64,000 bases of DNA from Pseudomonas sp. Irchel s3h17 (GTDB taxonomy: Bacteria; Pseudomonadota; Gammaproteobacteria; Pseudomonadales; Pseudomonadaceae). Both the position numbers and the translations under genes were made by a program. Positions 1-64,000 of this stretch are shown here, one piece after another; positions within the stretch are counted from its first letter, which is position 1, and the number at the start of each line of letters is the position of its first letter. The notes beneath the pieces were generated by a model. It was not told the DNA's origin. It saw only the letters and a list, made by a program, of their open reading frames with translations, and did not search any database. The stretch is taken from assembly GCF_900187505.1 (NCBI RefSeq), contig NZ_FYDL01000001.1, positions 1-64,000 of the forward strand, in the 5' to 3' direction.

Positions 1-295
1 GCGACAACAGGTCGCGACCCAGCTCGTCGGTACCGAGCAGGAACTGCATTTGCCCGCCTTCCAGCCAGGCCGGTGGGGTCAGCAGGAAGTCGCGGTATTG
101 CTCGCTCGGGTTATGAGGGGCAACCCAGGGGGCGAAGAGCGCGCAGAAGATCACCAGCAGCATGAACATCAGGCCGGCAACGGCGCCCTTGTTCTTGGAG
201 AAGGCTTGCCAGAACTCTTTGTACGGCGACGGGTACAGCAGGCTCTGATCCACGACGGGCGTGGCGGTGGCTACTGAGGATGTTGGAGTGCTCAT
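1..295 (-). CDS. dppC: Dipeptide ABC transporter permease DppC (partial)
   Basis: This is the N-terminal part of an inner-membrane permease of the dipeptide ABC importer, cut by the left edge of the window. About 98 residues are visible: a cytoplasmic N-terminus, the FWQAFSKNKGAVAG segment, one membrane helix (GLMFMLLVIFCALFAPWVAP) and the start of the LLGTDELGRD region typical of DppC/OppC proteins. The start ATG lies 11 bp after the dppB stop, so the two are co-transcribed and probably translationally linked. Identity follows from the sequence and from the adjacent dppB and dppA. Confidence 0.93.
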   Translation of the reverse strand, partial: MSTPTSSVATATPVVDQSLLYPSPYKEFWQAFSKNKGAVAGLMFMLLVIFCALFAPWVAPHNPSEQYRDFLLTPPAWLEGGQMQFLLGTDELGRDLLS

Positions 296-306
296 GGGTA
301 TTGACC

Positions 307-1317
307 TCAGCGCTGATGACGGATGCGTGGGTTGGCAAAGCCGTAGAGGATGTCCACTACGAAGTTGACCAGGATCACCAGGCAGGCGATCAGCAGAATG
401 CCGTTTTGTACGACGGGGTAGTCCCGGGCGCCGATGGCTTCGATCAGCCACTTGCCGATGCCGGGCCAGGAGAAGATGGTTTCGGTCAGGACCGCACCGG
501 CCAGCAGGGTGCCGACTTGCAGGCCGACCACGGTCAGGACCGGAATCAGCGCGTTACGCAGGCCGTGCACGAACACCACGCGCGACGGCGACAAGCCTTT
601 GGCGCGAGCGGTACGGATGTAGTCTTCACGCAGCACTTCGAGCATCGACGAACGGGTCATCCGCGCAATCACCGCCAGCGGGATGGTGCCCAGGACGATG
701 GCCGGCAGGATCAGGTGATGCAGGGCATCGAGGAACGCGCCGACGTCATCGGCCAGCAACGTATCGATGAGCATGAAGCCGGTACGTGGCTCGATGTCAT
801 AGAGCAGGTCGATCCGCCCGGAAACCGGGGTCCAGCCCAGGCTTACCGAGAAGAACATGATCAGGATCAGGCCCCACCAGAAGATCGGCATCGAGTATCC
901 CGCCAGGGAAATGCCCATCACTCCATGGTCGAACAGGGACCCTCGCTTGAGTGCCGCGATCACCCCGGCCAGAAGGCCCAGGATGCCGGCGAACAACAGG
1001 GCGGCCATGGACAGTTCCAGGGTCGCGGGGAACAGGGAGGTGAATTCGGTCCAGACGCTTTCACGGGTCCGCAAGGATTCGCCGAGGTCGCCCTGGGCCA
1101 GCTTGCCGATGTAATCCCGGTACTGGGCATATAGGGGTTTGTTCAGACCTAGGCGTTCCATTGCCTGAGCGTGCATTTGCGGGTCGACTCTGCGTTCGCC
1201 CATCATGACTTCCACGGGGTCGCCCGGGATCATGCGAATCAACGCGAAGGTCAGCAAGGTGATGCCGAAAAACGTGGGGATCAACAACCCCAGTCGGCGG
1301 GTAATAAAACTCAGCAT
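307..1317 (-). CDS. dppB: Dipeptide ABC transporter permease DppB
   Basis: A 336-residue inner-membrane permease that pairs with DppC to form the channel of the dipeptide importer. It begins with the conserved MLSFITRRLGLLIPTFFG helix and has the usual LIRMIPGDPVEVMMG segment after it. The ABC-interacting EAA loop is visible near residues 225-250 (RTARAKGLSPSRVVFVHGLR). Six membrane segments can be picked out, and the length equals that of known DppB proteins. It lies downstream of dppA with a gap of about 200 bp and just upstream of dppC. The call is firm. Confidence 0.96.
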   Translation of the reverse strand: MLSFITRRLGLLIPTFFGITLLTFALIRMIPGDPVEVMMGERRVDPQMHAQAMERLGLNKPLYAQYRDYIGKLAQGDLGESLRTRESVWTEFTSLFPATLELSMAALLFAGILGLLAGVIAALKRGSLFDHGVMGISLAGYSMPIFWWGLILIMFFSVSLGWTPVSGRIDLLYDIEPRTGFMLIDTLLADDVGAFLDALHHLILPAIVLGTIPLAVIARMTRSSMLEVLREDYIRTARAKGLSPSRVVFVHGLRNALIPVLTVVGLQVGTLLAGAVLTETIFSWPGIGKWLIEAIGARDYPVVQNGILLIACLVILVNFVVDILYGFANPRIRHQR

Positions 1318-1496
1318 TTGGGCTTATCACTCCTTATTATTTTTGTAATGCCGGTCAGCGTGCTGGCCGTTCACAGCAGTTCAGGCCGCGTGGGTAAAGG
1401 CTCCGGCTCGACGTTTCCCGGTGGGGCGCTTATTTTTTTTCGTTGTGGCAGGTGAGAAAGTCCTCGCCGGTCTGGCGCCGGCTCGAGGAAGGGGAA

Positions 1497-1516
1497 GGGG
1501 GCCGCTTGGCCGGCCC
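1497..1516 (-). terminator. GC-rich hairpin between dppA and dppB
   Basis: A hairpin with 7-bp arms (GGGGCCG and CGGCCCC, 6-nt loop) begins 7 bp after the dppA stop. No strong U-tract follows in the direction of transcription. It may act as a partial terminator or as an RNA-stabilising stem that keeps the binding protein in excess over the permeases. That role is an inference from its position. Confidence 0.4.
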
Positions 1517-1523
1517 CTGTTGC

Positions 1524-3125
1524 TCAGTGTTCGTTGTAGACGCCGTAGAAGCTGCTGAGTCCGAAGGGGCTGATCTGGAAGTCCTTCACACTGGTGCGCA
1601 TCGGCTGGTAGACCGTGGAGTGGGCGACCGGGGTCATCGGCACCTGCGCTTTCAGGACATGCTGCGCTTCTTTGTACAGCGCGGTGCGCTTTTCCACATC
1701 GGCGGTGGCCTCGGCGGCCCCCACCAGTTTGTCGTAGCCAGCATTGCACCACTTGGAGAAGTTGTTGCCGTTGACCGCGTTACAGGTGTAGAGGGTGCCC
1801 AGCCAGTTGTCCGGGTCACCGTTGTCGCCAGTGAAGCCGATCAGCATGGCGTCGTGCTCGCCGGCGTGGGCGCGCTTGATGTACTCGCCCCATTCGTAGC
1901 TGACGATGTTGGCCTTGATGCCGATTTTGGCCCAGTCGGCCTGGAGCATTTCGGCCATCAGCCTGGCGTTGGGGTTGTAGGGGCGCTGCACCGGCATGGC
2001 CCAGAGGGTGATTTCCGTGCCTTCTTTCACGCCTGCAGCCTTCAGCAGCTCCTTGGCCTTCTGCGGGTTGTAGCCGGCGTCCTTGATGGTCTCGTCGTAA
2101 GACCACTGGGTCGGCGGCAGGCCGTTGACGGCCAACTGGCCGGCGCCCTGGTAAACCGCGTCGATGATGGCTTTCTTGTTTACCGCCATGTCTAGCGCCT
2201 GGCGTACTTCGAGCTTGTCGAACGGCTTGCGGGTGAAGTTGTAGGCGATGTAGCCAAGGTTGAAGCCTGGTTGACTAGGCATCTTGATGTTCTTGTCTTC
2301 CTGCAGCGGCTTGATATCGGCCGGGCGCGGGTAGGCGGTGATCTGGCATTCGTTCTTTTTCAGCTTTTGCATGCGCACCGAGGCGTCGGTGGTGATGGCG
2401 AAGATCAGATTGTCGATCTTCACGTCTTCAGGCTTCCAGTAATCCTTGTTGCCCTTGTAGCGAATCTGGGCGTCTTTCTGGTACTTGCTGAACACGAACG
2501 GGCCAGTGCCGATCGGCTTTTGGTTGATGTCCTGGGCCTTGCCTTCCTTGAGCAACTGGTCGGTGTATTCGGCCGACTGGATCGAGGCGAAGCTCATGGC
2601 CAGGTTCTGGATGAAGGCTGCGTCGACACCCTTGAGGGTGAACTTGACGGTATGGTCGTCGACTTTTTCGACCTTGGTGATGTTTTCGTTCATCCCCATG
2701 TCGGTGAAGTAGGGGAATTCGGTGGGGTAGGCCTTGCGAAACGGCATGCCCTTGTCGAGCATGCGGTTGAAGGTGAACAGCACGTCGTCGGCGTTGAAGT
2801 CGCGGGTCGGCTTGAAGTAGTCGGTGGTGTGGAACTTGACCCCGTCACGCAGGTGGAAGGTGTAGGTCAGGCCATCGGGAGAAACGTCCCAGCGGGTTGC
2901 CAGGCCCGGGATGACCTTGGTGCCGCCACGCTCAAACTGCGAGAGACGGTTGAATACGGTTTCGGCTGAGGCGTCGAAGTCGGTCCCCGTGGTGTATTGG
3001 CCTGGGTCGAAGCCAGCTGGGCTGCCTTCGGAGCAGAACACCAGGTTGCTGGCGGCGTGGGTGAAGCCGGAACCGAGGATCAGGCCGGCGGCGATCATGG
3101 TCTTGAGCGTGGTGTTTTTGCGCAT
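1524..3125 (-). CDS. dppA: Periplasmic dipeptide-binding protein DppA
   Basis: A 533-residue periplasmic solute-binding protein (SBP family 5) that captures peptides for DppBC. Residues 1-25 form a Sec signal peptide (KNTTLKTMIAAGLILGSGFTHA) with cleavage expected after ATHA-type residues. Family marks are the VFCSEGSPAGFDPGQ start of the mature protein, YTFHLRDGVKFH, and PIGTGPFVFSKY. A GAGG ribosome site precedes the ATG. It is the first transporter gene of the operon; the permeases follow. Pseudomonas often carry several DppA paralogues, so the ligand could be a modified dipeptide rather than a general one. Confidence 0.95.
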   Translation of the reverse strand: MRKNTTLKTMIAAGLILGSGFTHAASNLVFCSEGSPAGFDPGQYTTGTDFDASAETVFNRLSQFERGGTKVIPGLATRWDVSPDGLTYTFHLRDGVKFHTTDYFKPTRDFNADDVLFTFNRMLDKGMPFRKAYPTEFPYFTDMGMNENITKVEKVDDHTVKFTLKGVDAAFIQNLAMSFASIQSAEYTDQLLKEGKAQDINQKPIGTGPFVFSKYQKDAQIRYKGNKDYWKPEDVKIDNLIFAITTDASVRMQKLKKNECQITAYPRPADIKPLQEDKNIKMPSQPGFNLGYIAYNFTRKPFDKLEVRQALDMAVNKKAIIDAVYQGAGQLAVNGLPPTQWSYDETIKDAGYNPQKAKELLKAAGVKEGTEITLWAMPVQRPYNPNARLMAEMLQADWAKIGIKANIVSYEWGEYIKRAHAGEHDAMLIGFTGDNGDPDNWLGTLYTCNAVNGNNFSKWCNAGYDKLVGAAEATADVEKRTALYKEAQHVLKAQVPMTPVAHSTVYQPMRTSVKDFQISPFGLSSFYGVYNEH

Positions 3126-3328
3126 GCGAACCTCATTGTTGTTATTTTTGAGGGCGGCAGATCAGGTAGTCCATTCCTGGGAGGGGATGCACCTGACCCT
3201 GCGGCTTTACGGGCTGTAGGCTGCCCGTCATTTGCGAACAGGCAGCCGAAGGCCGACGTGCTGGCTCGGGTGGTAGCGCTGAAGGGGGGAGAGAGGGATG
3301 CTCGCGCCGCCACCGGCCGAGGCAAAAA

Positions 3329-3359
3329 TTAAGTTATTCTAAAATTAATTTCAACTTAA
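3329..3359. promoter_or_regulatory. AT-rich inverted repeat between the Xre-cupin gene and dppA
   Basis: Seven-base arms TTAAGTT and AACTTAA flank an AT-rich core that contains TTAATTTCA. The reverse complement of that core, TGAAATTAA, recurs at 4031-4039 upstream of the divergent peptidase gene. This suggests a shared operator, most simply for the Xre-cupin regulator encoded between the two sites. No experimental support is visible. Confidence 0.35.
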
Positions 3360-3392
3360 ATTCAGTGATACTTACTTTTTGATGGCGGCCGG

Positions 3393-3959
3393 TCAGGCCG
3401 TGGGGTGATCGTCGAGCAGACCCCCCATGGTGGTGACGACCAGCACTTCGGCAACTTCGTCGCCAGAGTTAGCGATGGAATGCTGCTTGGTGGAGTCGAA
3501 ATGCACCGAACCCCCCGGGCCGAGCGGGTAGGTGTGGCCTTCGATGGTGTAGATGATTTGCCCGGAGAGCACATAGGTAAACTCTGCGCCTTCGTGGGAG
3601 ATGAGCTCGGACTGGTAGCCCACCGCCATGGTCATCTTCATCGCGTTGATCAGGTTGCCGGGGAAGTTGCTGGACAGGCGCTCGTAGACCAGCGGCTGGC
3701 TGCCGATGGAGTACCGTACACGCTGGCCCTGGTGGGAGTCGGGCTGGGGTTGGGCGGGCTGGTCGAACAGGGTGTTGAGCGGAATGCCCAAGGCATTTGC
3801 GATTCTCGCCAGCGAGGAGATGGACACGCCAGTGAGGTTACGCTCCGCCTGGGACAGGAAGCTGGCTGTGAGGCCTGTTTCAGTGGCGACTTGGTTCAGG
3901 GTCTTGTTGGCGGCGCGGCGGTGGCGGCGCAGCCGTTCCCCGATCTGTTCTGCGGTCAT
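3393..3959 (-). CDS. Xre-family regulator with C-terminal cupin domain
   Basis: A 188-residue transcription regulator. Residues 5-65 form a helix-turn-helix of the Xre type (IGERLRRHRRAANKTLNQVA, then TGLTASFLSQAERNLTGVSI). Residues 105-180 form a small cupin barrel (HEGAEFTYVLSGQIIYTIEG, GGSVHFDSTKQHS). Members of this family usually sense a small metabolite through the cupin and control neighbouring catabolic genes. It sits between the divergent M24 peptidase and the co-directional dpp operon, so control of both is likely. Its ligand is unknown. Confidence 0.9.
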   Translation of the reverse strand: MTAEQIGERLRRHRRAANKTLNQVATETGLTASFLSQAERNLTGVSISSLARIANALGIPLNTLFDQPAQPQPDSHQGQRVRYSIGSQPLVYERLSSNFPGNLINAMKMTMAVGYQSELISHEGAEFTYVLSGQIIYTIEGHTYPLGPGGSVHFDSTKQHSIANSGDEVAEVLVVTTMGGLLDDHPTA

Positions 3960-4030
3960 TGGCGTGGCTCGTATTCTGGAAGGCGCCAGTATAGCGGGCG
4001 GCGCATCGCAGAAAAGGCTTTTTGCCTAAC

Positions 4031-4085
4031 TGAAATTAAGTGGCACTGAAAATATGCGTTGACGGAAGTTTAAGTCAGGCTTAAA
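4031..4085 (+). promoter_or_regulatory. Promoter/operator region of the M24 peptidase gene
   Basis: The short space between the divergent Xre-cupin and M24 genes holds TGAAATTAAG (4031-4040), matching a motif upstream of dppA, and a separate inverted repeat, TTTAAG and CTTAAA with a 5-bp spacer (4069-4085). These are candidate binding sites for the Xre-cupin protein. The inference rests on repetition and position only. Confidence 0.35.
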
Positions 4086-4118
4086 TTTCGAGCATTGCAC
4101 ATAATTCGGGAGAACGAG

Positions 4119-5336
4119 ATGACAGTGGGTGTAGGTGGCAAAACTCCGCAACAGGCGCTGGCCGGCCTGGCGAAGATGACCGCGGGCATGCAGCCCATCG
4201 GCCTCGACGAATACCAGTCACGCATTGCCAAGGCCCAGGGCCTGATGCGAGAGCAGGGCATCGCTGCCCTCTATCTGAACGCTGGCAGCAACCTGTACTA
4301 CTTCACCGGGGTGAAGTGGAGCCCGAGCGAACGCATGGTCGGTGCCGTGCTACCCGCCAACGGCCCGCTGGCCTATATCGCCCCGGCTTTTGAAGAGGGC
4401 ACCATCCGCGACTTCCGCGAGGTGGATGGGGTTATCCATGGTTGGCAGGAGCACGAGAGTCCCTACCGCCTGCTGCTCGACATGCTCGCTGGAATGGGCA
4501 TCGCCGCCGACGCAGTGGTGGGCCTGTGCCCGTCCCTGGCGTTCTGCATGTTCGACGCAATCCGCCGCCTCGGATCGGGCTTCGAGTTCGTAGACGCTTC
4601 TTGCGTGATAAACCTGTGTCGCTATCACAAGTGCGCTACAGAATTGGCGCTGATGCAGCGCGCCAAAGACATGACCTTGCAAGTGCATAAGGCTGCCGCC
4701 AGCATCCTGCGCGCAGGCATCAGCACCACCGAGGTTGCCGAGTTCATCCGCGAGGCGCACCGCAAGGTGGGCGCGCCGGGTTCGACCTTCTGCATCGTGC
4801 TGTTCGGCGAGGCCAGCGCCTTCCCCCATGGGGTGAAGCACGCGCAGGTGCTCAAGGACGGCGACATGGTGCTGATCGACACGGGCTGCCTGCTCCACGG
4901 CTACCAGTCGGATATCACTCGCAGTTACGTGTTCGGCACCCCGAGCGACCGCCAGCGCGCCGTGTGGAACCTGGAAAAGGCCGCCCAGCAGGCCGCCTTC
5001 GACGCCGCGCGCCTGGGCGTACCCTGCCAGGTGGTGGATGCCGCCGCGCGGCTTAGCCTGGAAACCGCCGGTCTCGGCCCGGACTACCAGTTACCCGGCC
5101 TGCCGCATCGCACCGGACATGGCATCGGCCTGGACATTCACGAAGGGCCCTACCTGGTGCGTGGTGACCAGACGCCGCTGGCCGAGGGCATGTGCTTCTC
5201 CAATGAGCCGATGATTTGCGTGCCGGGCGAGTTCGGCATTCGCCTGGAGGACCATTTCTACATGACCGCCACTGGCCCGCGCTGGTTTACCCAGCCGAGC
5301 CATTCCGTAGACGACCCGTTCGGGTTGGAGGCCTGA
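4119..5336 (+). CDS. M24 family metallopeptidase (Xaa-Pro aminopeptidase-like)
   Basis: A 405-residue cytoplasmic protein with a creatinase-type N-terminal domain (about 20-165) and a pita-bread M24 catalytic domain (about 175-400). Metal-ligand regions are visible: VLIDTGCLLHGYQSDITRS (two Asp), LPHRTGHGIGLDIHEGPYLV (His and adjacent motif), MCFSNEPMI (Glu) and FGIRLEDHF (Glu). The set is complete, so an active dimetal hydrolase is expected. Homologues include Xaa-Pro dipeptidases and amidinohydrolases, which sequence alone does not separate. The ATG at 4119 is chosen because GGGAGAA lies just upstream. It diverges from the Xre-cupin gene and probably processes what the Dpp transporter brings in. 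Confidence 0.88.
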   Translation: MTVGVGGKTPQQALAGLAKMTAGMQPIGLDEYQSRIAKAQGLMREQGIAALYLNAGSNLYYFTGVKWSPSERMVGAVLPANGPLAYIAPAFEEGTIRDFREVDGVIHGWQEHESPYRLLLDMLAGMGIAADAVVGLCPSLAFCMFDAIRRLGSGFEFVDASCVINLCRYHKCATELALMQRAKDMTLQVHKAAASILRAGISTTEVAEFIREAHRKVGAPGSTFCIVLFGEASAFPHGVKHAQVLKDGDMVLIDTGCLLHGYQSDITRSYVFGTPSDRQRAVWNLEKAAQQAAFDAARLGVPCQVVDAAARLSLETAGLGPDYQLPGLPHRTGHGIGLDIHEGPYLVRGDQTPLAEGMCFSNEPMICVPGEFGIRLEDHFYMTATGPRWFTQPSHSVDDPFGLEA

Positions 5337-5502
5337 GGGCAGGCTTGTGACCCGGCGCGGACAGCACCTTCGCGTAATTACCGGCTAGCGGGTTCCCGGC
5401 TACCGCAGCGCTATCCAGAACTGCCATTGAAGCAACCTCGCTGATGGTCTGATTCAAGCATCGCCAGCAGAGCCGCTGCGTTTAGCGACTTGAAGGCAGC
5501 GA

Positions 5503-5919
5503 GTGGAGTTGGATCTGGGAATGTTTCGGGGCCGTCCTGCGGTGGCCTACATATCGGACCTATGGCATAAGGCCGCTATTGTAAATGCGGCATTAAGGTT
5601 GGTGCCATCAATTGTGCGGGAAAAGCCCGAGCCACTGGCCGTTCCCGAAGCGATCAATAAGTGCTGGTCGATGGACTTCATGCACGATCAACTAGCCGAC
5701 GGACGCAGCTTTCGGATTTTCAATTTGATTGATGACTTCAACCGCGAAGCGTTGAGCATGGAAATTGATCTGTCGCTACCGGCCGAACGTGTGGTGCGCG
5801 CACTGGATCAGGTGATTGAGTGGCGAGGTAAACCACAAGCCATCCGCAGCGATAACGGTCCCGAGTACATCAGGGCGAATACTGAATTTCACTTGTGGGC
5901 TATGTCAGATGTTCACTAA
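5503..5919 (+). pseudogene. IS3-family transposase remnant (OrfB catalytic core)
   Basis: The translated stretch contains the integrase core of an IS3-type Orf[13 protein letters not shown] with the first catalytic Asp, and [11 protein letters not shown] with the second. The N-terminal part is missing (the reading begins with unrelated residues at [16 protein letters not shown]), and the frame ends before the catalytic Glu region. It is therefore dead. It marks the left junction between core-like and accessory DNA. Confidence 0.85.
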
Positions 5920-5954
5920 TAACTTAGCTCCAGAAAAACGAGGCTTTGGCGTAT

Positions 5955-5976
5955 GTGAACCATCGTGATGGTTCAC
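5955..5976. repeat. Near-perfect palindrome upstream of the McrB-like gene
   Basis: Ten-base arms GTGAACCATC and GATGGTTCAC are separated by 2 bp. The palindrome lies between the IS3 remnant and the chosen start of the McrB-like gene, so it may be an operator or a leftover of the insertion. No function is shown. Confidence 0.4.
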
Positions 5977-6077
5977 GGATATTCGTTCATGAGCAGAACT
6001 CCTCTATCGCTGGAAATCGCTTTGCGTTCAGTGCCATCATCACGCCATATGAAAATGTCGCCAATGGAGGGGATGAA

Positions 6078-8342
6078 GTGCCAGATTTGAAGGAAGACGG
6101 GGATCTCAGAGGCGCCTGTGCCCACTTGCTAGAACAGGTCCTGTCCTTGTCGGGGAACCAGCGCTGGGTTGAAGAATTTCAAGGGTGGCTGGTACGGGTT
6201 CGGGATGTTTCTCATGATGAGTTCGTGAGTGAGGAGTTTCAGCTTTCTCTTTGGAACACAGAGGCTGTCTCTGCCACTGGTATGGGTCATGTTGACGTCT
6301 CCGCGGTAATCAAAAGCGCAGAGATTGCAGAGAGTTTGTGGCAGCTCAAGCAGAAGTACGCCACGACCGAGGATGCGGCTGAAAGTGAACTGCTCATTTC
6401 CGAAGCCTGGAGACTAATTGCGGCTGACGTCGCACTCCTGACCAAACGAAACCCAAAGCTCAAGATGTATCGGCTTTTCGCCTTGCTGTGCCCTGGCTCG
6501 TTCACCTCAATCGCACATTTTCGCAAGCTTCGAGAGCTGGCGTACACCATGGGTCTGCCGCTACGTGGCCAGCGTCGACACCTGCATCGATTGGTGCTTA
6601 ACCGACTTAACGACGTGTTTGGGGAGGTGCCCGACTATTTCTCGCGTGACGGTGTATCAAGGCTTACGTTGCCATGGCTGCTATTTGTCACCTATGTACA
6701 AAATCCAGAGGCTGAGGCCACTGAGACGTCTGATCCAGTAACTGGAGAAGAGGTGCTTAATCCGCTCCCGCCAGAGCGCAGAAGACGAGGAATGCTGGCG
6801 ATTGGTGGAGGCACCGCCACCATACAAACCATGATCGAGTTTGCCGCCGATGGATGTACGCGCGAAGACTTCATGCAGCATCTTCAGTCGATCAACCCTC
6901 AATCGAAGAAGTCCACATTCAATACTCAATTGAACGCGTTGATCGCTGAATGGGGAGTGCTCAAGGCGGTCGGCAGCGATTTGCAACTGACCTTACGGGG
7001 TGAGGCATTTTTAGAGTCTGGGGAGCCCGACGAGGTGATCGATTGGATGATCACTCGCATTCTTGGCTTTGACTATTTGCTGAACGCATTGCGAAACGCA
7101 TCATTGTCCAGTCGCGACGCGATCCTTGTACTTCGAAAAGCCAACCCGGGATGGACATCCGATTTTGCGCCCACAAGCCTAATCAGTTGGTTGCGCAACC
7201 TGGATCTTGTTAGTGTAAACAGCCGAGTGTTGGAACTCACTGAGAGAGGAACACAGTGGGTCGAGCGGATTCATTGGGTTCCCACAGAATTAGCTGTCCG
7301 CAATGGCCTGGATTCTGTGACGTCGCAAGTCGATCCGCAGCAGCCTGTTGCGGTCAACGTTGAAAGGCCATCCCTCAAGAACATCATTGCCGGCTTTAGC
7401 TCAGACTTCCCATTCCCCGAAGAGGTGGTTGGTCAGTTAGATGCTGGCCTGTGGAGTCATTCGAGACGTCACTTTGCCGTTCTAACAGGGTTGAGTGGCG
7501 CAGGTAAGACTCAATTGGCTCGTGGTTACGCTCTAAGCCTATGGCAAGGTGATCCCGAACCTTCCGAGGGCTTGCTTATCTTACCCATCCAGCCTGGTTG
7601 GCATGACTATTCATGCCTTTTGGGTTACGTCAATCCACTCGAACCTGATTCGTATGTGCGTACTGGCGTGTTGGATTTTCTGCTCCGGGCAAGCTCGAAC
7701 CCTTCGAAGCCTTACACGTTAATTCTGGATGAAATGAACCTGTCTCACCCGGAACAATATCTGGCGCCGTTGCTGTCAACGATGGAGACCGGAGAGGCGA
7801 TCGTATTTCACGGCCAGCCTGAGGATATCGACGGCGTACCGCCAGGTATTCCTTACCCGAGTAACCTTGTGATCATCGGTACGGTCAACATGGACGAGAC
7901 TACCCATGGGTTGAGCGATAAAGTGCTTGATCGCGCTACAGTGATCGAATTCTGGGATATCAATGTTGTTGCCTTTCCTGGCTGGGCAACCTATTCATTG
8001 ACATCAGACCAAGCAGTGATCGTGCGAGACCTGATGGTCGTGCTGATGGATATTCTTCGTCCTGCCCGTTTACATTTCGGATGGCGAACACTGCATGACA
8101 TCCTCGGTTACCTCCAGCAAACCCAGCGAGGGGAGGTCATCGAGTTTTCACGTGCTATTGATCAGGCCATATACTCCAAAATCCTTCCGAAACTCAGAGG
8201 CGAAGACAGTCCGCGCCTTCAACGGGTATTCGCGTCACTCAAGGCAGCTTTGACCAGCGCAAAAATGGATTCGTCATTGAGTAAAGTTACCGAAATGTCT
8301 GAAGAACTGAACCACTGCGGCTCCACCAGGTTTTGGCGCTGA
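6078..8342 (+). CDS. McrB-like AAA+ ATPase of a McrBC-type restriction pair
   Basis: A large cytoplasmic ATPase, about 754 residues from the chosen GTG start, which has GGAGG nine bases upstream. Longer in-frame starts exist back to 5946. The C-terminal half holds the AAA+ core of the McrB family: Walker A GLSGAGKT, Walker B LILDEMNLSHPEQY, and the sensor region GTVNMDETTHGLSDKVLDRA. The N-terminal half lacks a recognisable EVE or DUF3578 domain and resembles an unclassified winged-helix-like region. It overlaps or abuts a nuclease gene (8345), the usual McrB-McrC order. Role by family: nucleotide-driven translocation with cleavage of modified DNA. The N-terminal specificity is unknown. Confidence 0.85.
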   Translation: MPDLKEDGDLRGACAHLLEQVLSLSGNQRWVEEFQGWLVRVRDVSHDEFVSEEFQLSLWNTEAVSATGMGHVDVSAVIKSAEIAESLWQLKQKYATTEDAAESELLISEAWRLIAADVALLTKRNPKLKMYRLFALLCPGSFTSIAHFRKLRELAYTMGLPLRGQRRHLHRLVLNRLNDVFGEVPDYFSRDGVSRLTLPWLLFVTYVQNPEAEATETSDPVTGEEVLNPLPPERRRRGMLAIGGGTATIQTMIEFAADGCTREDFMQHLQSINPQSKKSTFNTQLNALIAEWGVLKAVGSDLQLTLRGEAFLESGEPDEVIDWMITRILGFDYLLNALRNASLSSRDAILVLRKANPGWTSDFAPTSLISWLRNLDLVSVNSRVLELTERGTQWVERIHWVPTELAVRNGLDSVTSQVDPQQPVAVNVERPSLKNIIAGFSSDFPFPEEVVGQLDAGLWSHSRRHFAVLTGLSGAGKTQLARGYALSLWQGDPEPSEGLLILPIQPGWHDYSCLLGYVNPLEPDSYVRTGVLDFLLRASSNPSKPYTLILDEMNLSHPEQYLAPLLSTMETGEAIVFHGQPEDIDGVPPGIPYPSNLVIIGTVNMDETTHGLSDKVLDRATVIEFWDINVVAFPGWATYSLTSDQAVIVRDLMVVLMDILRPARLHFGWRTLHDILGYLQQTQRGEVIEFSRAIDQAIYSKILPKLRGEDSPRLQRVFASLKAALTSAKMDSSLSKVTEMSEELNHCGSTRFWR

Positions 8343-8344
8343 CA

Positions 8345-9910
8345 ATGACCTTTATATTGCGAGTGGAGCGCGACGGAACGTTCTTTGATCTTGATCCAGG
8401 GACCCTGAATACGGGTTTCATGGAGAAGGGGGCTTATCGATTTGCAGTGGTAGAAGGTTACTCATTCTACATTGACGATATTCGCCTTGATGACTCTAGC
8501 CATCAAGGTGGGCGAGCTTGGTGCTGGTCACCTGGCTACTTTGCTGGCGAGGTCGTGGCTGAGCTTTTGAACGAGCTGGGTGAGACGGTTGCGACGTATC
8601 GTTTGGATGTGTCAGCGGACGACAAGAAACTGGGTGGAGAATCATATGCCGACATGGTTAATACGATTTTGAACTTTGATCCGTCACTTTTATTCGGCAC
8701 AGAGGAAGCCCAATTAGGGATTGGAACCCTGGGTGCATTGATCAACCCTCATCTGCAATACGCTCGTCTTCGACGGTACGGCGACCGAATGCTGGGCGCC
8801 CTTGTGCAGGTGAGTCAAAAACCACTGACATCACTGCGCACGGAACGCACAGCGGTTAGCGCTCATCAGGTCAAACGCCTGGACGTTTCCGGGGTTCGTA
8901 AGGCCCTGATGAGCCCTGCGGGTCTGGCGCTCCTGCATCAGGGAAACCCGCACAAACCGCCCCTGAACATTGTTCGGTTCGACGTTTCGACCGCTTACGA
9001 AGAGCAGGACAATCCTGCGAATCAGGCGCTTGGGCTTGTCTTGTCTGAGGTGATCAGACGATGCCGACAAGTCTGCAAGTCTCTGAAGGAAGTCGTGGCT
9101 ACAGAGTCATTCAGTGAGACCCGGTCACCGCTTAGCCCGAGATTAGCGCGACGTATTGCCTTCATTGATAGATTGCTACAAAAGCTTGAACGAATTCAAC
9201 GTACGCCGCCATTTCGCGACCTGACTCAAAGACGTCTATCAGCTGCAGGGTTAAACGCTATTTCTGCTCAGCCAATATATGCGCGGGCTTATCGGTTCGG
9301 ATGGTATGCCTTGCGCACAGGAGTATTGGGCCAGGAAAAAAGCGAGTCGCTCTGGCTTAGCCCATCATGGGAGATCTATGAGAGGTGGTGTTTCGTAATA
9401 GTGGTAAATCAGTTGAAATGCCACTACCCAGATCTCAAGTGGAAACGCCGTTCTTCCTCCATGAAGGCGGGTCGGATTCTGTGGCGTGGTGTAGGCGACG
9501 GCATCACTCTAGATGTGTGGTTCCAAGTTAGGTGTCCAGCGATTGATCGCAAGCCGTATCACGGATTTTCGAGCCTATCCAGACTACGGTTACCTGACAT
9601 CGTCGTAACAATGAGGTCACCCAAATCTCAGCGGTTCATTGTCCTAGATGCCAAGTACCGCAGCAGTCGGTTTGGAGTCTTGGATGGCATGGCATCAGCT
9701 CACCTCTATCACGACAGTTTATCTTGGGAAGGCCGCAAACCTGACGCCTCTCTGTTATTGATTCCCCGTGGAGGCGCTGTTCCGACGTTGGAAAGTGCCG
9801 AGTATCAGTTTGCGCATGGCGTAGGTGCTTTGGTGGTCAGGGATCGGCTAGGGAGCGAGGCCGTTGGCAATGAGTTGAAAAGGATCTTAACCGCTGAAAT
9901 CCAGATATGA
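8345..9910 (+). CDS. McrC-like DUF2357 protein with PD-(D/E)XK nuclease
   Basis: About 521 residues. The first two thirds match DUF2357-type proteins that partner McrB-like ATPases. The C-terminal part holds a PD-(D/E)XK nuclease signature: LPDIVVTM followed about 15 residues later by FIVLDAKYRSS (Asp, Asp-x-Lys). The ATG at 8345 lies 2 bp beyond the McrB-like stop; a TTG at 8333 would overlap. The tight junction indicates an operon and a joint complex. Role by family: the nuclease half of a type IV-like restriction system. It differs from classical McrC in its long N-terminal region. Confidence 0.85.
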   Translation: MTFILRVERDGTFFDLDPGTLNTGFMEKGAYRFAVVEGYSFYIDDIRLDDSSHQGGRAWCWSPGYFAGEVVAELLNELGETVATYRLDVSADDKKLGGESYADMVNTILNFDPSLLFGTEEAQLGIGTLGALINPHLQYARLRRYGDRMLGALVQVSQKPLTSLRTERTAVSAHQVKRLDVSGVRKALMSPAGLALLHQGNPHKPPLNIVRFDVSTAYEEQDNPANQALGLVLSEVIRRCRQVCKSLKEVVATESFSETRSPLSPRLARRIAFIDRLLQKLERIQRTPPFRDLTQRRLSAAGLNAISAQPIYARAYRFGWYALRTGVLGQEKSESLWLSPSWEIYERWCFVIVVNQLKCHYPDLKWKRRSSSMKAGRILWRGVGDGITLDVWFQVRCPAIDRKPYHGFSSLSRLRLPDIVVTMRSPKSQRFIVLDAKYRSSRFGVLDGMASAHLYHDSLSWEGRKPDASLLLIPRGGAVPTLESAEYQFAHGVGALVVRDRLGSEAVGNELKRILTAEIQI

Positions 9911-9911
9911 A

Positions 9912-10155
9912 TTACAGGCAAGCAGGGGAGCTCCAGCATCGAAATTCGATAGCCAATGGAGCGTCGTTTGTGCCTGACAACCGTCGCTTCTCAGGGATGG
10001 CGTAACTATCCAGTAAAGCCAGAATCGCCTCAAAGTGGCAGCCCAAGATGGCATCATCAATATTCAGGTCTCGGCTTTTCGCATAGGTATAGAAAGTCTG
10101 GATCGCCCGCAGATGCGCCGCCGTAGTGTTGTACGCGGGTATCCGAATCCGCGTA
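9912..10155 (-). pseudogene. Tyrosine recombinase N-terminal remnant
   Basis: The minus-strand translation of this stretch reads NTTAAHLRAIQTFYTYAKSR and continues with DDAILGCHFEAILALLDSYA, the pattern of the SAM-like core-binding domain of phage-type integrases. There is no start codon upstream in frame and a stop ends it after about 80 residues, so only a fragment remains. It lies between the restriction pair and the Tn7-like operon. Confidence 0.45.
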
Positions 10156-10430
10156 CCAGCAACCTATTAGATGAGCTCAAGCTGTTCGTATTGAACAGCC
10201 ACCATCACCATCAGGCATTTTCGCACCGAGAAGAATTCATTCGTGAATTCGTGATCTTGGCGTCTTGGTGGCACACCCATCAAGAAGCGTACATTGAACG
10301 GCACTTCGTCTATATGAATATCCGAATTTACTGCGACATGATCAATGTTGCGGCTCCAAGTTGGACGCTTGTGAGGAGGCGGTTGTGCAAGTTAGAGAAG
10401 TTGAACAGCAACCGTAAAGCTAGGAGATGA
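10156..10430 (+). pseudogene. Possible remnant of a gene upstream of tnsB (TnsA position)
   Basis: An open frame of about 90 residues ends four bases before the tnsB start, with an AGGAG site inside its last codons. In Tn7-like operons this place is held by tnsA. The visible residues (for example EEFIREFVILASWWHTHQEA) do not show the TnsA nuclease motifs, and the upstream part is antisense to an integrase remnant. It could be the tail of a degraded tnsA or simply a leader. No function is assigned. Confidence 0.25.
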
Positions 10431-10434
10431 TGAA

Positions 10435-12474
10435 ATGAGCCAGGAAAATGAAAAAAAAGGGGTGAGCCAGAAGAATGCAAAGAATGAGTTCGCCCAGTCG
10501 AGTCCAGAGGATGACAGGGCTCAACCAAGTTCAAATGGTGAGATGCCCCAGTCAAGCTCAAAGAGCCCGCCGCCTGGATTGAGTGATCAGCACAAAAAAG
10601 AGCTGGCCATATTCGTGGAAGATCGATTTGAAGTTGATGACGTCGTGCTGTTGAAGGACGATCCAGATCACAGCTACCGAATTGTCGGTCTTGGGAACGA
10701 TGCTGATGTATACGTGGTGGAATCCGACGATCACACACTCAGAAGCGTCCTCAAAGAAGAACTGTTTGGCTTCACTCCCGATGACATCCGGGTGTTGCAT
10801 GAGAAGCTCTCCGCGAGAAAGCTAGAGGCTGAGACTCAACCCTTGCCAGAGAGCGTTGTGTGCGCCGAAACCTATACTTGGGAGCAGCAAGAGGAAGCGC
10901 AGCGCCGTGAGAAAATACTGCTGAACTTCGAATCCAAGGTGATCAAGACCAAAGAAGAAGCAATGGAAAAAATGGGGTTAAAATCCACTGCCTTTGGCGA
11001 TGTGAAACGCGCTTATGCGAAAGATCCGAGGTGGCAATCTCTCGTGCCCAAGCAGCCAGGTAGGGGCGTGGGCGAGAATGATCGTGATCCAGAGGTCGTT
11101 GATCTCTACATGAGGGCGTTTGATCTGACGTATAGGAACGATGGCGCAACAGCAGTGGCTATCTACCCTGTATTTGAGGAGCTTTGCCGGGATGCCGGTA
11201 AGCAACCCTTCTCCAGATCCACCGCCGTTCGGGTTTTCAATGAAATCGATCCAAGGTTGCGCGATCTGAGGAAATGGGGCAGTGACTACGTTTCAAAAAA
11301 GTATGGCGCTTACCCCAGCGACTTCGAGCCAAACGGGCCGCTCTCACGTGTGCAGATTGATGGCACGACCGGGAGCATCATGCTTATCGATGACGAAACG
11401 GGAAGGCTATTGGGACGTCCTTACCTGACTGTGGTGATCGATGACTATAGCGGTGCATTTCTAGCCGTTGACATCTCCTTCTGCCCACCCTCCCGAGCGA
11501 CGACCGCGGCCGCCATGTATCAAGCGCTGATGAATAAACGAAGTTTGCTGTCTGCGCTCGGCATGAACGAAGAAGCATGGCCAGTATATGGTTGGCCAAG
11601 TAGCATTTTGGTCGACAAAGGATCTGAATACGATAACCATTATCTTCGGGCCACCTGTGACAAGTTTGGGGTTGATTATGAGTATCGTAATAGGGTTCAG
11701 CAAGGAGGCGAAGCAGAAGATGGAGTGAAGCTGTTGGATACCTTATTTGTGCAAAGTTTGGAGGGAAGCACAGGGGCACGCCCAAGAGGAGACGCTGATT
11801 TTAATCCAGAGGCGAAGGCGGTATATAACCTTAGACGGTTCACTCAGATGTTGTACGGTGAAGTTATTCGCCTGAACAATACCGTGCGTGAGATCGATCG
11901 ACTGACCCCCATCCAGCGATGGGAAAATGGCTTGAAACGTCTCGGCATACAGCGTCCGCCTGCATTGAGCGCCAAGAAAGCTGAAGCATTTATGATCAAC
12001 ATGCTCCCAGGCGGCCGCGTGCAGGTGAGGCCAGAGGGCATTAAATATAAAGGGGTCGTCTATAATCACGGGCCAACACGGGCGCTCATAAATCGACACA
12101 AGAGCGTTTCGGTGCGTCGCAATCCATTGAACCTGCACCAGCTGTATGTATTGTACAACGGACTCTGGCACACCGTTAGAGCCCTCAAGTCCGGTAGGGT
12201 ACCCCGTACCCATATCGAACAGCAGGCAATGCGGCGCTCTAGAATGCTTGCTGGCAGCATGACTCCACATGGCGTGGAAGCCCATCAAATAGTCCGCAAG
12301 CTTATTATCACTAGCAGGAAAGAGGGCAAGAAGTGTTTGAGGGCGAAAGCTTCAGTGGAGCAAGCCCAGAGGATGGGTCTCATCCCGGCTGACACACTCG
12401 AACCTGCCACCAAACCGGTAGAGACCAATCAGTTTGCCAACGTTGCCCCCTTCAAGGTGGAGGAACGGTCATGA
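10435..12474 (+). CDS. tnsB: TnsB-like DDE transposase of a Tn7-like element
   Basis: A 679-residue transposase of the Mu/TnsB family. An acidic, Gln/Ser-rich N-terminal tail (1-50) precedes DNA-binding regions. The RNase H-fold core starts near residue 300: LSRVQIDGTTGSIMLIDD (first Asp), then SILVDKGSEYDN (second Asp) and GGEAEDGVKLLD (likely Glu). A mu-C-type domain follows (PGGRVQVRPEGIKYKGVVYN). It catalyses 3'-end cleavage and strand transfer. Its stop overlaps the tnsC start by 4 bp (ATGA), showing translational coupling. Confidence 0.92.
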   Translation: MSQENEKKGVSQKNAKNEFAQSSPEDDRAQPSSNGEMPQSSSKSPPPGLSDQHKKELAIFVEDRFEVDDVVLLKDDPDHSYRIVGLGNDADVYVVESDDHTLRSVLKEELFGFTPDDIRVLHEKLSARKLEAETQPLPESVVCAETYTWEQQEEAQRREKILLNFESKVIKTKEEAMEKMGLKSTAFGDVKRAYAKDPRWQSLVPKQPGRGVGENDRDPEVVDLYMRAFDLTYRNDGATAVAIYPVFEELCRDAGKQPFSRSTAVRVFNEIDPRLRDLRKWGSDYVSKKYGAYPSDFEPNGPLSRVQIDGTTGSIMLIDDETGRLLGRPYLTVVIDDYSGAFLAVDISFCPPSRATTAAAMYQALMNKRSLLSALGMNEEAWPVYGWPSSILVDKGSEYDNHYLRATCDKFGVDYEYRNRVQQGGEAEDGVKLLDTLFVQSLEGSTGARPRGDADFNPEAKAVYNLRRFTQMLYGEVIRLNNTVREIDRLTPIQRWENGLKRLGIQRPPALSAKKAEAFMINMLPGGRVQVRPEGIKYKGVVYNHGPTRALINRHKSVSVRRNPLNLHQLYVLYNGLWHTVRALKSGRVPRTHIEQQAMRRSRMLAGSMTPHGVEAHQIVRKLIITSRKEGKKCLRAKASVEQAQRMGLIPADTLEPATKPVETNQFANVAPFKVEERS

Positions 12475-13403
12475 TTGAGCTCACTCCTGAAACACTCGCG
12501 CTCTTGCATCTGCCTGCTGAGGAGCGTGCGTTGGCATGCATGCGTGAGATCTGGATTGATTATCCGGCGGCGACCAGAGCTATGGATCTGGCTATGGAGC
12601 TCGTAAAACTTCCACGCCGCACCTACAACCCTGGAATGCTGATCACAGGCGCAATTGGCGCCGGTAAGTCGACGATGGTGCAGCGATGGGCTGACCAGAG
12701 CTGGGAACCAAACAGTGAATGGAAACGGAAAATCGTTTATGTCGACATGTCTGAGAATACCAATGAGCTTAACGTGCAGAAACGGGTTATCGAAGAAATA
12801 GGTATCCGGTGTGATCGCCCCTATATCCGTATCGCCACGGAGGCATGGCGTGCCATCAAGGACTTTAATATTGGCGCGCTGGTTGTCGATGAGTTTGGCG
12901 AAACAGAGGAAACCAGTATCGGTCGAATCTGGAAGAAGAACTTGCTGTCAGCGCGTGGTTTAGCTGGGCGACGGTGGTTGGTGAACCTCATCCTTGTTGG
13001 AACAGATGCGTTTTCTGACACTGTTATGGGAAATGAACATCTCAGATCGCGTTTCGCCAACCGTAGGCAATCTATGAAATCTTGGTTGTTAAATGCGGAT
13101 CTCGCAGGCCTCATCGCTGCGTATGAGTCGTGCATGCCCATGAAGCAACACTCAGCAGTCACCACAGATTCCTTCCTTAGCGCGTTGCTTCAGCACAGCC
13201 TCGCGCCACCTGAAGGTAGTGACGCGGCAGTCGCTTCGTTGCGCCTGATTATCGATTTGTTTGCTGAGGCACACCGGTATGCGTTGCTGCATGGTCAGGA
13301 GTACGTGGACGAAAATACTCTGCGCGACACCCACTCCTACATGAGCAATTCGATGCCAACAGTTGAGTGGGGATCGCTCAAGGTTCTGGTCGATAGCGAG
13401 TGA
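12471..13403 (+). CDS. tnsC: TnsC-like AAA+ transposition regulator
   Basis: A 310-residue AAA+ ATPase of the TnsC/TniB type. Walker A is GAIGAGKST (about residues 61-70) and Walker B is IGALVVDEFGE (about 137-147). Family members polymerise on DNA, read the TniQ/TnsD mark and activate TnsB. It overlaps tnsB by 4 bp and is followed by a second, degenerate ATPase and by tniQ. Both motifs look intact, so it should be active. Confidence 0.9.
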   Translation: MIELTPETLALLHLPAEERALACMREIWIDYPAATRAMDLAMELVKLPRRTYNPGMLITGAIGAGKSTMVQRWADQSWEPNSEWKRKIVYVDMSENTNELNVQKRVIEEIGIRCDRPYIRIATEAWRAIKDFNIGALVVDEFGETEETSIGRIWKKNLLSARGLAGRRWLVNLILVGTDAFSDTVMGNEHLRSRFANRRQSMKSWLLNADLAGLIAAYESCMPMKQHSAVTTDSFLSALLQHSLAPPEGSDAAVASLRLIIDLFAEAHRYALLHGQEYVDENTLRDTHSYMSNSMPTVEWGSLKVLVDSE

Positions 13404-13472
13404 GGCCGAAGACTCATAAACGCATTTTGTGACCGGAGCAATGAACCATTACGTGCGGGCAAGGTGTCAGCC

Positions 13473-14225
13473 ATGGCCAGTCTTGATGAAGCGCCTTCAA
13501 TTGATTTCTCTTGTACACCTGCTTTTCTGCAGCCTGCCCATGACCGTTGGCTCAGGAGTAGCGGAAATGAACGTGCTGTCATTAGATGCTTGGAAATGTT
13601 GTTGTCAGAATGCGAGCCGAGGGTAATCCTGATCGCTGGCGAACATAGCTCGGGATTGAGTTCAGTCGTCTATGAGATCGAGCGTAGATTGAGCCGAAGC
13701 AAAGGCCGGGCACTTGCCCTTTATGAAGATGACGACAGTGATCCGCGCTTCGTTCTGCAAGGTGTCGTCGAAGCGCTGCAGATGCCCAACAGGATCCGCA
13801 AAGACGCCAATCAGAAGATGCCCGCAGTTTTTGAGAGCGTGCTAGCCCTACGCGGTTATCGGTATTTCTTGATTCATGATGCTGGTAGATTTCTGATGTT
13901 CACCCCTCCTATTACTCGGGGTACATGTGCTTCGCTGACATACCTCTTGTCGTTACCTATGCGTGCGAAGCTTGTGATTGCCGCGACACATAACTATGTA
14001 AATAAGTATCTCCAGCTTCTGGAAGCATTGAACCCTGAGTGCCTGAGATTGGCCCCAATGACTAATGACAAACGTTACGCTGCTTTCGTGCAGGGTCTCG
14101 TGCAGCAAAATCTTTCAGCCCGGAGCACCTTTGCCCCTGATGTTAATGCGATTCATCACAAGACCCGCGGACTGGTAGGCGAGACGGCAGTCGAGGTATT
14201 TCAGCAATGCCAGGTGTGCGCTTGA
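13473..14225 (+). CDS. Second TnsC/TniB-like protein with degenerate ATPase motifs
   Basis: About 250 residues, between tnsC and tniQ. The fold pattern resembles TnsC/TniB: VILIAGEHSSGLSSVVYEIE sits where Walker A should be, but Lys is missing (GLSS instead of GKS/T). FLIHDAGRFLMF sits where Walker B should be, with only part of the acidic pair. It may be an adaptor or a target-selection factor. Such a third gene is known in the Tn6022-like branch of Tn7-like elements, where its role is unclear. The ATG at 13473 has AAGG upstream. The family placement is an inference from position and motif remnants. Confidence 0.6.
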   Translation: MASLDEAPSIDFSCTPAFLQPAHDRWLRSSGNERAVIRCLEMLLSECEPRVILIAGEHSSGLSSVVYEIERRLSRSKGRALALYEDDDSDPRFVLQGVVEALQMPNRIRKDANQKMPAVFESVLALRGYRYFLIHDAGRFLMFTPPITRGTCASLTYLLSLPMRAKLVIAATHNYVNKYLQLLEALNPECLRLAPMTNDKRYAAFVQGLVQQNLSARSTFAPDVNAIHHKTRGLVGETAVEVFQQCQVCA

Positions 14226-14262
14226 GTTCGTGTAGTTAATCTTGTTAATAATGGTGAATGAC

Positions 14263-15288
14263 ATGCCAATATGCTCAAGACTGCTCAGCCCGGTTTACGA
14301 CGAAACGCTTTCGTCTTGGATCGCACGACTGGTTCTGGGCAGATTTGTAGACCGAGCTCCTATCCAGGCGCACATCAAAGCTCACCTCCTTGGAATGTCT
14401 GGTGACATTGATGCTTTGGTAGTAAGCGAGAGTTTTACTCAACAGTTTGATGCTTTTTTCAGTGTCCGTAGTGCTTCTGTGTTCCGACTGCCAGAAATGC
14501 CGTTACTGATGTTTGATTCAAGTACAGTTTATTGCCCCGAGTGCCTCTGCGGCGATGTGGCAAGCAATCACGCACCTGCGTGGCGTCGCTCTTGGCGCGT
14601 CCAAGGTGCAGCTGTTTGCTTCCTGCATGAATCGCCGGTGTTGTTGAGAAGGGTGAAGGAGACCCGCTTGAATTACGTAAACAAAGCATGGGTTGCATTT
14701 GAAGAATATGTCGGCAGTCCCGCTATGAGGTTACAGGTCAACTTCGCATTGTCCAGTTCGAGTTCACACGTCGCTCTCGCGGAAAATCGTTTTCTGCTGC
14801 GTTTGACTGTACGGTCGCAGCAATGGCTCAATGTTCAGGTTAGACGCGGAAACATATCTGAACTGAGCTTCAGTTCTGCGAGATTCTTGATGTATCTATG
14901 GCTTTGGCGCGATGCCGGCGGGGGGGTGGTATCCGGATTCGCCAGCCAGTATTTCCGCCCCTTATCCGGACGGAGGTTTACGAGGTATCGCAGCGAAGTC
15001 CTTGGGGTTGATGCTGTATTCGATGAGGCAGAACCCATTCATTTATGTGTAGCGTATTGGCTGCTCGGTATTGCCTATGGGGTGATTTCAAAGCATGAGG
15101 CTGAGTTGATACAAGCGATGACTCGCTCGACCACCTGGTTTTTTCCTGTTGATCGTGCGGAAATTGCAGAGTGTGGGCGAGCAGCGTTGGGCAAGGAGGC
15201 CGTCATGGTTGCAAGGAAAGAGGCTAGTGAGCAGCTCTCCGCCCTCGAGCTTGAACAAATCGCTTGGGCGATCGGAAACCCTACTTGA
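14263..15288 (+). CDS. tniQ: TniQ-family target-selection protein
   Basis: About 341 residues. The N-terminus has the TniQ pattern: LSPVYDETLSSWIARL, followed by a zinc-binding region (YCPECLCGDVASNHAPAWRR, then CFLHES). TniQ/TnsD proteins bind the target site and recruit TnsC. The C-terminal half does not show the long helix-turn-helix array of TnsD, so the attachment site cannot be read from it. It closes the tnsB-tnsC-orf3-tniQ operon. An upstream TTG or ATG (14242, 14251) is possible. Confidence 0.85.
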   Translation: MPICSRLLSPVYDETLSSWIARLVLGRFVDRAPIQAHIKAHLLGMSGDIDALVVSESFTQQFDAFFSVRSASVFRLPEMPLLMFDSSTVYCPECLCGDVASNHAPAWRRSWRVQGAAVCFLHESPVLLRRVKETRLNYVNKAWVAFEEYVGSPAMRLQVNFALSSSSSHVALAENRFLLRLTVRSQQWLNVQVRRGNISELSFSSARFLMYLWLWRDAGGGVVSGFASQYFRPLSGRRFTRYRSEVLGVDAVFDEAEPIHLCVAYWLLGIAYGVISKHEAELIQAMTRSTTWFFPVDRAEIAECGRAALGKEAVMVARKEASEQLSALELEQIAWAIGNPT

Positions 15289-15540
15289 CCCTGACACTCA
15301 CCTGCGTCTCCCCACAGTCTCCTTGCTAAGCTATTCAGGCTTGAGTCAGAGAGCTTGATCTGGCCTCCGGTAGTTGTTCGTCAGCAGGAAGGCCGGTTCT
15401 TTGTTCCGCAGGATTCATTGAGAAATCTAGTCGAACACGTAACGCCTGGTTGTGAAGGTGCGGCTTTCAAAGGTTCAGCCTGTAGTGTTTACCTGAGAAA
15501 GCTCTGCAGACTTTTGTTGTGCAAGTGACAATTTGAAAGC
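15289..15540 (+). other. Coding-like remnant between tniQ and the IS21 element
   Basis: No complete gene is visible. From about 15320 one frame reads without stops (LFRLESESLIWPPVVVRQQE onward to about 15525) and looks like the tail of a disrupted protein, but it has no recognisable start or family. The end of the Tn7-like transposon could lie here; short TnsB-type repeats were not recognised by eye. Confidence 0.3.
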
Positions 15541-15672
15541 GCGCTGTGTTGGTGTTTAGCACGCTGACTGCGCATTCCACGCCATCTGGCCACCCAGTCC
15601 ACCAACATCCGGCCACCCGTTCCACGCTCATCCGGCCAGGCAGTCGGAGCGCAGCGACGCAGGTTTGCATTG

Positions 15673-16428
15673 TTAGTCTGAAGTCCCTAGTGCCGTCAAT
15701 TTCGTTGCGCGCCTGCGCATCGATTCGCCCTTGAGTTCGATGCGGTAAGCGTTGTGCACCAGACGGTCGAGGATCGCATCGCCCAAGGTTGGATCGCCGA
15801 TCAGCGCATGCCATTTGTCCACCGGCATCTGGCTGGTGACCAGCGTCGAGCGGTTCCCGTAACGGTCGTCCAGCAGTTCCAGCATGTCGCGCCGTTGCGC
15901 AGCGGTAAATGGCGCCAGGCCCCAGTCGTCCAGGATCAGCAGGTCGGTCTTGGCGTAGCCGGCCATTAGTTTCGCGAAGCGGCCATCGCCGTGGGCCAGG
16001 CCAAGCTCTTCCATCAAGCGCGGCAGGCGCAGGTAGCGCACGCTGTAACCGTCGCGGCAGGCTTTGTGGGCCAGCGCGCAGGCGAGCCAGGTTTTGCCTA
16101 CGCCAGTGGGGCCGCCGATGATCAGGTTCAGGCCGTCGCGCAGCCACTGGCCGCTGCCCAGTTGCAGGATCAGAGACTTGTCCAGGCCACGCGGGCTGCG
16201 ATAATCGATGTCTTCCAGGCAGGCGTTGTGGCGCAGTCGGGCAGCTTTGAGGCGAGTCGTTAGGCGGGCGTTTTCGCGCTCGGTCAGCTCGCGATCCACC
16301 ATCAGGCCGAGGCGTTCGTCGAAGCTGAGATCGTTGATGTCGGGCGTGGCGTGTTGCTCGCTCAGTGCCTTGATCATGCCGTGCAGCCTAAGGGTTTGCA
16401 GCTTGTCGAGTGTTGGATTGGGCAGCAT
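15673..16428 (-). CDS. istB: IS21 transposition helper ATPase IstB
   Basis: A 251-residue DnaC-like AAA+ protein. Walker A is IIGGPTGVGKTWLA, Walker B is TDLLILDDWGLAPF, and the sensor region is LVTSQMPVDKWH. The length and motif spacing fit IstB. It activates IstA by assembling on target DNA. Here its partner is truncated, so it is probably idle. Confidence 0.95.
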   Translation of the reverse strand: MLPNPTLDKLQTLRLHGMIKALSEQHATPDINDLSFDERLGLMVDRELTERENARLTTRLKAARLRHNACLEDIDYRSPRGLDKSLILQLGSGQWLRDGLNLIIGGPTGVGKTWLACALAHKACRDGYSVRYLRLPRLMEELGLAHGDGRFAKLMAGYAKTDLLILDDWGLAPFTAAQRRDMLELLDDRYGNRSTLVTSQMPVDKWHALIGDPTLGDAILDRLVHNAYRIELKGESMRRRATKLTALGTSD

Positions 16429-16448
16429 GTTCGTACTCCTTTTTCAGG

Positions 16449-16952
16449 TCAGTGGTAGTAGCCAGGGCCGCGCAGGTTGATGTGCTCGTCGGGTAGTAAC
16501 GGCAGGTTTTGCTGGGCCAGTGGCAGCCGTTCCAGTCCTTGGCGCAGGATCGATTCGAGGCTTTTATAACTGCATGCGCCCAGCGCCAGCGCACGCTGGC
16601 AAGCGGCTTCCAGCCGCTCTTCGCCGTGCTGTTTGCTCAGACGCAGGATGCCTAGGCAGGCGCGGAAGCCGTGCTGCGGATGGATTCGGCGTTCAAGGAT
16701 GTAGGCGATGACGCCAGCGGTGTTCGGCCCGGTCTGCTCGGCCCAGCGGATCAGTCGCTGCGGCGTCCACTCGGCATGTTCGCGATGGCTCTTGGGCATG
16801 TGCTCGGTCTGAGTGGTGTGGCGGCCTTTGTGCGGCGAGCGACGATGGCTGGCCACGCGCTGGTTGGCATGGAAGCACTCCACCGTCTGCGCGGTCAGCC
16901 TCACTTCGAGCTGATGCTTCACCAGTTGGTACGGCACCGAGTAGTAAATCAC
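16449..16952 (-). pseudogene. istA: IS21 transposase IstA, C-terminal fragment
   Basis: The fragment covers about the last 165 residues of IstA (YYSVPYQLVKHQLEVRL, VECFHANQRVASH, HMPKSHREHAEWTPQRLIRW). The N-terminal DNA-binding domain and the DDE catalytic core are missing. The break point at about 16953 joins a different gene, so a deletion or recombination event removed the rest. Confidence 0.92.
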
Positions 16953-16953
16953 A

Positions 16954-17248
16954 GGCGGCGTACGTCTGGCTCACTGGAGAACTGGACAAGCCCTTCGCCG
17001 GTAAAACTATTGTCGTCACGCACCATGCTCCTACGTCGGAATACGTGAGTCAGGCTTTTCCTGCGCACCTCATTGCCGCGTACGCAAACAATTGGCCTGA
17101 GCTTCTGGAGAAGGCCGATCTTTGGATTTATGGACATACCCACATCGCTGCGGATTTCGTTAAACGAGGATGCCGAGTAGTGTCAAATCCTCGCGGATAC
17201 CCGACCGAAGAGACCGGTTTCGATCAGAGTTTTTTGCTCGAGATTTGA
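16954..17248 (+). pseudogene. Metallophosphoesterase, C-terminal remnant
   Basis: From the IS21 junction the plus strand reads AYVWLTGELDKPFAGKTIVV, then THHAP and later DLWIYGHTHIAADF, followed by a stop at 17248. THHAP and GHTH are metal-binding motifs of calcineurin-like phosphoesterases. The N-terminal motifs (DxH, GDxxD, GNHE) are missing because the IS21 junction removed them. It is a dead gene half. Confidence 0.85.
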
Positions 17249-17513
17249 TGCGCGGCATTCAGCGATAAACCTCAGCAATTTGAGTTTTTCCCTACGTTCT
17301 AGCGCTGGGATGACTTCCATTCGTGCGATCTAAACCTAAATCGATCGAGAAATTCACATGGTTACGTTAGAAGAGATTTCCCAGCTCCTTTACGGCGCAG
17401 GGGAGGAGATGCTCGGCTGACGTAGTTTTCTTGAGTTGCTTCGGTCGGGTGAACGCCTCGAATCTGATCCACGACTGAATTCTTGATCTCAACGGATGTG
17501 GAGACGTGACCGC

Positions 17514-17700
17514 ATGCCAGATGAAGAGCGCTGGACGATTACTCGAGCAACGAGCAATTTCGATGAGTTGCTCGAGAAGGTAATCACGACTCGTAAACCG
17601 GTTCTCATCAGGGGGGGGAACGCAGGACTGCGGTGCTCCTTTCAATGATGGAATGGGAGTCGATTCAGGCCAAAACTCATTTCTCGAGCTCCTTCAGACC
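17514..17700 (+). pseudogene. Phd/YefM-like antitoxin with a frameshift
   Basis: The frame starting at 17514 reads WTITRATSNFDELLEKVITT and then KPVLIRGG, the typical N-terminus of Phd/YefM antitoxins. It breaks at a run of eight G (17611-17618). With one more G the frame continues as ERRTAVLLSMMEWESIQ, the expected strand and helix of the family. A one-base loss in the G-run is the simplest explanation. No toxin gene follows. Confidence 0.5.
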
Positions 17701-17834
17701 TCTGAAAAATCGCTTGCTAGCCATCTTACGGTTTCAATCAGCAGCGCTCCGAGTTAGCCGTGCGGAGCGCTTCAGACTGCCTCTATCCTGTGATGCTCAT
17801 TTTGCCGTCGGAGAGATTCACAGCTCGCCTTAGC

Positions 17835-18134
17835 TCAGTAACCGTACTCGTTCAGCAGTTTCTGTAAAAACTCACGTCGCCGTTGGACGATGCTCAAAAT
17901 GAGATAGTCGCGGTCGGTGTCTCTTGTCGACAAATGTCCAGCGTCCACAAGGCCATGGATGTAGCCTTCAGCTCTGCCTCTTGCTTCGAGCAAAGCCTCT
18001 TTGGATGTGCTTTTGTAGATGTCTTCAGCGATGAGCTGCCACCGCTTTTTCTGGCGGTGCCCAATAGGGTCATCGGAAAATTTAGGTGCGTTGATCAGGG
18101 TGGTGAAATCGGAGCGCGCGTCAGGTGCGTTCAA
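17835..18134 (-). CDS. Small protein of unknown function
   Basis: A 99-residue, soluble, charged protein, predicted mostly helical (EDIYKSTSKEALLEARGRAE, IVQRRREFLQKLLNEYGY). No known domain was recognised. It stands alone on the minus strand between the Phd-like remnant and a plus-strand unknown gene. Codon use is even and the frame is well conserved to the end, which supports it modestly as a gene. Confidence 0.5.
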   Translation of the reverse strand: MNAPDARSDFTTLINAPKFSDDPIGHRQKKRWQLIAEDIYKSTSKEALLEARGRAEGYIHGLVDAGHLSTRDTDRDYLILSIVQRRREFLQKLLNEYGY

Positions 18135-18332
18135 AGCGGATTCTCAGAACAGTGATAACTGAGCGGAGGCTATCATGCGCACACTATATCGCCTGCTGTT
18201 GGCTGGCTTTTGTAGGCGCTGGCGCGAAGAAACGATTTCAATGATGGTGCATGCTTTCGGTGGCGTCTTTGAACATTGTGGAGCGTATAGACAGTGCCAT
18301 TCAGCGAGTACATTCTTAGCCCGGAGTTCGAT

Positions 18333-18632
18333 ATGGGATACCTCAGCCTAGAGGACATCTACCCCGATGACGTAGAAAAATATGGCCATCTGCGGGTAGG
18401 AATGACCGACCTCTACGTAAAAGACAATCACGCCATTTATGGTGTGGTTACGCTTGGCGAATACCGCGAGCTGACCAGCAAGTTACTGCGTGACAAAGCG
18501 GTGCAAATGATCATCAGCGCTAAGCTCGCCGCGTTGCCCGAGGACTACGATCCGTGGATTAGGCGGATCGAACGCAATCGCGCCTTACACGCTAGGTATG
18601 GGGACAAATTCGATCCCTGGGGAGACGACTGA
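18333..18632 (+). CDS. Small acidic protein of unknown function
   Basis: A 99-residue protein rich in acidic residues (LSLEDIYPDDVEKYGHLRVG at the start, DKFDPWGDD at the end). The ATG at 18333 is preferred over the GTG at 18294 because GGAG lies 6 bases upstream. It has no recognised domain and no membrane segment. It lies upstream of the exonuclease-like gene but about 150 bp apart, so co-transcription is uncertain. Confidence 0.5.
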   Translation: MGYLSLEDIYPDDVEKYGHLRVGMTDLYVKDNHAIYGVVTLGEYRELTSKLLRDKAVQMIISAKLAALPEDYDPWIRRIERNRALHARYGDKFDPWGDD

Positions 18633-18785
18633 CAGCTCTCCGCGTCCAATCACGAATGCAGCGCCTCATCTTACTCGGCCGACCTTGTAGCTACGCTCCT
18701 CGAAAATCCATCGGTATTGTAAATAGTGGGGCGAACACGGCTACAATGACAGATCACGCTAACAATCGTTGTAAAGGATAGGGCG

Positions 18786-19283
18786 TTGAAGATATTCCTA
18801 GATTGCGAATTTACCCAGCTCAATCAGGACTCGAAACTGATATCCCTAGCGCTGGTATCGGAGTCAGGCGAAGAGTTCTATGTTGAGCTGACTGATACTT
18901 ATTCGGTCGAGGACTGCAGTGATTTCGTCATCCGGAATGTTCTACCGCAGCTCGATCCTCTGCGATATGGGCAGTCGCTTGTCGAAGCCCAAGCGTCTCT
19001 TCGAAGATTTCTAGACGGTTTCGACGAGGAACTTGAGGTGTGTTCAGATGCGCCACAGTGGGATTGGGATTTTTTCTGCGATCTCGCTCGTGCAGATCAT
19101 CAACCCTGGCCAGGCCAGGTTATGAATCAACCTACCAACCTCACGATCCTTTTCCATCAGGTAAATGCAGAAGCTCTTGAACAGGTAGAGCTGTGTGATC
19201 TACCACACCATGCGTTGCTAGACGCACGAGCGCTTGCAGAGCTTTTCAAGCTCTTGGCATCCCGGCTTGTTTTGTCACCATAA
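18786..19283 (+). CDS. 3'-5' exoribonuclease-like protein (DEDDh fold)
   Basis: A 165-residue protein. It begins with KIFLDCEFTQL (the first acidic pair of DEDD exonucleases), has WDWDFFCDL in the middle, and ends with LPHHALLDARALAELF (His and final Asp). This matches the small Rv2179c-like exoribonuclease family, known in phages and mobile elements. It starts with TTG behind AAGGA. RNA trimming is the likely activity; the biological role is unknown. Confidence 0.75.
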   Translation: MKIFLDCEFTQLNQDSKLISLALVSESGEEFYVELTDTYSVEDCSDFVIRNVLPQLDPLRYGQSLVEAQASLRRFLDGFDEELEVCSDAPQWDWDFFCDLARADHQPWPGQVMNQPTNLTILFHQVNAEALEQVELCDLPHHALLDARALAELFKLLASRLVLSP

Positions 19284-19409
19284 GGCGCATCTCAGTTCGA
19301 CAGCTTCTTTTGTATCGTCCGGCATTAATGGCAGATGGCCTAGGAGCCAGCGAATGTGCCAACGATCCGGAATGGGGGGTGCAGGGAGATAATGAGTCAG
19401 CGCTTCACT

Positions 19410-19513
19410 GCAAGTGATTCGAGTTTCGCCATCGACAGAGGGGTGGGGAAAACGGCAAAACAGGATTATTCCAAATTATGGCTCAGCCATAATTATTGCT
19501 GAGCCATAATTTT
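19410..19513. repeat. 105-bp direct repeat, copy A, with AT-rich hairpin
   Basis: About 104 bp are repeated, with few changes, at 43833-43937. Both copies run from GCAAGTGATTCGAGTTTCGC or close to it and end in an inverted repeat. Here the arms AAATTATGGCTCAGC (19473-19487) and GCTGAGCCATAATTT (19498-19512) are perfect. The repeat ends about 98 bp before the MvaU-like start, so it may be a regulatory element. Confidence 0.7.
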
Positions 19514-19610
19514 TGGCTTCTCTGTTTCAGTCTCAGTTGTCGCAAGCAGTCCCTATTGCGATGACCGATTTGCAATATACTGTTAGGCAACTACCGAAAA
19601 GAGAACCGTC

Positions 19611-19976
19611 ATGTCTAAACTCGCAGAATTCCGCCAGCTCGAAAAACACCTCGCCGAACAGCTTCAAGCTCTCGAGGCGCTGAAAGGCGACGCTGGCCTC
19701 AAGAAAGAAATCGAATTTGAAACCAAGCTGCGCGCTCTGCTTGCCGAGTACGGCTACAGCCTGCCGAACGTGATCAACCTGCTTGATCCGAAGTCTGGCC
19801 GTCGCGCACCAGCAGCCGAATCCAAATCCAGCAGCCGTAAGCCACGCCAAGTGAAGATCTACAAAAATCCGAACACAGGTGAAGTCGTCGAAACCAAAGG
19901 TGGCAATCACAAGACGTTGAAAGAGTGGAAGGCTGAACACGGTTCTGCAAAAGTCGAGTCTTGGCTGACCAAGTGA
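19611..19976 (+). CDS. MvaU/MvaT-like H-NS family silencer
   Basis: A 121-residue xenogeneic silencer. Residues 1-60 form the oligomerisation coiled coil (MSKLAEFRQLEKHLAEQLQA, then EFETKLRALLAEYGYSLPNV). Residues 80-120 form the DNA-binding domain with the hallmark VETKGGNHKTLKEWKAEHGS. The MSKLAEF start resembles MvaU more than MvaT. It binds AT-rich DNA in the minor groove and represses acquired genes. It stands alone, with a strong terminator behind it and the repeated hairpin element in front. It is likely an island-borne paralogue rather than the core copy. Confidence 0.9.
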   Translation: MSKLAEFRQLEKHLAEQLQALEALKGDAGLKKEIEFETKLRALLAEYGYSLPNVINLLDPKSGRRAPAAESKSSSRKPRQVKIYKNPNTGEVVETKGGNHKTLKEWKAEHGSAKVESWLTK

Positions 19977-19995
19977 TTTTGGTTTGAGTACAAAC

Positions 19996-20016
19996 AAGGG
20001 CCCTGCGGGGCCCTTT
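19996..20016 (+). terminator. Rho-independent terminator of the MvaU-like gene
   Basis: The stem AAGGGCCC / GGGCCCTT with a TGCG loop and trailing T residues starts 19 bp after the stop codon. Confidence 0.85.
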
Positions 20017-20290
20017 CACTTTGGTAGACGATTCGAGATTTGATACATTGGAATGGTTACGTATAAGACTGATGTTAAACAGACGAGACCGAACAACGCT
20101 GCGAGTAGTTTTGGAAATAGCAAGGCTCCGCTATCGCACTAAGATCGGACGCTCATAGAATTGAAACGTCGACTCAGATACTGTAACATTTGATAGTTCA
20201 TCCATGCCTTACTGATATACCTGATGGTGATTATGAGGCGCTGTGATGCTGACGCCTCGTGCACCCACCTTCAGCTCTCAGCAAGTCTGG

Positions 20291-21379
20291 TTAGACGGCA
20301 ATCACCTTCATCCGTGGTTTAGCCTTGGCTAACGTCAATGCAGCATGCGTCAACGAAGCCTCGGTAGCATCCCACCCCAAACATGCATCAGTCACTGACA
20401 CGCCATATCGCAGGGATTTGCCTAATACCTGACAGCCTTCATAAAGATGGCTCTCAAGCATCATCCCTTTGAGGGAATGCTCTCCGTCCAAGCGCTGCTC
20501 CAGTACGTTTGCAAATACTCCGGGTTGACGAGTATGGCTCTTACCGCTGTTGGAATGACTGCAGTCAACCAAAATCCGCGAGGGAAGGGCGGCTTTATCC
20601 ATGGCTGTCTTAGCGGTAGCAACACTGAAACGATCATAATTCGGGCCTGCTATGCCGCCCCGCAAAACTAGATGAGTATCTGGATTGCCATCGGTTTTAA
20701 TAACCGCCGCGACCCCTTGGCTGTTTACTCCAAAATGGGTATGTTGATGTGCTGCGGCGCGCATAGCATCACATGCAATTGCAACGCCGCCGTCGGTGCC
20801 ATTCTTGAAGCCTACTGGGATGCCTAAACCGCTAACTAACTCTCGATGGACTTGCGATTCGGTAGTTCGAGCCCCAACAGCAGCCCAGCTCATCAGATCA
20901 TCGAAGTATCCGGCTGCTATAGGATGAAGGACTTCATTTGCAATAGGTAAACCCTTGGCCACGATGTCTCGCAACAGTATCCGCGCAATCTCCAGTCCTG
21001 CATGTACATCGTTGCTACCGTTGAGCCAAGGATCATAAGCCAAGCCCTTCCAGCCAACCGTCGTGCGCGGCTTTTCAATATATGTACGCATCACTAAAAA
21101 AATTTCGTCATTTAACGATTGAGCTAAAGCTAAAAGCTTTTCGGCGTATTCAAGTGCAGAGTCTGGATGATGGAGCGAACAGGGCCCCACAATCACTAGT
21201 AGTCTTTCATCTTCACCGTTCAGAATTGCGCGTATTGTATTGCGATTGTCTTGGACTTGGCGCGTAAGCGCATCCGTTATTGGGAGTTTTTGTTTTAGTC
21301 CAAGAGTGCTTGGTAGCTGTAGTTGTGTGTCAGAACATACTGATAACGATGACGGTGACGTGCGTGAATTGGAGTTCAT
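20291..21379 (-). CDS. Class I DAHP synthase
   Basis: A 362-residue 3-deoxy-7-phosphoheptulonate synthase of the AroF/G/H type, the first step of the shikimate pathway (phosphoenolpyruvate plus erythrose-4-phosphate). Motifs: VIVGPCSLHHPDSALEYA, MRTYIEKPRTTVGWKGL, VGFKNGTDG, and RILVDCSHSNSGK. The ATG at 21379 is preferred because it has AGG upstream and matches the family length; an upstream ORF extension to 21436 exists. It is the last gene of the operon with phzD, phzE and the carboxylic acid reductase. An extra DAHP synthase usually serves to raise chorismate supply for a secondary metabolite. Phenazine operons use a class II enzyme (PhzC) in this role, so this cluster differs. Confidence 0.93.
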   Translation of the reverse strand: MNSNSRTSPSSLSVCSDTQLQLPSTLGLKQKLPITDALTRQVQDNRNTIRAILNGEDERLLVIVGPCSLHHPDSALEYAEKLLALAQSLNDEIFLVMRTYIEKPRTTVGWKGLAYDPWLNGSNDVHAGLEIARILLRDIVAKGLPIANEVLHPIAAGYFDDLMSWAAVGARTTESQVHRELVSGLGIPVGFKNGTDGGVAIACDAMRAAAHQHTHFGVNSQGVAAVIKTDGNPDTHLVLRGGIAGPNYDRFSVATAKTAMDKAALPSRILVDCSHSNSGKSHTRQPGVFANVLEQRLDGEHSLKGMMLESHLYEGCQVLGKSLRYGVSVTDACLGWDATEASLTHAALTLAKAKPRMKVIAV

Positions 21380-21533
21380 ATTGGCTACCTGATCATAAGC
21401 AGAAATTCTGCAGCTCCCAATTAGCAGGAGCCGCAACTAAACCATTTCAAGGTTTTGTTTTTCGTCGAAAACAGTGATCGATAAAATCGACCATTTACGA
21501 TTGATTCAAGCGGTTATGTACGTTTCTCTTGGC

Positions 21534-24500
21534 TTATAATTGTAATTGAGGTATGGCAGCAGAAGGGGCGCGATTTAACCCCTTAAGCAACTCTCCCAAC
21601 AGTCCCAGGGATTGCAAGTCCGTTACATATTTTCGAATCAGAGATTTAGATATATGTGGGATTGCAAAGGTCTCTGAACCGGACTCGAATGCGTCAACGG
21701 CTCCTTGAAAACGATCGGAAGGAATGGTTGAGCCACTGATGACCTCTGTTGGTTTGCTAAAACCATGCATGAGCGGTAGTAACGAATGCTGTTTTAGGTG
21801 TTCCGGAAGGCCGCGCAACGCCGTTTCGAATCGATTATGCCAATCAGCATAGTCAAAAACTTTTCTGATGTTGACGCCATGGTCGATCATCCAGTCGACA
21901 AATGTATCCAGCGAAATTCCATCATTATGCGGATTCACCAGATTGAATGACCGATACGAATCCGCGTATTGTCTTACCCCAATTTTCAGTATCGCGGAGG
22001 CAGTGAAGTCGACCGGTAAACCATCGTAATGAGGCAGTCCCCCGTTTCCGGTGGAGCGATAAAATGATGATGGAGCAATGCCTGTGAGTGCGACGCTCAA
22101 AAGAAGGCGAGTAAACATATCGGGGACATTCAACTGTCCAGGATATTGGCTATGCGCCAGAATCATGCTTGAGCGGAATGTGGTGACAGGCAACCCGTAA
22201 TGGTTGTGTGCTTCTCTAAGCAATACCTCACTCGCCCATTTACTGAGTCCATAGCCGGCTGCGTAGGTATCGTCCGCTTCAATTTCGGCGGCTGCAATAC
22301 GGATGTCAGCGTCCTCATCCAAAATGGTTCGGGTGTTCACTAAAGATGCCACGGCAATGCTGGACAAGAATACAACAGGCTTTAGGTGGTGTGAGAGAGC
22401 CAGGCTGATGATCTCCGCTGTACCGGTCACATTGGCGTCAAACAAGTTACTGTACGGAAGGACGTGGTTCACCAGGGCTCCTGCATGGACAATGGTGTCT
22501 ACTTCCTTACCTAGTCTGTCCCAGGTTTCCGGATCCAGTCCAAGCTTGGGTTCTCCAATATCGCCTGCCAGTACCTCAAGGTGTAGAGCGGACAGTGATC
22601 GTAGTTTTCTGAAAACCTGTGAGTTCTCGCTACCGAAGGACTCATGAAGCCGTTTGGTCGCCGACGCCACATTTTTACCTCGCACGACACAGATCAGCTT
22701 GCCTCCCGTTTCACCAAACGCTTCTAGTAACTGCAGGCACAAGAACCTACCTAGATAACCGGTCGAGCCCGTGAGCAGGATTGTTCGAGCTGAATTGGCG
22801 GACGCTTTTAGCCCTCGTGCTTTCTGCAGGACATCTGGGCTAATGAATTTTTCGAGTGAGAGATCCTTTGCGTGGAATACGTTTGGCTTTGCACCATGAA
22901 TTGATGCAGCCGAGGGACGAATCTGGCCCGACTGGAGCGTCTTTTCAATGTAGTCAGAAACGTGCTGCAGATCGTACACGGGGCTAATCAGCATATCGAC
23001 GGGAATGGTGATTCCATAAGCATCAGAAAGTATTGAAGCGAGACTGACCGCGGATAACGAGTCTCCCCCAAGCTCTCTGAACTGTGCATGAGGGCTGATT
23101 TCTTCGGTAGCTCCCCCCACTAAGCTGCGTACCGCTTGTTTTAGCGTTTCGAGTACCGACTGCTGGTTTATCCGTTCGTGAATATCATGGAGCTCATCCA
23201 GCTCTTTGGATACAAGCTGATCGTTTAGCTCCTCAAGCCGCTCAGCATACCTTTCGCGGAGCTTAGGCCACAAAGGTTTGCCGTGATCAGAAAGCAACCC
23301 GTTAGATTGGGTAAAGGGTTCACTTTCGATCAACAAGTCCCGTGGAATTTCATAGCTGCGCAGCTCGGATTTTTTCGCCAGCTTGCGAATGGCATCACCG
23401 AGAAATTGCTTGATCAGTTCTGCTTTACCGTCGAAGCGTTTTGTAAGTTGTTTGGAGGGAACAACAACAGCAAGTAAGTGAGACCATTCGCTTCTTCCAT
23501 ACACGAAGATACTTTGGATCTCTGGTATTGCCGAAAATGTAGTCTCCAATTGAGCCGTCGCGACAAATTCGCCTTGGGACAATTTGATCACATTCTTACG
23601 TCGATCTACATAGACCAGTCGATTATGACCTGTTTCGGCCACAATATCTCCGGTTTTGTAGTATCCATGTTCATCGAAGAGCTCAGTGGCTAACTCCGGT
23701 CGTTTGTAGTAACCAGGGATGATCGACTGCGTTTTCAAAAGCAACTCGCCGCGAGGGAAGGGCGAATCGGTACCGTAATAGCCGAGCTCGGGTACATCGA
23801 TAATTCTATAGTCTTCGACTGGAGGACTGAGTAGCTCATTGTCAATCCAGATTGCACCTGCCTCCGTGGAGCCGTAAACATTGTGAAGCGGAATATTCAG
23901 TAGCTTTTGCGTAAAAATTTTCAGCTCATTGGACAGCGGGGCGGAACTGCAACTGGCCCAGCCAACTTGTCCTCCCAAGACATTTACCCGGATATCCTCC
24001 AAAATCGCCAAGGATGTATCATCGCCGTGGCTAGCTTTTTTTCTGACCAGTTCTGTTTGATATTTTTGATAAATCATCTCGCATATCCGTGGCACCAACG
24101 ATAATTCCGTTGGCTTGCTTAACGAGATGTCTTCGAGCAAGGTGGAAAGATTGCTCTTGGCCGTGAAATAGCAGGTGCCGCCTCTAGCAAGAGTGCTTTT
24201 AAGCGAAGAGTGACCAGCGACGTGGCTCATCGGCATGTAGTGAAATGTAATAGCTCTCTCTTCTGAAAAAATAGTGGCCCACGAGCCGCCCCACATTCCA
24301 GATGCAAGCTTCTGTGTGTACATGGCACCTTTTGGCGTGCCTGTGCTGCCTGATGTATATATCAGCATCGACAGTTCGTCATCCGAGGACAGGCTGTTAT
24401 ACAAGGGGGGCTCAGGTAAGGAGGCCCCTTTTGTAAGCAGATCTTGCAGAGGAACGATTGATACCGCACTGGAATTGCTGTCCAGGTGACTGCGTACGGC

Positions 24501-24995
24501 ATCGAGTTTTTTCGAGTGTTCGGACACCTCTGAATAATAATCCAGTAGCAAGACTCGACGAATAGAAGGGGTTTTCAATGCAACTTCCACAGCGATATCC
24601 AAGTAGTCAATACCTGCCGCGAAGATCAGAGGTTCGGTTTCTTGTAAAATAGAGTCTATTTGAGCTTGGGACGATCCTGTTTGAAGAGGGACGGTTATTG
24701 CACCGAGACGAATGCAAGCTAAATCTAATGTGGCGTAATCGCCGCTCGTGAAGGCCAGAAATGCAACCGAGCTGCCTGCAGTCAGAGGCGCACAGGTGTT
24801 GTGGTGTAGTTCGGCTGCCAACGCACCTGTTCGCTTCCAGAGTTCGCCATAAGTTATCGTGCTGTAACTTGGTAGCAGCTTAAATGACACCTCTTTACTG
24901 TATTCATCAGTAATAAACGTTCTGTCTCGCTCCCCAATAGCAGGGCGATCTGCGTACTTGCTCATCGTGTCAGCGACGATTTTTGCCAAGCTCAT
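21534..24995 (-). CDS. car: Carboxylic acid reductase (A-T-R)
   Basis: An 1153-residue three-domain enzyme. Residues 1-600 are an adenylation domain (LIYTSGSTGTPKGAMY near 211-226; VYGSTEAGAIW; YKTGDIV; VYVDRRKNVIKLSQGEF). A carrier domain carries the phosphopantetheine Ser in LGGDSLSAVSL (near 645). The C-terminal reductase begins with ILLTGSTGYLGRFLCLQLLE (near 735-755, NADPH loop) and has the catalytic YGLSKWASE (near 915). Size, order and motifs match stand-alone CARs of Nocardia and Mycobacterium, which turn acids into aldehydes with ATP and NADPH after activation by a PPTase. No PPTase gene is in the window. The operon suggests trans-DHHA or a derivative as substrate. AAGGA precedes the ATG. 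Confidence 0.92.
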   Translation of the reverse strand: MSLAKIVADTMSKYADRPAIGERDRTFITDEYSKEVSFKLLPSYSTITYGELWKRTGALAAELHHNTCAPLTAGSSVAFLAFTSGDYATLDLACIRLGAITVPLQTGSSQAQIDSILQETEPLIFAAGIDYLDIAVEVALKTPSIRRVLLLDYYSEVSEHSKKLDAVRSHLDSNSSAVSIVPLQDLLTKGASLPEPPLYNSLSSDDELSMLIYTSGSTGTPKGAMYTQKLASGMWGGSWATIFSEERAITFHYMPMSHVAGHSSLKSTLARGGTCYFTAKSNLSTLLEDISLSKPTELSLVPRICEMIYQKYQTELVRKKASHGDDTSLAILEDIRVNVLGGQVGWASCSSAPLSNELKIFTQKLLNIPLHNVYGSTEAGAIWIDNELLSPPVEDYRIIDVPELGYYGTDSPFPRGELLLKTQSIIPGYYKRPELATELFDEHGYYKTGDIVAETGHNRLVYVDRRKNVIKLSQGEFVATAQLETTFSAIPEIQSIFVYGRSEWSHLLAVVVPSKQLTKRFDGKAELIKQFLGDAIRKLAKKSELRSYEIPRDLLIESEPFTQSNGLLSDHGKPLWPKLRERYAERLEELNDQLVSKELDELHDIHERINQQSVLETLKQAVRSLVGGATEEISPHAQFRELGGDSLSAVSLASILSDAYGITIPVDMLISPVYDLQHVSDYIEKTLQSGQIRPSAASIHGAKPNVFHAKDLSLEKFISPDVLQKARGLKASANSARTILLTGSTGYLGRFLCLQLLEAFGETGGKLICVVRGKNVASATKRLHESFGSENSQVFRKLRSLSALHLEVLAGDIGEPKLGLDPETWDRLGKEVDTIVHAGALVNHVLPYSNLFDANVTGTAEIISLALSHHLKPVVFLSSIAVASLVNTRTILDEDADIRIAAAEIEADDTYAAGYGLSKWASEVLLREAHNHYGLPVTTFRSSMILAHSQYPGQLNVPDMFTRLLLSVALTGIAPSSFYRSTGNGGLPHYDGLPVDFTASAILKIGVRQYADSYRSFNLVNPHNDGISLDTFVDWMIDHGVNIRKVFDYADWHNRFETALRGLPEHLKQHSLLPLMHGFSKPTEVISGSTIPSDRFQGAVDAFESGSETFAIPHISKSLIRKYVTDLQSLGLLGELLKGLNRAPSAAIPQLQL

Positions 24996-25060
24996 AATTC
25001 GTTCCTTGATAAAAAATTTGCGGATAGTGCTCAGATAATCGAATAATCCGATCCAGTGAT

Positions 25061-26527
25061 TTATTCGGGAAGTGTCTTGGGTAGCCAGTAGATAGCGAGT
25101 AGTCCTACGGCAAAGGTAAGTAGGCCAGCAACAGCTATTGCGAGGTGCATGCCAGTCAAGAATGCCTGCTGTGCTTGGGCTATCGTTTCGGCGGCGAGAC
25201 CTGACGTATCGAGCGTTTCGTTCAGAGTGCCAGCAATGTCAGGGCCCGATAGGCGAAACCACAGTGCTGCGAGTGAACCGAGTACAGATATACCCAAGGC
25301 GTTGCCGATCTCGTTACTGGTCTCTGCTATAGCGGCTGCAGCACCTGCTCGTTCAGATGGTACTGCTGATACTGCAATCTCGGCGACCAGGCTGAAGGAA
25401 AGGCCGTATCCGACGCCCGCAATTATCGTTGAGGCAACAAAAAATACTGCGCCATAGCTGGTGTCCGTCATAAGTAACAGCAACATCCCACCACTGATCA
25501 GGAAATGCGTGGCTACAAGCGCCCATTTCTTCCCGATTCGTTCAACGATCTTGCTAGTCCAAATACATGTGGCGGTGAGGACGAGTGCTCCAGGCACAGT
25601 GAGCATTGCAGTGGTGAAAACGTCGAACCCGAGTACTGATTGAATGTAGATACCTACGAGATAGCCGGTAGCAGACCAAACTACTAGGGACAATAGTCCG
25701 GTCAAAATCGCAATGGTGAAAATCCGATCTTTGAACAGGCTCACATCAAGCAAAGGGTGCTTAAGATGCCGCTGTCTACTGACAAACCAGAAAAGTCCAA
25801 TAACTCCAATCACGCCAGAGACCAGCTGGCTGGTGGAAATGCCGTACGCAGCTGCCGTTTTGAGTGAGTAGGTGAAGAGCAGGATGCCAATAAACGACAG
25901 AGCGAGACTCGGTACGTCGATTCTGCCTGTCGACTCAGCATGTACCTCGCGTAGTAGATATGGCGCGGAGAGCATGAAAATCAACACCACGGGAACGTTG
26001 ATAAGAAAGACAGACCCCCACGTGAAGTTGTTCAGCAGCATTCCGCCGATCAGTGGCCCGACGGCAAATCCGCCCGCGAAAGTCGCTGCAAAAATCCCAA
26101 TAGCTTGCGCACGCTGCTTAGGGTCAGGAAAAAGATTGCTGACAATTGCCAGGCCAGAAGGCAATAGCGTTGCTCCTCCCAATCCCATAAGTGCTCTGAA
26201 CGCAATTAGGCTCTCAGGGGTTGTCGAGAGTGCAGCTCCAACGGATGCCCCGCCGAAGATCATCGCTCCTACCATCACAAGCTTCAATCTTCCGTATCGG
26301 TCACCGATGTTTCCGAACGCCACCAGAAGTGATCCGACTACGAAACCGTAAATATCCAGAATCCATAGTGCTTGGTCAGCACTAGGCATAAGAGAGGAGG
26401 TGATTCTGGGCATAGCTAAGTACAGAACGGAACCATCCATCGCGACCAGTGCAACCAGTCCCAGTACCGTAAGTAATCCTAGCCATGCTTGCCTATCCGC
26501 AGGCTGAGCGATAGTAGCTTGGTGCAT
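25061..26527 (-). CDS. DHA2-type MFS exporter (EmrB/QacA family)
   Basis: A 488-residue inner-membrane drug:H+ antiporter with 14 predicted helices. Visible marks are the motif A region GNIGDRYGRLKLVMVG between helices 2 and 3, and PLIGGMLL in helix 5. The ATG at 26527 (MHQATIAQP) has AAAGG upstream; a longer ORF runs into phzE and is rejected. It sits between the phzE-like gene and the reductase gene, so it most likely exports the product or protects the producer. Confidence 0.9.
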   Translation of the reverse strand: MHQATIAQPADRQAWLGLLTVLGLVALVAMDGSVLYLAMPRITSSLMPSADQALWILDIYGFVVGSLLVAFGNIGDRYGRLKLVMVGAMIFGGASVGAALSTTPESLIAFRALMGLGGATLLPSGLAIVSNLFPDPKQRAQAIGIFAATFAGGFAVGPLIGGMLLNNFTWGSVFLINVPVVLIFMLSAPYLLREVHAESTGRIDVPSLALSFIGILLFTYSLKTAAAYGISTSQLVSGVIGVIGLFWFVSRQRHLKHPLLDVSLFKDRIFTIAILTGLLSLVVWSATGYLVGIYIQSVLGFDVFTTAMLTVPGALVLTATCIWTSKIVERIGKKWALVATHFLISGGMLLLLMTDTSYGAVFFVASTIIAGVGYGLSFSLVAEIAVSAVPSERAGAAAAIAETSNEIGNALGISVLGSLAALWFRLSGPDIAGTLNETLDTSGLAAETIAQAQQAFLTGMHLAIAVAGLLTFAVGLLAIYWLPKTLPE

Positions 26528-26585
26528 AATAAAATGACCTTTAGTTATGAGTTTGTTTGTGGGGCGAAGTTTTAGTGGGTGCTTC

Positions 26586-28538
26586 TTACTTAAGTAAGTC
26601 GCAAATAGCCGTGCCGAGTATTTTTGCACCGTGTTGGGTCAATACGGATTCCGGATGAAACTGAAAAGATGAGAATAGTGGCCCGCGTAGTGCATGCACT
26701 TCACCGGACTGAATATCATGGCTAACCTCAATCGTTATGCCTTTACTATATTGAAGTTCTGAGCAGTTTGTCATGGCGGCAAAGGTGTTATAGAAGCCAA
26801 CTTTTTCTGCGACTCCAAAAAGATCAATTTCTTTCTGAGTTCCTTGATTTGGGGTTTCTTTGCGCATCAATTCTAGCCCTAAGTGAGAACAAAGCACTTG
26901 GTGGCTTAGACAGACAGCCAAAAAAGGGCGCCGTTGCTCAAGCAACGTTTTAACTGCATTATGCAGGCTGTTAATTCTCGCATCTTTTTGGTCGCAAGGG
27001 TCTCCTGGGCCAGGGCCTAATACAAAGATGTCGTAGCCATTGTAATCTATTGGTTTATTTGCATTTGCTACTGTCACTGACAGACTGAGCGCACTGAGTT
27101 GGTGGCATATCATCGAGGTAAACGTGTCCTCGGCATCCAATACCAAAACTCTAAGACCCTCTAGCTCCTTTTGTGGACGAGCACGGTCTTTCGCAGACGC
27201 TTGCCAAAAACTTGAAATGTGGTCATTACGTTTATTAAGCGCGGCGCTGATGCGAGGATGGGTGACGAGGTCTTTATATCGATTTTCAGGAGACGGTTCA
27301 CCGGGCTTGGAATTAAGAGTCCCGGCTGTTGTATCCAAAACGCCAAGAGCTGAAAGCAGACCTGAAGCTTTTGCTCGGGTTTCGGCAGCTTCTGAAGTCG
27401 GGTTCGAGTTTCTTACCAGTGTGGATCCGGTAGAAATTCTGATCGTTCCGTACTTATTTATATCTGCAGTGCGGATCAGGATCGATGAATCAACGTAGTG
27501 CTGACCGCTTCGTTCGCGGCCTAACAGCGCAACGATTCCGCTGTAATAGGCGCGGCCCTCAGGCTCATATTTTTTGATGACTCGGCAGGCGTTTTCGAGT
27601 GGGCTTCCTGTGATAGTTGGAGCAAACAACGTCTCGCGCAGAATTTCCCAAGGTTCCGATTGGGTTTCCCCTTTTATGAGATATTCCGTGTGTGCCAGAC
27701 GAGTCATTGCCTTCAGATAGGGGCCTTCGATAGTGCCTCCTAGGGTACAGACATTGCCCATCATCTTGAGCTCTTCATCCACGACCATATACAGTTCTTC
27801 GGTCTCCTTGCTGTCAGATAGGAAATCCAGAACTCCTTCGACGCTCGGCCCTGATGCCGGATATCGATAGGTACCACTGATGGGATTCATGGTGGCCACG
27901 TTCTGCTCCATGCTGACGTGCCGCTCTGGCGTCGCACCGACGAAGACTCTGTCACCGGTGTGGATGATGAAAATCCAATATGCTCCAATCTCCTGTTGCA
28001 ACAGCCGGCGAAAGAGTGTCAACGCTTTGCGATGACTGAAATCATCAATGGATGCGAGGAATGAGCGTTTCAATACGAAATTCGAACCTGCCCCCATGCC
28101 AATTTCATCTTTGATGATCTTTAAAGCAGTCTCGGCGTAGGCGTCATCGTCGATGTCGTAATGTTCACCGCTTATTGTGATACCCGTATCAGGGATTTGC
28201 TCCAGGACTTCGCGTTTTGAGAGGGTCGTTGCTGCATCAATGGTCAGTGCGATCAGCGGTTCTTTATCATCAACGCATTCGAAGCCCCGTTCAGTTATCT
28301 GGCGGTAAGGAATGATCGCCAATACGTCATGTCCGCCTATTGTTGACGCTCGTGGACGATAGCACCTGGATAGATCAGCGAGTTTTTCTAAGTGCTCAAC
28401 TGTACCTGTCAGAATCTCTACGGAGTCGCCGTTCGCGGACTCTGGCCGATAAATCAGCGCATACGCAGGAGGCGACATGGAAAGAACGCTATTGAGCAGC
28501 TCGTCTTTATTGTCGGGCGCGTTCAGAGGAGTGGTCAT
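26586..28538 (-). CDS. phzE: PhzE-like 2-amino-2-deoxyisochorismate (ADIC) synthase
   Basis: A 650-residue two-domain enzyme. The N-terminal part is an anthranilate-synthase-like chorismate-binding domain ([50 protein letters not shown]-like [17 protein letters not shown]). The C-terminal part is a class I glutamine amidotransferase with Cys in FLAVCLSHQ and His/Glu in [10 protein letters not shown]. The residues around the active site follow PhzE rather than TrpE, so chorismate is converted to ADIC. The stop of phzD overlaps its ATG by 4 bp. It is the second gene of the operon. Confidence 0.93.
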
Positions 28539-29158
28539 ATAAAAACATCCTCAGTCGTGCAAACAACGGCGCAACGTTGTGCCGCATACTCGAGGGCAAG
28601 GCGATGATGTTTTTCCGAAAAGTCTGCGACGGCGTCTGCAACTAGAAACGTCTGAATGTCGTTGGTGAATGCTTCGACTGCGGTGAACAGTACCCCAACA
28701 TGGGCGTAGACCCCGCAAATTACGAGTTGGTCACGACCTGCTTCACGCATGCGCTCGAGTAGGCCTGAGCGAAAGAAGGCGCTGTAACGCCATTTGGTAG
28801 AGATCCAGTCGTTGGGTGCAGGTGCTAGCTCCTCAACGATTTTTCGATCTTCCGGATCAACCTTCATTCCTGGGCCCCAAAAGTCCTTCAGCAAACCCCG
28901 TTGCTCTGGACTCATCCCACCTGGTTGGGCCGAGTACGCAATAGGTACACCCAATCTCCTGCCGCGCTCGCACAGTAATGAGATGTTTTGAACAAGGTGA
29001 GTACGATGTTGCCCATCGAACGGCTGAACGAAGTACCGCTGCATGTCATGAATGAGCAAAACAGCGCGGTTGGGGTCAATATCCCACTGGGCGATGTTTG
29101 GGGGAAGGTCGAATGAGGTGGGCATTTCGTACGGTGAAATGGAAGGTATGCCGGTCAT
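28535..29158 (-). CDS. phzD: PhzD-like isochorismatase
   Basis: A 207-residue hydrolase, the same length as PhzD of P. aeruginosa. It removes pyruvate from ADIC to give trans-2,3-dihydro-3-hydroxyanthranilate (DHHA). PhzD landmarks are HDMQRYF (catalytic Asp), TKWRYSAF (catalytic Lys) and ICGVYAHVG, where the nucleophilic Cys of other family members is replaced. The chosen ATG (29158) has AAGGAG 6 bp upstream. It is the first gene of the operon and overlaps phzE. Confidence 0.94.
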
Positions 29159-29261
29159 GATTCTCTCCTTGAAAACCAACAAATGAATGCAACCTCTGCG
29201 AGGACAGTGCCCGCTAACGGACTACGGTACACATGGCGGATAGTCCATGCGCTTGCGTCAA

Positions 29262-29289
29262 ATAATCCTGTCACTGCGCGACAGATTAT
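29262..29289. promoter_or_regulatory. Candidate TetR operator upstream of phzD
   Basis: A near-perfect palindrome has arms ATAATCCTGTC and GACAGATTAT around a 7-bp core, about 105 bp before the phzD start. On the minus strand a TTGACA box (29292-29297) lies right next to it. This is the expected layout of a TetR-repressed promoter. The link to the TetR gene at 29857 is inferred. Confidence 0.45.
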
Positions 29290-29297
29290 GTCAACTG

Positions 29298-29856
29298 ACA
29301 AAATTCGCAAGGTGATAACATTCAGCTTGCGACTAAAATTAAGTGTATTGTTTTCAATCGCTTAGAGATTTTTGTACCAAAATGATTCCGATTAAAAGTA
29401 AAAGCAGGCTCTCCATCCATTGATCGCAGCTGGTCTGGATAACCACCCCTGCAAAGGAGTCGTGTCCGCCGTCGAGATTTAGTTCGTTATCACGTAGTTT
29501 CGGCTCTCGGTGCGTGCGGGGGGTAATATTGGCGCTTGGCGCCATAGAAACTCGGGCAGTCGTGCCAAGGTCATCTAACATTGAGCTCAGCACAGCGTCA
29601 CACTGACAGCCCTTGTTTAGGGGGGATGAACGCCCGGTTGTCATAATGACCAGAATAGGCTCTGCTGAAATCTCATCGCCATCTCTCAACGTTCACAGTG
29701 CAGAGGCCAAATCAGCAATTATTCAGTCGATGACATTTGTCTTGATGTGTTATTTATCTCATTGAGAAAATAGTCTGGCTGTGTTAAAAGCTTTAGTCGC
29801 TAAGCTGGCAGCGAGACGAAGGCGAGCAATAGAAATTAATCGGCAAGAGGTACATT
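29298..29856. other. Intergenic region between the phz-like operon and its TetR gene
   Basis: About 560 bp without a gene that can be supported. A minus-strand frame (29354-29689) is open but has no ribosome site, no recognisable domain and biased composition. The AT-rich stretch at 29320-29380 and that at 29740-29780 may hold promoters for the divergent genes. Confidence 0.5.
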
Positions 29857-30489
29857 GTGAAGGCACCTGAGGATCTCGGCCGCAGAGAGCGGAAGAAATT
29901 GATGTTACGTGAGGCTCTGATCGAGTCAGCGTACAATTTGTTCGAAGAAAAGGGATTTGACGAGACTAGAATCGAAGATATTACGGATAAAGTTGATGTC
30001 TCTTCGCGTACTTTTTTCCGATATTTCTCATCAAAAGAAGACGTAGTACTTGATTATCAAGAAGTCGAGCATGATGAAGTCATCGCAGCCTTGAGTGCGA
30101 GACCTGCGGGCGAGCCCATATTGACGGCTTTGCGTCACGCAGTTGTCGAGGTAGTCAATGGTTGTGAGTTGGGTTCTTATGGGCTGGACTCCGATAGATT
30201 TAAAATTCTAAAGCACCTGATTCGCGGCCATCCATTGGTTTGCGCCAGGAATTTAGAACGTACACAAATCCGGCAAGCTTCGCTGGTTTCAGTAATTGCA
30301 AGTAAGATGGGCGTCGATCCTGCTGAGGATATTCGTCCGGGTGTCGTCGCGGGAGTGTTAGAGTTTGCGTATAGCGCAGCTTATGATGTTTGGAAGGATC
30401 TTGAAGCACGCTCCGTCCTCTATTCGGATGTACTTGATGATATATTCGTGCTAATCGAAGATGGGCTGAATTTTAGCTGTCAGGGCTAG
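29857..30489 (+). CDS. TetR-family regulator next to the phz-like operon
   Basis: A 210-residue regulator. The N-terminal helix-turn-helix is clear: RREALIESAYNLFEEKGFDE-type start (LREALIESAYNLFEEKGFDE), ITDKVDVSSRTFFRYFSSKE. The C-terminal ligand-binding half is typical but unassigned. It starts with GTG behind AGAGG. It diverges from the phzD operon, so it is the likely local regulator; the ligand may be a pathway product. Confidence 0.88.
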   Translation: MKAPEDLGRRERKKLMLREALIESAYNLFEEKGFDETRIEDITDKVDVSSRTFFRYFSSKEDVVLDYQEVEHDEVIAALSARPAGEPILTALRHAVVEVVNGCELGSYGLDSDRFKILKHLIRGHPLVCARNLERTQIRQASLVSVIASKMGVDPAEDIRPGVVAGVLEFAYSAAYDVWKDLEARSVLYSDVLDDIFVLIEDGLNFSCQG

Positions 30490-31146
30490 TACGAGTCTTG
30501 CTGTTAGTCTTGTGCGTGAGTAATTATCAATTGAGGAGCTATTTTAAATACTTGTGAGCTTAACAATCGCTCGTCGTAACCTACAGGAACTACAAGTAGT
30601 TGTCTTAACCTTCCAGCTATAGCGCATTTTTATATGGTTTTGAGGCTTTTTGGTCTAGGGAAGTGCTCGTGTAGTACACGTCAGTAACGCTGCGCTTCCT
30701 TATTTATCTATGTTTTGCACTTTTCTTGAGAGGTAAAGTATAACTTTGTGGGTGGTGTGTTGCTGGCTTGTTAAGCTTTAAATGTATCGACTGCTTTTGT
30801 TGTCATGCTGACTTAAGGCGCCGATCAATTAAATTTCTGGCGCGCTTTCTGGGTGAGTTGTGCATGCATAAACTTAACAAGGGCTGTTTTTGTTATTGTC
30901 AGATTCTCAATAATACCTTTGCTTGAAAGATATGCTCACGCGTCCATCTTGTTGGTGGGTGAGTGACATTTGTTCACCACGGACGCATAACTGAATGCCG
31001 GTTTAGTTGCAGGGGTGGGGCATTTCTCGAGACCATTTGTTTTTTCGTTGACCATTAATTACATTGATACTGAACGTCATTTTCATCAAGCCTTGGCCAA
31101 TGTCGGTCGAAGATGAGACCAACAGATGACGTCGACACACGATATT
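30490..31146. other. AT-rich intergenic region
   Basis: About 650 bp of AT-rich DNA between the TetR gene and the oxidoreductase gene. No open frame with coding character, no RNA gene and no clear repeat was seen. Its low GC makes it a likely target for the MvaT/MvaU-type silencers in the window. Confidence 0.5.
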
Positions 31147-31779
31147 TCAAACCATGGAAAAAAAACTTTCTCCCTTGCACATACACTCCCCGGATGCAGT
31201 GAACAGATTACGACCGAGAGTTCGTGCTGCTTCTAGGTGAAAGATTGGATCTCGGTTTTCCGACTCGAGCATCAGTTCAGATGTAACGACGCATGCACCG
31301 CAGTAATCGAAGATCCCGTGCTCAATCTGCGTCCTCATTGCATCAGCATATCCGTGTCGAGCGTAGGTTCCCTCATCGGCACCTCCGACAGCCACTAGAT
31401 GAACCCGCAGGTGACGAAGTTTTTTCACAAGAGTGGTTTCCGGATTGAAGTCGAACGCCCAGCCATTAGTGAACACCCGATCAATCCACCCCTTGAGAAG
31501 TGCCGGCATTGACCACCAGTAAATGGGGTAGACCAGAACAAGTGCATCGGCACGATCAATCCTCGTCTGTTCGGCAGTAACATCTGCGGGAGGCGGCGCT
31601 TCCCTATGATGAACTGCGAGGTCATTCGTGGTGAACCTTGGATCGAAAGCCTGCGCCGAGAGGTCGGCAATTTCGAATGAGTTATTGGGGTCGCTGGATA
31701 CGCCTTTAGCGACCTGCTTAGCGAGACTATGGGTGAGTGACCGGGAATCATGGTGAGCAATCACGATGAGTGCGTGCAT
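31147..31779 (-). CDS. NAD(P)H-dependent oxidoreductase (flavodoxin-like)
   Basis: A 210-residue flavodoxin-fold protein of the NQO1/MdaB/KefF group. It starts with ALIVIAHHDSRSLTHSLAK (phosphate-binding loop for FMN/FAD), continues with DALVLVYPIYWWSMPALLKG (flavin-contact motif) and VAVGGADEGTYARHGY. Such enzymes reduce quinones and other electrophiles by two electrons. It diverges from a TetR regulator, a common pair for redox or drug stress response. Confidence 0.88.
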   Translation of the reverse strand: MHALIVIAHHDSRSLTHSLAKQVAKGVSSDPNNSFEIADLSAQAFDPRFTTNDLAVHHREAPPPADVTAEQTRIDRADALVLVYPIYWWSMPALLKGWIDRVFTNGWAFDFNPETTLVKKLRHLRVHLVAVGGADEGTYARHGYADAMRTQIEHGIFDYCGACVVTSELMLESENRDPIFHLEAARTLGRNLFTASGECMCKGESFFSMV

Positions 31780-31821
31780 GGCGAGAACTCCTGCTAGTGA
31801 TTGAGAAGGAATGGCACAAAC

Positions 31822-31870
31822 TATATACTTTTGGTAGGTTTCTATCTGTAAGTTACTTTTGGTATATAGC
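31822..31870. promoter_or_regulatory. Operator-like repeats in the oxidoreductase/TetR promoter
   Basis: The decamer ACTTTTGGTA occurs twice, once near each end of the region, and CTATATAC ... GTATATAG forms an inverted pair at the outer ends. The second site ends at the TetR start codon. This layout fits autoregulation by the TetR protein at 31872 and control of the divergent oxidoreductase. Confidence 0.5.
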
Positions 31871-31871
31871 T

Positions 31872-32513
31872 ATGTCAAGCACTGAAACAGGCGATAAGGA
31901 CTTCAATCTAGAACCGCGTCGCCGTCTGTCGAGGGAGAATAGGCAGCGTCAGTTACTGGATATCGCCTGGCGGCTCGTTCGGAACGAGGGGACGGAAGCC
32001 CTGACACTCGGAAGACTCGCTGAACTCGCGGGCGTCACAAAACCCGTGGTTTATGACCATTTCATCAGCCGATCTGGTTTGCTCGCGGCGCTCTATCGGG
32101 AGTTCGACGCACGTCAAAGCGAACTCATGGACGCTGCTCTTCAGACCAGTGAGCCGACTTTGTTGAGTGCGGCCAAGGTCATTGCATCGTCTTATGTCGA
32201 CTGTGTGATGCTCCAGGGTACCGAGATACCCGGCGTGATTGCGGCGTTGGCCAGTTCACCGGAGCTCGGGATGATCAAGCGCAAGTATGAAGAGGTTTTT
32301 CTGAACAAATGTCGGATGGTCTTTCTCCCCTTTGCTGGAAAGGGTGATATCTCATCGGCGAGCCTGCGAGCGATGCTTGGCGCGGCCGAGGCGTTGTCCC
32401 ATGCCGCTACCAATGGAGAAATTACCCCCAAGCAGGCCATGGACGAGCTTTTGGAAATAATCATCGCGATGGTCGAAAGAAGTTCACGCCATGGATCCCC
32501 AAGCGCCATATAG
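31872..32513 (+). CDS. TetR-family regulator of the oxidoreductase gene
   Basis: A 213-residue regulator. The HTH is visible at residues 20-65 (LLDIAWRLVRNEGTEALTLG, LAELAGVTKPVVYDHFISRS). The C-terminal part is helical with the family's usual length. The ATG at 31872 follows the operator-like repeats directly; an upstream TTG/ATG extension to 31770 runs through the promoter and is not used. It likely represses itself and the divergent oxidoreductase. Confidence 0.88.
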   Translation: MSSTETGDKDFNLEPRRRLSRENRQRQLLDIAWRLVRNEGTEALTLGRLAELAGVTKPVVYDHFISRSGLLAALYREFDARQSELMDAALQTSEPTLLSAAKVIASSYVDCVMLQGTEIPGVIAALASSPELGMIKRKYEEVFLNKCRMVFLPFAGKGDISSASLRAMLGAAEALSHAATNGEITPKQAMDELLEIIIAMVERSSRHGSPSAI

Positions 32514-32583
32514 GCAGACAGTTGCCGGCTACCGTATCTGTCCCCCCTACACTATTGTGACACCGCGCAGAGGCGATCTTGCA

Positions 32584-32730
32584 TCACAAAGCACCACGAA
32601 CGTTGCTGGCGACCTCCGCTGATCCGCGCTGCTCGACCCAAAGGGTAAGCTCCATAATCGCGGCTTCGAGGGCTAGCTGGTTCTGATTGATCTTGAAGAG
32701 CAGGGAAGGGAGCAGGTCTGCGTTCGACAT
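32584..32730 (-). pseudogene. Truncated copy of the small gene at 48336-48545
   Basis: The first 48 codons match the 69-residue protein encoded at 48336-48545 almost residue for residue (MSNADLLPSLLFKINQNQLA at the start). The frame then ends at a stop after VRGAL, where the other copy continues. The upstream sequence, including the ribosome site region, is also duplicated. It may still be translated but lacks the C-terminal third. Confidence 0.6.
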
Positions 32731-32771
32731 TGTGATTCCTCCGTGGAAGAGGTCAGCGTAGCAGGCGGGTG

Positions 32772-33674
32772 CTACTCTCGTTCAAGCTGCCTGGCATCGG
32801 AGGTTACGGCTTCCATGATAGACATCAGCTCCTCAAGCAACTCCGCATAGTAGCGAGTGAGATAGCCGGCAATGGCATCGTTGCGAAGGATACGTACGAG
32901 ATAACCCTTGGCCACAACCAAGACCAGCATGGTCTCACCCAGTGTGTCCTCAACCTGTTTGTAATCATGCTGAAGGTTCTCCATCTCCCGCTCCATGCGG
33001 GCTATGTCAACGGCACTGACGTCACTTGGTTTTTTCTTCTTCTCAACCAGCATCTCCGGTCGCGACGCCGTCAAGACCATTCGTGCATAATTTCTCGTAA
33101 AGCAGTTGGCTGAGATCATCATTTCAACTGTTTCAATCTGGCGGATGGGCTTCATCAGTCGAAGGGCTCGGAACACGTCCTGCGATACCATGCGAACCTT
33201 CAGCATCTCCGCGACCTCAGGCGCTATGCCTTTCAGCAGATTTTCTCTTTCGTGAACCCTATCCACATTGATCCCAAGCACCGCCGCAATGCGAGAGGCT
33301 TCAATACCTTTTTTTAGAGCGGAGATGATCATTTTATGTTCTTGGATTGGTGTCAGTCGGTTGATTTGCCGGTTGTAGGTAAAGCCCTCATCGTCGGTGG
33401 ATATCAGGCATAGCGCCTCGGTTGCCCCCAAAGCCTTGAGTGCTTCTAAACGAAAATGCCCATCCAAAAGCATGAACGAAGTGACTCCATCAGCGACGAC
33501 AGACTTGGGGTGTACCACCAATGGCTCAACGACTCCGAGTTCTCTTATTGAACTCAAAATGCTGGCGTACTTTTTACTTCCGGGTGTCAGTTGTTCGACC
33601 TTACGCGAGGGTAGGATTCGCTCTAGGGGAATCGCAATGACACGCTGCTCGAATGCCTGCTTGACCTCTATCAT
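32772..33674 (-). CDS. ParB/RepB-type partition-like protein
   Basis: A 300-residue protein with an N-terminal ParB/Srx-like domain (RKVEQLTPGSKKYASILSSI, VVEPLVVHPKS, FMLLDGHFRLEALKALGATE), a middle helix-turn-helix region (RLTPIQEHKMIISALKKGIE, SRIAAVLGINVDRV) and a plasmid RepB-like C-terminal region. Members are found on plasmids and integrative elements and bind DNA. No ParA partner is next to it. It supports a mobile-element origin of the region. Confidence 0.85.
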   Translation of the reverse strand: MIEVKQAFEQRVIAIPLERILPSRKVEQLTPGSKKYASILSSIRELGVVEPLVVHPKSVVADGVTSFMLLDGHFRLEALKALGATEALCLISTDDEGFTYNRQINRLTPIQEHKMIISALKKGIEASRIAAVLGINVDRVHERENLLKGIAPEVAEMLKVRMVSQDVFRALRLMKPIRQIETVEMMISANCFTRNYARMVLTASRPEMLVEKKKKPSDVSAVDIARMEREMENLQHDYKQVEDTLGETMLVLVVAKGYLVRILRNDAIAGYLTRYYAELLEELMSIMEAVTSDARQLERE

Positions 33675-33908
33675 CACGGCGTCTCTCCAAATACCGGGGT
33701 CAAGATGACTGTCCAGAGCAACGCAGCAGTATCAAGCCAGCCTGGTTAGCCCTAGAAGTCGTGTGGCGCTGAAAATTTGCGGTTGTTGGTCGGCCGCGCT
33801 CGTCAGTGCCTTTTCCCTTGGTTGATTCGCTTTCCCAAGGATTGAAACAGGAACGACCATTTTGATAGAGAAGCCGATTAGATCCTTGGAAAGTGATCTA
33901 AAAGGAAA

Positions 33909-35132
33909 TTGCGGGTCGCATCCAAACGGATCAGCCTCCTAAGAGATTTAACATTGCAAGCAGATGAAAAGCGTTACCCCAGAGATAGGTTTACGAAGCA
34001 ACTTGTCCGAATCTGCAAGGCGCTGGATGAGGTATCGGTTCGCGACATTTCATACGACTCATATGGCACTACCGCAACGTGTCATTTAGAGGCTACCGAA
34101 CTTTGGGTCGTTGGTTCATACGCACGGGGTGCGCTTACCTGCGGCGACTTGGATGTCGTTGTGAGTTTTACGGCCACTGGAGCGGGTCTTCCGATGCCAC
34201 AGATTCTGTCCAGGGCGTTTTTCGGCGCTACTCCCGGTGTTCGGTTCTACAGCGGCACGCCTGAGGTGAACAGGTCGGGGGCTGCGTTTCCAGATGCGGT
34301 GCTGATCTGGTCAACGCAGGATTGCGATTGGCAGGCTCGGATTGATTCGATCAAGCCGGATCTGGCAGCGGGCAGGGCTGCCCGAGATACCGATTCTGTG
34401 CCGCTACGCGCTGAGCAGATGCGCTTCCCTAGTTGCACTCTGAACGATGTTGCGCGTTGGGAGCGCGACGGTATTCTGGAGTGGGATTTTGTTTCTTTAG
34501 ATAACGAGCTGCTGAGCGCTGTGCCTCCACAAGAAATTGGGAGTAAGGAAAGGCAGCTGTTTGAGTGCATAACAGGCATGGGGCAGAAAACCCTCGACTT
34601 GATACCTGCCGTGTGGCGGGTCATGCGGGAGGCGGAGCCCGGCGCTTCCTGGAAAGCCGCTGAGAGCGAAAAGGCGACATTGAGGTGTGGTGGAACCTTG
34701 ATTCATATGGGCGTCCCTGCTTTGGACTTGACGCATTTTGAGAACGCTAAGGTGAGGCAGTTGATGCTGGTGCCACATCGCACTGCGCGTGGCCCTAACG
34801 GAATGTGGCTCATCCGGCGTGGCCCCAAACATCCTCATATGCTCGGTTTCAAAAAATGCTGCATTTTCTACGTTGGCAAGCCAAGCATTCAGGCTGTGGC
34901 CAACCCTCTGCAGGAGGTGGGAGATGCGCGCATCATTGAGGTTTTCGACTTGAAAGCTGATGCCAAGGAGGCGCTCAAGAAGATGAAGCTGAACTCTGCG
35001 GTCTCTTCGCAGGTGATCCAAGCGAAAGGATTTGCACTATACGAGCTCATTATTCGCGCTGACGCGATTCAATATGGCGATGATCTGATTTCATTCACAT
35101 CCAACAGGCTATCAGCATCGGTAAAGACATAG
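33909..35132 (+). CDS. Nucleotidyltransferase-domain protein
   Basis: A 407-residue protein with a DNA-polymerase-beta-type nucleotidyltransferase motif: WVVGSYARGALTCGDLDVVV (GS and DxD; residues about 62-81). A further acidic residue may lie in FPDAVLIW. The C-terminal half is helical and unassigned. The start is a TTG, as a stop codon lies only five codons upstream; the ribosome site AAGGA is very close. It opens a group of nuclease- and HEPN-type genes that looks like a defence module. Its nucleotide product or target is unknown. Confidence 0.65.
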   Translation: MRVASKRISLLRDLTLQADEKRYPRDRFTKQLVRICKALDEVSVRDISYDSYGTTATCHLEATELWVVGSYARGALTCGDLDVVVSFTATGAGLPMPQILSRAFFGATPGVRFYSGTPEVNRSGAAFPDAVLIWSTQDCDWQARIDSIKPDLAAGRAARDTDSVPLRAEQMRFPSCTLNDVARWERDGILEWDFVSLDNELLSAVPPQEIGSKERQLFECITGMGQKTLDLIPAVWRVMREAEPGASWKAAESEKATLRCGGTLIHMGVPALDLTHFENAKVRQLMLVPHRTARGPNGMWLIRRGPKHPHMLGFKKCCIFYVGKPSIQAVANPLQEVGDARIIEVFDLKADAKEALKKMKLNSAVSSQVIQAKGFALYELIIRADAIQYGDDLISFTSNRLSASVKT

Positions 35133-35248
35133 CTCTCTGGGCTTAAGACACCACAGAGGTCGTCTCAGCAGTTCTGCCCTTGCCTTCGGGCTTGCTGAGC
35201 TTTCCCCCCGCGAGAGGAAGGCGACCAAAGACATTATGGAAGCCCCGC

Positions 35249-35971
35249 ATGGAAGAGAATCTACGCCGCCTATTGTTGGCATTCGAGGATTGGCTGGTAC
35301 GCGAGGAGCTTTTGGGCGATGCATTTTTCCTATCGCCGGCAGAATGGCTGAAGCGTGGAGAAAGCTGGCTGAACGACGCCGTGTACGTTTTGGTGTTCGA
35401 CAGCAGCAGTATCCACTACATGCTGAATTACGGGTGCGATCTCACCGAATTCGACGACATCTTCGAAAGCTTTGGCTTCTACTACGAGATGGGGCATAGC
35501 TGGAATCTGGGCATTTACCCGATTGAGGATTACGACTTCACTCCAACCCCGGCAAGATCCACGTACTCGCAGCTCCTTCGCGATCCCCGCTGGAAGCGTA
35601 AAGCTGACCTCGTGAAGCAAGTGGCTGAGCATAAATGCCAGGATTGCGGAGCTGCCGGCAGGCTTGAGGCGCACCATTGCTACTACGCCCGTATAAGCAA
35701 TGGATTTCGGCCCTGGGAATACCCAATCAGTTCGCTTCGGGCGTTGTGCCCTCGATGCCACGAGACCCGAGAGAAGGTCGAGATGAGTTTCCGCGCCTGG
35801 TCTGCAAAGCTCACTCACCAGCAGCTTGTGCAGCTCCAGAAGGGGGTCGACCATGCGGGGTACTGGATAGGGAGCAACGAGCTTCTTGAGCTACTCAATG
35901 AATCCAGTCCCAACGAGTGCCGAGAACTCAAAGAATTGCACAAAAGATTAATGAACAAGCCCGCCACGTGA
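35249..35971 (+). CDS. HNH-type zinc-binding nuclease-like protein
   Basis: About 240 residues. The C-terminal half has a zinc cluster with an HNH-like core: HKCQDCGAAGRLEAHHCYYA, then LRALCPRCHETREKVE. The N-terminal half is acidic with aromatic residues and is not recognised. The ATG at 35249 is chosen because earlier ORF codons lie in a spacer. It follows the nucleotidyltransferase gene on the same strand by 116 bp. DNA cleavage is the likely activity. Confidence 0.7.
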   Translation: MEENLRRLLLAFEDWLVREELLGDAFFLSPAEWLKRGESWLNDAVYVLVFDSSSIHYMLNYGCDLTEFDDIFESFGFYYEMGHSWNLGIYPIEDYDFTPTPARSTYSQLLRDPRWKRKADLVKQVAEHKCQDCGAAGRLEAHHCYYARISNGFRPWEYPISSLRALCPRCHETREKVEMSFRAWSAKLTHQQLVQLQKGVDHAGYWIGSNELLELLNESSPNECRELKELHKRLMNKPAT

Positions 35972-36060
35972 TTATCTGCACTGGGGACAGCGACCTTTGG
36001 GCACAATTGCTCAAAAAAGCTGGATCATTTCGGGATTGATAGAGGGAATGTAATTCCACT

Positions 36061-37257
36061 ATGGCAGCAGTCGTCTGTTACAAGTGCGTTAAAGAGTCGT
36101 ACCTAGAGCGCCAGATGAAGCGTAAAGGTTTGTCCATGCTGTGTACTCTGTGTGGGGTGAAGCGCAAATGCTTTCCCCTTTCAAGTATCTCCAGCATGGT
36201 AAAAGCGGTCTTGGACGCCTATATATGCGAGGGTGAATACTACCGGCGCTTTAACCCAGGTTTTTCGCAGGAGGGAGATGAACCGGAGTTTTGGGTAAGT
36301 GAGGTTCTACGCTGCGACAATGTAGAGCCTATAGTTCAAGCGGTCTGCAATGACCTTGAGGGTTATTCTTATAGCCGAGACACCAACTATGTCCGTAAGC
36401 CATTTCTCCCCGATGGTATCGGTTGGCAGTGGGTCGAGTTCCAGGAAGGCATGCTGCACGGCAATCGCTTCTTCAACGACAGCGCCCGACAATTCCTGGG
36501 TTGGCTGTTCGACGGACTAGACAGCTATTCCAGTTCATCGCAGGTAAATGCCGTCGTAAGGCTGCTAGCATCGGATACGGCACCGCCAATTTTCCGAGCT
36601 CGCCCATGTGCCTCGTCTGAAGAAGTCGACTCCATTTCGGCTGATCCAGACCGCAATCTGGGAGCTCCTCCGAAAGAAAAAGCTAAAGATGGGCGAATGA
36701 ACCCAGCAGGAGTGCCTGCGTTCTACGGAGCTTTTGAACGCAACACCTGTGTGGCCGAGCTCCGGCCACCAGTAGGCAGCAATGTTGTAAGCGGGGAGTT
36801 CCGTCTTAGCGGAACCGTCAGGGTATTGGACTTTGGGCGGTTTGCAGAGGCCGATCTGGGCGCGCATCCAAGCTTTTTTGAGCCCAATTACACCCTCAAA
36901 GCCGGGCGACGAGACTTTCTTCGCGACCTGCACGAGCAAATCACGGTTCCAGTGCTACCGGGATCAGGAAAAAGCTACCTGATCACTCAGGTCATCGCTG
37001 AATACCTTGCGACACAACATTTTCCTCGTTTCGACGGAGTCATCTTCAAGTCAGTTCAAAAGCCGGGGGGGCAGAACATCGTGCTGTTCTCGCATGTGGC
37101 GTCACGGGAGACCTCTGTCGTTCAACCTACCAGTGGTGGATACATGATTCTCGGGGCGAAAGCGTCGGCGGGCCCTCAGATAACTTTCGTTCCTGGAAGC
37201 TTGGTGATGCATACCATTACGGGTGTCCACTATGCGCAGGACGATCATGCACTTTGA
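36061..37257 (+). CDS. HEPN/RES-type protein with N-terminal zinc site
   Basis: A 398-residue protein. Residues 1-45 have two Cys pairs (CYKCVKESYLERQ, LCTLCGVKRKC). The middle part looks like the HEPN-like N-terminal domain found in front of RES domains. The C-terminal half is a RES domain: IFRARPCASSEEV (Arg), GRMNPAGVPAFYGAFERNT, VAELRPPVG (Glu). RES proteins degrade NAD+ in toxin-antitoxin pairs. This longer form stands without a classic Xre antitoxin, so it may belong to a defence system. Confidence 0.75.
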   Translation: MAAVVCYKCVKESYLERQMKRKGLSMLCTLCGVKRKCFPLSSISSMVKAVLDAYICEGEYYRRFNPGFSQEGDEPEFWVSEVLRCDNVEPIVQAVCNDLEGYSYSRDTNYVRKPFLPDGIGWQWVEFQEGMLHGNRFFNDSARQFLGWLFDGLDSYSSSSQVNAVVRLLASDTAPPIFRARPCASSEEVDSISADPDRNLGAPPKEKAKDGRMNPAGVPAFYGAFERNTCVAELRPPVGSNVVSGEFRLSGTVRVLDFGRFAEADLGAHPSFFEPNYTLKAGRRDFLRDLHEQITVPVLPGSGKSYLITQVIAEYLATQHFPRFDGVIFKSVQKPGGQNIVLFSHVASRETSVVQPTSGGYMILGAKASAGPQITFVPGSLVMHTITGVHYAQDDHAL

Positions 37258-37315
37258 GTGCTCGGCGAGGGCAAAGGGTGCAGCGAGTAATTGCTAGAGT
37301 GGGGCCTTGGCCGCC

Positions 37316-38149
37316 TCACTTGCCGTTAGCCAGTCGATTTAATATTGCCCTGGCGGTCACCAGCGCTATATGAAGTCGCAAGGTGGAATGATCTTCATCC
37401 GAGAGGCCTTTATGCGAACCATCCGAGTGCAACATCTTCAGCAACCCGTTGAGCATACCTTTCCCATCCTGGTTCCATTCGGAACGTCCCTCGGATAGAA
37501 ACCCGCATTTGGCCAAGGCTTGAAAGCCGTTGTTCAAGCTGGGGTTCGGTGGCAGATCAGCGGACGCAATCCGTGTTGCTATTTCCAGAATGAGGCTCTC
37601 AAGGAATGTCCTGATCTGAGCGTTGGCAGCGGCCCAGTCCCCCCTGGTATGTGCGTCGATAGCCTGATCAAGATGACCACAAGATCTGACGAAGCCGAAA
37701 TGCTTCAGGTGCTGGTGAACCAGATCATCGCCAGCAGGCAAGTCCACATTTTGTGGCAAGCTTCGCCGCAGCCAAGGTGGAGTGCCTTGTCCGCAATCGC
37801 CGGCATCCCATGAGACATTAAACCCATCTCGTGCCAGGCAGCGCTCAAGCTGCTTTTGCTCCTCATATCTGGGAGGCGAACTCATGAGCCGAACGGCTTC
37901 CCGAACTAGGGCCTCGCCATGCGTCATCTGACCCTCCCTGGCCCAGAAAACAAGCTCAGCTCTAGCCATGAGAGTCTTGTTGAATACCACTCTTTTCTTG
38001 GGAACCGACAGCTCACTTCCCGAAGGTACCCACTGATCCAGCTCAAGACGCTGCACCATCAGGTCAAAGCCTGCGTTTGTTCCTGCTTTCTCAATCAGAT
38101 CCGATGCAGCCAGTAAGGTTTGACGAGTGAAATGCAGTTGCTCAGACAT
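37316..38149 (-). CDS. Protein of unknown function with HEPN/Abi-like C-terminus
   Basis: A 277-residue soluble protein. The C-terminal part (FVRSCGHLDQAIDAHTRGDW, ANAQIRTFLESLILEIATRI, HSDGSHKGLSDEDHSTLRLH) resembles the helical C-terminal region of abortive-infection and HEPN-type proteins. The N-terminal part is not recognised. It is convergent with the HEPN/RES gene and tandem with the zinc-finger HEPN-like gene at 38412. A defence role is suggested by neighbours only. Confidence 0.5.
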   Translation of the reverse strand: MSEQLHFTRQTLLAASDLIEKAGTNAGFDLMVQRLELDQWVPSGSELSVPKKRVVFNKTLMARAELVFWAREGQMTHGEALVREAVRLMSSPPRYEEQKQLERCLARDGFNVSWDAGDCGQGTPPWLRRSLPQNVDLPAGDDLVHQHLKHFGFVRSCGHLDQAIDAHTRGDWAAANAQIRTFLESLILEIATRIASADLPPNPSLNNGFQALAKCGFLSEGRSEWNQDGKGMLNGLLKMLHSDGSHKGLSDEDHSTLRLHIALVTARAILNRLANGK

Positions 38150-38245
38150 CATGTCCTCCAACGTTCATTAGGTACGCTGTCTCAACAGTCAGGCGGGCAA
38201 TTGGACTCTCGTCTGGGCCTGCTAGCGAACAGCACGGACTAACTT

Positions 38246-38284
38246 TGCCATGCCATGCCACGCCACGCCACGCCACGCCACGCA
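38246..38284. repeat. Pentanucleotide tandem repeat (CCATG/CCACG)
   Basis: About seven tandem units of 5 bp, first CCATG then CCACG. They lie between two minus-strand genes, about 100 bp upstream of the start of the gene that ends at 37316. Such a run could change length by slippage. No coding role is visible. Confidence 0.8.
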
Positions 38285-38411
38285 GCTCGGCATCGGAGAG
38301 CTCCGATCTGCGAAAGAAGTCGGCGTCGCGATTATGGCGTTCAAAGCAAGTCAGTGGCTTGCTCCAAAAAACACTTGAATCTCCTTATTCGTGTATTCGC
38401 AGGGCATATGT

Positions 38412-39383
38412 CTAATCCATTTCCAGCATGTACCGACAATGATCGCACAGCGCATCGGAATGGAACCCTTCCATGTCCGCAACCGCATCAAGTGTCGCTC
38501 CGCACTCCGTGCATTCAGGAGCTTTCGGGCCGTAACCGCAAATGGCGCAGCACTGTTCCTCGATAACGTATGAGTCATGGTCACAGTGTTCGCAGACATC
38601 TAGCGGGCCTTCTCCGCCTTGAGTGGCCGCAATGTATAGGTCTGTGAAGTATTTCCCTGTGAGCATGGAGTCGACCACATCGTCAAACTGCGATGTAGAT
38701 TCGCATCGGGTGCAGTGAAAGGCAGTTAGTGAAAGTGTATCGACGTCGCCTGAGGCTTTCATGAGCTTGGCCCTGCATTCTGGACAGCTCAGATGCTCTG
38801 TCGCGCTTGCAAGAATGTCCGATGGCCAAGAGACATGGCTGAGTGACTCTAGGCATGCCTTTCGCTCTCGCTCGTAGAAGGCTTCCTGCTCGGTCAGAAA
38901 TGTCCAGGTGTCTGTGCCCAGCAGAGTCACCGGACTGATGCCTAAATGAGTGGGAACGAATTGCTGTATCAGGTGAAAGCAGTTGGCAACAATTTCCAGC
39001 AGTACCGATGTCGGACGGCTGCTGTAGTAGTGCTCTATATCATTTCTGATGGTGGTGAGTGCTTCCAGCAGGTTCCACTCTACTCCATCAACCCCTAGGC
39101 CCTTGAGCCGCGAAATTATCGTGTGGACATCAACGGTCTTTTTACCGCTGCCGACCCAAACCACTTGGCCAGCAGTACCCAAGGTAGGTGTCACTTTCTC
39201 TTTAAGGAGTGCCTCACCTGAACCAGGCGAGCTCATGGCCTGCAACTTGACCTTGAAGAGCAATAGGAGACCCGACGTTAGATTTCGAATGGATGAAAGG
39301 GCTCGGGCTTCATCGTGCTCCGCCGCTTTGAAGTCCTCCACCCCGAGTCGGATGGAAGCTACAGCGTTATCTTGCATTGACAT
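38412..39383 (-). CDS. HEPN-like protein with C-terminal zinc fingers
   Basis: A 323-residue protein. Residues 95-145 contain LLEALTTIRNDIEHYYSSRP, where R-N-D-I-E-H fits the HEPN RNase motif (R, then four residues, then H). The C-terminal third has at least five Cys pairs (CPEC, CTRC, CEHC, CAIC, CTEC, CDHC), suggesting zinc-ribbon modules. HEPN domains cut RNA in many defence and toxin systems. Its neighbours are the RES and unknown genes. The target is unknown. Confidence 0.65.
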   Translation of the reverse strand: MSMQDNAVASIRLGVEDFKAAEHDEARALSSIRNLTSGLLLLFKVKLQAMSSPGSGEALLKEKVTPTLGTAGQVVWVGSGKKTVDVHTIISRLKGLGVDGVEWNLLEALTTIRNDIEHYYSSRPTSVLLEIVANCFHLIQQFVPTHLGISPVTLLGTDTWTFLTEQEAFYERERKACLESLSHVSWPSDILASATEHLSCPECRAKLMKASGDVDTLSLTAFHCTRCESTSQFDDVVDSMLTGKYFTDLYIAATQGGEGPLDVCEHCDHDSYVIEEQCCAICGYGPKAPECTECGATLDAVADMEGFHSDALCDHCRYMLEMD

Positions 39384-39741
39384 CCCTTTCCCCCAGTTAA
39401 GTGTCTGCCTGCTGACGGCAGATCCGAGCGTACGGTTTTCCCTAGTTTCCGCTACTTATGTGTCGAGAGGCCATGAATATTCCAAGGTCATGAGTAGCAG
39501 CACCGATGTGGCCGGTAGCCGAACAGTTATTGCCTGCCGCATTTTTGGCAACAAAGTTGGCGAGAGCGATCTCTCCGTGATCACCTACTGGCAGTGGGCA
39601 TGTTCGAGATGCTTGATGAAGCTCTCTATCAGATGATCGATATTTCGGGCCCTCGCGGCCCGGCGCAATGTCGGGTTCCGACTGATATCTCGGAGCAAAA
39701 CTCAGCTAACATATAGGTGGTCAATCCCGCAGGTATTCCTC
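39384..39741. other. Intergenic region
   Basis: About 360 bp. A GC-rich inverted repeat (CGGGCC / GGCCCG near 39647-39663) is present but lacks a T-run. No gene was found. Confidence 0.5.
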
Positions 39742-39987
39742 ATGGCTACTGCCACTGTGAACGCCAAAGACCAAATCACCATCCCTGTCCAGGTACGGGC
39801 AACTCTTGGCCTAAGACCAGGAGATGAAATCGAATTCGTCGACCTGGAGAATGGTCAGTTCGCCATGGTGGCAGCAACGTATTCCGTTGAGCGACTGAAG
39901 TGCATGATTCGCAAGCCGAAGGTCATCGTGAGCATTGATGACATGAATTCCGTGTTTTGCGCGGAAGGAGTAAATGCTCGTCGATAG
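39742..39987 (+). CDS. AbrB/MazE-type antitoxin (orphan)
   Basis: An 81-residue protein with a SpoVT/AbrB DNA-binding fold (VNAKDQITIPVQVRATLGLR, GDEIEFVDLENGQFAM). The C-terminal part (MIRKPKVIVSIDDMN) resembles the toxin-binding tail of VapB-like antitoxins. No PIN toxin follows in the next 120 bp, so it is an orphan. A TTCCTC-type region, not a strong ribosome site, precedes the ATG. Confidence 0.8.
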   Translation: MATATVNAKDQITIPVQVRATLGLRPGDEIEFVDLENGQFAMVAATYSVERLKCMIRKPKVIVSIDDMNSVFCAEGVNARR

Positions 39988-40107
39988 TGCTTCACAAGGA
40001 GTAAGGCTTGCTAAGGTTTGTCTCGCGCTTCCTTCCACGGCGGCCGATGAGACGGGTTGTTGCTATCGCGTTTTCGGGCCTAAGACCCGACTCATCGAGT
40101 GACTACT

Positions 40108-40335
40108 TTATTTCACCTCGGCGTTGCCACGCTGTCCGCTACCCCAGGCTTCAGTGAGCTCGTCTATTAGATCCACGATTTGAGCCGTTTTTGATAGGAC
40201 TAGGCAGCGCGTGTTGCCGACAAATTCTTCAATCAGATACACGGCGTCGCCGACATCCAGCTCCAGCTCTTGCAGCGCCTCATCGGGAATTCGGATTGCA
40301 CCGTCACCATCCCACTCTTCGATGATGATTTTCAT
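40108..40335 (-). CDS. Second AbrB/MazE-like small protein
   Basis: A 75-residue protein from the ATG at 40335. The pattern KIIIEEWDGDGAIRIPDEAL followed by LDVGDAVYLIEE resembles the swapped-hairpin fold of MazE/AbrB antitoxins. No toxin gene is adjacent; a small unknown gene lies upstream on the same strand. It is likely a DNA-binding regulator or an orphan antitoxin. Confidence 0.6.
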   Translation of the reverse strand: MKIIIEEWDGDGAIRIPDEALQELELDVGDAVYLIEEFVGNTRCLVLSKTAQIVDLIDELTEAWGSGQRGNAEVK

Positions 40336-40415
40336 AGGTGGCTTTCTCACGTGTGGTCTCCAGTGCTTCTGAGTCGGCACGCCATTCAAAGCCCGTAGGT
40401 TCTCGGCGACACTTT

Positions 40416-40697
40416 TTACAGACCCGGATAATCATCAAGCCTGAGGCTAGGAGCGCCTCCGTCCTCCGACTCGCCCTTAGGCATATGTATCACTCCAGCT
40501 TCGGCGTCTGCACGCATCTGCTCGAGCTCTTTGTGAAATGCCTTGTCCTGAACCGTGGGTTTGCTGGTATACGGTTTTCGGTCAGGGACAGGCTGGGCTG
40601 CATAAGTCGTTACCGCATCCGGGTCGTGCTGTAGTTTTTCTTGAACTTGCGATTCCAGCATTGCACGGAGCGCGTCTTTGTCGGGACGGTTCAGCAA
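40416..40697 (-). CDS. Small protein of unknown function
   Basis: A 93-residue charged, soluble protein (LNRPDKDALRAMLESQVQEK at the start, HKELEQMRADAEAGVIHM later). No domain was recognised. It lies about 80 bp upstream of the AbrB/MazE-like gene on the same strand, so the two may be co-transcribed. The ribosome site is weak (AGGAGTAAC before the start). Confidence 0.55.
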   Translation of the reverse strand: MLNRPDKDALRAMLESQVQEKLQHDPDAVTTYAAQPVPDRKPYTSKPTVQDKAFHKELEQMRADAEAGVIHMPKGESEDGGAPSLRLDDYPGL

Positions 40698-40955
40698 TTT
40701 GTTACTCCTATTCGGAAGCCAAGCACTAGCTATTCGATTGGTACATTGAGCAGTTGGTGAGGGTAAGGCCGTTTATATTTGTGCTTGCATCGCAGATTGG
40801 CAGTTACCCGGATTGCAGGTTAAGAATCCTAGTAAGCCTACCAAGGCTCGGCGGCAATCGTCTGTGATGAAAATGATGTCATAGCTACAGTCTTGGATGC
40901 AGCTTTCGAGATGACTGAAGTGGCAAAACCCTCACCTGCCGTTTTGCATGGAGGC

Positions 40956-41231
40956 TCAGAGGGCAGCAAGCAATCGTTCGAGTTGTTCACACTCCCAGGC
41001 ACTCAATAGGTCGACAGGATCAACTCCGTCGCGCTGCCAGAGTTCGAGTGTCCCGACTCTACCATCAGGCGACCTGCAGTACTCGCAGTAGTCCAGGGTG
41101 TCACAGTCATTGAATAGCGTGAGCTGCCAGCCATCAATCTCTACAGGCATCAGGCCGTGATAGATCTCATTCCATGACTGGATGGTGCTTCGCTTCATGA
41201 TGCGTTTGCCAAGCGCGACGTCCTTTAGCAC
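40956..41231 (-). CDS. DUF7693-like small protein
   Basis: A 91-residue protein with the family pattern WNEIYHGLMPVEIDGWQLTL, NDCDTLDYCEYCRSPDGR and a tail LSAWECEQLERLLAAL. This family is frequent on Pseudomonas islands and has no known function. The frame starts at a GTG two codons after a TAG. From memory of the family, homologues extend further upstream, so the N-terminus may be trimmed here. Confidence 0.6.
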   Translation of the reverse strand: MLKDVALGKRIMKRSTIQSWNEIYHGLMPVEIDGWQLTLFNDCDTLDYCEYCRSPDGRVGTLELWQRDGVDPVDLLSAWECEQLERLLAAL

Positions 41232-41462
41232 TTGCTAGACCTCGCGGGGGGGTGAGGGAGGCGGTTGTGTTCAAATAATTCTGCGTTCGAGTCATCGCTT
41301 GCCCATAGCTAAGCTGTGGTGTGAAGTGTCGTCAGTGGGGGAGGTCGTTCGTTCTGGTCAGTGGGCCCGGCTAGAAATTTGCTTTCCGGACGATTTTTCA
41401 GAGAGTTCAGCTATGGGTTGCTCCGGCTGCAGCTCCGGCAGTATCTGTAGACGGAGGTGTGA

Positions 41463-41615
41463 GTGCTGTCATCGTTCAAAGAGTACCAACCTGGGGAGCT
41501 AATCTCAGGAAACATTTGGACAGCCTTGGGGTTGCCTTCACGCGGCACTTGCCTTTTTGATCTCATCCACACTGGACTACCTGTCAGGTTTCTCGACCGG
41601 ATAGCGAGTCTCTCT
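41463..41615 (+). pseudogene. Xre/MbcA/ParS antitoxin remnant, copy 1
   Basis: The frame reads LSSFKEYQPGELISGNIW, LGLPSRGTC and LDRIASLS, then leaves the family. It is a near copy of the remnant at 49535. Both resemble the N-terminus of RES-Xre antitoxins. The 3' part is replaced at about 41613 by the AraC gene region on the other strand, whose stop codon lies inside this remnant. Confidence 0.6.
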
Positions 41616-42548
41616 GTATTCACGAGGCGAACACGTCATAATGCGCTTGAAAGCGTGGCTAAAAGCACTGTCGGAGTCATAGCCCAGCTTTTGTGCTATG
41701 GACGAAATGGTAGTGTGGTTCGTTTTCAACAATCTCGTAGCTAATTGCATGCGCCAGCGCAAGACGTACTCTAAAGGGGCAACACCAGATTTTTGCTTGA
41801 ATCGTAAAGCGAAGGTCGAGCGAGAAACACCCGCGATTTTGGCAAGGTTCTCGACCGACCAAGAACGCGCCGGATCGGCATGAATGGCTTGAATGGTTGC
41901 CCCGATACGTGGATCGGATATAGCAAGCAACCAGCTCGGTGCGCTATTTCCGTCTTGGATCAAATAAATTCGTAAAACCTGCACCAGCATGATGTGGCCG
42001 AGATACTGAACCACAATCGAGTTACCAAGAGACGGATTGGTGAGTTCATAAGCAATGCGCTGCAAGGCCCAATTCAGCACAGATGCTTGATCCGAACCAC
42101 TTTTGATGACTGCCACGGGAGGCAGTCCGTCAAATAGAAGGCGCGCTTCTACACCGAAGTCAAAACGACCCCCGATCAGAAAAAACGCATCGGCCGTCCC
42201 ACAACTGGCGATGCCATCGACGGCATGGCGATAAATCGCATCCGACTGGATGGCCGGAAATGCCAAGTCGCTGCGGAGTGAAAACGCCCGCTTGCGCGGC
42301 AAAAGAAAGCAATCTCCGGCCGTCAATCGGATGGGTTGCTCCACGCCTTCCACTACCAGCCAACAAGTACCTTCAAGGATTGCATTGAACTTGATGCCGT
42401 CGGGTGGCGGAAAGTCGATGGCCCAGTCTCCACCAGCCTTCAGACCTGCAAAAAAGGAGCTATGAGTACTTAGGAGGGAGAGGGCTTCAGACAGAGGATC
42501 CATAAGGTGTTTAGGACGATCTCGATAGATAATGGGACTTTGCTGCAT
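41577..42548 (-). CDS. AraC-family regulator with N-terminal cupin
   Basis: A 323-residue regulator. The N-terminal part is a cupin-like sensor (LEGTCWLVVEGVEQPIRLTA, DCFLLPRKRAF). The C-terminal part has the two HTHs of AraC proteins (WSVENLAKIAGVSRSTFALR, TISSIAQKLGYDSDSAFSHA and a PREYR end). It diverges from the SDR gene with about 80 bp between them. The last few codons run into the Xre remnant, so the native C-terminus may be altered. Confidence 0.9.
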   Translation of the reverse strand: MQQSPIIYRDRPKHLMDPLSEALSLLSTHSSFFAGLKAGGDWAIDFPPPDGIKFNAILEGTCWLVVEGVEQPIRLTAGDCFLLPRKRAFSLRSDLAFPAIQSDAIYRHAVDGIASCGTADAFFLIGGRFDFGVEARLLFDGLPPVAVIKSGSDQASVLNWALQRIAYELTNPSLGNSIVVQYLGHIMLVQVLRIYLIQDGNSAPSWLLAISDPRIGATIQAIHADPARSWSVENLAKIAGVSRSTFALRFKQKSGVAPLEYVLRWRMQLATRLLKTNHTTISSIAQKLGYDSDSAFSHAFKRIMTCSPREYRETRYPVEKPDR

Positions 42549-42627
42549 TCACAGTCCTAAGTCTAGCCTAGACAATAGTGGACGTGGGTTTTGCCCCGAC
42601 TCCATGTCAGATGCCCAAGGACACGCC

Positions 42628-43590
42628 ATGACCAGCAAACAGTCTCCCATCCGCTCCGGTTTCGGAGCGGTAACCACCGCATTAGAGTTACTTGAAGGGT
42701 GCGATCTGTCCAACACCACAGCCATCGTCACCGGGGGCCACTCCGGCCTGGGTCTGGAAACGACAAGAGCGCTGGCGAAGGCAGGCGCGAGTGTCGTTGT
42801 CGCAGCGCGTGATGTAGAAGCTGCTCGCGCAAAGACTAGCGGAATCTCCAATGTAGAAATCGAGCGACTGGATCTTTCCGATCTGACCAGCGTGCGCGAC
42901 TTCGCTCAGCGTTTCTTGGCAAGCGACCGACACGTCGACATCCTGATCGGCAGCGCAGGAATCATGGCTTGCCCGGAAACCCGCGTAGGGGAGGGTTGGG
43001 AGGCACAGTTCGCCACCAATCATCTGGGGCACTACGCCCTCGTGAATTTGCTATGGCCTGCGCTCAAGGGTGGAGCAAGGGTGGTAGTAGTGTCATCGGC
43101 GGGGCATCACCAATCGGGTATCCGCTGGAACGATGTGCAATTTACGCAGGACTACGACAAGTGGTTGGCATATGGACAGTCGAAGACGGCCAATGCATTG
43201 TTTGCTGTCCACCTTGATCGGCTTGGTCAACACGAGGGTGTCCGGGCTTTCTCCCTTCACCCCGGTAAGATTCTCACTCCGCTCCAGCGTCATCTGGCGC
43301 AGGATGAAATGATTGCCGCCGGCTGGCTAGACGTCAACGGCCACCTTGCCGATCCGACTTTCAAGACGACGCAGCAAGGTGCGGCGACCCAAGTTTGGGC
43401 CGCAACAGCTCCACAGTTGAATGGCATGGGAGGCTTATATTGTGAGGACTGTGAGATCGCTTCGCTGGATGCAAGCGAACCACCATCTTTTGTCGGCGTC
43501 CGGCCTTATGCCGCCGACCCCGATCAAGCCGAACGCCTTTGGGCTCTATCCGCTCAACTTACAGGGATTGACGCTTTTGAAAGGAAATGA
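42628..43590 (+). CDS. SDR-family oxidoreductase
   Basis: A 320-residue short-chain dehydrogenase. NAD(P) site: AIVTGGHSGLGLETTRALAK. Other marks: ILIGSAGIMACP, NHLGHYALVNLLWP, and the catalytic VVVVSSAGH with YGQSKTANALF (Tyr and Lys). It is longer than the classic 250-residue form, similar to WW-domain/retinol-type SDRs. The ATG at 42628 is preferred; the ORF extends to 42532. AraC/SDR pairs of this kind are common in Pseudomonas and likely respond to a reactive carbonyl or aromatic compound. Confidence 0.88.
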   Translation: MTSKQSPIRSGFGAVTTALELLEGCDLSNTTAIVTGGHSGLGLETTRALAKAGASVVVAARDVEAARAKTSGISNVEIERLDLSDLTSVRDFAQRFLASDRHVDILIGSAGIMACPETRVGEGWEAQFATNHLGHYALVNLLWPALKGGARVVVVSSAGHHQSGIRWNDVQFTQDYDKWLAYGQSKTANALFAVHLDRLGQHEGVRAFSLHPGKILTPLQRHLAQDEMIAAGWLDVNGHLADPTFKTTQQGAATQVWAATAPQLNGMGGLYCEDCEIASLDASEPPSFVGVRPYAADPDQAERLWALSAQLTGIDAFERK

Positions 43591-43635
43591 GTGAGCGGTA
43601 TAGAACGTCCATACCTATGTTGCTCTCTGTCCGAG

Positions 43636-43830
43636 GCTGGAGAACTTCACTTCGGCTGCTCAGAAGAGAAACTGCCCATTGAGTCGCCGCCGCTGTCGCG
43701 CACGACGGAAGAACTGGACAAAGACCCTGGGCGAACAGTTGTTCATCCGCACTGGCCGGGATAGGGGCGGCGACTTCGCTGGACGGTTACAGAGCTTCAC
43801 GACACGGGTCGAACAGCTTTGGACGGTGCG
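43636..43830 (+). pseudogene. LysR-type regulator N-terminal remnant (frameshifted)
   Basis: The reading AGELHFGCSEEKLPIESPPL, LSRTTEELDKDPG is a worn form of the LysR winged helix-turn-helix (FxxAAExLxxxQPxLSRxIxxLExxLG). After a shift of frame it continues as QLFIRTGRDRG and FTTRVEQLW. Stop codons and the shift show it is dead. It lies directly between the SDR gene and repeat copy B. Confidence 0.6.
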
Positions 43831-43832
43831 CT

Positions 43833-43937
43833 GCAGGTGATTCGAGTTTCGCCATCGACAGAGACGGTGGGGGGAAGCGGAAAAACTGAATTATTCCAAA
43901 TTATGGCTCAGCAATAATTATGGCTGAACCATAATTT
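43833..43937. repeat. 105-bp direct repeat, copy B
   Basis: This is the second copy of the element at 19410-19513, with roughly nine in ten positions alike by eye. The left hairpin arm AAATTATGGCTCAGC (43898-43912) is identical; the right arm differs at one base (GGCTGAACCATAATTT). It ends about 107 bp before the start of the small gene at 44045, nearly the same spacing as copy A to its gene. Confidence 0.7.
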
Positions 43938-44044
43938 CTCACTTTAAAAAACTTCTGTTTAGGCATCGGAGCAACACGTCGTCATCAAAATAGACGGAAA
44001 TTCCTACTGTTGCTGCAACGTCGAACTGCAGATAAGGTTGGGTC

Positions 44045-44293
44045 ATGAACGATCCTCGTAACCCCATCACCACTTCTGCGAACCGCATTCAGAGCCAGAC
44101 CGTATCGGCGCTTACTGAAGCGATGGAAGCTCATCCTTTCGCATCTCGAACTCTCGATCTATTGGCGGCTGACATGAATGCGCATCCAGAGCGCATTCAG
44201 CCTGTGAAAACGCGTCTGGTCGCTTGCATCATTTCGCTAGTCGGTCAGGTTGATGTTGACCTCAATTCGCCGCTCTTTTCAGAAGATGAATAA
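44045..44293 (+). CDS. Small protein of unknown function behind repeat copy B
   Basis: An 82-residue soluble protein (NPITTSANRIQSQTVSALTE, ASRTLDLLAADMNAHPERIQ). No domain was recognised with confidence. The frame, acidic tail (SPLFSEDE) and following hairpin support a real gene. The repeated hairpin element about 107 bp upstream suggests shared regulation with the MvaU-like gene. Confidence 0.65.
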   Translation: MNDPRNPITTSANRIQSQTVSALTEAMEAHPFASRTLDLLAADMNAHPERIQPVKTRLVACIISLVGQVDVDLNSPLFSEDE

Positions 44294-44337
44294 ATCAGGG
44301 CAGCGAACCTAGGCTCTCCTGTACGCGGCTCCCTGAT
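44294..44337 (+). terminator. Candidate terminator of the gene at 44045
   Basis: Arms ATCAGGG and CCCTGAT frame a long loop just after the stop codon. The T-run is weak (CTTTAT). Confidence 0.4.
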
Positions 44338-44554
44338 CTTTATCCATGATTTCGATAGGCAGCAAGATCCCCGCTAAAAACTACGGTGTGGTAGCCCTGT
44401 ATTCAGTAGGGCCCTCCACAGATCATCTATGCCTGGTTCGAACCTTCACATAGGGCCAATTTCAGCCAGACATAAAATCAGTTCGTGCAGCTGAAACACC
44501 GACGCAACATTCCAACCTTATGATTCGCGACACCGAAAACTGAAGGGGCGATAG

Positions 44555-44770
44555 ATGAATCGGCCATCAAGAAGCATGCGCAAACTGCTCGACGCAGTCG
44601 CCACCAACAATGAGAGCGCGGCGTTGGATGTGATGCGTGCGACAGAGCAGCTGCAAGACGAAGTGCTTCGTCAACGTTTGCTCAACCTGGTTCATCGGCT
44701 CAATCAAGACGCCAATGACCTGCGAATGGCGCGAGACGATATTCAGGGTGGATCCATCAAATTTGCGTGA
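44555..44770 (+). CDS. Small helical protein of unknown function
   Basis: A 71-residue, mostly helical protein (RSMRKLLDAVATNNESAALD, LQDEVLRQRLLNLVHRLNQD). GGGGCGA lies before the ATG. No domain recognised; no obvious partner. Confidence 0.5.
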   Translation: MNRPSRSMRKLLDAVATNNESAALDVMRATEQLQDEVLRQRLLNLVHRLNQDANDLRMARDDIQGGSIKFA

Positions 44771-44885
44771 CTGTCTTCACTGCACTCTAGCGGGCGAAGA
44801 AGTGGATAACCGTAGCGAGCGGCATGGGGCAGGTGCTGCTTCGACAACAAGCACCTGCAGTGAATGCGCTCTATCTGTGCGGCAC

Positions 44886-45065
44886 TTAGGCGGTTTCGGA
44901 GCCTTTATCCCTCAAAGCGAACGAACTAGGTGCCGCTTCAATCCGCCCTTGCAGCTGTGCAACATAGGCCTGCGCCTCTTTCAAGTTCTGAAATGACACA
45001 ACGTTGTCGTCGAGCCAGACCTTGCATCCGCTTCCTTGCTCATTCACTTCGATTTTTACATTCAT
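44886..45065 (-). CDS. Small protein of unknown function (59 residues)
   Basis: The frame starting at 45065 encodes VKIEVNEQGSGCKVWLDDNV followed by a short helix (LKEAQAYVAQLQGRIEA), suggesting a small beta-alpha fold. An upstream extension to 45218 is open but lacks a ribosome site. No family was assigned. Confidence 0.5.
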   Translation of the reverse strand: MNVKIEVNEQGSGCKVWLDDNVVSFQNLKEAQAYVAQLQGRIEAAPSSFALRDKGSETA

Positions 45066-45334
45066 TGGCAGAGTCCCTATGCGTTTGGTGCGGCAGAGAG
45101 TAATGCATTTTGAAAATGTATCAAAATGAATTAAAGGCTCTAAATCAGGGCTTTCAGTGGGTTTTTGATTGGCGTTGGCGCAGCCACTTGGCAAGCCATC
45201 ACTTGCTCCTTCTGGCATTCACTAACTTGGCTTGGGTATGGAGCGCCTGCGACCCTGGGCATCGCAGGAGGTATGTTGCTTCTGTATCTAATCGTCAGTA
45301 TCGGTCGGCGCTATCTGGAACATCGATCACTCAA

Positions 45335-45784
45335 AAGTGAGGCAACGTCAATAGCCGCCGCGATCAGGCAGTCGGCTTTCGCCGAGCCAGGAGGATCCGT
45401 GAATCTTTCCGATAGCCGCATCCTGCGCTCCCTATTCATTGAGGTGAGGTTCATCTCACCCGGATGGGCTGCCGGCAGCATCACGTGTGCGGCTTCTGCC
45501 AGTTTGGTGGGGTAGAGGTTGATATTGGCAAGGAAAAGCCCGCCTTTGGTTTTCACCGCATCGTAAATCGCGTCGACCATCTCCGCGGTTGAACCGCCAC
45601 GGACATTGGCCATGGCTTCTCTGACAATATTGGCGCGTCGCAGAATGACCGTGCGATGCTGCTCGGCATTGAGCGTGGTCTGGAACGGGTTGGCCCCCCA
45701 TGCCGTATACATCATGCCCTTGCCGTTGATGATCTCCCCCCAGGTACGACGTTTAGGTTTAGCGGGGGCATGCCAGTATTTCAA
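45335..45784 (-). pseudogene. aioA: Arsenite oxidase large subunit (AioA) fragment
   Basis: About 140 residues match the C-terminal region of the molybdopterin subunit of arsenite oxidase: [60 protein letters not shown]. The rest of this roughly 820-residue protein, and its Rieske partner AioB, are absent. Both ends stop abruptly against unrelated DNA. It is a relic of an arsenic gene cluster. Confidence 0.8.
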
Positions 45785-45880
45785 GTCTTAGGGAACGCAT
45801 GACAACCAAGCAATCGGCATCGGCGCCAACATGCTCACCCTTCACTGACATGATCATGTCTCCTGGGTGTGATCCAAAGG

Positions 45881-46111
45881 TTAAAAATGGATTTCGGCGG
45901 TCTTGAGTCCCAAGTCTCGAAGTTCGGCGATCAAGTCATCCAGATGCCCGAAAGACTCGACCTCCTCGTTGTCATCAACCAAAAAGTAACTTCTTCCGGC
46001 GTCCTTCTTGAAGAACACAATCCACTCTTTGGAGTTGGTCGGGTTTGCGATCACATGGGTGTCAAAGGTCATGCCTTCGGCATGTTTGCTTTTCACAGCT
46101 TTACGATTCAT
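45881..46111 (-). CDS. Small protein of unknown function
   Basis: A 76-residue protein (79 if the ATG at 46120 is used): NRKAVKSKHAEGMTFDTHVI, WIVFFKKDAGRSYFLVDDNE, then an amphipathic helix. The alternating pattern suggests a small alpha/beta fold. Similar proteins seem frequent on Pseudomonas islands, but no function is known. A weak ribosome site precedes the start. Confidence 0.6.
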   Translation of the reverse strand: MNRKAVKSKHAEGMTFDTHVIANPTNSKEWIVFFKKDAGRSYFLVDDNEEVESFGHLDDLIAELRDLGLKTAEIHF

Positions 46112-46285
46112 GTCAGACACCTCGCTACTCGCGCTCTCGTAATTTTCTATTTACAGTGCGCGCCCGTTTAGCCCCATGTGAATCTTCACGGTAAACATAT
46201 CCAGCCGCACGGCGCAGTGGCTCAAAGGCTTTTAAATTATCACTGTATGTTAATACTATGCACATACACGAATAAGGAGCTAGCC

Positions 46286-47947
46286 ATGATTGCGATAGGT
46301 GAGGCATGGAAGGCGGGGCTGTTGGGTCGAGAGCACTGGCTCAGCAATATGGTGTCTGGCGTGATAGTCGGGGTCGTGGCGCTCCCCCTGGCAATGGCTT
46401 TTGCCATTGCATCTGGCGTCAAGCCTGAGCAAGGCATCTACACCGCAATCATCGGCGGTCTGCTGGTTTCACTCTTTGGGGGAAGCCGCTTGCAGATTGC
46501 CGGGCCGACAGGTGCGTTCATCGTGATTCTGGCGGGAGTCACGGCCAAGCATGGCGTTGATGGTCTGCAAATCGCTACGATGATGGCGGGTGCCATGTTG
46601 TTCTTACTGGGTTTGGCCCGGCTCGGGGCAATCATTAAGTTTATCCCCGATCCGGTGATCGTCGGATTCACCGCTGGTATCGGCGTGATCATCTGGGTCG
46701 GACAGTGGAAGGATTTTTTCGGTTTACCGACGATCAGTGGAGAGCACTTCCATGAAAAGCTCTGGCATTTGCTCCAGGCGCTCCCAGATCTTCATATAGC
46801 CACCACGCTGCTGGCTACACTCAGTTTTTTCCTGGTCATCACCGCTTCCAAAATCCCCGGTCTCAAACGGGTGCCTGGCCCGCTAGTCGCAATGGCGGTA
46901 GCAACAGCAATACAGTCAGCTTTTCATTTCGAAGGGGTAGCCACGATTGGCAGCGCATTTGGTGGCATACCTCAAGGTCTTCCAGCGTTAAGCCTGCCTG
47001 AAATCACGCTGTCTCGCGTCATCGATTTGATTGGCCCTGCGTTCACTATCGCCATGCTTGGGGCAATTGAATCGCTGCTGTCCGCAATGGTGGCCGATGG
47101 CATGGCGGGCACTAAGCATGATTCCAATCAGGAACTGATCGGTCAGGGGGTGGCTAATCTGGTCACGCCATTGTTTGGCGGATTCGCAGCTACCGGAGCC
47201 ATTGCCCGTACTGCAACCAATATCCGTAACGGCGGCACAAGCCCACTGGCCGGCATTACGCATGCGGTCACCTTGGTGCTTATTATTCTGTTTCTGGCAC
47301 CTCTAGCCTCAAATATCCCACTGTGTGCCCTGGCCGCCATTCTTTTCGTGGTCGCATACAACATGAGCGAGTTGAAACACTTCAAGCGCATGCTCCAGCG
47401 AGCCCCACGCGCAGACGTGTCTATCCTGCTCATCACCTTCAGCCTCACCGTGTTCAGTGACTTGGTGATCGCCGTGAATATCGGCGTCATTCTCGCGATG
47501 CTGCAGTTCATGCGCCGCATGGCCTCATCTGTGGAGGTGCAGCAGGTAGTCGAGCACGAACTTGAAGAAGAGTTGAGGGCCAATGGTCATGCTCACTTGC
47601 CGCCAGGGATACTGATTTATACGATTGAAGGGCCACTGTTCTTTGGTGCGGCTGAGACCTTCGAGCGTGTGTTAGCACAGACCCATACCGACCCACGCCT
47701 GCTGATTATCCGCTTGAAGCGTGTACCGTTTATGGATATCACGGGCTTACAAGTGTTGGAGGAGGTCATTCAGCAGCTGCACAAGCGGGATATCGTGGTC
47801 AAACTCTGCGAAGCGAACACGAAGGTGCTCAACAAGCTCAATAGGGTGGGTATCCTGCAAGAAATCAGCCCGGAGCATTACCACGCCGACTTCAACGCCG
47901 CGCTGGCTAAAGCTGTCAGTCACGTCGAGGGTACGTCGACCCTCTAG
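46286..47947 (+). CDS. SulP-family anion transporter with STAS domain
   Basis: A 553-residue inner-membrane protein with about 12-14 helices. SulP marks: VGVVALPLAMAFAIASGVKP and GIYTAIIGGLLVSLFGGSRL near the N-terminus, then QIAGPTGAFIVILAG. The C-terminal 120 residues are a STAS domain (ILIYTIEGPLFFGAAETFER, LIIRLKRVPFMDITGLQVLE). It takes up sulfate, bicarbonate or a similar anion. The ATG at 46286 has AAGGAG upstream. Nothing nearby tells the substrate; genes of arsenic islands sometimes include SulP proteins, and the AioA relic lies 500 bp away. Confidence 0.9.
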   Translation: MIAIGEAWKAGLLGREHWLSNMVSGVIVGVVALPLAMAFAIASGVKPEQGIYTAIIGGLLVSLFGGSRLQIAGPTGAFIVILAGVTAKHGVDGLQIATMMAGAMLFLLGLARLGAIIKFIPDPVIVGFTAGIGVIIWVGQWKDFFGLPTISGEHFHEKLWHLLQALPDLHIATTLLATLSFFLVITASKIPGLKRVPGPLVAMAVATAIQSAFHFEGVATIGSAFGGIPQGLPALSLPEITLSRVIDLIGPAFTIAMLGAIESLLSAMVADGMAGTKHDSNQELIGQGVANLVTPLFGGFAATGAIARTATNIRNGGTSPLAGITHAVTLVLIILFLAPLASNIPLCALAAILFVVAYNMSELKHFKRMLQRAPRADVSILLITFSLTVFSDLVIAVNIGVILAMLQFMRRMASSVEVQQVVEHELEEELRANGHAHLPPGILIYTIEGPLFFGAAETFERVLAQTHTDPRLLIIRLKRVPFMDITGLQVLEEVIQQLHKRDIVVKLCEANTKVLNKLNRVGILQEISPEHYHADFNAALAKAVSHVEGTSTL

Positions 47948-47968
47948 AGACCAACTGCCAGTGTTGGG

Positions 47969-48157
47969 TTATGACTTGGTACTGGCGGCATGCTTGCTCT
48001 TCGTCGAATAGCTGGCGCCGTGAGTGTCAAGATAGTCACGAATCAATTGGCGGACTACCTGCGAAGACGTGAGGTCTTGTGCTGCACAGAGTTCCTCGAA
48101 AGCTTTTTTCTTGACGGGGTCAATGAGCACAGTGAGGCGCGCTGTCTTGCTTTCCAT
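47969..48157 (-). CDS. Ribbon-helix-helix (CopG-like) protein
   Basis: A 62-residue protein with the RHH pattern: KTARLTVLIDPVKKKAFEEL, then a second helix DLTSSQVVRQLIRDYL. The Lys/Ser-rich tail is not conserved. RHH proteins of this size are DNA-binding repressors or antitoxins. No toxin is adjacent. It converges with the SulP gene. Confidence 0.75.
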   Translation of the reverse strand: MESKTARLTVLIDPVKKKAFEELCAAQDLTSSQVVRQLIRDYLDTHGASYSTKSKHAASTKS

Positions 48158-48335
48158 GGGGGTATTCAATCGCTCAAGTCGCAGGATATTAATCAAATTG
48201 TAATTGCCTTGTTCGGTGCTGTCACTGTAACGGCGGCCTGCTGCTCGGTACCTCGACTGTACTCACAAGAAAAGATTTAGTTCTCACGGTGGGTGATGAG
48301 CCGGATCTGGCCGACAGCTGTCTGGCATGAAGAAG

Positions 48336-48545
48336 TCACTCCGGAGCCATCAGCACTGCAAGCGTCATATTGATGAAATCCTCGTTCTTGCTGATTGTGT
48401 CCAAAGCGCCGCGCACGTTGCCGGCGACCTCCGCTGATCCTCTCTGTTCGACCCAGAGCGTTAGCTCCATGATCGCGGCTTCGAGGGCTAGCTGGTTCTG
48501 ATTGATCTTGAAGAGTAGGGAAGGGAGTAAGTCTGCGTTCGACAT
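48336..48545 (-). CDS. Small protein of unknown function, full-length copy
   Basis: A 69-residue helical protein (MSNADLLPSLLFKINQNQLA, LEAAIMELTLWVEQRGSAEV). A shorter copy with the same upstream sequence sits at 32584-32730. GGAGGAATC lies before the ATG, a good ribosome site. It precedes nothing obvious; an Xre/MbcA-type gene lies upstream on the same strand. Confidence 0.65.
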   Translation of the reverse strand: MSNADLLPSLLFKINQNQLALEAAIMELTLWVEQRGSAEVAGNVRGALDTISKNEDFINMTLAVLMAPE

Positions 48546-48593
48546 TGTGATTCCTCCGTGGAAGAGCCCAGTTTTCGAAGGAAGGGGCTCGTG

Positions 48594-48785
48594 CTAACAG
48601 GCGTACCCGTGACTGACTCTCTCAAGTTCAGCTTTCACGAGTTCGTATCCCTCCTCAGTGTGAGCAAGCTCCAATGGCGTGCTTCCATCGAAGGCAGTTT
48701 TCGGTTGATTTAGCCAAATATCCGCTTTCGCTTTGTTGCCAAAGACCTGCTTGGCCTGAAGCCGAATCAACTCAACGTAACTCAT
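48594..48785 (-). CDS. MbcA/ParS/Xre-type antitoxin C-terminal domain protein
   Basis: A 63-residue protein corresponding to the toxin-binding domain of MbcA/ParS/Xre antitoxins: VFGNKAKADIWLNQPKTAFD, STPLELAHTEEGYELVKAEL. The DNA-binding half is missing, so it is a short stand-alone form. No RES toxin is adjacent. It could bind a RES toxin encoded elsewhere. Confidence 0.75.
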   Translation of the reverse strand: MSYVELIRLQAKQVFGNKAKADIWLNQPKTAFDGSTPLELAHTEEGYELVKAELERVSHGYAC

Positions 48786-49184
48786 CGCTGGCTCTCATGA
48801 AGTTTTCTGGTGTGGTGGTTTCGATCACTCTGAACCTGCTTGTATGGTTGCTTTCTCTGCATGAGATTGATGCCCTACAAGTACCGGCAAAAGGAGACGA
48901 TTTCAAGAACGGGGCTTGCTTCAGCTGAGACAAATTACGACAGTGCAATGCGCTCGCCTTTGCTCGGAGGCCGGCTCAGCAGTAGGTGTATTTTTCTTAA
49001 CGTCGCTGCTTCAGGCCGATGGGCCCAGCTTGAATGACTTCGAAGCTTTCACGATTATGGCACTGACTATCGACGGTAGTGTGGTGCTGCCTTCAATCAA
49101 ACCGTTCTAACCTTATGAGCACCTACTTACTTTTCCCGTCAGAATAAACACCAATCAAGAAATTGCTGAGGAAGAGGTATAGAG
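48786..49184. other. Intergenic region
   Basis: About 400 bp. Short frames are open on the plus strand, but none has a ribosome site or recognisable domain. Confidence 0.5.
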
Positions 49185-49433
49185 ATGGAGTGTACGTTCA
49201 CCCTGAAGTACCAATTGCCGTCTGACGACAACGACATGGATGCGATCATGGATCGCTTGGCGGAAGAGGGCTGTGATGATGCGTTGGTCGGAGTCGGACA
49301 GCCAGGTCTACTGGCGTTGGAGTTTGTCCGTGAAGCACCCTCTGAACGTGACGCACTTGAGGGTGCCATAGAAGACGTGCGCCGAGCCGTACCTAACGCA
49401 CGCTTGATCGAGGCAGTTTTCGCTCCAGCCTGA
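49185..49433 (+). CDS. Small protein, probably truncated DNA-binding regulator
   Basis: An 82-residue protein (ECTFTLKYQLPSDDNDMDAI, DDALVGVGQPGLLALEFVRE, VRRAVPNARLIEAV). As far as I recall, similar Pseudomonas proteins go on with a helix-turn-helix after this point, while this one ends at a stop. It may be the N-terminal half only. AAGAGG before the ATG is a good ribosome site. It lies upstream of the second Xre remnant. Confidence 0.5.
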   Translation: MECTFTLKYQLPSDDNDMDAIMDRLAEEGCDDALVGVGQPGLLALEFVREAPSERDALEGAIEDVRRAVPNARLIEAVFAPA

Positions 49434-49534
49434 CTGAAGCTCCTTCTCTTTCCGTGTCGAATAGCCCTACGCTGAGGGCGATGGAGATGTTGCTGGTTCG
49501 GGCCAACTGGCCCGGCTTGGTGGTAGGTTTTTAG

Positions 49535-49700
49535 ATGGAGGTGCAAGTGCTGTCATCAATCAAGGAATACCAACCAGGGCCTCAGATGCCCCAGAGCATT
49601 TGGATGACCCTCGGCCTGCCGTCACGCGGTACTAGGCTTCATGACCTAATTCGCGAAGGACTGCCTTTTGAATTCCTCGACCGGATAGCGAGCCTGCTGC
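49535..49700 (+). pseudogene. Xre/MbcA/ParS antitoxin remnant, copy 2
   Basis: The frame begins MEVQVLSSIKEYQPG, continues IWMTLGLPSRGTRLHDLIRE and LDRIASLL, and then departs from the family. It is the better-kept of two copies (the other is at 41463). The toxin-binding C-terminus and the RES toxin are missing. Confidence 0.6.
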
Positions 49701-49979
49701 AGACGCAGCGAAGTACTTCCCCTCGACAAGGTACGTCTGCTTTTGCTAATAATGGCGAAGTGCCTTGCGGATTGGCAGCTAGCGCTGAATCTCCTCGTCT
49801 GCACGGGCATTGTGATCCACTGTGCTAAGGGACTTGGCGAAATCCATCAGTGATAATCCCGGCAGCGCTCCGCGTATCGGAGCACATTAGGGATGTCTAA
49901 TCACGGCGCTCGACTAGCACTCCATCGTCCAGTTCAATCACTTGATTTTTGGCTGCCCCAGCTTAAGGTTTTTTTCTGA

Positions 49980-50216
49980 ATGAATACTGAAAACATCGAA
50001 ATGCTTCTAGAAAGGCTAGTGACTATCAATGAAGAAATCTCGGGGAAGTTAGATGATGTCAAGTATGACCTCGGCGCCATCAAGGAGGAATTGAACTGGG
50101 TGGGGGAGCATACATACGCTAAGGTTGTATATGATGGATTGAATGATATCACTGAAAAATTGCATGCTGTTGAGATGGGAATAACAAGCATAGAGTCCAA
50201 TACATCTAGTACGTGA
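49980..50216 (+). CDS. Small coiled-coil protein of unknown function
   Basis: A 78-residue protein with heptad-like spacing (ENIEMLLERLVTINEEISGK, LDDVKYDLGAIKEELNWVG). Its lower GC differs from its neighbours and suggests transfer. No domain or partner was recognised. The ribosome site is poor (AGGTTTTTTTCTGA). Confidence 0.5.
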   Translation: MNTENIEMLLERLVTINEEISGKLDDVKYDLGAIKEELNWVGEHTYAKVVYDGLNDITEKLHAVEMGITSIESNTSST

Positions 50217-50279
50217 GATGGGCCTAGAGCGCTAAGCGCAGTGCTATGGGGGCGTGGTCTAAGTGATGGCTGAAGCTCA

Positions 50280-50489
50280 TCACGGGTATTCGATTTCAAT
50301 AGGTGAAATTTTGGTGGTTTGAAGTTTCAGCGGGGGTCGGCCTCCGTTGATTCTAAGAGTCTGACTTACATGACCCAAATATATCTCCTCAATAGATAGG
50401 GGTTCTGGCGCCATGTCGGCGGTTAGTACTCCGCGGCTGGCTGCAAACTGCACAGCCCCGCAAGGTTCGGTGAGTTCTGATGAATCCAT
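50280..50489 (-). CDS. Small protein of unknown function (weak support)
   Basis: A 69-residue open frame (DSSELTEPCGAVQFAASRGV, LSIEEIYLGHVSQTLRINGG). It has no recognised domain. It is kept with low confidence because the region between the coiled-coil gene and the DUF4011 gene is otherwise empty. Confidence 0.3.
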   Translation of the reverse strand: MDSSELTEPCGAVQFAASRGVLTADMAPEPLSIEEIYLGHVSQTLRINGGRPPLKLQTTKISPIEIEYP

Positions 50490-50760
50490 GCGCTGTCGAG
50501 ACGGGCGTTAATCCTATTTAGTTTCAGATAGGGGACAGTTCAGTTGTAGGGAGTACGAGTGGTGGTGTAGCAGTTAGGGGGCGGGTCTAGTACCCTTTCG
50601 TTTGGCGCTATTGTGCTGAACGGATTAAGCGCCTTCTAACGACCAAAGGCTCATTACGATTGGCGCAGGAAGCGCTATCATCCCGCCATTAGCTCAAGAG
50701 GGGCCCTCTGGCCGGCAAACTCCGGCACTCCCTTGGGCATTACGACAAGGAAGGTTGCGC

Positions 50761-52779
50761 ATGGACGACATCGTTCAGCCCCTCACGCCTCAAGAAGAAA
50801 CCCCGCCTAAAGAAATGAAGATCCTTGCCACCCTGGTGGCGAAGCTGAACCTTGCGGACTTCCAGAACGCCATCCCTGTGATTCGGGAGCTTCGAATCTC
50901 GAACGAAACCGAAGATCGCTTCGTCAATGCGACGCTGACATTGTCTTCGGAACCCGAGGTATTCAAGTCCAAGGTCTGGCGGATCGATGAAATAGCTGAG
51001 GACAGCTTCAGAGTCATCCCTGGACTCGATCTCGTCCTGGACGGCCCATTGCTGAGCCGTCTGACCGAGGCGGAGTTGACCACCTTCACCTTTGTCCTCG
51101 AGGCTGATGACAAGGAGGCGAAGATCGGTCGCAAGGAAGTTGCTCGTCTGGAGCAGGTCGTAGATCTTCTGCCCCGCAATCAATGGGGTGGCCTGCGTCA
51201 TATCCCCGATATGACAGCCGCGTTCGTGCAACCCAACGATCCGGCAGTCGAACGCTTATTGAAGCAGACGGCTGAGCTGCTTCGTCTCAGTGATATGCCT
51301 TCATCGCTTGACGGATATGAAGGTGGCTCCAAGCGGGCATGGCAGCTGGCTTCGGCAGTATGGGGGGCCGTGGCGCGTATGAAGCTTGATTACGCCTTGC
51401 CGCCGGCAAGTTTCGAGCAGTCCGGCCAAAAGGTGCGCAGCCCAAGCCAGATTGCCGATACCGGCTTGGCTACCTGCATGGATCTGACCCTGCTTTTCTG
51501 TGCTGCTCTGGAGCAAATCGGGCTCAATCCTGTGATCGTCTTCACCAGAGGACATGCCTTCGCGGGGCTCTGGCTGAAGCCGGAAGAATTCACGACTGCT
51601 CTCGTGGACGATGTGACCGCGGTGCGCAAGCGGGTGAAGCTGCAGGAGCTGGTCTTGTTCGAGACCACGCTCGTCACTCATAACCCGATTCCGTCCTTCA
51701 CGTACGCTGTCGAGCGAGGGGCGAAGCAGATTGCCGAGGACGCTGAGAGCGATTTCGAGATGCTGTTGGATATCCGCCGTGCTCGGTTGCAGCGGATCAA
51801 ACCGCTCGCTAGTTCAGAAGCGCAGATTGCACGGGTTGCGGCTGAGGTGACGGATGACGCTCCACCCCTGTTGGTTGAAGAAGGTGCGGGCATCCCCGAC
51901 GAGACGCATGAAGTGGTGGTCGAAGACCTTTCCAAGCTCGATCCTGCTGACCGTCTTGGCCGCTGGCAGCGCAAGCTCCTCGATCTGTCTCTTCGAAACA
52001 ACCTGCTGAACTTCAAGATGGGCAAGCGGGCGCTGAAGCTCGAGTCGCCAGATCCTGGTGCGCTCGAGGATATTCTGGCCAGTGGTCAGTCGTTGAAGCT
52101 GCTGACCCGGCCTGACCTCATGGATGGGGCTGATCCGCGGGAGCGCGCGTTGTATGAACAGCGTGAGCGTGAGGATGTTCGCCGCCGCCATGCGGAGGAT
52201 GCGCTCAAGCGCAGAGAGGTGTTCGTCGCGCTGACTTCCAACGAGATGGATGTTCGACTCACCGAACTGTATCGAGGTGCTCGAACAGCGTTGCAGGAAG
52301 GTGGTTCCAACACGCTCTTCCTGGCCATCGGTTTCCTGAGCTGGACGCGTGAAGATAGGGCAGGGCAGAAGTACAAAGCGCCACTGGTGCTGGTTCCGGT
52401 AACGCTTGAGCGCAAGAGCGCTCGCTCCGGATTCACTATGGTGCTGCACGATGATGAGCCGCGCTTTAACCCGACATTGATTGAAATGCTGCGCCAAGAC
52501 TTCGAGCTTGGCCTGGGCTCTCTGGAGCATGAGCTACCTCGAGACGATTCCGGTCTGGACATTGCCGGCATCTGGAACAAAGTCGGTCATGCAATCAAGG
52601 ACATTCCAGGTTGGGAGCTGAACGAAGACGTTGTGCTGTCGATGTTCTCGTTTGCCAAGTACCTCATGTGGAAGGATCTGGCCGAGAACGCCGAGCAGGG
52701 CTGCGGCGAGTTTGCGGGAAATGATCCGATAATCAACGTGATCGTTGAGTTAGGGTTTGCAACGAGGCCGTGCATCTGA
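50761..52779 (+). pseudogene. DUF4011 helicase-type defence gene, N-terminal part only
   Basis: The frame encodes 672 residues. Residues about 200-330 resemble a transglutaminase-like region (TGLATCMDLTLLFCAALEQI, FTRGHAFAGLWL). Residues about 395-640 are DUF4011 (RLGRWQRKLLDLSLRNNLLN, LFLAIGFLSWTREDRAGQKY). In intact homologues a superfamily I helicase and a Vsr/DUF3320-type nuclease follow, giving about 1900 residues (HheA-like defence proteins). Here the similarity breaks at about residue 650 and a stop follows, so the effector parts are gone. ATG at 50761 is chosen. Confidence 0.8.
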
Positions 52780-52987
52780 CGGAGAGTTTTTGTATCAGAT
52801 TTGAGACTGGCCTCTGGGTACGCAATGTGCGTGGGCCTACCGGATAGATTGAACTGAAAGGGCACCGCTTGGTGCTTGGCCTAAGGAAATCCAGTGAGTG
52901 CTGCCGGCAAGCAGAAACCGTTGGCGGTGCTAGACTACGAAATGTTTTCTTTCTTTGCTGACTCTCTGTGACGCATGGAGATCTGAG

Positions 52988-53170
52988 ATGGATTCATATA
53001 TTCCGCTTAGACGCATAGAAGTTGACCGTACTCAATTGGATATCGTCGTAATTAGAGACGATGGAACGATTGCGGCGCCTCAACTTACAGTTTTCGTGGA
53101 TCCGCTCACGAAGGCGATCACCCATACCGCCATCACATTCCCAGAAGACACTGGCGAGGACGAACCTTAG
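52988..53170 (+). pseudogene. TnsB/Mu-type transposase fragment
   Basis: The 60-residue frame reads RRIEVDRTQLDIVVIRDDG, then PQLTVFVDPLTKAITHTAIT. This corresponds to the first catalytic strands of a TnsB-like DDE core (E/D-x-D-x-T ... LTV-x-D). The rest is absent. It is not a copy of the tnsB at 10435 and so marks a second Tn7-like element. Confidence 0.65.
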
Positions 53171-53194
53171 CGCTCCCTCTGCAATCGATGCAGA

Positions 53195-53480
53195 TCACTC
53201 TAGGGACGCAGCAACCGAAGCTAGGCATTTTCTGAGTTGCTCGATACTCATGACGTCTGATCTTCGGTGAACGACGGCGTGACAGTTGGGGCAAAGAGAA
53301 ATCAAATCGGTAACCGGGTTCAGTTGGTATTCTGCGCCGATCTGACTTAGCTGGATAACGTGTGGGCAATTGCACATAAATGGCCAACCCCTGAGGTCGC
53401 GTAGGAAGTCCTCGGCATTCTGACATGCGCTGCCGGTGGTGGTTTTGGAGCGATATCGACGAAGCCATGAGTGACCTAAC
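53195..53480 (-). pseudogene. HNH endonuclease fragment
   Basis: The frame contains QLSQIGAEYQLNPVTDLISL followed by CPNCHAVVHRRSDVMSIEQL, the C-terminal half of HNH proteins of the McrA type. The preceding HH motif is worn (CNCPHVIQL). The N-terminal codons come from the repeat array, so the original start is lost. Confidence 0.65.
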
Positions 53481-53850
53481 CTGGCAATACATGGCATATC
53501 TATGCCCCTACAGACTGCGTCACCGGTGGGTAATTTTGCGACGAGTCACGAGTCCAAGACTGCCAGGCCTGGCAATACATGGCATATCTATGCCCCTGCA
53601 GACTGAGTCACTGGTGTGTAAAATTCGCAACAGAAGGAGAGAAGAGTTCGGAGCTGCCTAACCTGGCAATACATGGCATATCTGAGCTCCTAAAAAACTG
53701 CGCCACCGGTGGGGAAAACTCACAACAGAAGGAGAGAAAAGTCCGGAACCGCCTAACCTGGCAATACATGGCATATGAATCCCTGACGCCCGGTTCAACG
53801 CTGTGCAAAATTTGCAACAGGAGGAGAGAAGAGCTCAAGTCTGAAGCCAA
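53480..53850. repeat. Four-unit imperfect tandem repeat, period about 94 bp
   Basis: The 20-mer CCTGGCAATACATGGCATAT begins at 53480, 53568, 53662 and 53757 (periods 88, 94, 95). After it, each unit has a partly conserved body, with CACCGGTGG, then AAAACTCACAACAGAAGGAG or a close form, then a TTCGGA-like part and GCCTAA. The bodies differ at many positions. Units three and four are closest to each other. It lies between an HNH fragment and the MvaT-like pair. Confidence 0.85.
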
Positions 53851-53953
53851 TCACGATGGCCAACGTCGATTTCTATCCACATAATGCGCCCAGGCTTCAC
53901 AACTTTTTATCCTGCATCTCATTCGCGTCGATCAGCGACATTGGGCTTTACTC

Positions 53954-54022
53954 ACAACCTAGGAATTACGGGCTGTATAGGGGAGAGAGGTGAACGTTTT
54001 GAGCCTTATAAGCCTAGGTTGT
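53954..54022. promoter_or_regulatory. Inverted repeat upstream of the MvaT-like pair
   Basis: Perfect 10-bp arms ACAACCTAGG (53954) and CCTAGGTTGT (54013) are 49 bp apart, about 90 bp before the first start codon. They may be operator half-sites or the ends of a small insertion. Confidence 0.4.
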
Positions 54023-54112
54023 CTACCTGCCCCACCTCCTGACGTCCTTTCTAGTACTCAACTGATGGGCTAAACTCGGGTTAAGCGATTGAGCCACGGA
54101 GCTGGTAATGCC

Positions 54113-54511
54113 ATGTCCAGATCTCACGAATTTTTAGCCCTTAGGCAGGCGGAAAATCGATTGGCTGAAGCCACCAGCGAGGTAGAGACAATCCGCACCT
54201 CCCGTGACTTTATTCTTGATGAGCAATTTTTCAAGGCCTTACACAGTTTGATGGATGCGTATGGTTTCAATGCTCCAGATGTTGCACGACTGCTGCTTGC
54301 CCGTGACCCTGATATCAACTCTCCAGAACACGATAATTCGACTATGTCTTATCTGGAGAATTTAAGCGAGTTAGTCATTCTGAACGAGGATGACCTCAGC
54401 GAACCCGAGCCGGCAGACATCTGTTATGAGGGGTACAGCCCGGAAGAGTTTCGAGCACGCATTCAAGCTTCAAAAACCAGCATCGACAAAACCAGCTCGC
54501 ACGAAGGATGA
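54113..54511 (+). CDS. MvaT-like oligomerisation protein without DNA-binding domain
   Basis: A 132-residue protein. Its N-terminal half (SHEFLALRQAENRLAEATSE, then EQFFKALHSLMDAYGFNAPD, VARLLL) follows the spacing of the MvaT/MvaU coiled-coil and dimer domain. The C-terminal half is acidic (NEDDLSEPEPADICYEGYSP) and lacks the GGNHKTLKEW DNA-binding motif. Such a form could poison or tune MvaT-type oligomers, as H-NST does for H-NS. Its stop overlaps the next start (ATGA). The relation to MvaT is my inference from pattern. Confidence 0.55.
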   Translation: MSRSHEFLALRQAENRLAEATSEVETIRTSRDFILDEQFFKALHSLMDAYGFNAPDVARLLLARDPDINSPEHDNSTMSYLENLSELVILNEDDLSEPEPADICYEGYSPEEFRARIQASKTSIDKTSSHEG

Positions 54512-54951
54512 AGTTAAGAGAGCTGGTGCGAGGTGGCGTTGTGAAGAAAATTGCCGAAGTTTTTCAAATCAACCGTCGTATTCAGTCCGAGTTTCAAACT
54601 GCTGCTGCCTTGTTACGCGATGCAGAAGTCATACGCGCGTTGCGCTTTCTGAACGACCTTGACGAGCTAGCCGAAAAATATCAATTTTCGCCTCGCGACA
54701 TCCTCATGTACCTCGCGCCTCGAAAGGAATACTCCCAGCTCGCCCATGCTGACCAAGGCGTGATACAAAAATTGGCGGCAACAGCTGGTGCTACGAAATC
54801 TTCACGCCGCCCACGGGAATATCCTGTCAAACGCTACAAAAATCCTAATACCGGCGATGTGATAGAGACCCGCGGCGGAAACCACACTGTGCTCAAAAAG
54901 TGGAAGTCCACCTACGGCGGCGCCGTGGTTGAAGGATGGCGACTCGACTGA
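54508..54951 (+). CDS. MvaT-like H-NS family protein
   Basis: A 147-residue protein. The N-terminal half is a divergent coiled coil (EFQTAAALLRDAEVIRALRF, LNDLDELAEKYQFSPRDI). The C-terminal part is the MvaT-type DNA-binding domain: VKRYKNPNTGDVIETRGGNH, LKKWKSTYGGAVVEGW. It differs clearly from the MvaU-like protein at 19611. Translation is coupled to the preceding gene by a 4-bp overlap. It probably silences AT-rich genes of the island. Confidence 0.88.
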   Translation: MKLRELVRGGVVKKIAEVFQINRRIQSEFQTAAALLRDAEVIRALRFLNDLDELAEKYQFSPRDILMYLAPRKEYSQLAHADQGVIQKLAATAGATKSSRRPREYPVKRYKNPNTGDVIETRGGNHTVLKKWKSTYGGAVVEGWRLD

Positions 54952-55047
54952 GAAAGTTGCTGCCAGTCGACACTCCACAGGCGAAGATGGGGAAGGGTGC
55001 TGATCCTGTTCTTAGGATATTTCCCATTGTTCCCACGACGGTAAGCG

Positions 55048-56157
55048 TCAAGCGAAGCGAGTCGAGCGGCGCACCATACTGAATGAGATTTTCCGAAAAC
55101 AATCTGCCGACGCAGCGATACCGGGATCGTCGTCAGCAAGCGCTGCATCAGCAATGAGCTCGCGCATTCTCTTCAAATTGGTTGTCATGGAGTTGGAATT
55201 ATAGCCGTCAACATTACTAAGCTGAGGGAACAGTGGCAGATTCGGCAATGCGCGGATCAGATTCACTTGTCGTGACTGCAGGTATCTTTCAATCAGCGGA
55301 CTCATAGGTGCGGGTAAGCGTAACCAGTTGTCCGACACGCCGCTGGATGACGCTGAAAGGCTCCAGCCTCCATCAGGCTCGCGCTTTAAGCGGTCGAGTG
55401 TGAATTGCGCGCTTGGGGTACCAACTATTTGCTTTGCGGTCAGGTTGGTATAGCGCGCAAACCCAACGTACATCATCATCTGTAAGGCTTGGCGACGGTG
55501 GACGCGTGATGTCAGAGCATCCGTCAAAAGCCAGTCGAGCTGCCTTTCAGTGAGCACGTCCGAGCTCTTACTCCAGTTAAGGTGCCTGGAGGCGCTAGAA
55601 AATCCTTCGACAGGATTGGCGCGCGAGCTACCTGTGGACAATTGGTAGAAGTCAAAGAAATGCCTAACATGAAGAACCAAACCCGCAAAGACGCTGCGGG
55701 TGACGGGGTTCAGTGATCCATTTCCGCCGGTAGTCCGTCGGAATAGCCGCCAATCTGGATTGATCGCCCAGTCTTTGAATGGTGCGGAGTAGTCCTCCAA
55801 ATATCGATTGCGAACGGACACCCCCGTGCATCCTATAGGAGGATCGCAGTAGAAACTCAGGAAGCCATCTACCTGTTGTTCGTCCCAGTCCAATAGAGGC
55901 ACCCGGGTATGAAAGCTCCAAAGCAGCATACGTTCCAGGCACCTGGCCAATTCGTTGTACCTGAAGCCAGTGGGGTTCGTAATCGCGCTGCACTTGAGGA
56001 ACTCCATGCAGTACCAAGTACCAGTGAAAGGCTGAGCATCGGGCCAAACCTTTTCCAGACGATCGCAGACGGCGATGGACTCGGGAACGTTGGTTCCGCG
56101 CTCAGGGCGCCATTGGCTGTATGCAGGAAAGATCGGAAAGAAGATGAATGGACGCAT
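55048..56157 (-). CDS. Tyrosine recombinase-like protein, C-terminus altered
   Basis: About 369 residues. The N-terminal core-binding domain is recognisable (LARCLERMLLWSFHTRVPLL, DEQQVDGFLSFYCDPPIGCT, WAINPDWRLF). Then comes the start of the catalytic domain (LTERQLDWLLTDALTSRVHR, ALQMMMYVGFARYTNLTAKQ). The expected H-x-x-R region and the Tyr are not found; the frame ends in unrelated residues (CFRKISFSMVRRSTRFA). The enzyme is probably inactive. The ATG at 56157 has AGAGG upstream. Confidence 0.6.
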   Translation of the reverse strand: MRPFIFFPIFPAYSQWRPERGTNVPESIAVCDRLEKVWPDAQPFTGTWYCMEFLKCSAITNPTGFRYNELARCLERMLLWSFHTRVPLLDWDEQQVDGFLSFYCDPPIGCTGVSVRNRYLEDYSAPFKDWAINPDWRLFRRTTGGNGSLNPVTRSVFAGLVLHVRHFFDFYQLSTGSSRANPVEGFSSASRHLNWSKSSDVLTERQLDWLLTDALTSRVHRRQALQMMMYVGFARYTNLTAKQIVGTPSAQFTLDRLKREPDGGWSLSASSSGVSDNWLRLPAPMSPLIERYLQSRQVNLIRALPNLPLFPQLSNVDGYNSNSMTTNLKRMRELIADAALADDDPGIAASADCFRKISFSMVRRSTRFA

Positions 56158-57582
56158 CGCCGCAGCCTCTAGAGAAGTATTATCAAGAGGTGCGATGCAT
56201 CTGGGTGATTTAGGTTTAGCCTCGGTCTGAGGTTGAGTCAAATATCACCGGGCTTTGCAGCGCTCTAGTCGGTGATTGGTAAATTGGCTCCTGAGGATTT
56301 GGTTTCAGAAGCGGTGCTAAGCCGATAAGTGCGAACGGGTTCGGTGATGGCTGACAACGATGTCGGTGATTGTTGAAAAGGTCTAAATGAACATTTCTAA
56401 CATAGCACATGATTTAACATAATATACATTATGCGAATCTTCGTATTGGAGTGTCAGGGTCAGTTGAGGTCAGATTGAGCGCAGCGTTTCTGTCGAGATT
56501 ACTTAAAAGTGGAAAAGGCATTTAAATTTGAAAAATTCTTAAAAATCATTGTGTTACCGATCGCTGTGCGCTAGATGCTCAGAGCATTTTGGAAATTTAA
56601 CGTGAAAAGTTACTTAAATGCAAAACGACAAAGTCGTGCTGAGTTCCTAACAATCAGCCCTGAGCCGACACTTCTAAGCTTAGCTTCTCTGCTAGGTGTT
56701 TCCATCTCGGCAGTTCTCAGAAGTCATCATGGGAAAAATGTGAAGTGACCGTGTAAATCAAGCATGGCATTTCTTACGTCACAGACCCGTCTGCAAGCAC
56801 GTCGCTCTGTGAAATCTACAGCGTTCAGCATGGAGCTGGTGCGTAGATTTCAGTCGGTGCCAATCGCTGGCTGATTTACATGCAGGTGCGCAAGGTTTGC
56901 CAGGACACACCTTGCGCTTGAGCCGCTGATAATGCTGCTCCGATTCCTCGAGTTTCAGGCATGAGGAGTCGAGCCTCGAGCCGATCCTATGCAAGCAGGA
57001 AAGCCTGGTGAATGGCATTGTTCACCATGACGAACCCAAAACTTAACGTAATTCTCATGCAGAACTGCGGCTGTTCGAGAGGAACGCTTGTTGTGCGCAT
57101 CCTCTGCTACAGATTTGTACTTCAAATTCGGCGCAAGCAGGCGAAACGATCATCGATTCCCTTTTTTGTACCGCTACCTCGCGAAAGCAGCGGCCACACT
57201 AACGCATGCCGCTAACTCATTGATAACTCAACTAAATAGTCCTTTAGTTGAGTTATTAGTTACTCCACCACCACGTCAAGAAGGATTGGGTATCGCCGAG
57301 CGCCATCCACTATCGCAACATGCGAGCTTCTCCTTCTTGCCGTGGATGCTCCACCCGATTTCGAACACGTGTAACGCCTGCGTGATCTGGTTCAGCCCAG
57401 GCTGGTTTATGAACATCCGGCATGGTCCACCTGGCGCGGCGATTATTACCCCCGACTTGTTGCCCTTCCCTTGCAGTTCGGAGTCGCCGTAGGCGTGCTG
57501 GTTAAAAAACGTGGATGGCGAGCGAGCCGGAACGTTTTCCTGCTCGATGCTTAGCAGTGCCCCACTCGCCTCCTCACCCGTC
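56158..57582. other. Long region without supportable genes
   Basis: About 1.4 kb. The part from 56390 to 56660 is AT-rich with an imperfect palindrome (ATAATATACATTAT near 56418). Short open frames exist on both strands but lack start signals and domains. One on the minus strand (57276-57620) overlaps the end of the RES gene. This may be scrambled remnant DNA. Confidence 0.5.
57223..57256. terminator. Perfect 14-bp hairpin
   Basis: Arms ATAACTCAACTAAA and TTTAGTTGAGTTAT enclose a 6-nt loop. The AT-rich stem ends in TTAGTTA, so it could end transcription in either direction. It lies about 330 bp beyond the RES-Xre operon. Confidence 0.5.
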
Positions 57583-58056
57583 TCACTCTGCAGTGGCCTT
57601 GCGGAACATGCGAGGGTCATAAATGAAGTCGTAAACCTCGACCACTTTTATCTGGCTCACCGCCGGGTGATTGGGATTTATCACAACGTTGCGTTCCAGA
57701 GCCAGCACGGCGGAAGGAACGATCAACCCAAGGTGGGTGTTCGCCTTCAACCAGACGGTACCGAAGTCCATGCCTGGACGGTCTGCAGGGAGGCTGGCCC
57801 AGCCCTCCGGTAACATCACCGGATCAACCTCCAGATACAGGGATTTTTCGGCGGGTAGCTCAAAGCAGGTGATTTTCATGGGGAAAGTCGGCTCGCCATC
57901 CGCATGCACGAACGTTTCCAAGCAGCAGATCGCCGGACTCAGCCCCATGTAAAGAGCTGGAACATCCTGGTCGTTCCATCGCCCCCCCTCAATGGCTGCT
58001 CCCATTCCCGAAAGGTCGGTAGCTCGTTTGGCCTTTGCAATTCGCCAGGCCATCAT
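57583..58056 (-). CDS. RES-domain toxin (NAD+ phosphorylase/hydrolase type)
   Basis: A 157-residue toxin. RES family marks: WRIAKAKRATDLSGMGAAIE, GRWNDQDVPALYMGLSPAIC (Arg and Tyr of the active site), CCLETFVHA (Glu). Family members cleave NAD+ and stop growth until the antitoxin binds. Its ATG overlaps the stop of the antitoxin gene by one base (TGATG), the usual coupling that makes antitoxin first. The length matches known RES toxins. Confidence 0.9.
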   Translation of the reverse strand: MMAWRIAKAKRATDLSGMGAAIEGGRWNDQDVPALYMGLSPAICCLETFVHADGEPTFPMKITCFELPAEKSLYLEVDPVMLPEGWASLPADRPGMDFGTVWLKANTHLGLIVPSAVLALERNVVINPNHPAVSQIKVVEVYDFIYDPRMFRKATAE

Positions 58057-58532
58057 CAGGCAACACCACCCCATTCCAGTGCTTGAAGCACACGCCGAAC
58101 CTGCCTGGCCCCTATCTCTGTTTCGCAGAGCATAATTGGCGTGCTTGCGCCGAGGGCTTTGTTCGGCCTCGACATCCAGCTTGCAGCAGACTCTCTGCTT
58201 TCGAAAACTTCCTCGGCCAAGTGACAGACAGCAGCTATCCGATCTAGACGTTCGGATGCGACAGGATCAAGGTTCTTATTCTCACGCTTACGGCGTTCAA
58301 GCGTGGAGATCGATGCGTTGAGCAGCGTCTCCAAACTGCGCTCTTGCAGATCAAAGGTCACGCGGACAGCTTGGAATAGACTCGCGGAAAACCCCTCCTT
58401 GATCTGGTGCAGCCGTTCCGAGTCCTTGAGCGAATTCCGATTGGAGCTGAAATCCCAAAATGCCGCGATCACTGCGTGACGCGTTTGGTCTTGTTTTCTT
58501 GTTTGACGCTGAGCAGTCGTAGCGGTGCTCAT
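58056..58532 (-). CDS. Xre/MbcA/ParS-family antitoxin
   Basis: A 158-residue antitoxin. Residues 40-100 form the Xre-like DNA-binding region (LFQAVRVTFDLQERSLETLL, ISTLERRKREN). Residues 105-155 form the toxin-binding domain (AEEVFESRESAASWMSRPNK, LGASTPIMLCETEIGARQV). It is the first gene of the res-xre operon and likely represses its own promoter upstream of 58532. It is the only complete copy of this family in the window. Confidence 0.9.
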   Translation of the reverse strand: MSTATTAQRQTRKQDQTRHAVIAAFWDFSSNRNSLKDSERLHQIKEGFSASLFQAVRVTFDLQERSLETLLNASISTLERRKRENKNLDPVASERLDRIAAVCHLAEEVFESRESAASWMSRPNKALGASTPIMLCETEIGARQVRRVLQALEWGGVA

Positions 58533-58728
58533 AACTACTCCTTCAAATGAGTTTATTTTACCGTCAAATGAAGTATACGCCGGTTATCGAGTAGTGCTAC
58601 TACCCTTCAGAAACTCTTGCTTACCTGTCCTGAGCAGCCCACCAAGGGGGGCACTGGAGAGTCCCGCGAGAGCCTACGGATGACCCTCTCCCACTTTCTT
58701 CCTGTTCGGGAAGTGAACTGGACAAAGG

Positions 58729-59664
58729 TTAATGCTTGCACATCAGGCCATGCAGAACGCCAAGTCGCAGCCCCGGCTCAGAGGGCTCCATCTGTGAAAT
58801 GCCAAACACTTTGAACGCCGCGAGCATGGCGACAAGACCGCCAGGCAGGATGCTATGGCGATGGGGTTGCAGCCCCGCCAGTTTCAACTGCTGCACACTC
58901 TTCACTTCCAGCAGGCGCAACGACAGTCGCAGCAGTCCGCCGTAGGTGATTCCACTTTGCCCAACGTCGTTCAACCGGTTGGCCTTGAGGACTTTGGCCA
59001 GCATTCTGGCGGTGCCTGACGAGCCAATCGTCTGCTGCCAACCCTGGGAGCGATAACGCCGGGCAACTTTTTCAAACTGGAGAATGGCCACACGCTCGGC
59101 CTCTTGCAGGGCGGCAGGAGAAATAGTGCCTCCGGGGAAGTAACGCGCGCCCAGCGTACCACTGCCAACGGCGATGCTTTCAGTCAACAAAGGCTGAGCG
59201 CCCTGGCCGAGAATCAGTTCGGTGGAACCGCCACCGATGTCCACGACCAATCGCATGCTCTCAGGTCCCTGTATCGTGTGGGCAACACCGGCGTAAACCA
59301 GTCGGGCTTCTTCATGCCCGGAGATGACATCGATACGAAAGCCCAGGTGCCGCTCGGCGCTGGCCAGAAACAACTGCGCGTTGTCCGCATCCCTGACAGC
59401 ACTTGTCGCTACCGCCCGCACGCGGCCCGCTTCGAAACCACGCAGCTTTTTCCCGAATCGCGCCAACGCCTGCCATCCGCGATCCAGCGCCAACTCATCC
59501 AATACGCCGCCGTCAAAGCCCTCGGCCAGTCGGACGGGCTCACGCAGGGTCTTCACTTCCTGGATCAGGAATCCCTTATTTCGCCGCACTGACTGGCCGA
59601 TCATCATGCGAAACGCGTTAGAGCCCAAATCCACAGCCGCAAACAGGGAGACGTCTTCTTTCAT
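58729..59664 (-). CDS. ppx: Ppx/GppA-type exopolyphosphatase
   Basis: A 311-residue cytoplasmic phosphatase of the ASKHA fold. Motifs: FAAVDLGSNAFRMMIGQ (phosphate 1), RAVATSAVRDADN, ISGHEEARLVYAGVAHT (catalytic Glu), LVVDIGGGSTELILG (phosphate 2). Its length is that of the short form with domains I and II only. It breaks down polyphosphate and may act on (p)ppGpp. It marks the return to core-like sequence. Confidence 0.93.
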   Translation of the reverse strand: MKEDVSLFAAVDLGSNAFRMMIGQSVRRNKGFLIQEVKTLREPVRLAEGFDGGVLDELALDRGWQALARFGKKLRGFEAGRVRAVATSAVRDADNAQLFLASAERHLGFRIDVISGHEEARLVYAGVAHTIQGPESMRLVVDIGGGSTELILGQGAQPLLTESIAVGSGTLGARYFPGGTISPAALQEAERVAILQFEKVARRYRSQGWQQTIGSSGTARMLAKVLKANRLNDVGQSGITYGGLLRLSLRLLEVKSVQQLKLAGLQPHRHSILPGGLVAMLAAFKVFGISQMEPSEPGLRLGVLHGLMCKH

Positions 59665-59900
59665 GGCAGGAATCCTTGCAAATCATCAGCCGGCCGCATC
59701 GCACTTGGTTTAATGCTCAAGACGGTTTGCGAGGATTCTGCAATAGCTTCGATGACACCTTGATGACGTATCTACCCTTAACGAATGGAACTCGACCGCT
59801 ACAGCCGATCGGCTGATCGCGCGGGGTTCCGCCCCCTGCCCGCCCCTCAGGCCTTCCACAATGCTGGCCAGTCAAGAAACGTCTTGAAGTAATGAGGCCC

Positions 59901-60029
59901 GTGGCGAGGGAGCTTGCTCCCGCTGGTGCGCGAAGCGCGCCCAACAATGCCACTGCGGTCTTTCAGAATGAACTCGGCGATCGTTTTGGGGCTGCTGCGC
60001 AACCCAGCGGGAGCAAGCTCCCTCGCCAC
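59901..60029. repeat. REPIN (inverted pair of REP sequences)
   Basis: The 26-bp arm that starts GTGGCGAGGGAGCTTGCTCC (59901-59926) recurs as its exact reverse complement at 60004-60029. Each arm has an inner palindrome GGGAGCTTGCTCCC. This is the well-known REP doublet of fluorescent pseudomonads. Confidence 0.95.
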
Positions 60030-60035
60030 CGGGGG

Positions 60036-60135
60036 GCATGACGAGGACTATTACGCCTCGGCGCACGGCTCGGTGGACCTGATCACGCCCGGCGCGCCAC
60101 GCCCGCTGGAACTGAGCACCAACTACCGCTTCTGA
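60036..60135 (+). pseudogene. TonB-dependent receptor C-terminal remnant
   Basis: The last 30 or so codons of an outer-membrane receptor are left (DEDYYASAHGSVDLITPGAP, LELSTNYRF and stop), with the terminal Phe typical of outer-membrane barrels. The upstream part is missing and the REPIN abuts it. A strong terminator follows. Confidence 0.65.
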
Positions 60136-60155
60136 GTGGCAACCTCAAGCACCCG

Positions 60156-60187
60156 TGCCCGGCACTGCAACACTGCCGGGCATTTTT
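60156..60187 (+). terminator. Rho-independent terminator behind the receptor remnant
   Basis: The stem TGCCCGGCA / TGCCGGGCA is followed by TTTTT. It lies 20 bp after the remnant's stop codon. Confidence 0.85.
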
Positions 60188-60313
60188 ATGCGCTGTACTG
60201 ACAATGCAGCCCAGTTCGATCCCCGGCACCCGCCGTTCACGCGACGGTCCAAACAGAACCACCAACCCGCTGGCAACCTGCGTCGCGGGTGGATGACTGT
60301 GCCGAGGGCCGCT

Positions 60314-60556
60314 ATGGACATTGTCGAACTCAAGCGCTTTCTGCTGTATAGCCTCGCCATCAACTACTCCATCCTTCTGCTGTGGTTTCTGGTCTTCAGT
60401 TGTGCCCATGACCGGCTACTGCGCCTGCACAATCGCTGGTTCCAACTGTCCCGGGAGCGTTTCGACGCCCTGCACTACGCGGCCATGGCGCTTTACAAGA
60501 CCGGCGTGCTGCTGTTGAACCTGACGCCCTGGCTGGCATTGCAACTGATCGACTGA
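60314..60556 (+). CDS. Small inner-membrane protein (DUF6868-like)
   Basis: An 80-residue protein with two membrane helices (FLLYSLAINYSILLLWFLVF, TGVLLLNLTPWLALQLI) and a charged loop between them (HDRLLRLHNRWFQLSRERF). Similar small proteins are common in Pseudomonas and of unknown function. The ATG at 60314 is chosen; longer frames extend into the terminator. Confidence 0.75.
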   Translation: MDIVELKRFLLYSLAINYSILLLWFLVFSCAHDRLLRLHNRWFQLSRERFDALHYAAMALYKTGVLLLNLTPWLALQLID

Positions 60557-60597
60557 ACCACGGGAGCCGAGTCGAGCTTGCAACCGTGCGCCGTCAA

Positions 60598-61063
60598 CGG
60601 GACCCTGGCTCAAGCACGGTCACCGTGGCGGTGGTACCGGCACGCAGGCGCCCCTTGCCGGCGGACTGTGGATCTATCGCGATCCGCACCGGCACCCGTT
60701 GGGCCAGCTTGACCCAGGTGTAGCTGGGTTGATGTTGGCCAGTAAACGACTGCCCGGCAGGTTCTATCGATCGCTGATCGCAAAGGCGATGCTCTGCACC
60801 ACGCCACCGAAGGTCTCGCCACTCATCAACTGAATCCGCACCCGACTGCCCTCCTCGATCCTCGGCAGCTTGGTTTCCTCGAAGTAACCACTGACATAAA
60901 ACGAGTCACTGTCGACCAGCGCCAACAGCGCGCTGCCTGCGGTGTCGAAGATGAACGCCAGGTACAAGGTCAGCAGGCCGGCGGCGACGGTGCGCAAGGC
61001 GAACAGCAACACCCCGAGGCCGGGGTTGAACACGACCTTGAAGTAATGGATCAGTGGCTGCAT
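60598..61063 (-). pseudogene. Fused remnants of an aromatic-acid efflux locus (FUSC and HlyD)
   Basis: The frame starts as the N-terminus of an AaeB/FUSC exporter (PLIHYFKVVFNPGLGVLLFA). It switches near residue 41 to an AaeA/HlyD adaptor (LLALVDSDSFYVSGYFEETK, IQLMSGETFGGVVQSIAFAI). A stop follows SDR at 60764; beyond it the HlyD similarity continues in a shifted frame (YTWVKLAQRVPVRIAIDPQS). So an internal deletion fused two genes, and a stop and a frameshift inactivated the rest. Confidence 0.75.
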
Positions 61064-61085
61064 CGGGAAACGCCGAGGCTGCTCA

Positions 61086-62033
61086 TCACACGCGTTGCCA
61101 CGGCAGTGCAGGCGCGGTCAGACGTGCCCCGTCAAACCCTTCTACCTCGCCAAAGCGCGCCAGGTCCCGGCTGTTCCAGGCCTCGAGGGCCTTGGCGATG
61201 TCCTCCTTGCTGTGGCCAACGAAGTTCCACCACAGCTGTATGTCCTCGGCAAAGGGTTCGCCCCCCAACAGCAAGGCCCGCGAGCCCGTCGTACAGGACA
61301 ACTCGACCTCGTCGAGGCCGCGCCCCAGGTAGGCCAGTTCGTTACTGGCAAAGGTCTGCCCGTTGATCGTGAAAGCGCCTTCCAGCGGCAGGATGCCGTA
61401 CTCGAAGCGCGGTTCCACGGCCAATCGAATCGAGGCCGCGCCCTGGCTCGACAGGTCCAGTCCCACCAGTGGTGTATAGATGCGGCTCGGGGCGGTGCGG
61501 CCGGCGAAGGTGCCCGCCAGCAGGATGACCTGTACCCCGCCGTCGACCCAGCCCGGCAGGTCCGGATAGTGATCGAACGCGGGCGCGCACTCCTTGTCGG
61601 CCGCGGGCAAGGCAATCCATAACTGCGCGGCGTGCAAATGATGCTCATCGGGCAGGGATTCTTCGGTGTGGGTGATACCACGCCCAGCGGTCATCAGGTT
61701 CACCTGGCCGGGGCGAATGACCTGGACATTGCCCAGGCTGTCGCGGTGCAGGACCTCGCCCTCGATCATCCAGGTAAAGGTCTGCAGGCCAATGTGCGGA
61801 TGAGGACCGACGCGCAGGCCAGCCTTGCTTTCAAACACCGCGGGGCCGGCGTGATCGAGAAAACACCAGGCACCGATCATGCGTCGTTGGCGCGAGGGCA
61901 TCAGGCGGTTGACCGTGATCCCGCCCCCCACTTCAGCGCTCCGTGCGGTGATCCGCTGGATCGCACGACTGCCCTCCTGCACCGGGCAGTCCGAGGAGGT
62001 GTACAGCTGACAGGGGGATTCTTGGTTACTCAT
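61086..62033 (-). CDS. Pirin-family protein
   Basis: A 315-residue bicupin. The N-terminal cupin has the metal-site pattern GPHPHIGLQTFTWMIEGEVL with further His and Glu in LMTAGRGITHTEES. The C-terminal cupin contains FEYGILPLEGAFTINGQ. Some pirins oxidise quercetin, others act as redox sensors; sequence alone does not tell. GAGAG precedes the ATG, and a 51-codon frame ends 3 bp before it. Confidence 0.9.
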   Translation of the reverse strand: MSNQESPCQLYTSSDCPVQEGSRAIQRITARSAEVGGGITVNRLMPSRQRRMIGAWCFLDHAGPAVFESKAGLRVGPHPHIGLQTFTWMIEGEVLHRDSLGNVQVIRPGQVNLMTAGRGITHTEESLPDEHHLHAAQLWIALPAADKECAPAFDHYPDLPGWVDGGVQVILLAGTFAGRTAPSRIYTPLVGLDLSSQGAASIRLAVEPRFEYGILPLEGAFTINGQTFASNELAYLGRGLDEVELSCTTGSRALLLGGEPFAEDIQLWWNFVGHSKEDIAKALEAWNSRDLARFGEVEGFDGARLTAPALPWQRV

Positions 62034-62036
62034 CGT

Positions 62037-62192
62037 TTATCTCTCGGATAACCAGGACCAGGGTTTCGTGAGCCAGTCCTGAATGGCATTCAGCAGGGCG
62101 CGCAGCTGTTCGAGAAGGCGTCCGACGGACAGCCGGCCCCGGGCCTCGAAAAGCGTTGGAACCCCAGCGATCAGCAGCTCTGGCCGGTTCAT
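62037..62192 (-). CDS. Possible 51-residue upstream ORF of the pirin gene
   Basis: The frame encodes NRPELLIAGVPTLFEARGRL, then LLEQLRALLNAIQDWL and a Trp-rich end. Its TAA lies 3 bp before the pirin ATG, which hints at translational coupling or a leader peptide. No family was recognised. Confidence 0.35.
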   Translation of the reverse strand: MNRPELLIAGVPTLFEARGRLSVGRLLEQLRALLNAIQDWLTKPWSWLSER

Positions 62193-62457
62193 CGTGTGTG
62201 CCCTGCCCTTCGGTTCAAACGGCTACGCACCCTTCGACAGCGGATGAATCAGGCATGCGTTCGCCTTCTCCCCTAAGCGTAGCCGCTGGGTTGGGGGTGT
62301 TGCGCATCGTCGGGCAAGGTATATAGGCAATGACTGCCAGGGCTGATCGCCGACCGTCGACACAAACAGGCCCCTATCGCTCAGGGCCTGTTCGACAGCC
62401 TTACTTGCCGGCGGTGTCGATCAGGGTCTACGACTTCAGGCCGATACACCCGTGCAG

Positions 62458-63465
62458 CTACAGGTGATCAGCGGCGCTGTCTGGCGCTTCTGATCGGCTC
62501 CCCTCTGTCCGGTCCTCAGAAGGATGTTCAGCCGCCTCCAGGGTTTTCAGCAGTTCGGCAATCTCGGCGGATTGACGGGCCGAGGCATCGCTCAATTCGC
62601 CAACCTCACGCTGCAAGTGGGCGACCTGCTCCAGCAACACCTGCTTGCCGCCCTCCACTTGCGCCACCTGGATCTTCAACGCACCGATTTCACTGCGTTG
62701 ACGATCCACCACCGTTTCCAGTCCCAGATTGGCCTTGTGCTGCTGCCGGGCCTCGGTGAGCAGGCGCTCGTTATCGCGGTTCAACTGCGTCACTTCATCC
62801 TGCTTGATGATCAGCGTCTGCTGCAGGTGACGCATCTCCATCTGCACCTGTTGCAACTGACCCTCATGCCGGCGCTGCTCCTGCTCCCGTTGCTCCTTGC
62901 TCGCGGCGCGGTAGTGCTCAAGCGCATCACGGGCATGCTGGTGCTTTTCTTCCAGGGAGCGGACCTGCTCCTGCTTGTCCTTGAGGTGCACCTCAAGGTC
63001 GAGGTTCGACTGGCTCAGCCGTGCATTGCGGGTCTGTTCGGCCTGCAAGGTCGTACGGCAGGTGTGCAGCTCGCCGGACTCGGTTTCCAGGGCGACACGC
63101 TGGATATCGTGCTGCTGTTGCAGCTGCGCCAGCGCAGCCTGGCTGGCGCTGAGTTGTTCATTGAGTGCGGCCTGCTCGGCCTGGGACACCTTCAGCGCCT
63201 GCTCGAAGCGCTCCTCGCTCTCTTCCTGCAAGCGCAACGCCAACCGTGACACCAGCTCGCCAAGCTCGTCGCTGAGGGCCTGCTGGGGCGCGCCACGGCG
63301 CAGATCGAGGTCTTCGAGCTCCTTCAAATAACGATGAATCGTGGTTTTCGAACCGGTATTGCCCAGCTCTATCCGTACGGCATCGATGCTTGGATGTTCT
63401 CCACGCGCCAGCAATGCCTCCCGCGCCTTCTGCACGATTGCCTTGTTTACGCCGCCACGGGCCAT
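62458..63465 (-). CDS. KfrA-like coiled-coil DNA-binding protein
   Basis: A 335-residue protein. Residues 1-75 are the KfrA N-terminal DNA-binding domain (RGGVNKAIVQKAREALLARG, HPSIDAVRIELGNTGSKTTI, HRYLKELED). Residues 80-310 are a long coiled coil rich in Gln, Glu and Leu. The tail is Ser/Glu-rich. KfrA proteins bind DNA and bridge or organise it; on plasmids they help stability. Chromosomal copies are frequent in Pseudomonas. The start at 63465 (GTTGCTCC region on the other strand gives AGGAGCAAC) has a strong ribosome site. Confidence 0.88.
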   Translation of the reverse strand: MARGGVNKAIVQKAREALLARGEHPSIDAVRIELGNTGSKTTIHRYLKELEDLDLRRGAPQQALSDELGELVSRLALRLQEESEERFEQALKVSQAEQAALNEQLSASQAALAQLQQQHDIQRVALETESGELHTCRTTLQAEQTRNARLSQSNLDLEVHLKDKQEQVRSLEEKHQHARDALEHYRAASKEQREQEQRRHEGQLQQVQMEMRHLQQTLIIKQDEVTQLNRDNERLLTEARQQHKANLGLETVVDRQRSEIGALKIQVAQVEGGKQVLLEQVAHLQREVGELSDASARQSAEIAELLKTLEAAEHPSEDRTEGSRSEAPDSAADHL

Positions 63466-63753
63466 GTGTTGCTCCTACGATTTCGTACTGTATTACATAC
63501 TATGTATTTACATTCTATTTATGTCAAAGCCAACGATGCCTAAAGGCTTGTTTATCTGATTGAATAATTGAGCGTTATCGCATCTGTCAGGGTCAAAACC
63601 GCGCTTGCCCGTGTGATCCAGTACGCCAGGACCGGCCCTGGGGACGCGCACGCTAAAATGTCGTCAATGCCCAGCAAAATCCGCAGCAGCGCCCGCACCC
63701 CGCCGGGCGCCGGACGGAGTAAGGTAGGTAAAACCCCAAGCCTGAGGTACGCC

Positions 63754-64000
63754 GTGGCGTCCTATTCCCTGCGTCAGTTGAAGTACTTCGTCACCACCGT
63801 CGAATGTGGCCGCGTTGCAGAAGCCTCCCGCAAGCTGTACATCGCCCAGCCGTCGATCTCCACGGCCATCAAGGGCCTGGAAGACAGTTTCGGCGTGCAG
63901 TTGTTGATCCGTCACCACGCCCAGGGCGTGTCATTGACTCCCAGCAGAACCAGGTGCGGGACGCCCAGTCGGCTCAAGTGTTCACTCATGGCCACGCCGG
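63754..64000 (+). CDS. LysR-family regulator, N-terminal part (cut by window end)
   Basis: The frame has the LysR winged helix-turn-helix: SYSLRQLKYFVTTVECGRVA, SRKLYIAQPSISTAIKGLED, GVQLLIRHHAQGVSLTP. After this it reads SRTRCGTPSRLKCSL, unlike the usual LTPAG-x-RF continuation, so the gene may be disrupted just at the window edge. GTG at 63754 is chosen; the frame is open back to an ATG at 63658. Confidence 0.7.
   Translation, partial: MASYSLRQLKYFVTTVECGRVAEASRKLYIAQPSISTAIKGLEDSFGVQLLIRHHAQGVSLTPSRTRCGTPSRLKCSLMATP

What the first reader, a model, noticed from the sequence alone, without database searches (positions are those of the whole stretch)
20291..30489. A phenazine-type entry pathway joined to a carboxylic acid reductase
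One operon encodes PhzD-like and PhzE-like enzymes, an extra DAHP synthase, a DHA2 exporter and a full A-T-R carboxylic acid reductase, with a divergent TetR. PhzE and PhzD should give trans-2,3-dihydro-3-hydroxyanthranilate (DHHA). phzF, phzA/B and phzG are absent, so phenazines are not expected. A CAR would activate an acid and release an aldehyde. The nearest known logic is tilivalline biosynthesis in Klebsiella (aroX, adsX, icmX, mfsX), but that uses a DHB dehydrogenase and NRPS modules not seen here. I know of no characterised product for this exact gene set.
Basis: partly seen in the sequence, partly recalled or inferred. Interest (0 to 1): 0.88.

Follow-up and report, generated by a model that had tools for sequence, protein, structure and literature searches.

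The report
Phenazine-entry pathway ending in aldehyde maker
A rare gene cluster in a bacterium that is likely a Pseudomonas carries the two entry enzymes of the phenazine antibiotic pathway but, in place of the later phenazine genes, a carboxylic acid reductase and an exporter, so it is predicted to make and export a small reactive amino-aldehyde for which no description was found, and Streptomyces genomes carry related gene sets.

Summary
Window 20291-30489 encodes PhzD-, PhzE-, MFS-, CAR- and class I DAHP-synthase genes on one strand with a divergent TetR, and no phzA/B/F/G. The unit is larger: a second genome of the genus (G141) keeps the same eight genes in order, adding a flavodoxin-fold NAD(P)H oxidoreductase and a second TetR (to 32513). 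CAR is rare in the genus (2 of 298 and 2 of 398 genomes). Both CAR genomes are among the 11 of 296 with PhzE; the other nine carry phenazine operons. Three Streptomyces loci hold CAR within 8 kb of PhzD/PhzE, two with a related exporter, a DAHP synthase and a class IV aminotransferase. CARs tied to PhzE share an adenylation-domain motif (HSSLK): 24 of 24, against 1 of 18 CARs without PhzD/PhzE nearby, though 19 of the 24 ties rest on contig lengths. Best reading: chorismate to ADIC to DHHA, then CAR reduction to an amino-hydroxy-cyclohexadiene carbaldehyde (or its aromatised product), exported by the MFS. The DHHA dehydrogenase of tilivalline and limazepine clusters is not in the locus. CAR substrate and product are inferred. 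Seven targeted searches of an open-access library found no described cluster.

The parts
20291..21379 (-). class I (AroF/G/H-type) DAHP synthase; ORF runs to 21436 (TTG), likely ATG at 21379
   Evidence: PF00793 E 8.5e-75; TIGR00034 434.7 bits over cut-off; 6agl E 5.8e-107; 76% identical in G141
21534..24995 (-). carboxylic acid reductase, A-T-R, 1153 aa; carrier serine S646; motif residues H262-S263-S264-K266, W346-A-S348
   Evidence: NF041592 1485.2 bits (cut-off 1300); AMP-binding, PP-binding, NAD_binding_4; solved CARs matched over full length; S646, Y915, K919, D959 invariant among 120 aligned CARs; motif
25061..26527 (-). DHA2-like MFS exporter; ORF runs to 26629, likely ATG at 26527
   Evidence: PF07690 E 4.5e-48; 88% identical in G141; 63-66% to the MFS of two Streptomyces CAR regions
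26586..28538 (-). PhzE-type ADIC synthase (chorismate-binding + glutamine amidotransferase)
   Evidence: PDB 3r74 PhzE E 1.6e-198
28535..29158 (-). PhzD-type isochorismatase (ADIC to DHHA), likely ATG at 29158; the aspartate at PhzD position 38 and the TKWRYSAFF lysine are kept (catalytic roles recalled)
   Evidence: PDB 1nf9 E 5.2e-91, 3r77 E 6.4e-91, alignments; start read
29183..29856 (.). divergent promoter region; palindromes TGTCAACTGACA (29289-29300) and TCTCATTGAGA (29757-29767) conserved in G141, candidate TetR operators
   Evidence: operator role inferred
29857..30489 (+). TetR-family regulator 1 (MftR-like C-terminal domain)
   Evidence: PF00440, PF17754; 87% identical in G141
31147..31779 (-). 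flavodoxin-fold NAD(P)H oxidoreductase (KefF / quinone-reductase like), conserved member of the locus
   Evidence: PF02525 E 4.4e-42; PRK09739-like, under its cut-off; 66% in G141, same position and strand
31770..32513 (+). TetR-family regulator 2
   Evidence: PF00440; 68% in G141, same position and strand

Best explanation
This locus encodes PhzE- and PhzD-type enzymes next to a carboxylic acid reductase, which likely reduces the dihydro-hydroxyanthranilic acid (DHHA) that those enzymes are predicted to make to a small amino-aldehyde that the co-encoded MFS pump would export. Inferred steps: DAHP synthase raises shikimate flux; PhzE aminates chorismate to 2-amino-2-deoxyisochorismate (ADIC); PhzD removes pyruvate to give DHHA. 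No PhzF, PhzA/B or PhzG gene is in the window to make a phenazine, and no DHHA dehydrogenase or NRPS gene was seen in the locus to make 3-hydroxyanthranilate products. The CAR then adenylates the carboxylate (ATP), moves it to the phosphopantetheine arm on S646 and reduces it with NADPH, releasing 6-amino-5-hydroxycyclohexa-1,3-diene-1-carbaldehyde. That aldehyde may be the product, or may lose water to 2-aminobenzaldehyde (or ammonia to 3-hydroxybenzaldehyde). TetR1 would control the operon through palindromes in the shared promoter; the flavodoxin-fold reductase with TetR2 is a conserved partner whose role (redox adjustment or self-protection) is open.
For: Gene identities. Same eight genes in the same order in G141, 66-88% identical, and blastn of window 17001-36000 against 19.5 kb of G141 matched only inside the unit. 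Full-length CAR in 2 of 298 and 2 of 398 genus genomes (overlapping samples); PhzE at E 1e-120 in 11 of 296; both CAR genomes are among the 11 (chance about 0.0013 if independent). The other nine have phzA, B, C, F and G matches beside PhzE, 9 of 9; window, the G141 stretch and the Streptomyces CAR regions have no phzA/B/F/G match; PHZA_PHZB absent from both CAR genomes, present in two controls. Of 20 regions around actinobacterial CARs, 3 (all Streptomyces) have PhzD and PhzE within about 8 kb; two of these have the exporter at 63-66%, class II DAHP synthase and class IV aminotransferase, one also chorismate synthase and shikimate kinase. 19 of 119 listed CAR relatives share a contig length with a listed PhzE relative. 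HSSLK motif: 24 of 24 PhzE-tied CARs against 1 of 18 others; linked/unlinked needs 3 changes on the CAR tree when unknowns are left out. A CAR of a neighbouring branch (L149) lies near fused PabA/PabB-type and DAHP synthase genes, which suggests another chorismate-derived aminobenzoate pathway.
Against: No substrate or product was tested. For 19 of the 24 PhzE-tied CARs the tie is an equal contig length, not seen adjacency; ten of those contigs exceed 180 kb. Those 19 come from the list of closest relatives of the window CAR, while the 18 untied ones come from a looser search, so kinship and motif are confounded; with unknown-context rows counted, the 'tied' label is no more clustered on the tree than shuffles (22 changes against 22.6), and the motif itself needs 6 changes. 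In 17 of 20 fetched CAR regions there is no PhzD match and no PhzE match above 27% identity. PhzE-like matches are common in Streptomyces (184 of 199 genomes at E 1e-150), so PhzE alone is not specific. HSSLK occurs in 65 of 100 CARs of unknown context, 19 of them without W346 or S348, so it marks a wider CAR group. CAR activity on non-aromatic DHHA is not known to me. The Streptomyces loci carry extra genes, so their end product may differ, and not all their genes were annotated.
Confidence: 0.6

Rival explanations
1. The CAR acts after aromatisation: DHHA is oxidised or dehydrates to 3-hydroxyanthranilate or anthranilate first, and the CAR makes 2-amino-3-hydroxybenzaldehyde or 2-aminobenzaldehyde.
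For: A dehydrogenase is proposed to oxidise DHHA to 3-hydroxyanthranilate in tilivalline and limazepine pathways; known CARs take aromatic acids (recalled); a dehydrogenase could be encoded elsewhere in the genome (not searched).
Against: No dehydrogenase gene was seen among the annotated ORFs of the eight-gene unit, whereas the tilivalline and limazepine clusters carry one.
Confidence: 0.22
2. The CAR reduces an unrelated acid (fatty, phenylpropanoid or amino acid) and its aldehyde condenses with the amine of DHHA or is independent of it.
For: CARs are generally broad in substrate (recalled); in 17 of 20 actinobacterial regions CAR has no PhzD match and no PhzE match above 27% nearby.
Against: Co-occurrence in the genus, linkage in three Streptomyces regions, and an adenylation motif unlike the two solved CARs aligned.
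Confidence: 0.13
3. The locus is a partial or decaying phenazine operon with a CAR nearby by chance.
For: phzF, phzA/B and phzG are missing.
Against: The genes are open frames and the unit is kept in order in G141; its PhzE branches apart from those of nine phenazine operons; its DAHP synthase is class I, not the class II of those operons.
Confidence: 0.03

Closest known systems
Tilivalline/tilimycin cluster of Klebsiella oxytoca (aroX, adsX, icmX, dhbX, NRPS)
   Same: DAHP synthase, ADIC synthase and isochorismatase proposed to lead to DHHA (PMC5698749, passages read)
   Different: There DHHA is proposed to be oxidised by DhbX and built into a benzodiazepine by NRPS; here no dehydrogenase or NRPS was seen in the locus, and a free-standing CAR is present
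Limazepine chorismate/DHHA pathway (Lim3-Lim6)
   Same: Lim6 and Lim5 shown in vitro to turn chorismate into DHHA (PMC5958127, passages read)
   Different: A putative oxidoreductase, Lim4, follows; no CAR in the passages read
Phenazine operon phzABCDEFG
   Same: PhzE and PhzD homologues, dedicated DAHP synthase
   Different: phzA/B, phzF, phzG absent from the window; DAHP synthase is class I rather than class II
Solved carboxylic acid reductases (PDB 5msc, 5msp; organism names SrCAR and MmCAR recalled)
   Same: A-T-R architecture over full length
   Different: Motifs differ: MSHVAGHSSLK and LHNVYGSTEA here against [ML]SH[IV]AGR and [HV]DGYGSTEAG in the two aligned

Membership tests
Phenazine biosynthesis operon | PhzE and PhzD homologues | tested here: met
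Phenazine biosynthesis operon | phzF, phzA/B and phzG | tested here: not met
   no tblastn match in the window or L108; 9 of 9 control operons match; PHZA_PHZB absent genome-wide with positive controls; phzF and phzG not searched genome-wide
Chorismate/DHHA pathway to 3-hydroxyanthranilate (tilivalline, limazepine) | DAHP synthase, ADIC synthase, PhzD-type isochorismatase | tested here: met
   by sequence:
Chorismate/DHHA pathway to 3-hydroxyanthranilate (tilivalline, limazepine) | DHHA (2,3-dihydro-2,3-dihydroxybenzoate-type) dehydrogenase in the cluster | tested here: not met
   none among the ORFs of 20291-33677 given to Pfam and NCBIfam; elsewhere in the genome not searched
Carboxylic acid reductase | A-T-R domains, carrier serine, curated score | tested here: met
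   NF041592 over cut-off; domains; S646 invariant
Carboxylic acid reductase | ATP/NADPH-dependent reduction of an acid to an aldehyde | not testable with these tools
   needs purified enzyme

The most novel reading that the evidence does not exclude
A third fate of DHHA, beside phenazines and 3-hydroxyanthranilate products: a dedicated CAR subfamily, marked by a shared adenylation motif, reduces non-aromatic DHHA itself, giving a new family of secreted amino-hydroxy-cyclohexadiene carbaldehydes in Pseudomonas and, further tailored by amination or methylation, in Streptomyces.
Probability: 0.45. Interest if true: 0.82.

Novelty: new variant of a known kind. Interest (0 to 1): 0.66.

Why it matters
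DHHA is a branch point for phenazines, pyrrolobenzodiazepines and benzoxazoles (PMC5958127, passages). A CAR acting on it would open a further branch that makes free reactive aldehydes without an NRPS, in five biosynthetic and transport genes small enough to move and test whole. It would also add a CAR group with a predicted natural substrate; native substrates of most CARs are unknown (recalled).

Tried and rejected
Phylum-wide CAR at E 1e-250: only the window itself in 398 genomes. (PHZA_PHZB in the own genome) was inconclusive alone because its built-in controls were silent; one search supplied controls. Literature: of nine searches, seven looked for the cluster or its product and two for benzastatin; most hits were seen as listings only, and passages were read in four papers. 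A structure prediction of the CAR was not finished at any of 12 polls, so no pocket model was used. I considered a decaying phenazine operon and rejected it. The ORF at 29354-29689 has no match in G141 and was dropped.

Weak points of my own tests: contig-length pairing was typed by hand from the listings (119 CAR rows, four of them without a length, and 119 PhzE rows). Some 'unknown' rows are near-copies of rows whose context was seen (for example P0129 and L145, P0186 and L146). The Fisher value treats related rows as independent and is not used as proof. That the motif positions line the acid pocket, as in 4-coumarate:CoA ligase, is recalled, not tested. Two of the 21 Streptomyces CAR places (L142, L144) were not fetched with wide flanks.

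Full report
What is there. The window lies in a 5.5 Mb genome of 45 contigs; that it is a Pseudomonas is inferred from named relatives (Pseudomonas sp. 43NM1, CAR 90%; a PhzD relative named Pseudomonas sp. QS1027 on a contig of the same length as that of G141), not from a label. On the minus strand run PhzD (28535-29158), PhzE (26586-28538), an MFS exporter (25061-26527), a 1153-residue CAR (21534-24995) and a class I DAHP synthase (20291-21379), with a TetR gene divergent at 29857-30489. phzD and phzE overlap by four bases and the gaps MFS-CAR and CAR-DAHP synthase are 65 and 97 bases by the ORF ends, consistent with one operon. PhzD and PhzE match the solved phenazine enzymes better than any other listed enzyme (307 against 197 bits; 664 against 74 bits). 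The CAR scores over its curated cut-off and aligns with solved CARs from end to end.

The unit is bigger than reported. One other genome of the sampled genus, G141, has the same genes in the same order and orientation: DAHP synthase 76%, CAR 78%, MFS 88%, PhzE 76%, PhzD 88%, TetR 87%, plus a flavodoxin-fold NAD(P)H oxidoreductase 66% and a second TetR 68%, which in the window lie at 31147-31779 and 31770-32513. Blastn of window 17001-36000 against 19.5 kb of G141 found similarity only inside this unit. Two palindromes in the shared promoter, TGTCAACTGACA and TCTCATTGAGA, are kept between the two; that they are TetR operators is inference. The unit is 49% G+C against 54% for the window, and Tn7/Tni-type transposition genes and an IS21 ATPase gene lie about 4-12 kb away, which fits a mobile cargo, though this was not tested.

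Not a phenazine operon. In 296 genomes of the genus, 11 have a PhzE at E 1e-120 or better. Two are the window genome and G141; the other nine were fetched, and tblastn finds phzA, phzB, class II phzC, phzF and phzG matches in all nine (Pfam identities were checked in one of the nine, L181). None of phzA/B/F/G matches the window or the G141 stretch, and PHZA_PHZB is absent from both genomes while two control genomes ring. In a FastTree tree of 140 PhzE rows the nine phenazine-operon PhzEs form one supported group apart from the window's group; support is local SH-like only and several long branches meet.

CAR and PhzE go together. Full-length CAR occurs in 2 of 298 genomes in one sample and 2 of 398 in a larger, overlapping one of the same genus, and those two are among the 11 with PhzE. 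Across the phylum sample only the window genome has it at E 1e-250 (1 of 398). In Streptomyces, 19 of 199 genomes have a full CAR, 21 matches in all. I fetched 19 of those 21 places (not L142 and L144) and one Nocardia place found, 20 regions in all. Three, all Streptomyces, have PhzD/PhzE within about 8 kb of CAR; 17 do not, one of which (L149) gives a 27% match to the PhzE query. Two (G491, G383) read: CAR, class IV aminotransferase, TetR, then divergently the MFS exporter (63-66% to the window's), a transposase, class II DAHP synthase, PhzD and PhzE, and in G383 also chorismate synthase and shikimate kinase (in G491 PhzD was seen only as a 96-residue match at a region edge). The third (G334) has PhzD, PhzE, another MFS, MarR, a methyltransferase and CAR. 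The DAHP synthases belong to different classes in the two groups, so the pairing of a dedicated DAHP synthase with PhzD, PhzE and CAR was perhaps assembled more than once; this is inference. PhzE-like matches at E 1e-150 occur in 184 of 199 Streptomyces genomes, so PhzE alone says little there.

Hint from the protein library. Among the listed relatives, 19 of 119 CARs share a contig length with one of 119 PhzEs, nine of them on contigs of 8.8 to 45 kb and ten on contigs over 180 kb; matching organism names appear for several of the longer ones. Adjacency was not seen for these. PhzD gave two more pairs. Pseudomonas fragi may hold a relative: a PhzD of 77% is named so, and a CAR (67%) and a PhzE (65%) have similar member counts.

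A motif in the CAR. Aligning 142 CAR rows, all 24 tied to PhzE have HSSLK after the MSHVAG stretch, W[AV]S before the SAP stretch and LH[NI]xYGSTEA; of 18 CAR rows whose fetched regions showed no PhzD/PhzE neighbour (L149's 27% match aside), 17 lack HSSLK and one has it, L148, which lies beside a class II DAHP synthase. Two solved CARs read [ML]SH[IV]AGR and lack HSSLK. Against a tight reading: of 100 rows of unknown context 65 have HSSLK, 19 of these without W346 or S348; the tied rows were drawn from the closest relatives of the window CAR; on the tree the motif needs 6 changes, tied against untied needs 3 when unknowns are left out, and the tied label among all rows is no more clustered than shuffles. 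So the motif marks a wider group that includes the PhzE-tied CARs. By homology these columns fall at positions that line the acid pocket in 4-coumarate:CoA ligase (recalled). A CAR of a neighbouring branch, L149, lies near fused glutamine amidotransferase/anthranilate-synthase-type, class II DAHP synthase, P450 and carbamoyltransferase genes, a set that recalls benzastatin biosynthesis (recalled), in which BezE acts on a geranylated p-acetoxyaminobenzoic acid (PMC11843346, passages read). CARs near this one may thus serve chorismate-derived aminobenzoate-type acids.

Mechanism. Lim6 and Lim5, homologues of PhzE and PhzD, turn chorismate into DHHA in vitro (PMC5958127, passages read), so that part rests on established chemistry. 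In tilivalline and limazepine clusters a dehydrogenase is proposed to take DHHA to 3-hydroxyanthranilate; none was seen in the unit here. The simplest use of the CAR is direct reduction of DHHA. Its product, an amino-hydroxy-cyclohexadiene carbaldehyde, could be exported as such or lose water or ammonia. Which of these happens, and what the flavodoxin-fold reductase does, cannot be decided from sequence.

What is known. Seven full-text searches of an open-access library aimed at this cluster or its product listed no paper that I recognised as joining PhzD/PhzE to a CAR; most hits were seen as listings only. Papers behind subscription are mostly not in that library, so a description may exist there. 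I file it as a new variant of the chorismate/DHHA pathway kind: it looks like those pathways up to DHHA, but fails the membership tests for phenazine (no phzF, phzA/B, phzG in the window) and for 3-hydroxyanthranilate pathways (no dehydrogenase seen in the cluster).

Noticed in passing
window 8333-16428: Tn7/Tni-like transposition genes (PDDEXK_7 protein, TnsB-like, TniB, TniQ) followed by an IS21 istB; may have carried the cluster or neighbouring cargo.
   Followed up: partly
window 50755-52779: DUF4011 protein matching PADLOC candidate defence model PDC-S37 and Hhe.
   Followed up: no
window 5946-8342: 798-aa protein without a Pfam match but with a PADLOC candidate defence match (PDC-M26A), next to the PDDEXK_7 gene.
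   Followed up: no
window 36061-37257: 398-aa ORF with a RES domain in its C-terminal half.
   Followed up: no
L149 (G350), 398-13215: A CAR with a variant motif in a cluster with fused PabA/PabB-type enzyme, class II DAHP synthase, P450, carbamoyltransferase and GMC oxidoreductase; recalls a benzastatin/virantmycin-type set.
   Followed up: partly
protein rows P0197, P0199 (Pantoea), P0211, P0214-P0216, P0219 and the P0144 group: CARs with HSSLK but WAG instead of WAS, context unknown; possibly another chorismate-derived acid.
   Followed up: no
L163 (G304, Nocardia), 6843-13799: Two full-length CAR genes in tandem.
   Followed up: no
L148 (G318), 8166-13325: CAR with the HSSLK motif beside a class II DAHP synthase; the PhzE-like genes listed for that genome lie hundreds of kb away.
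   Followed up: partly
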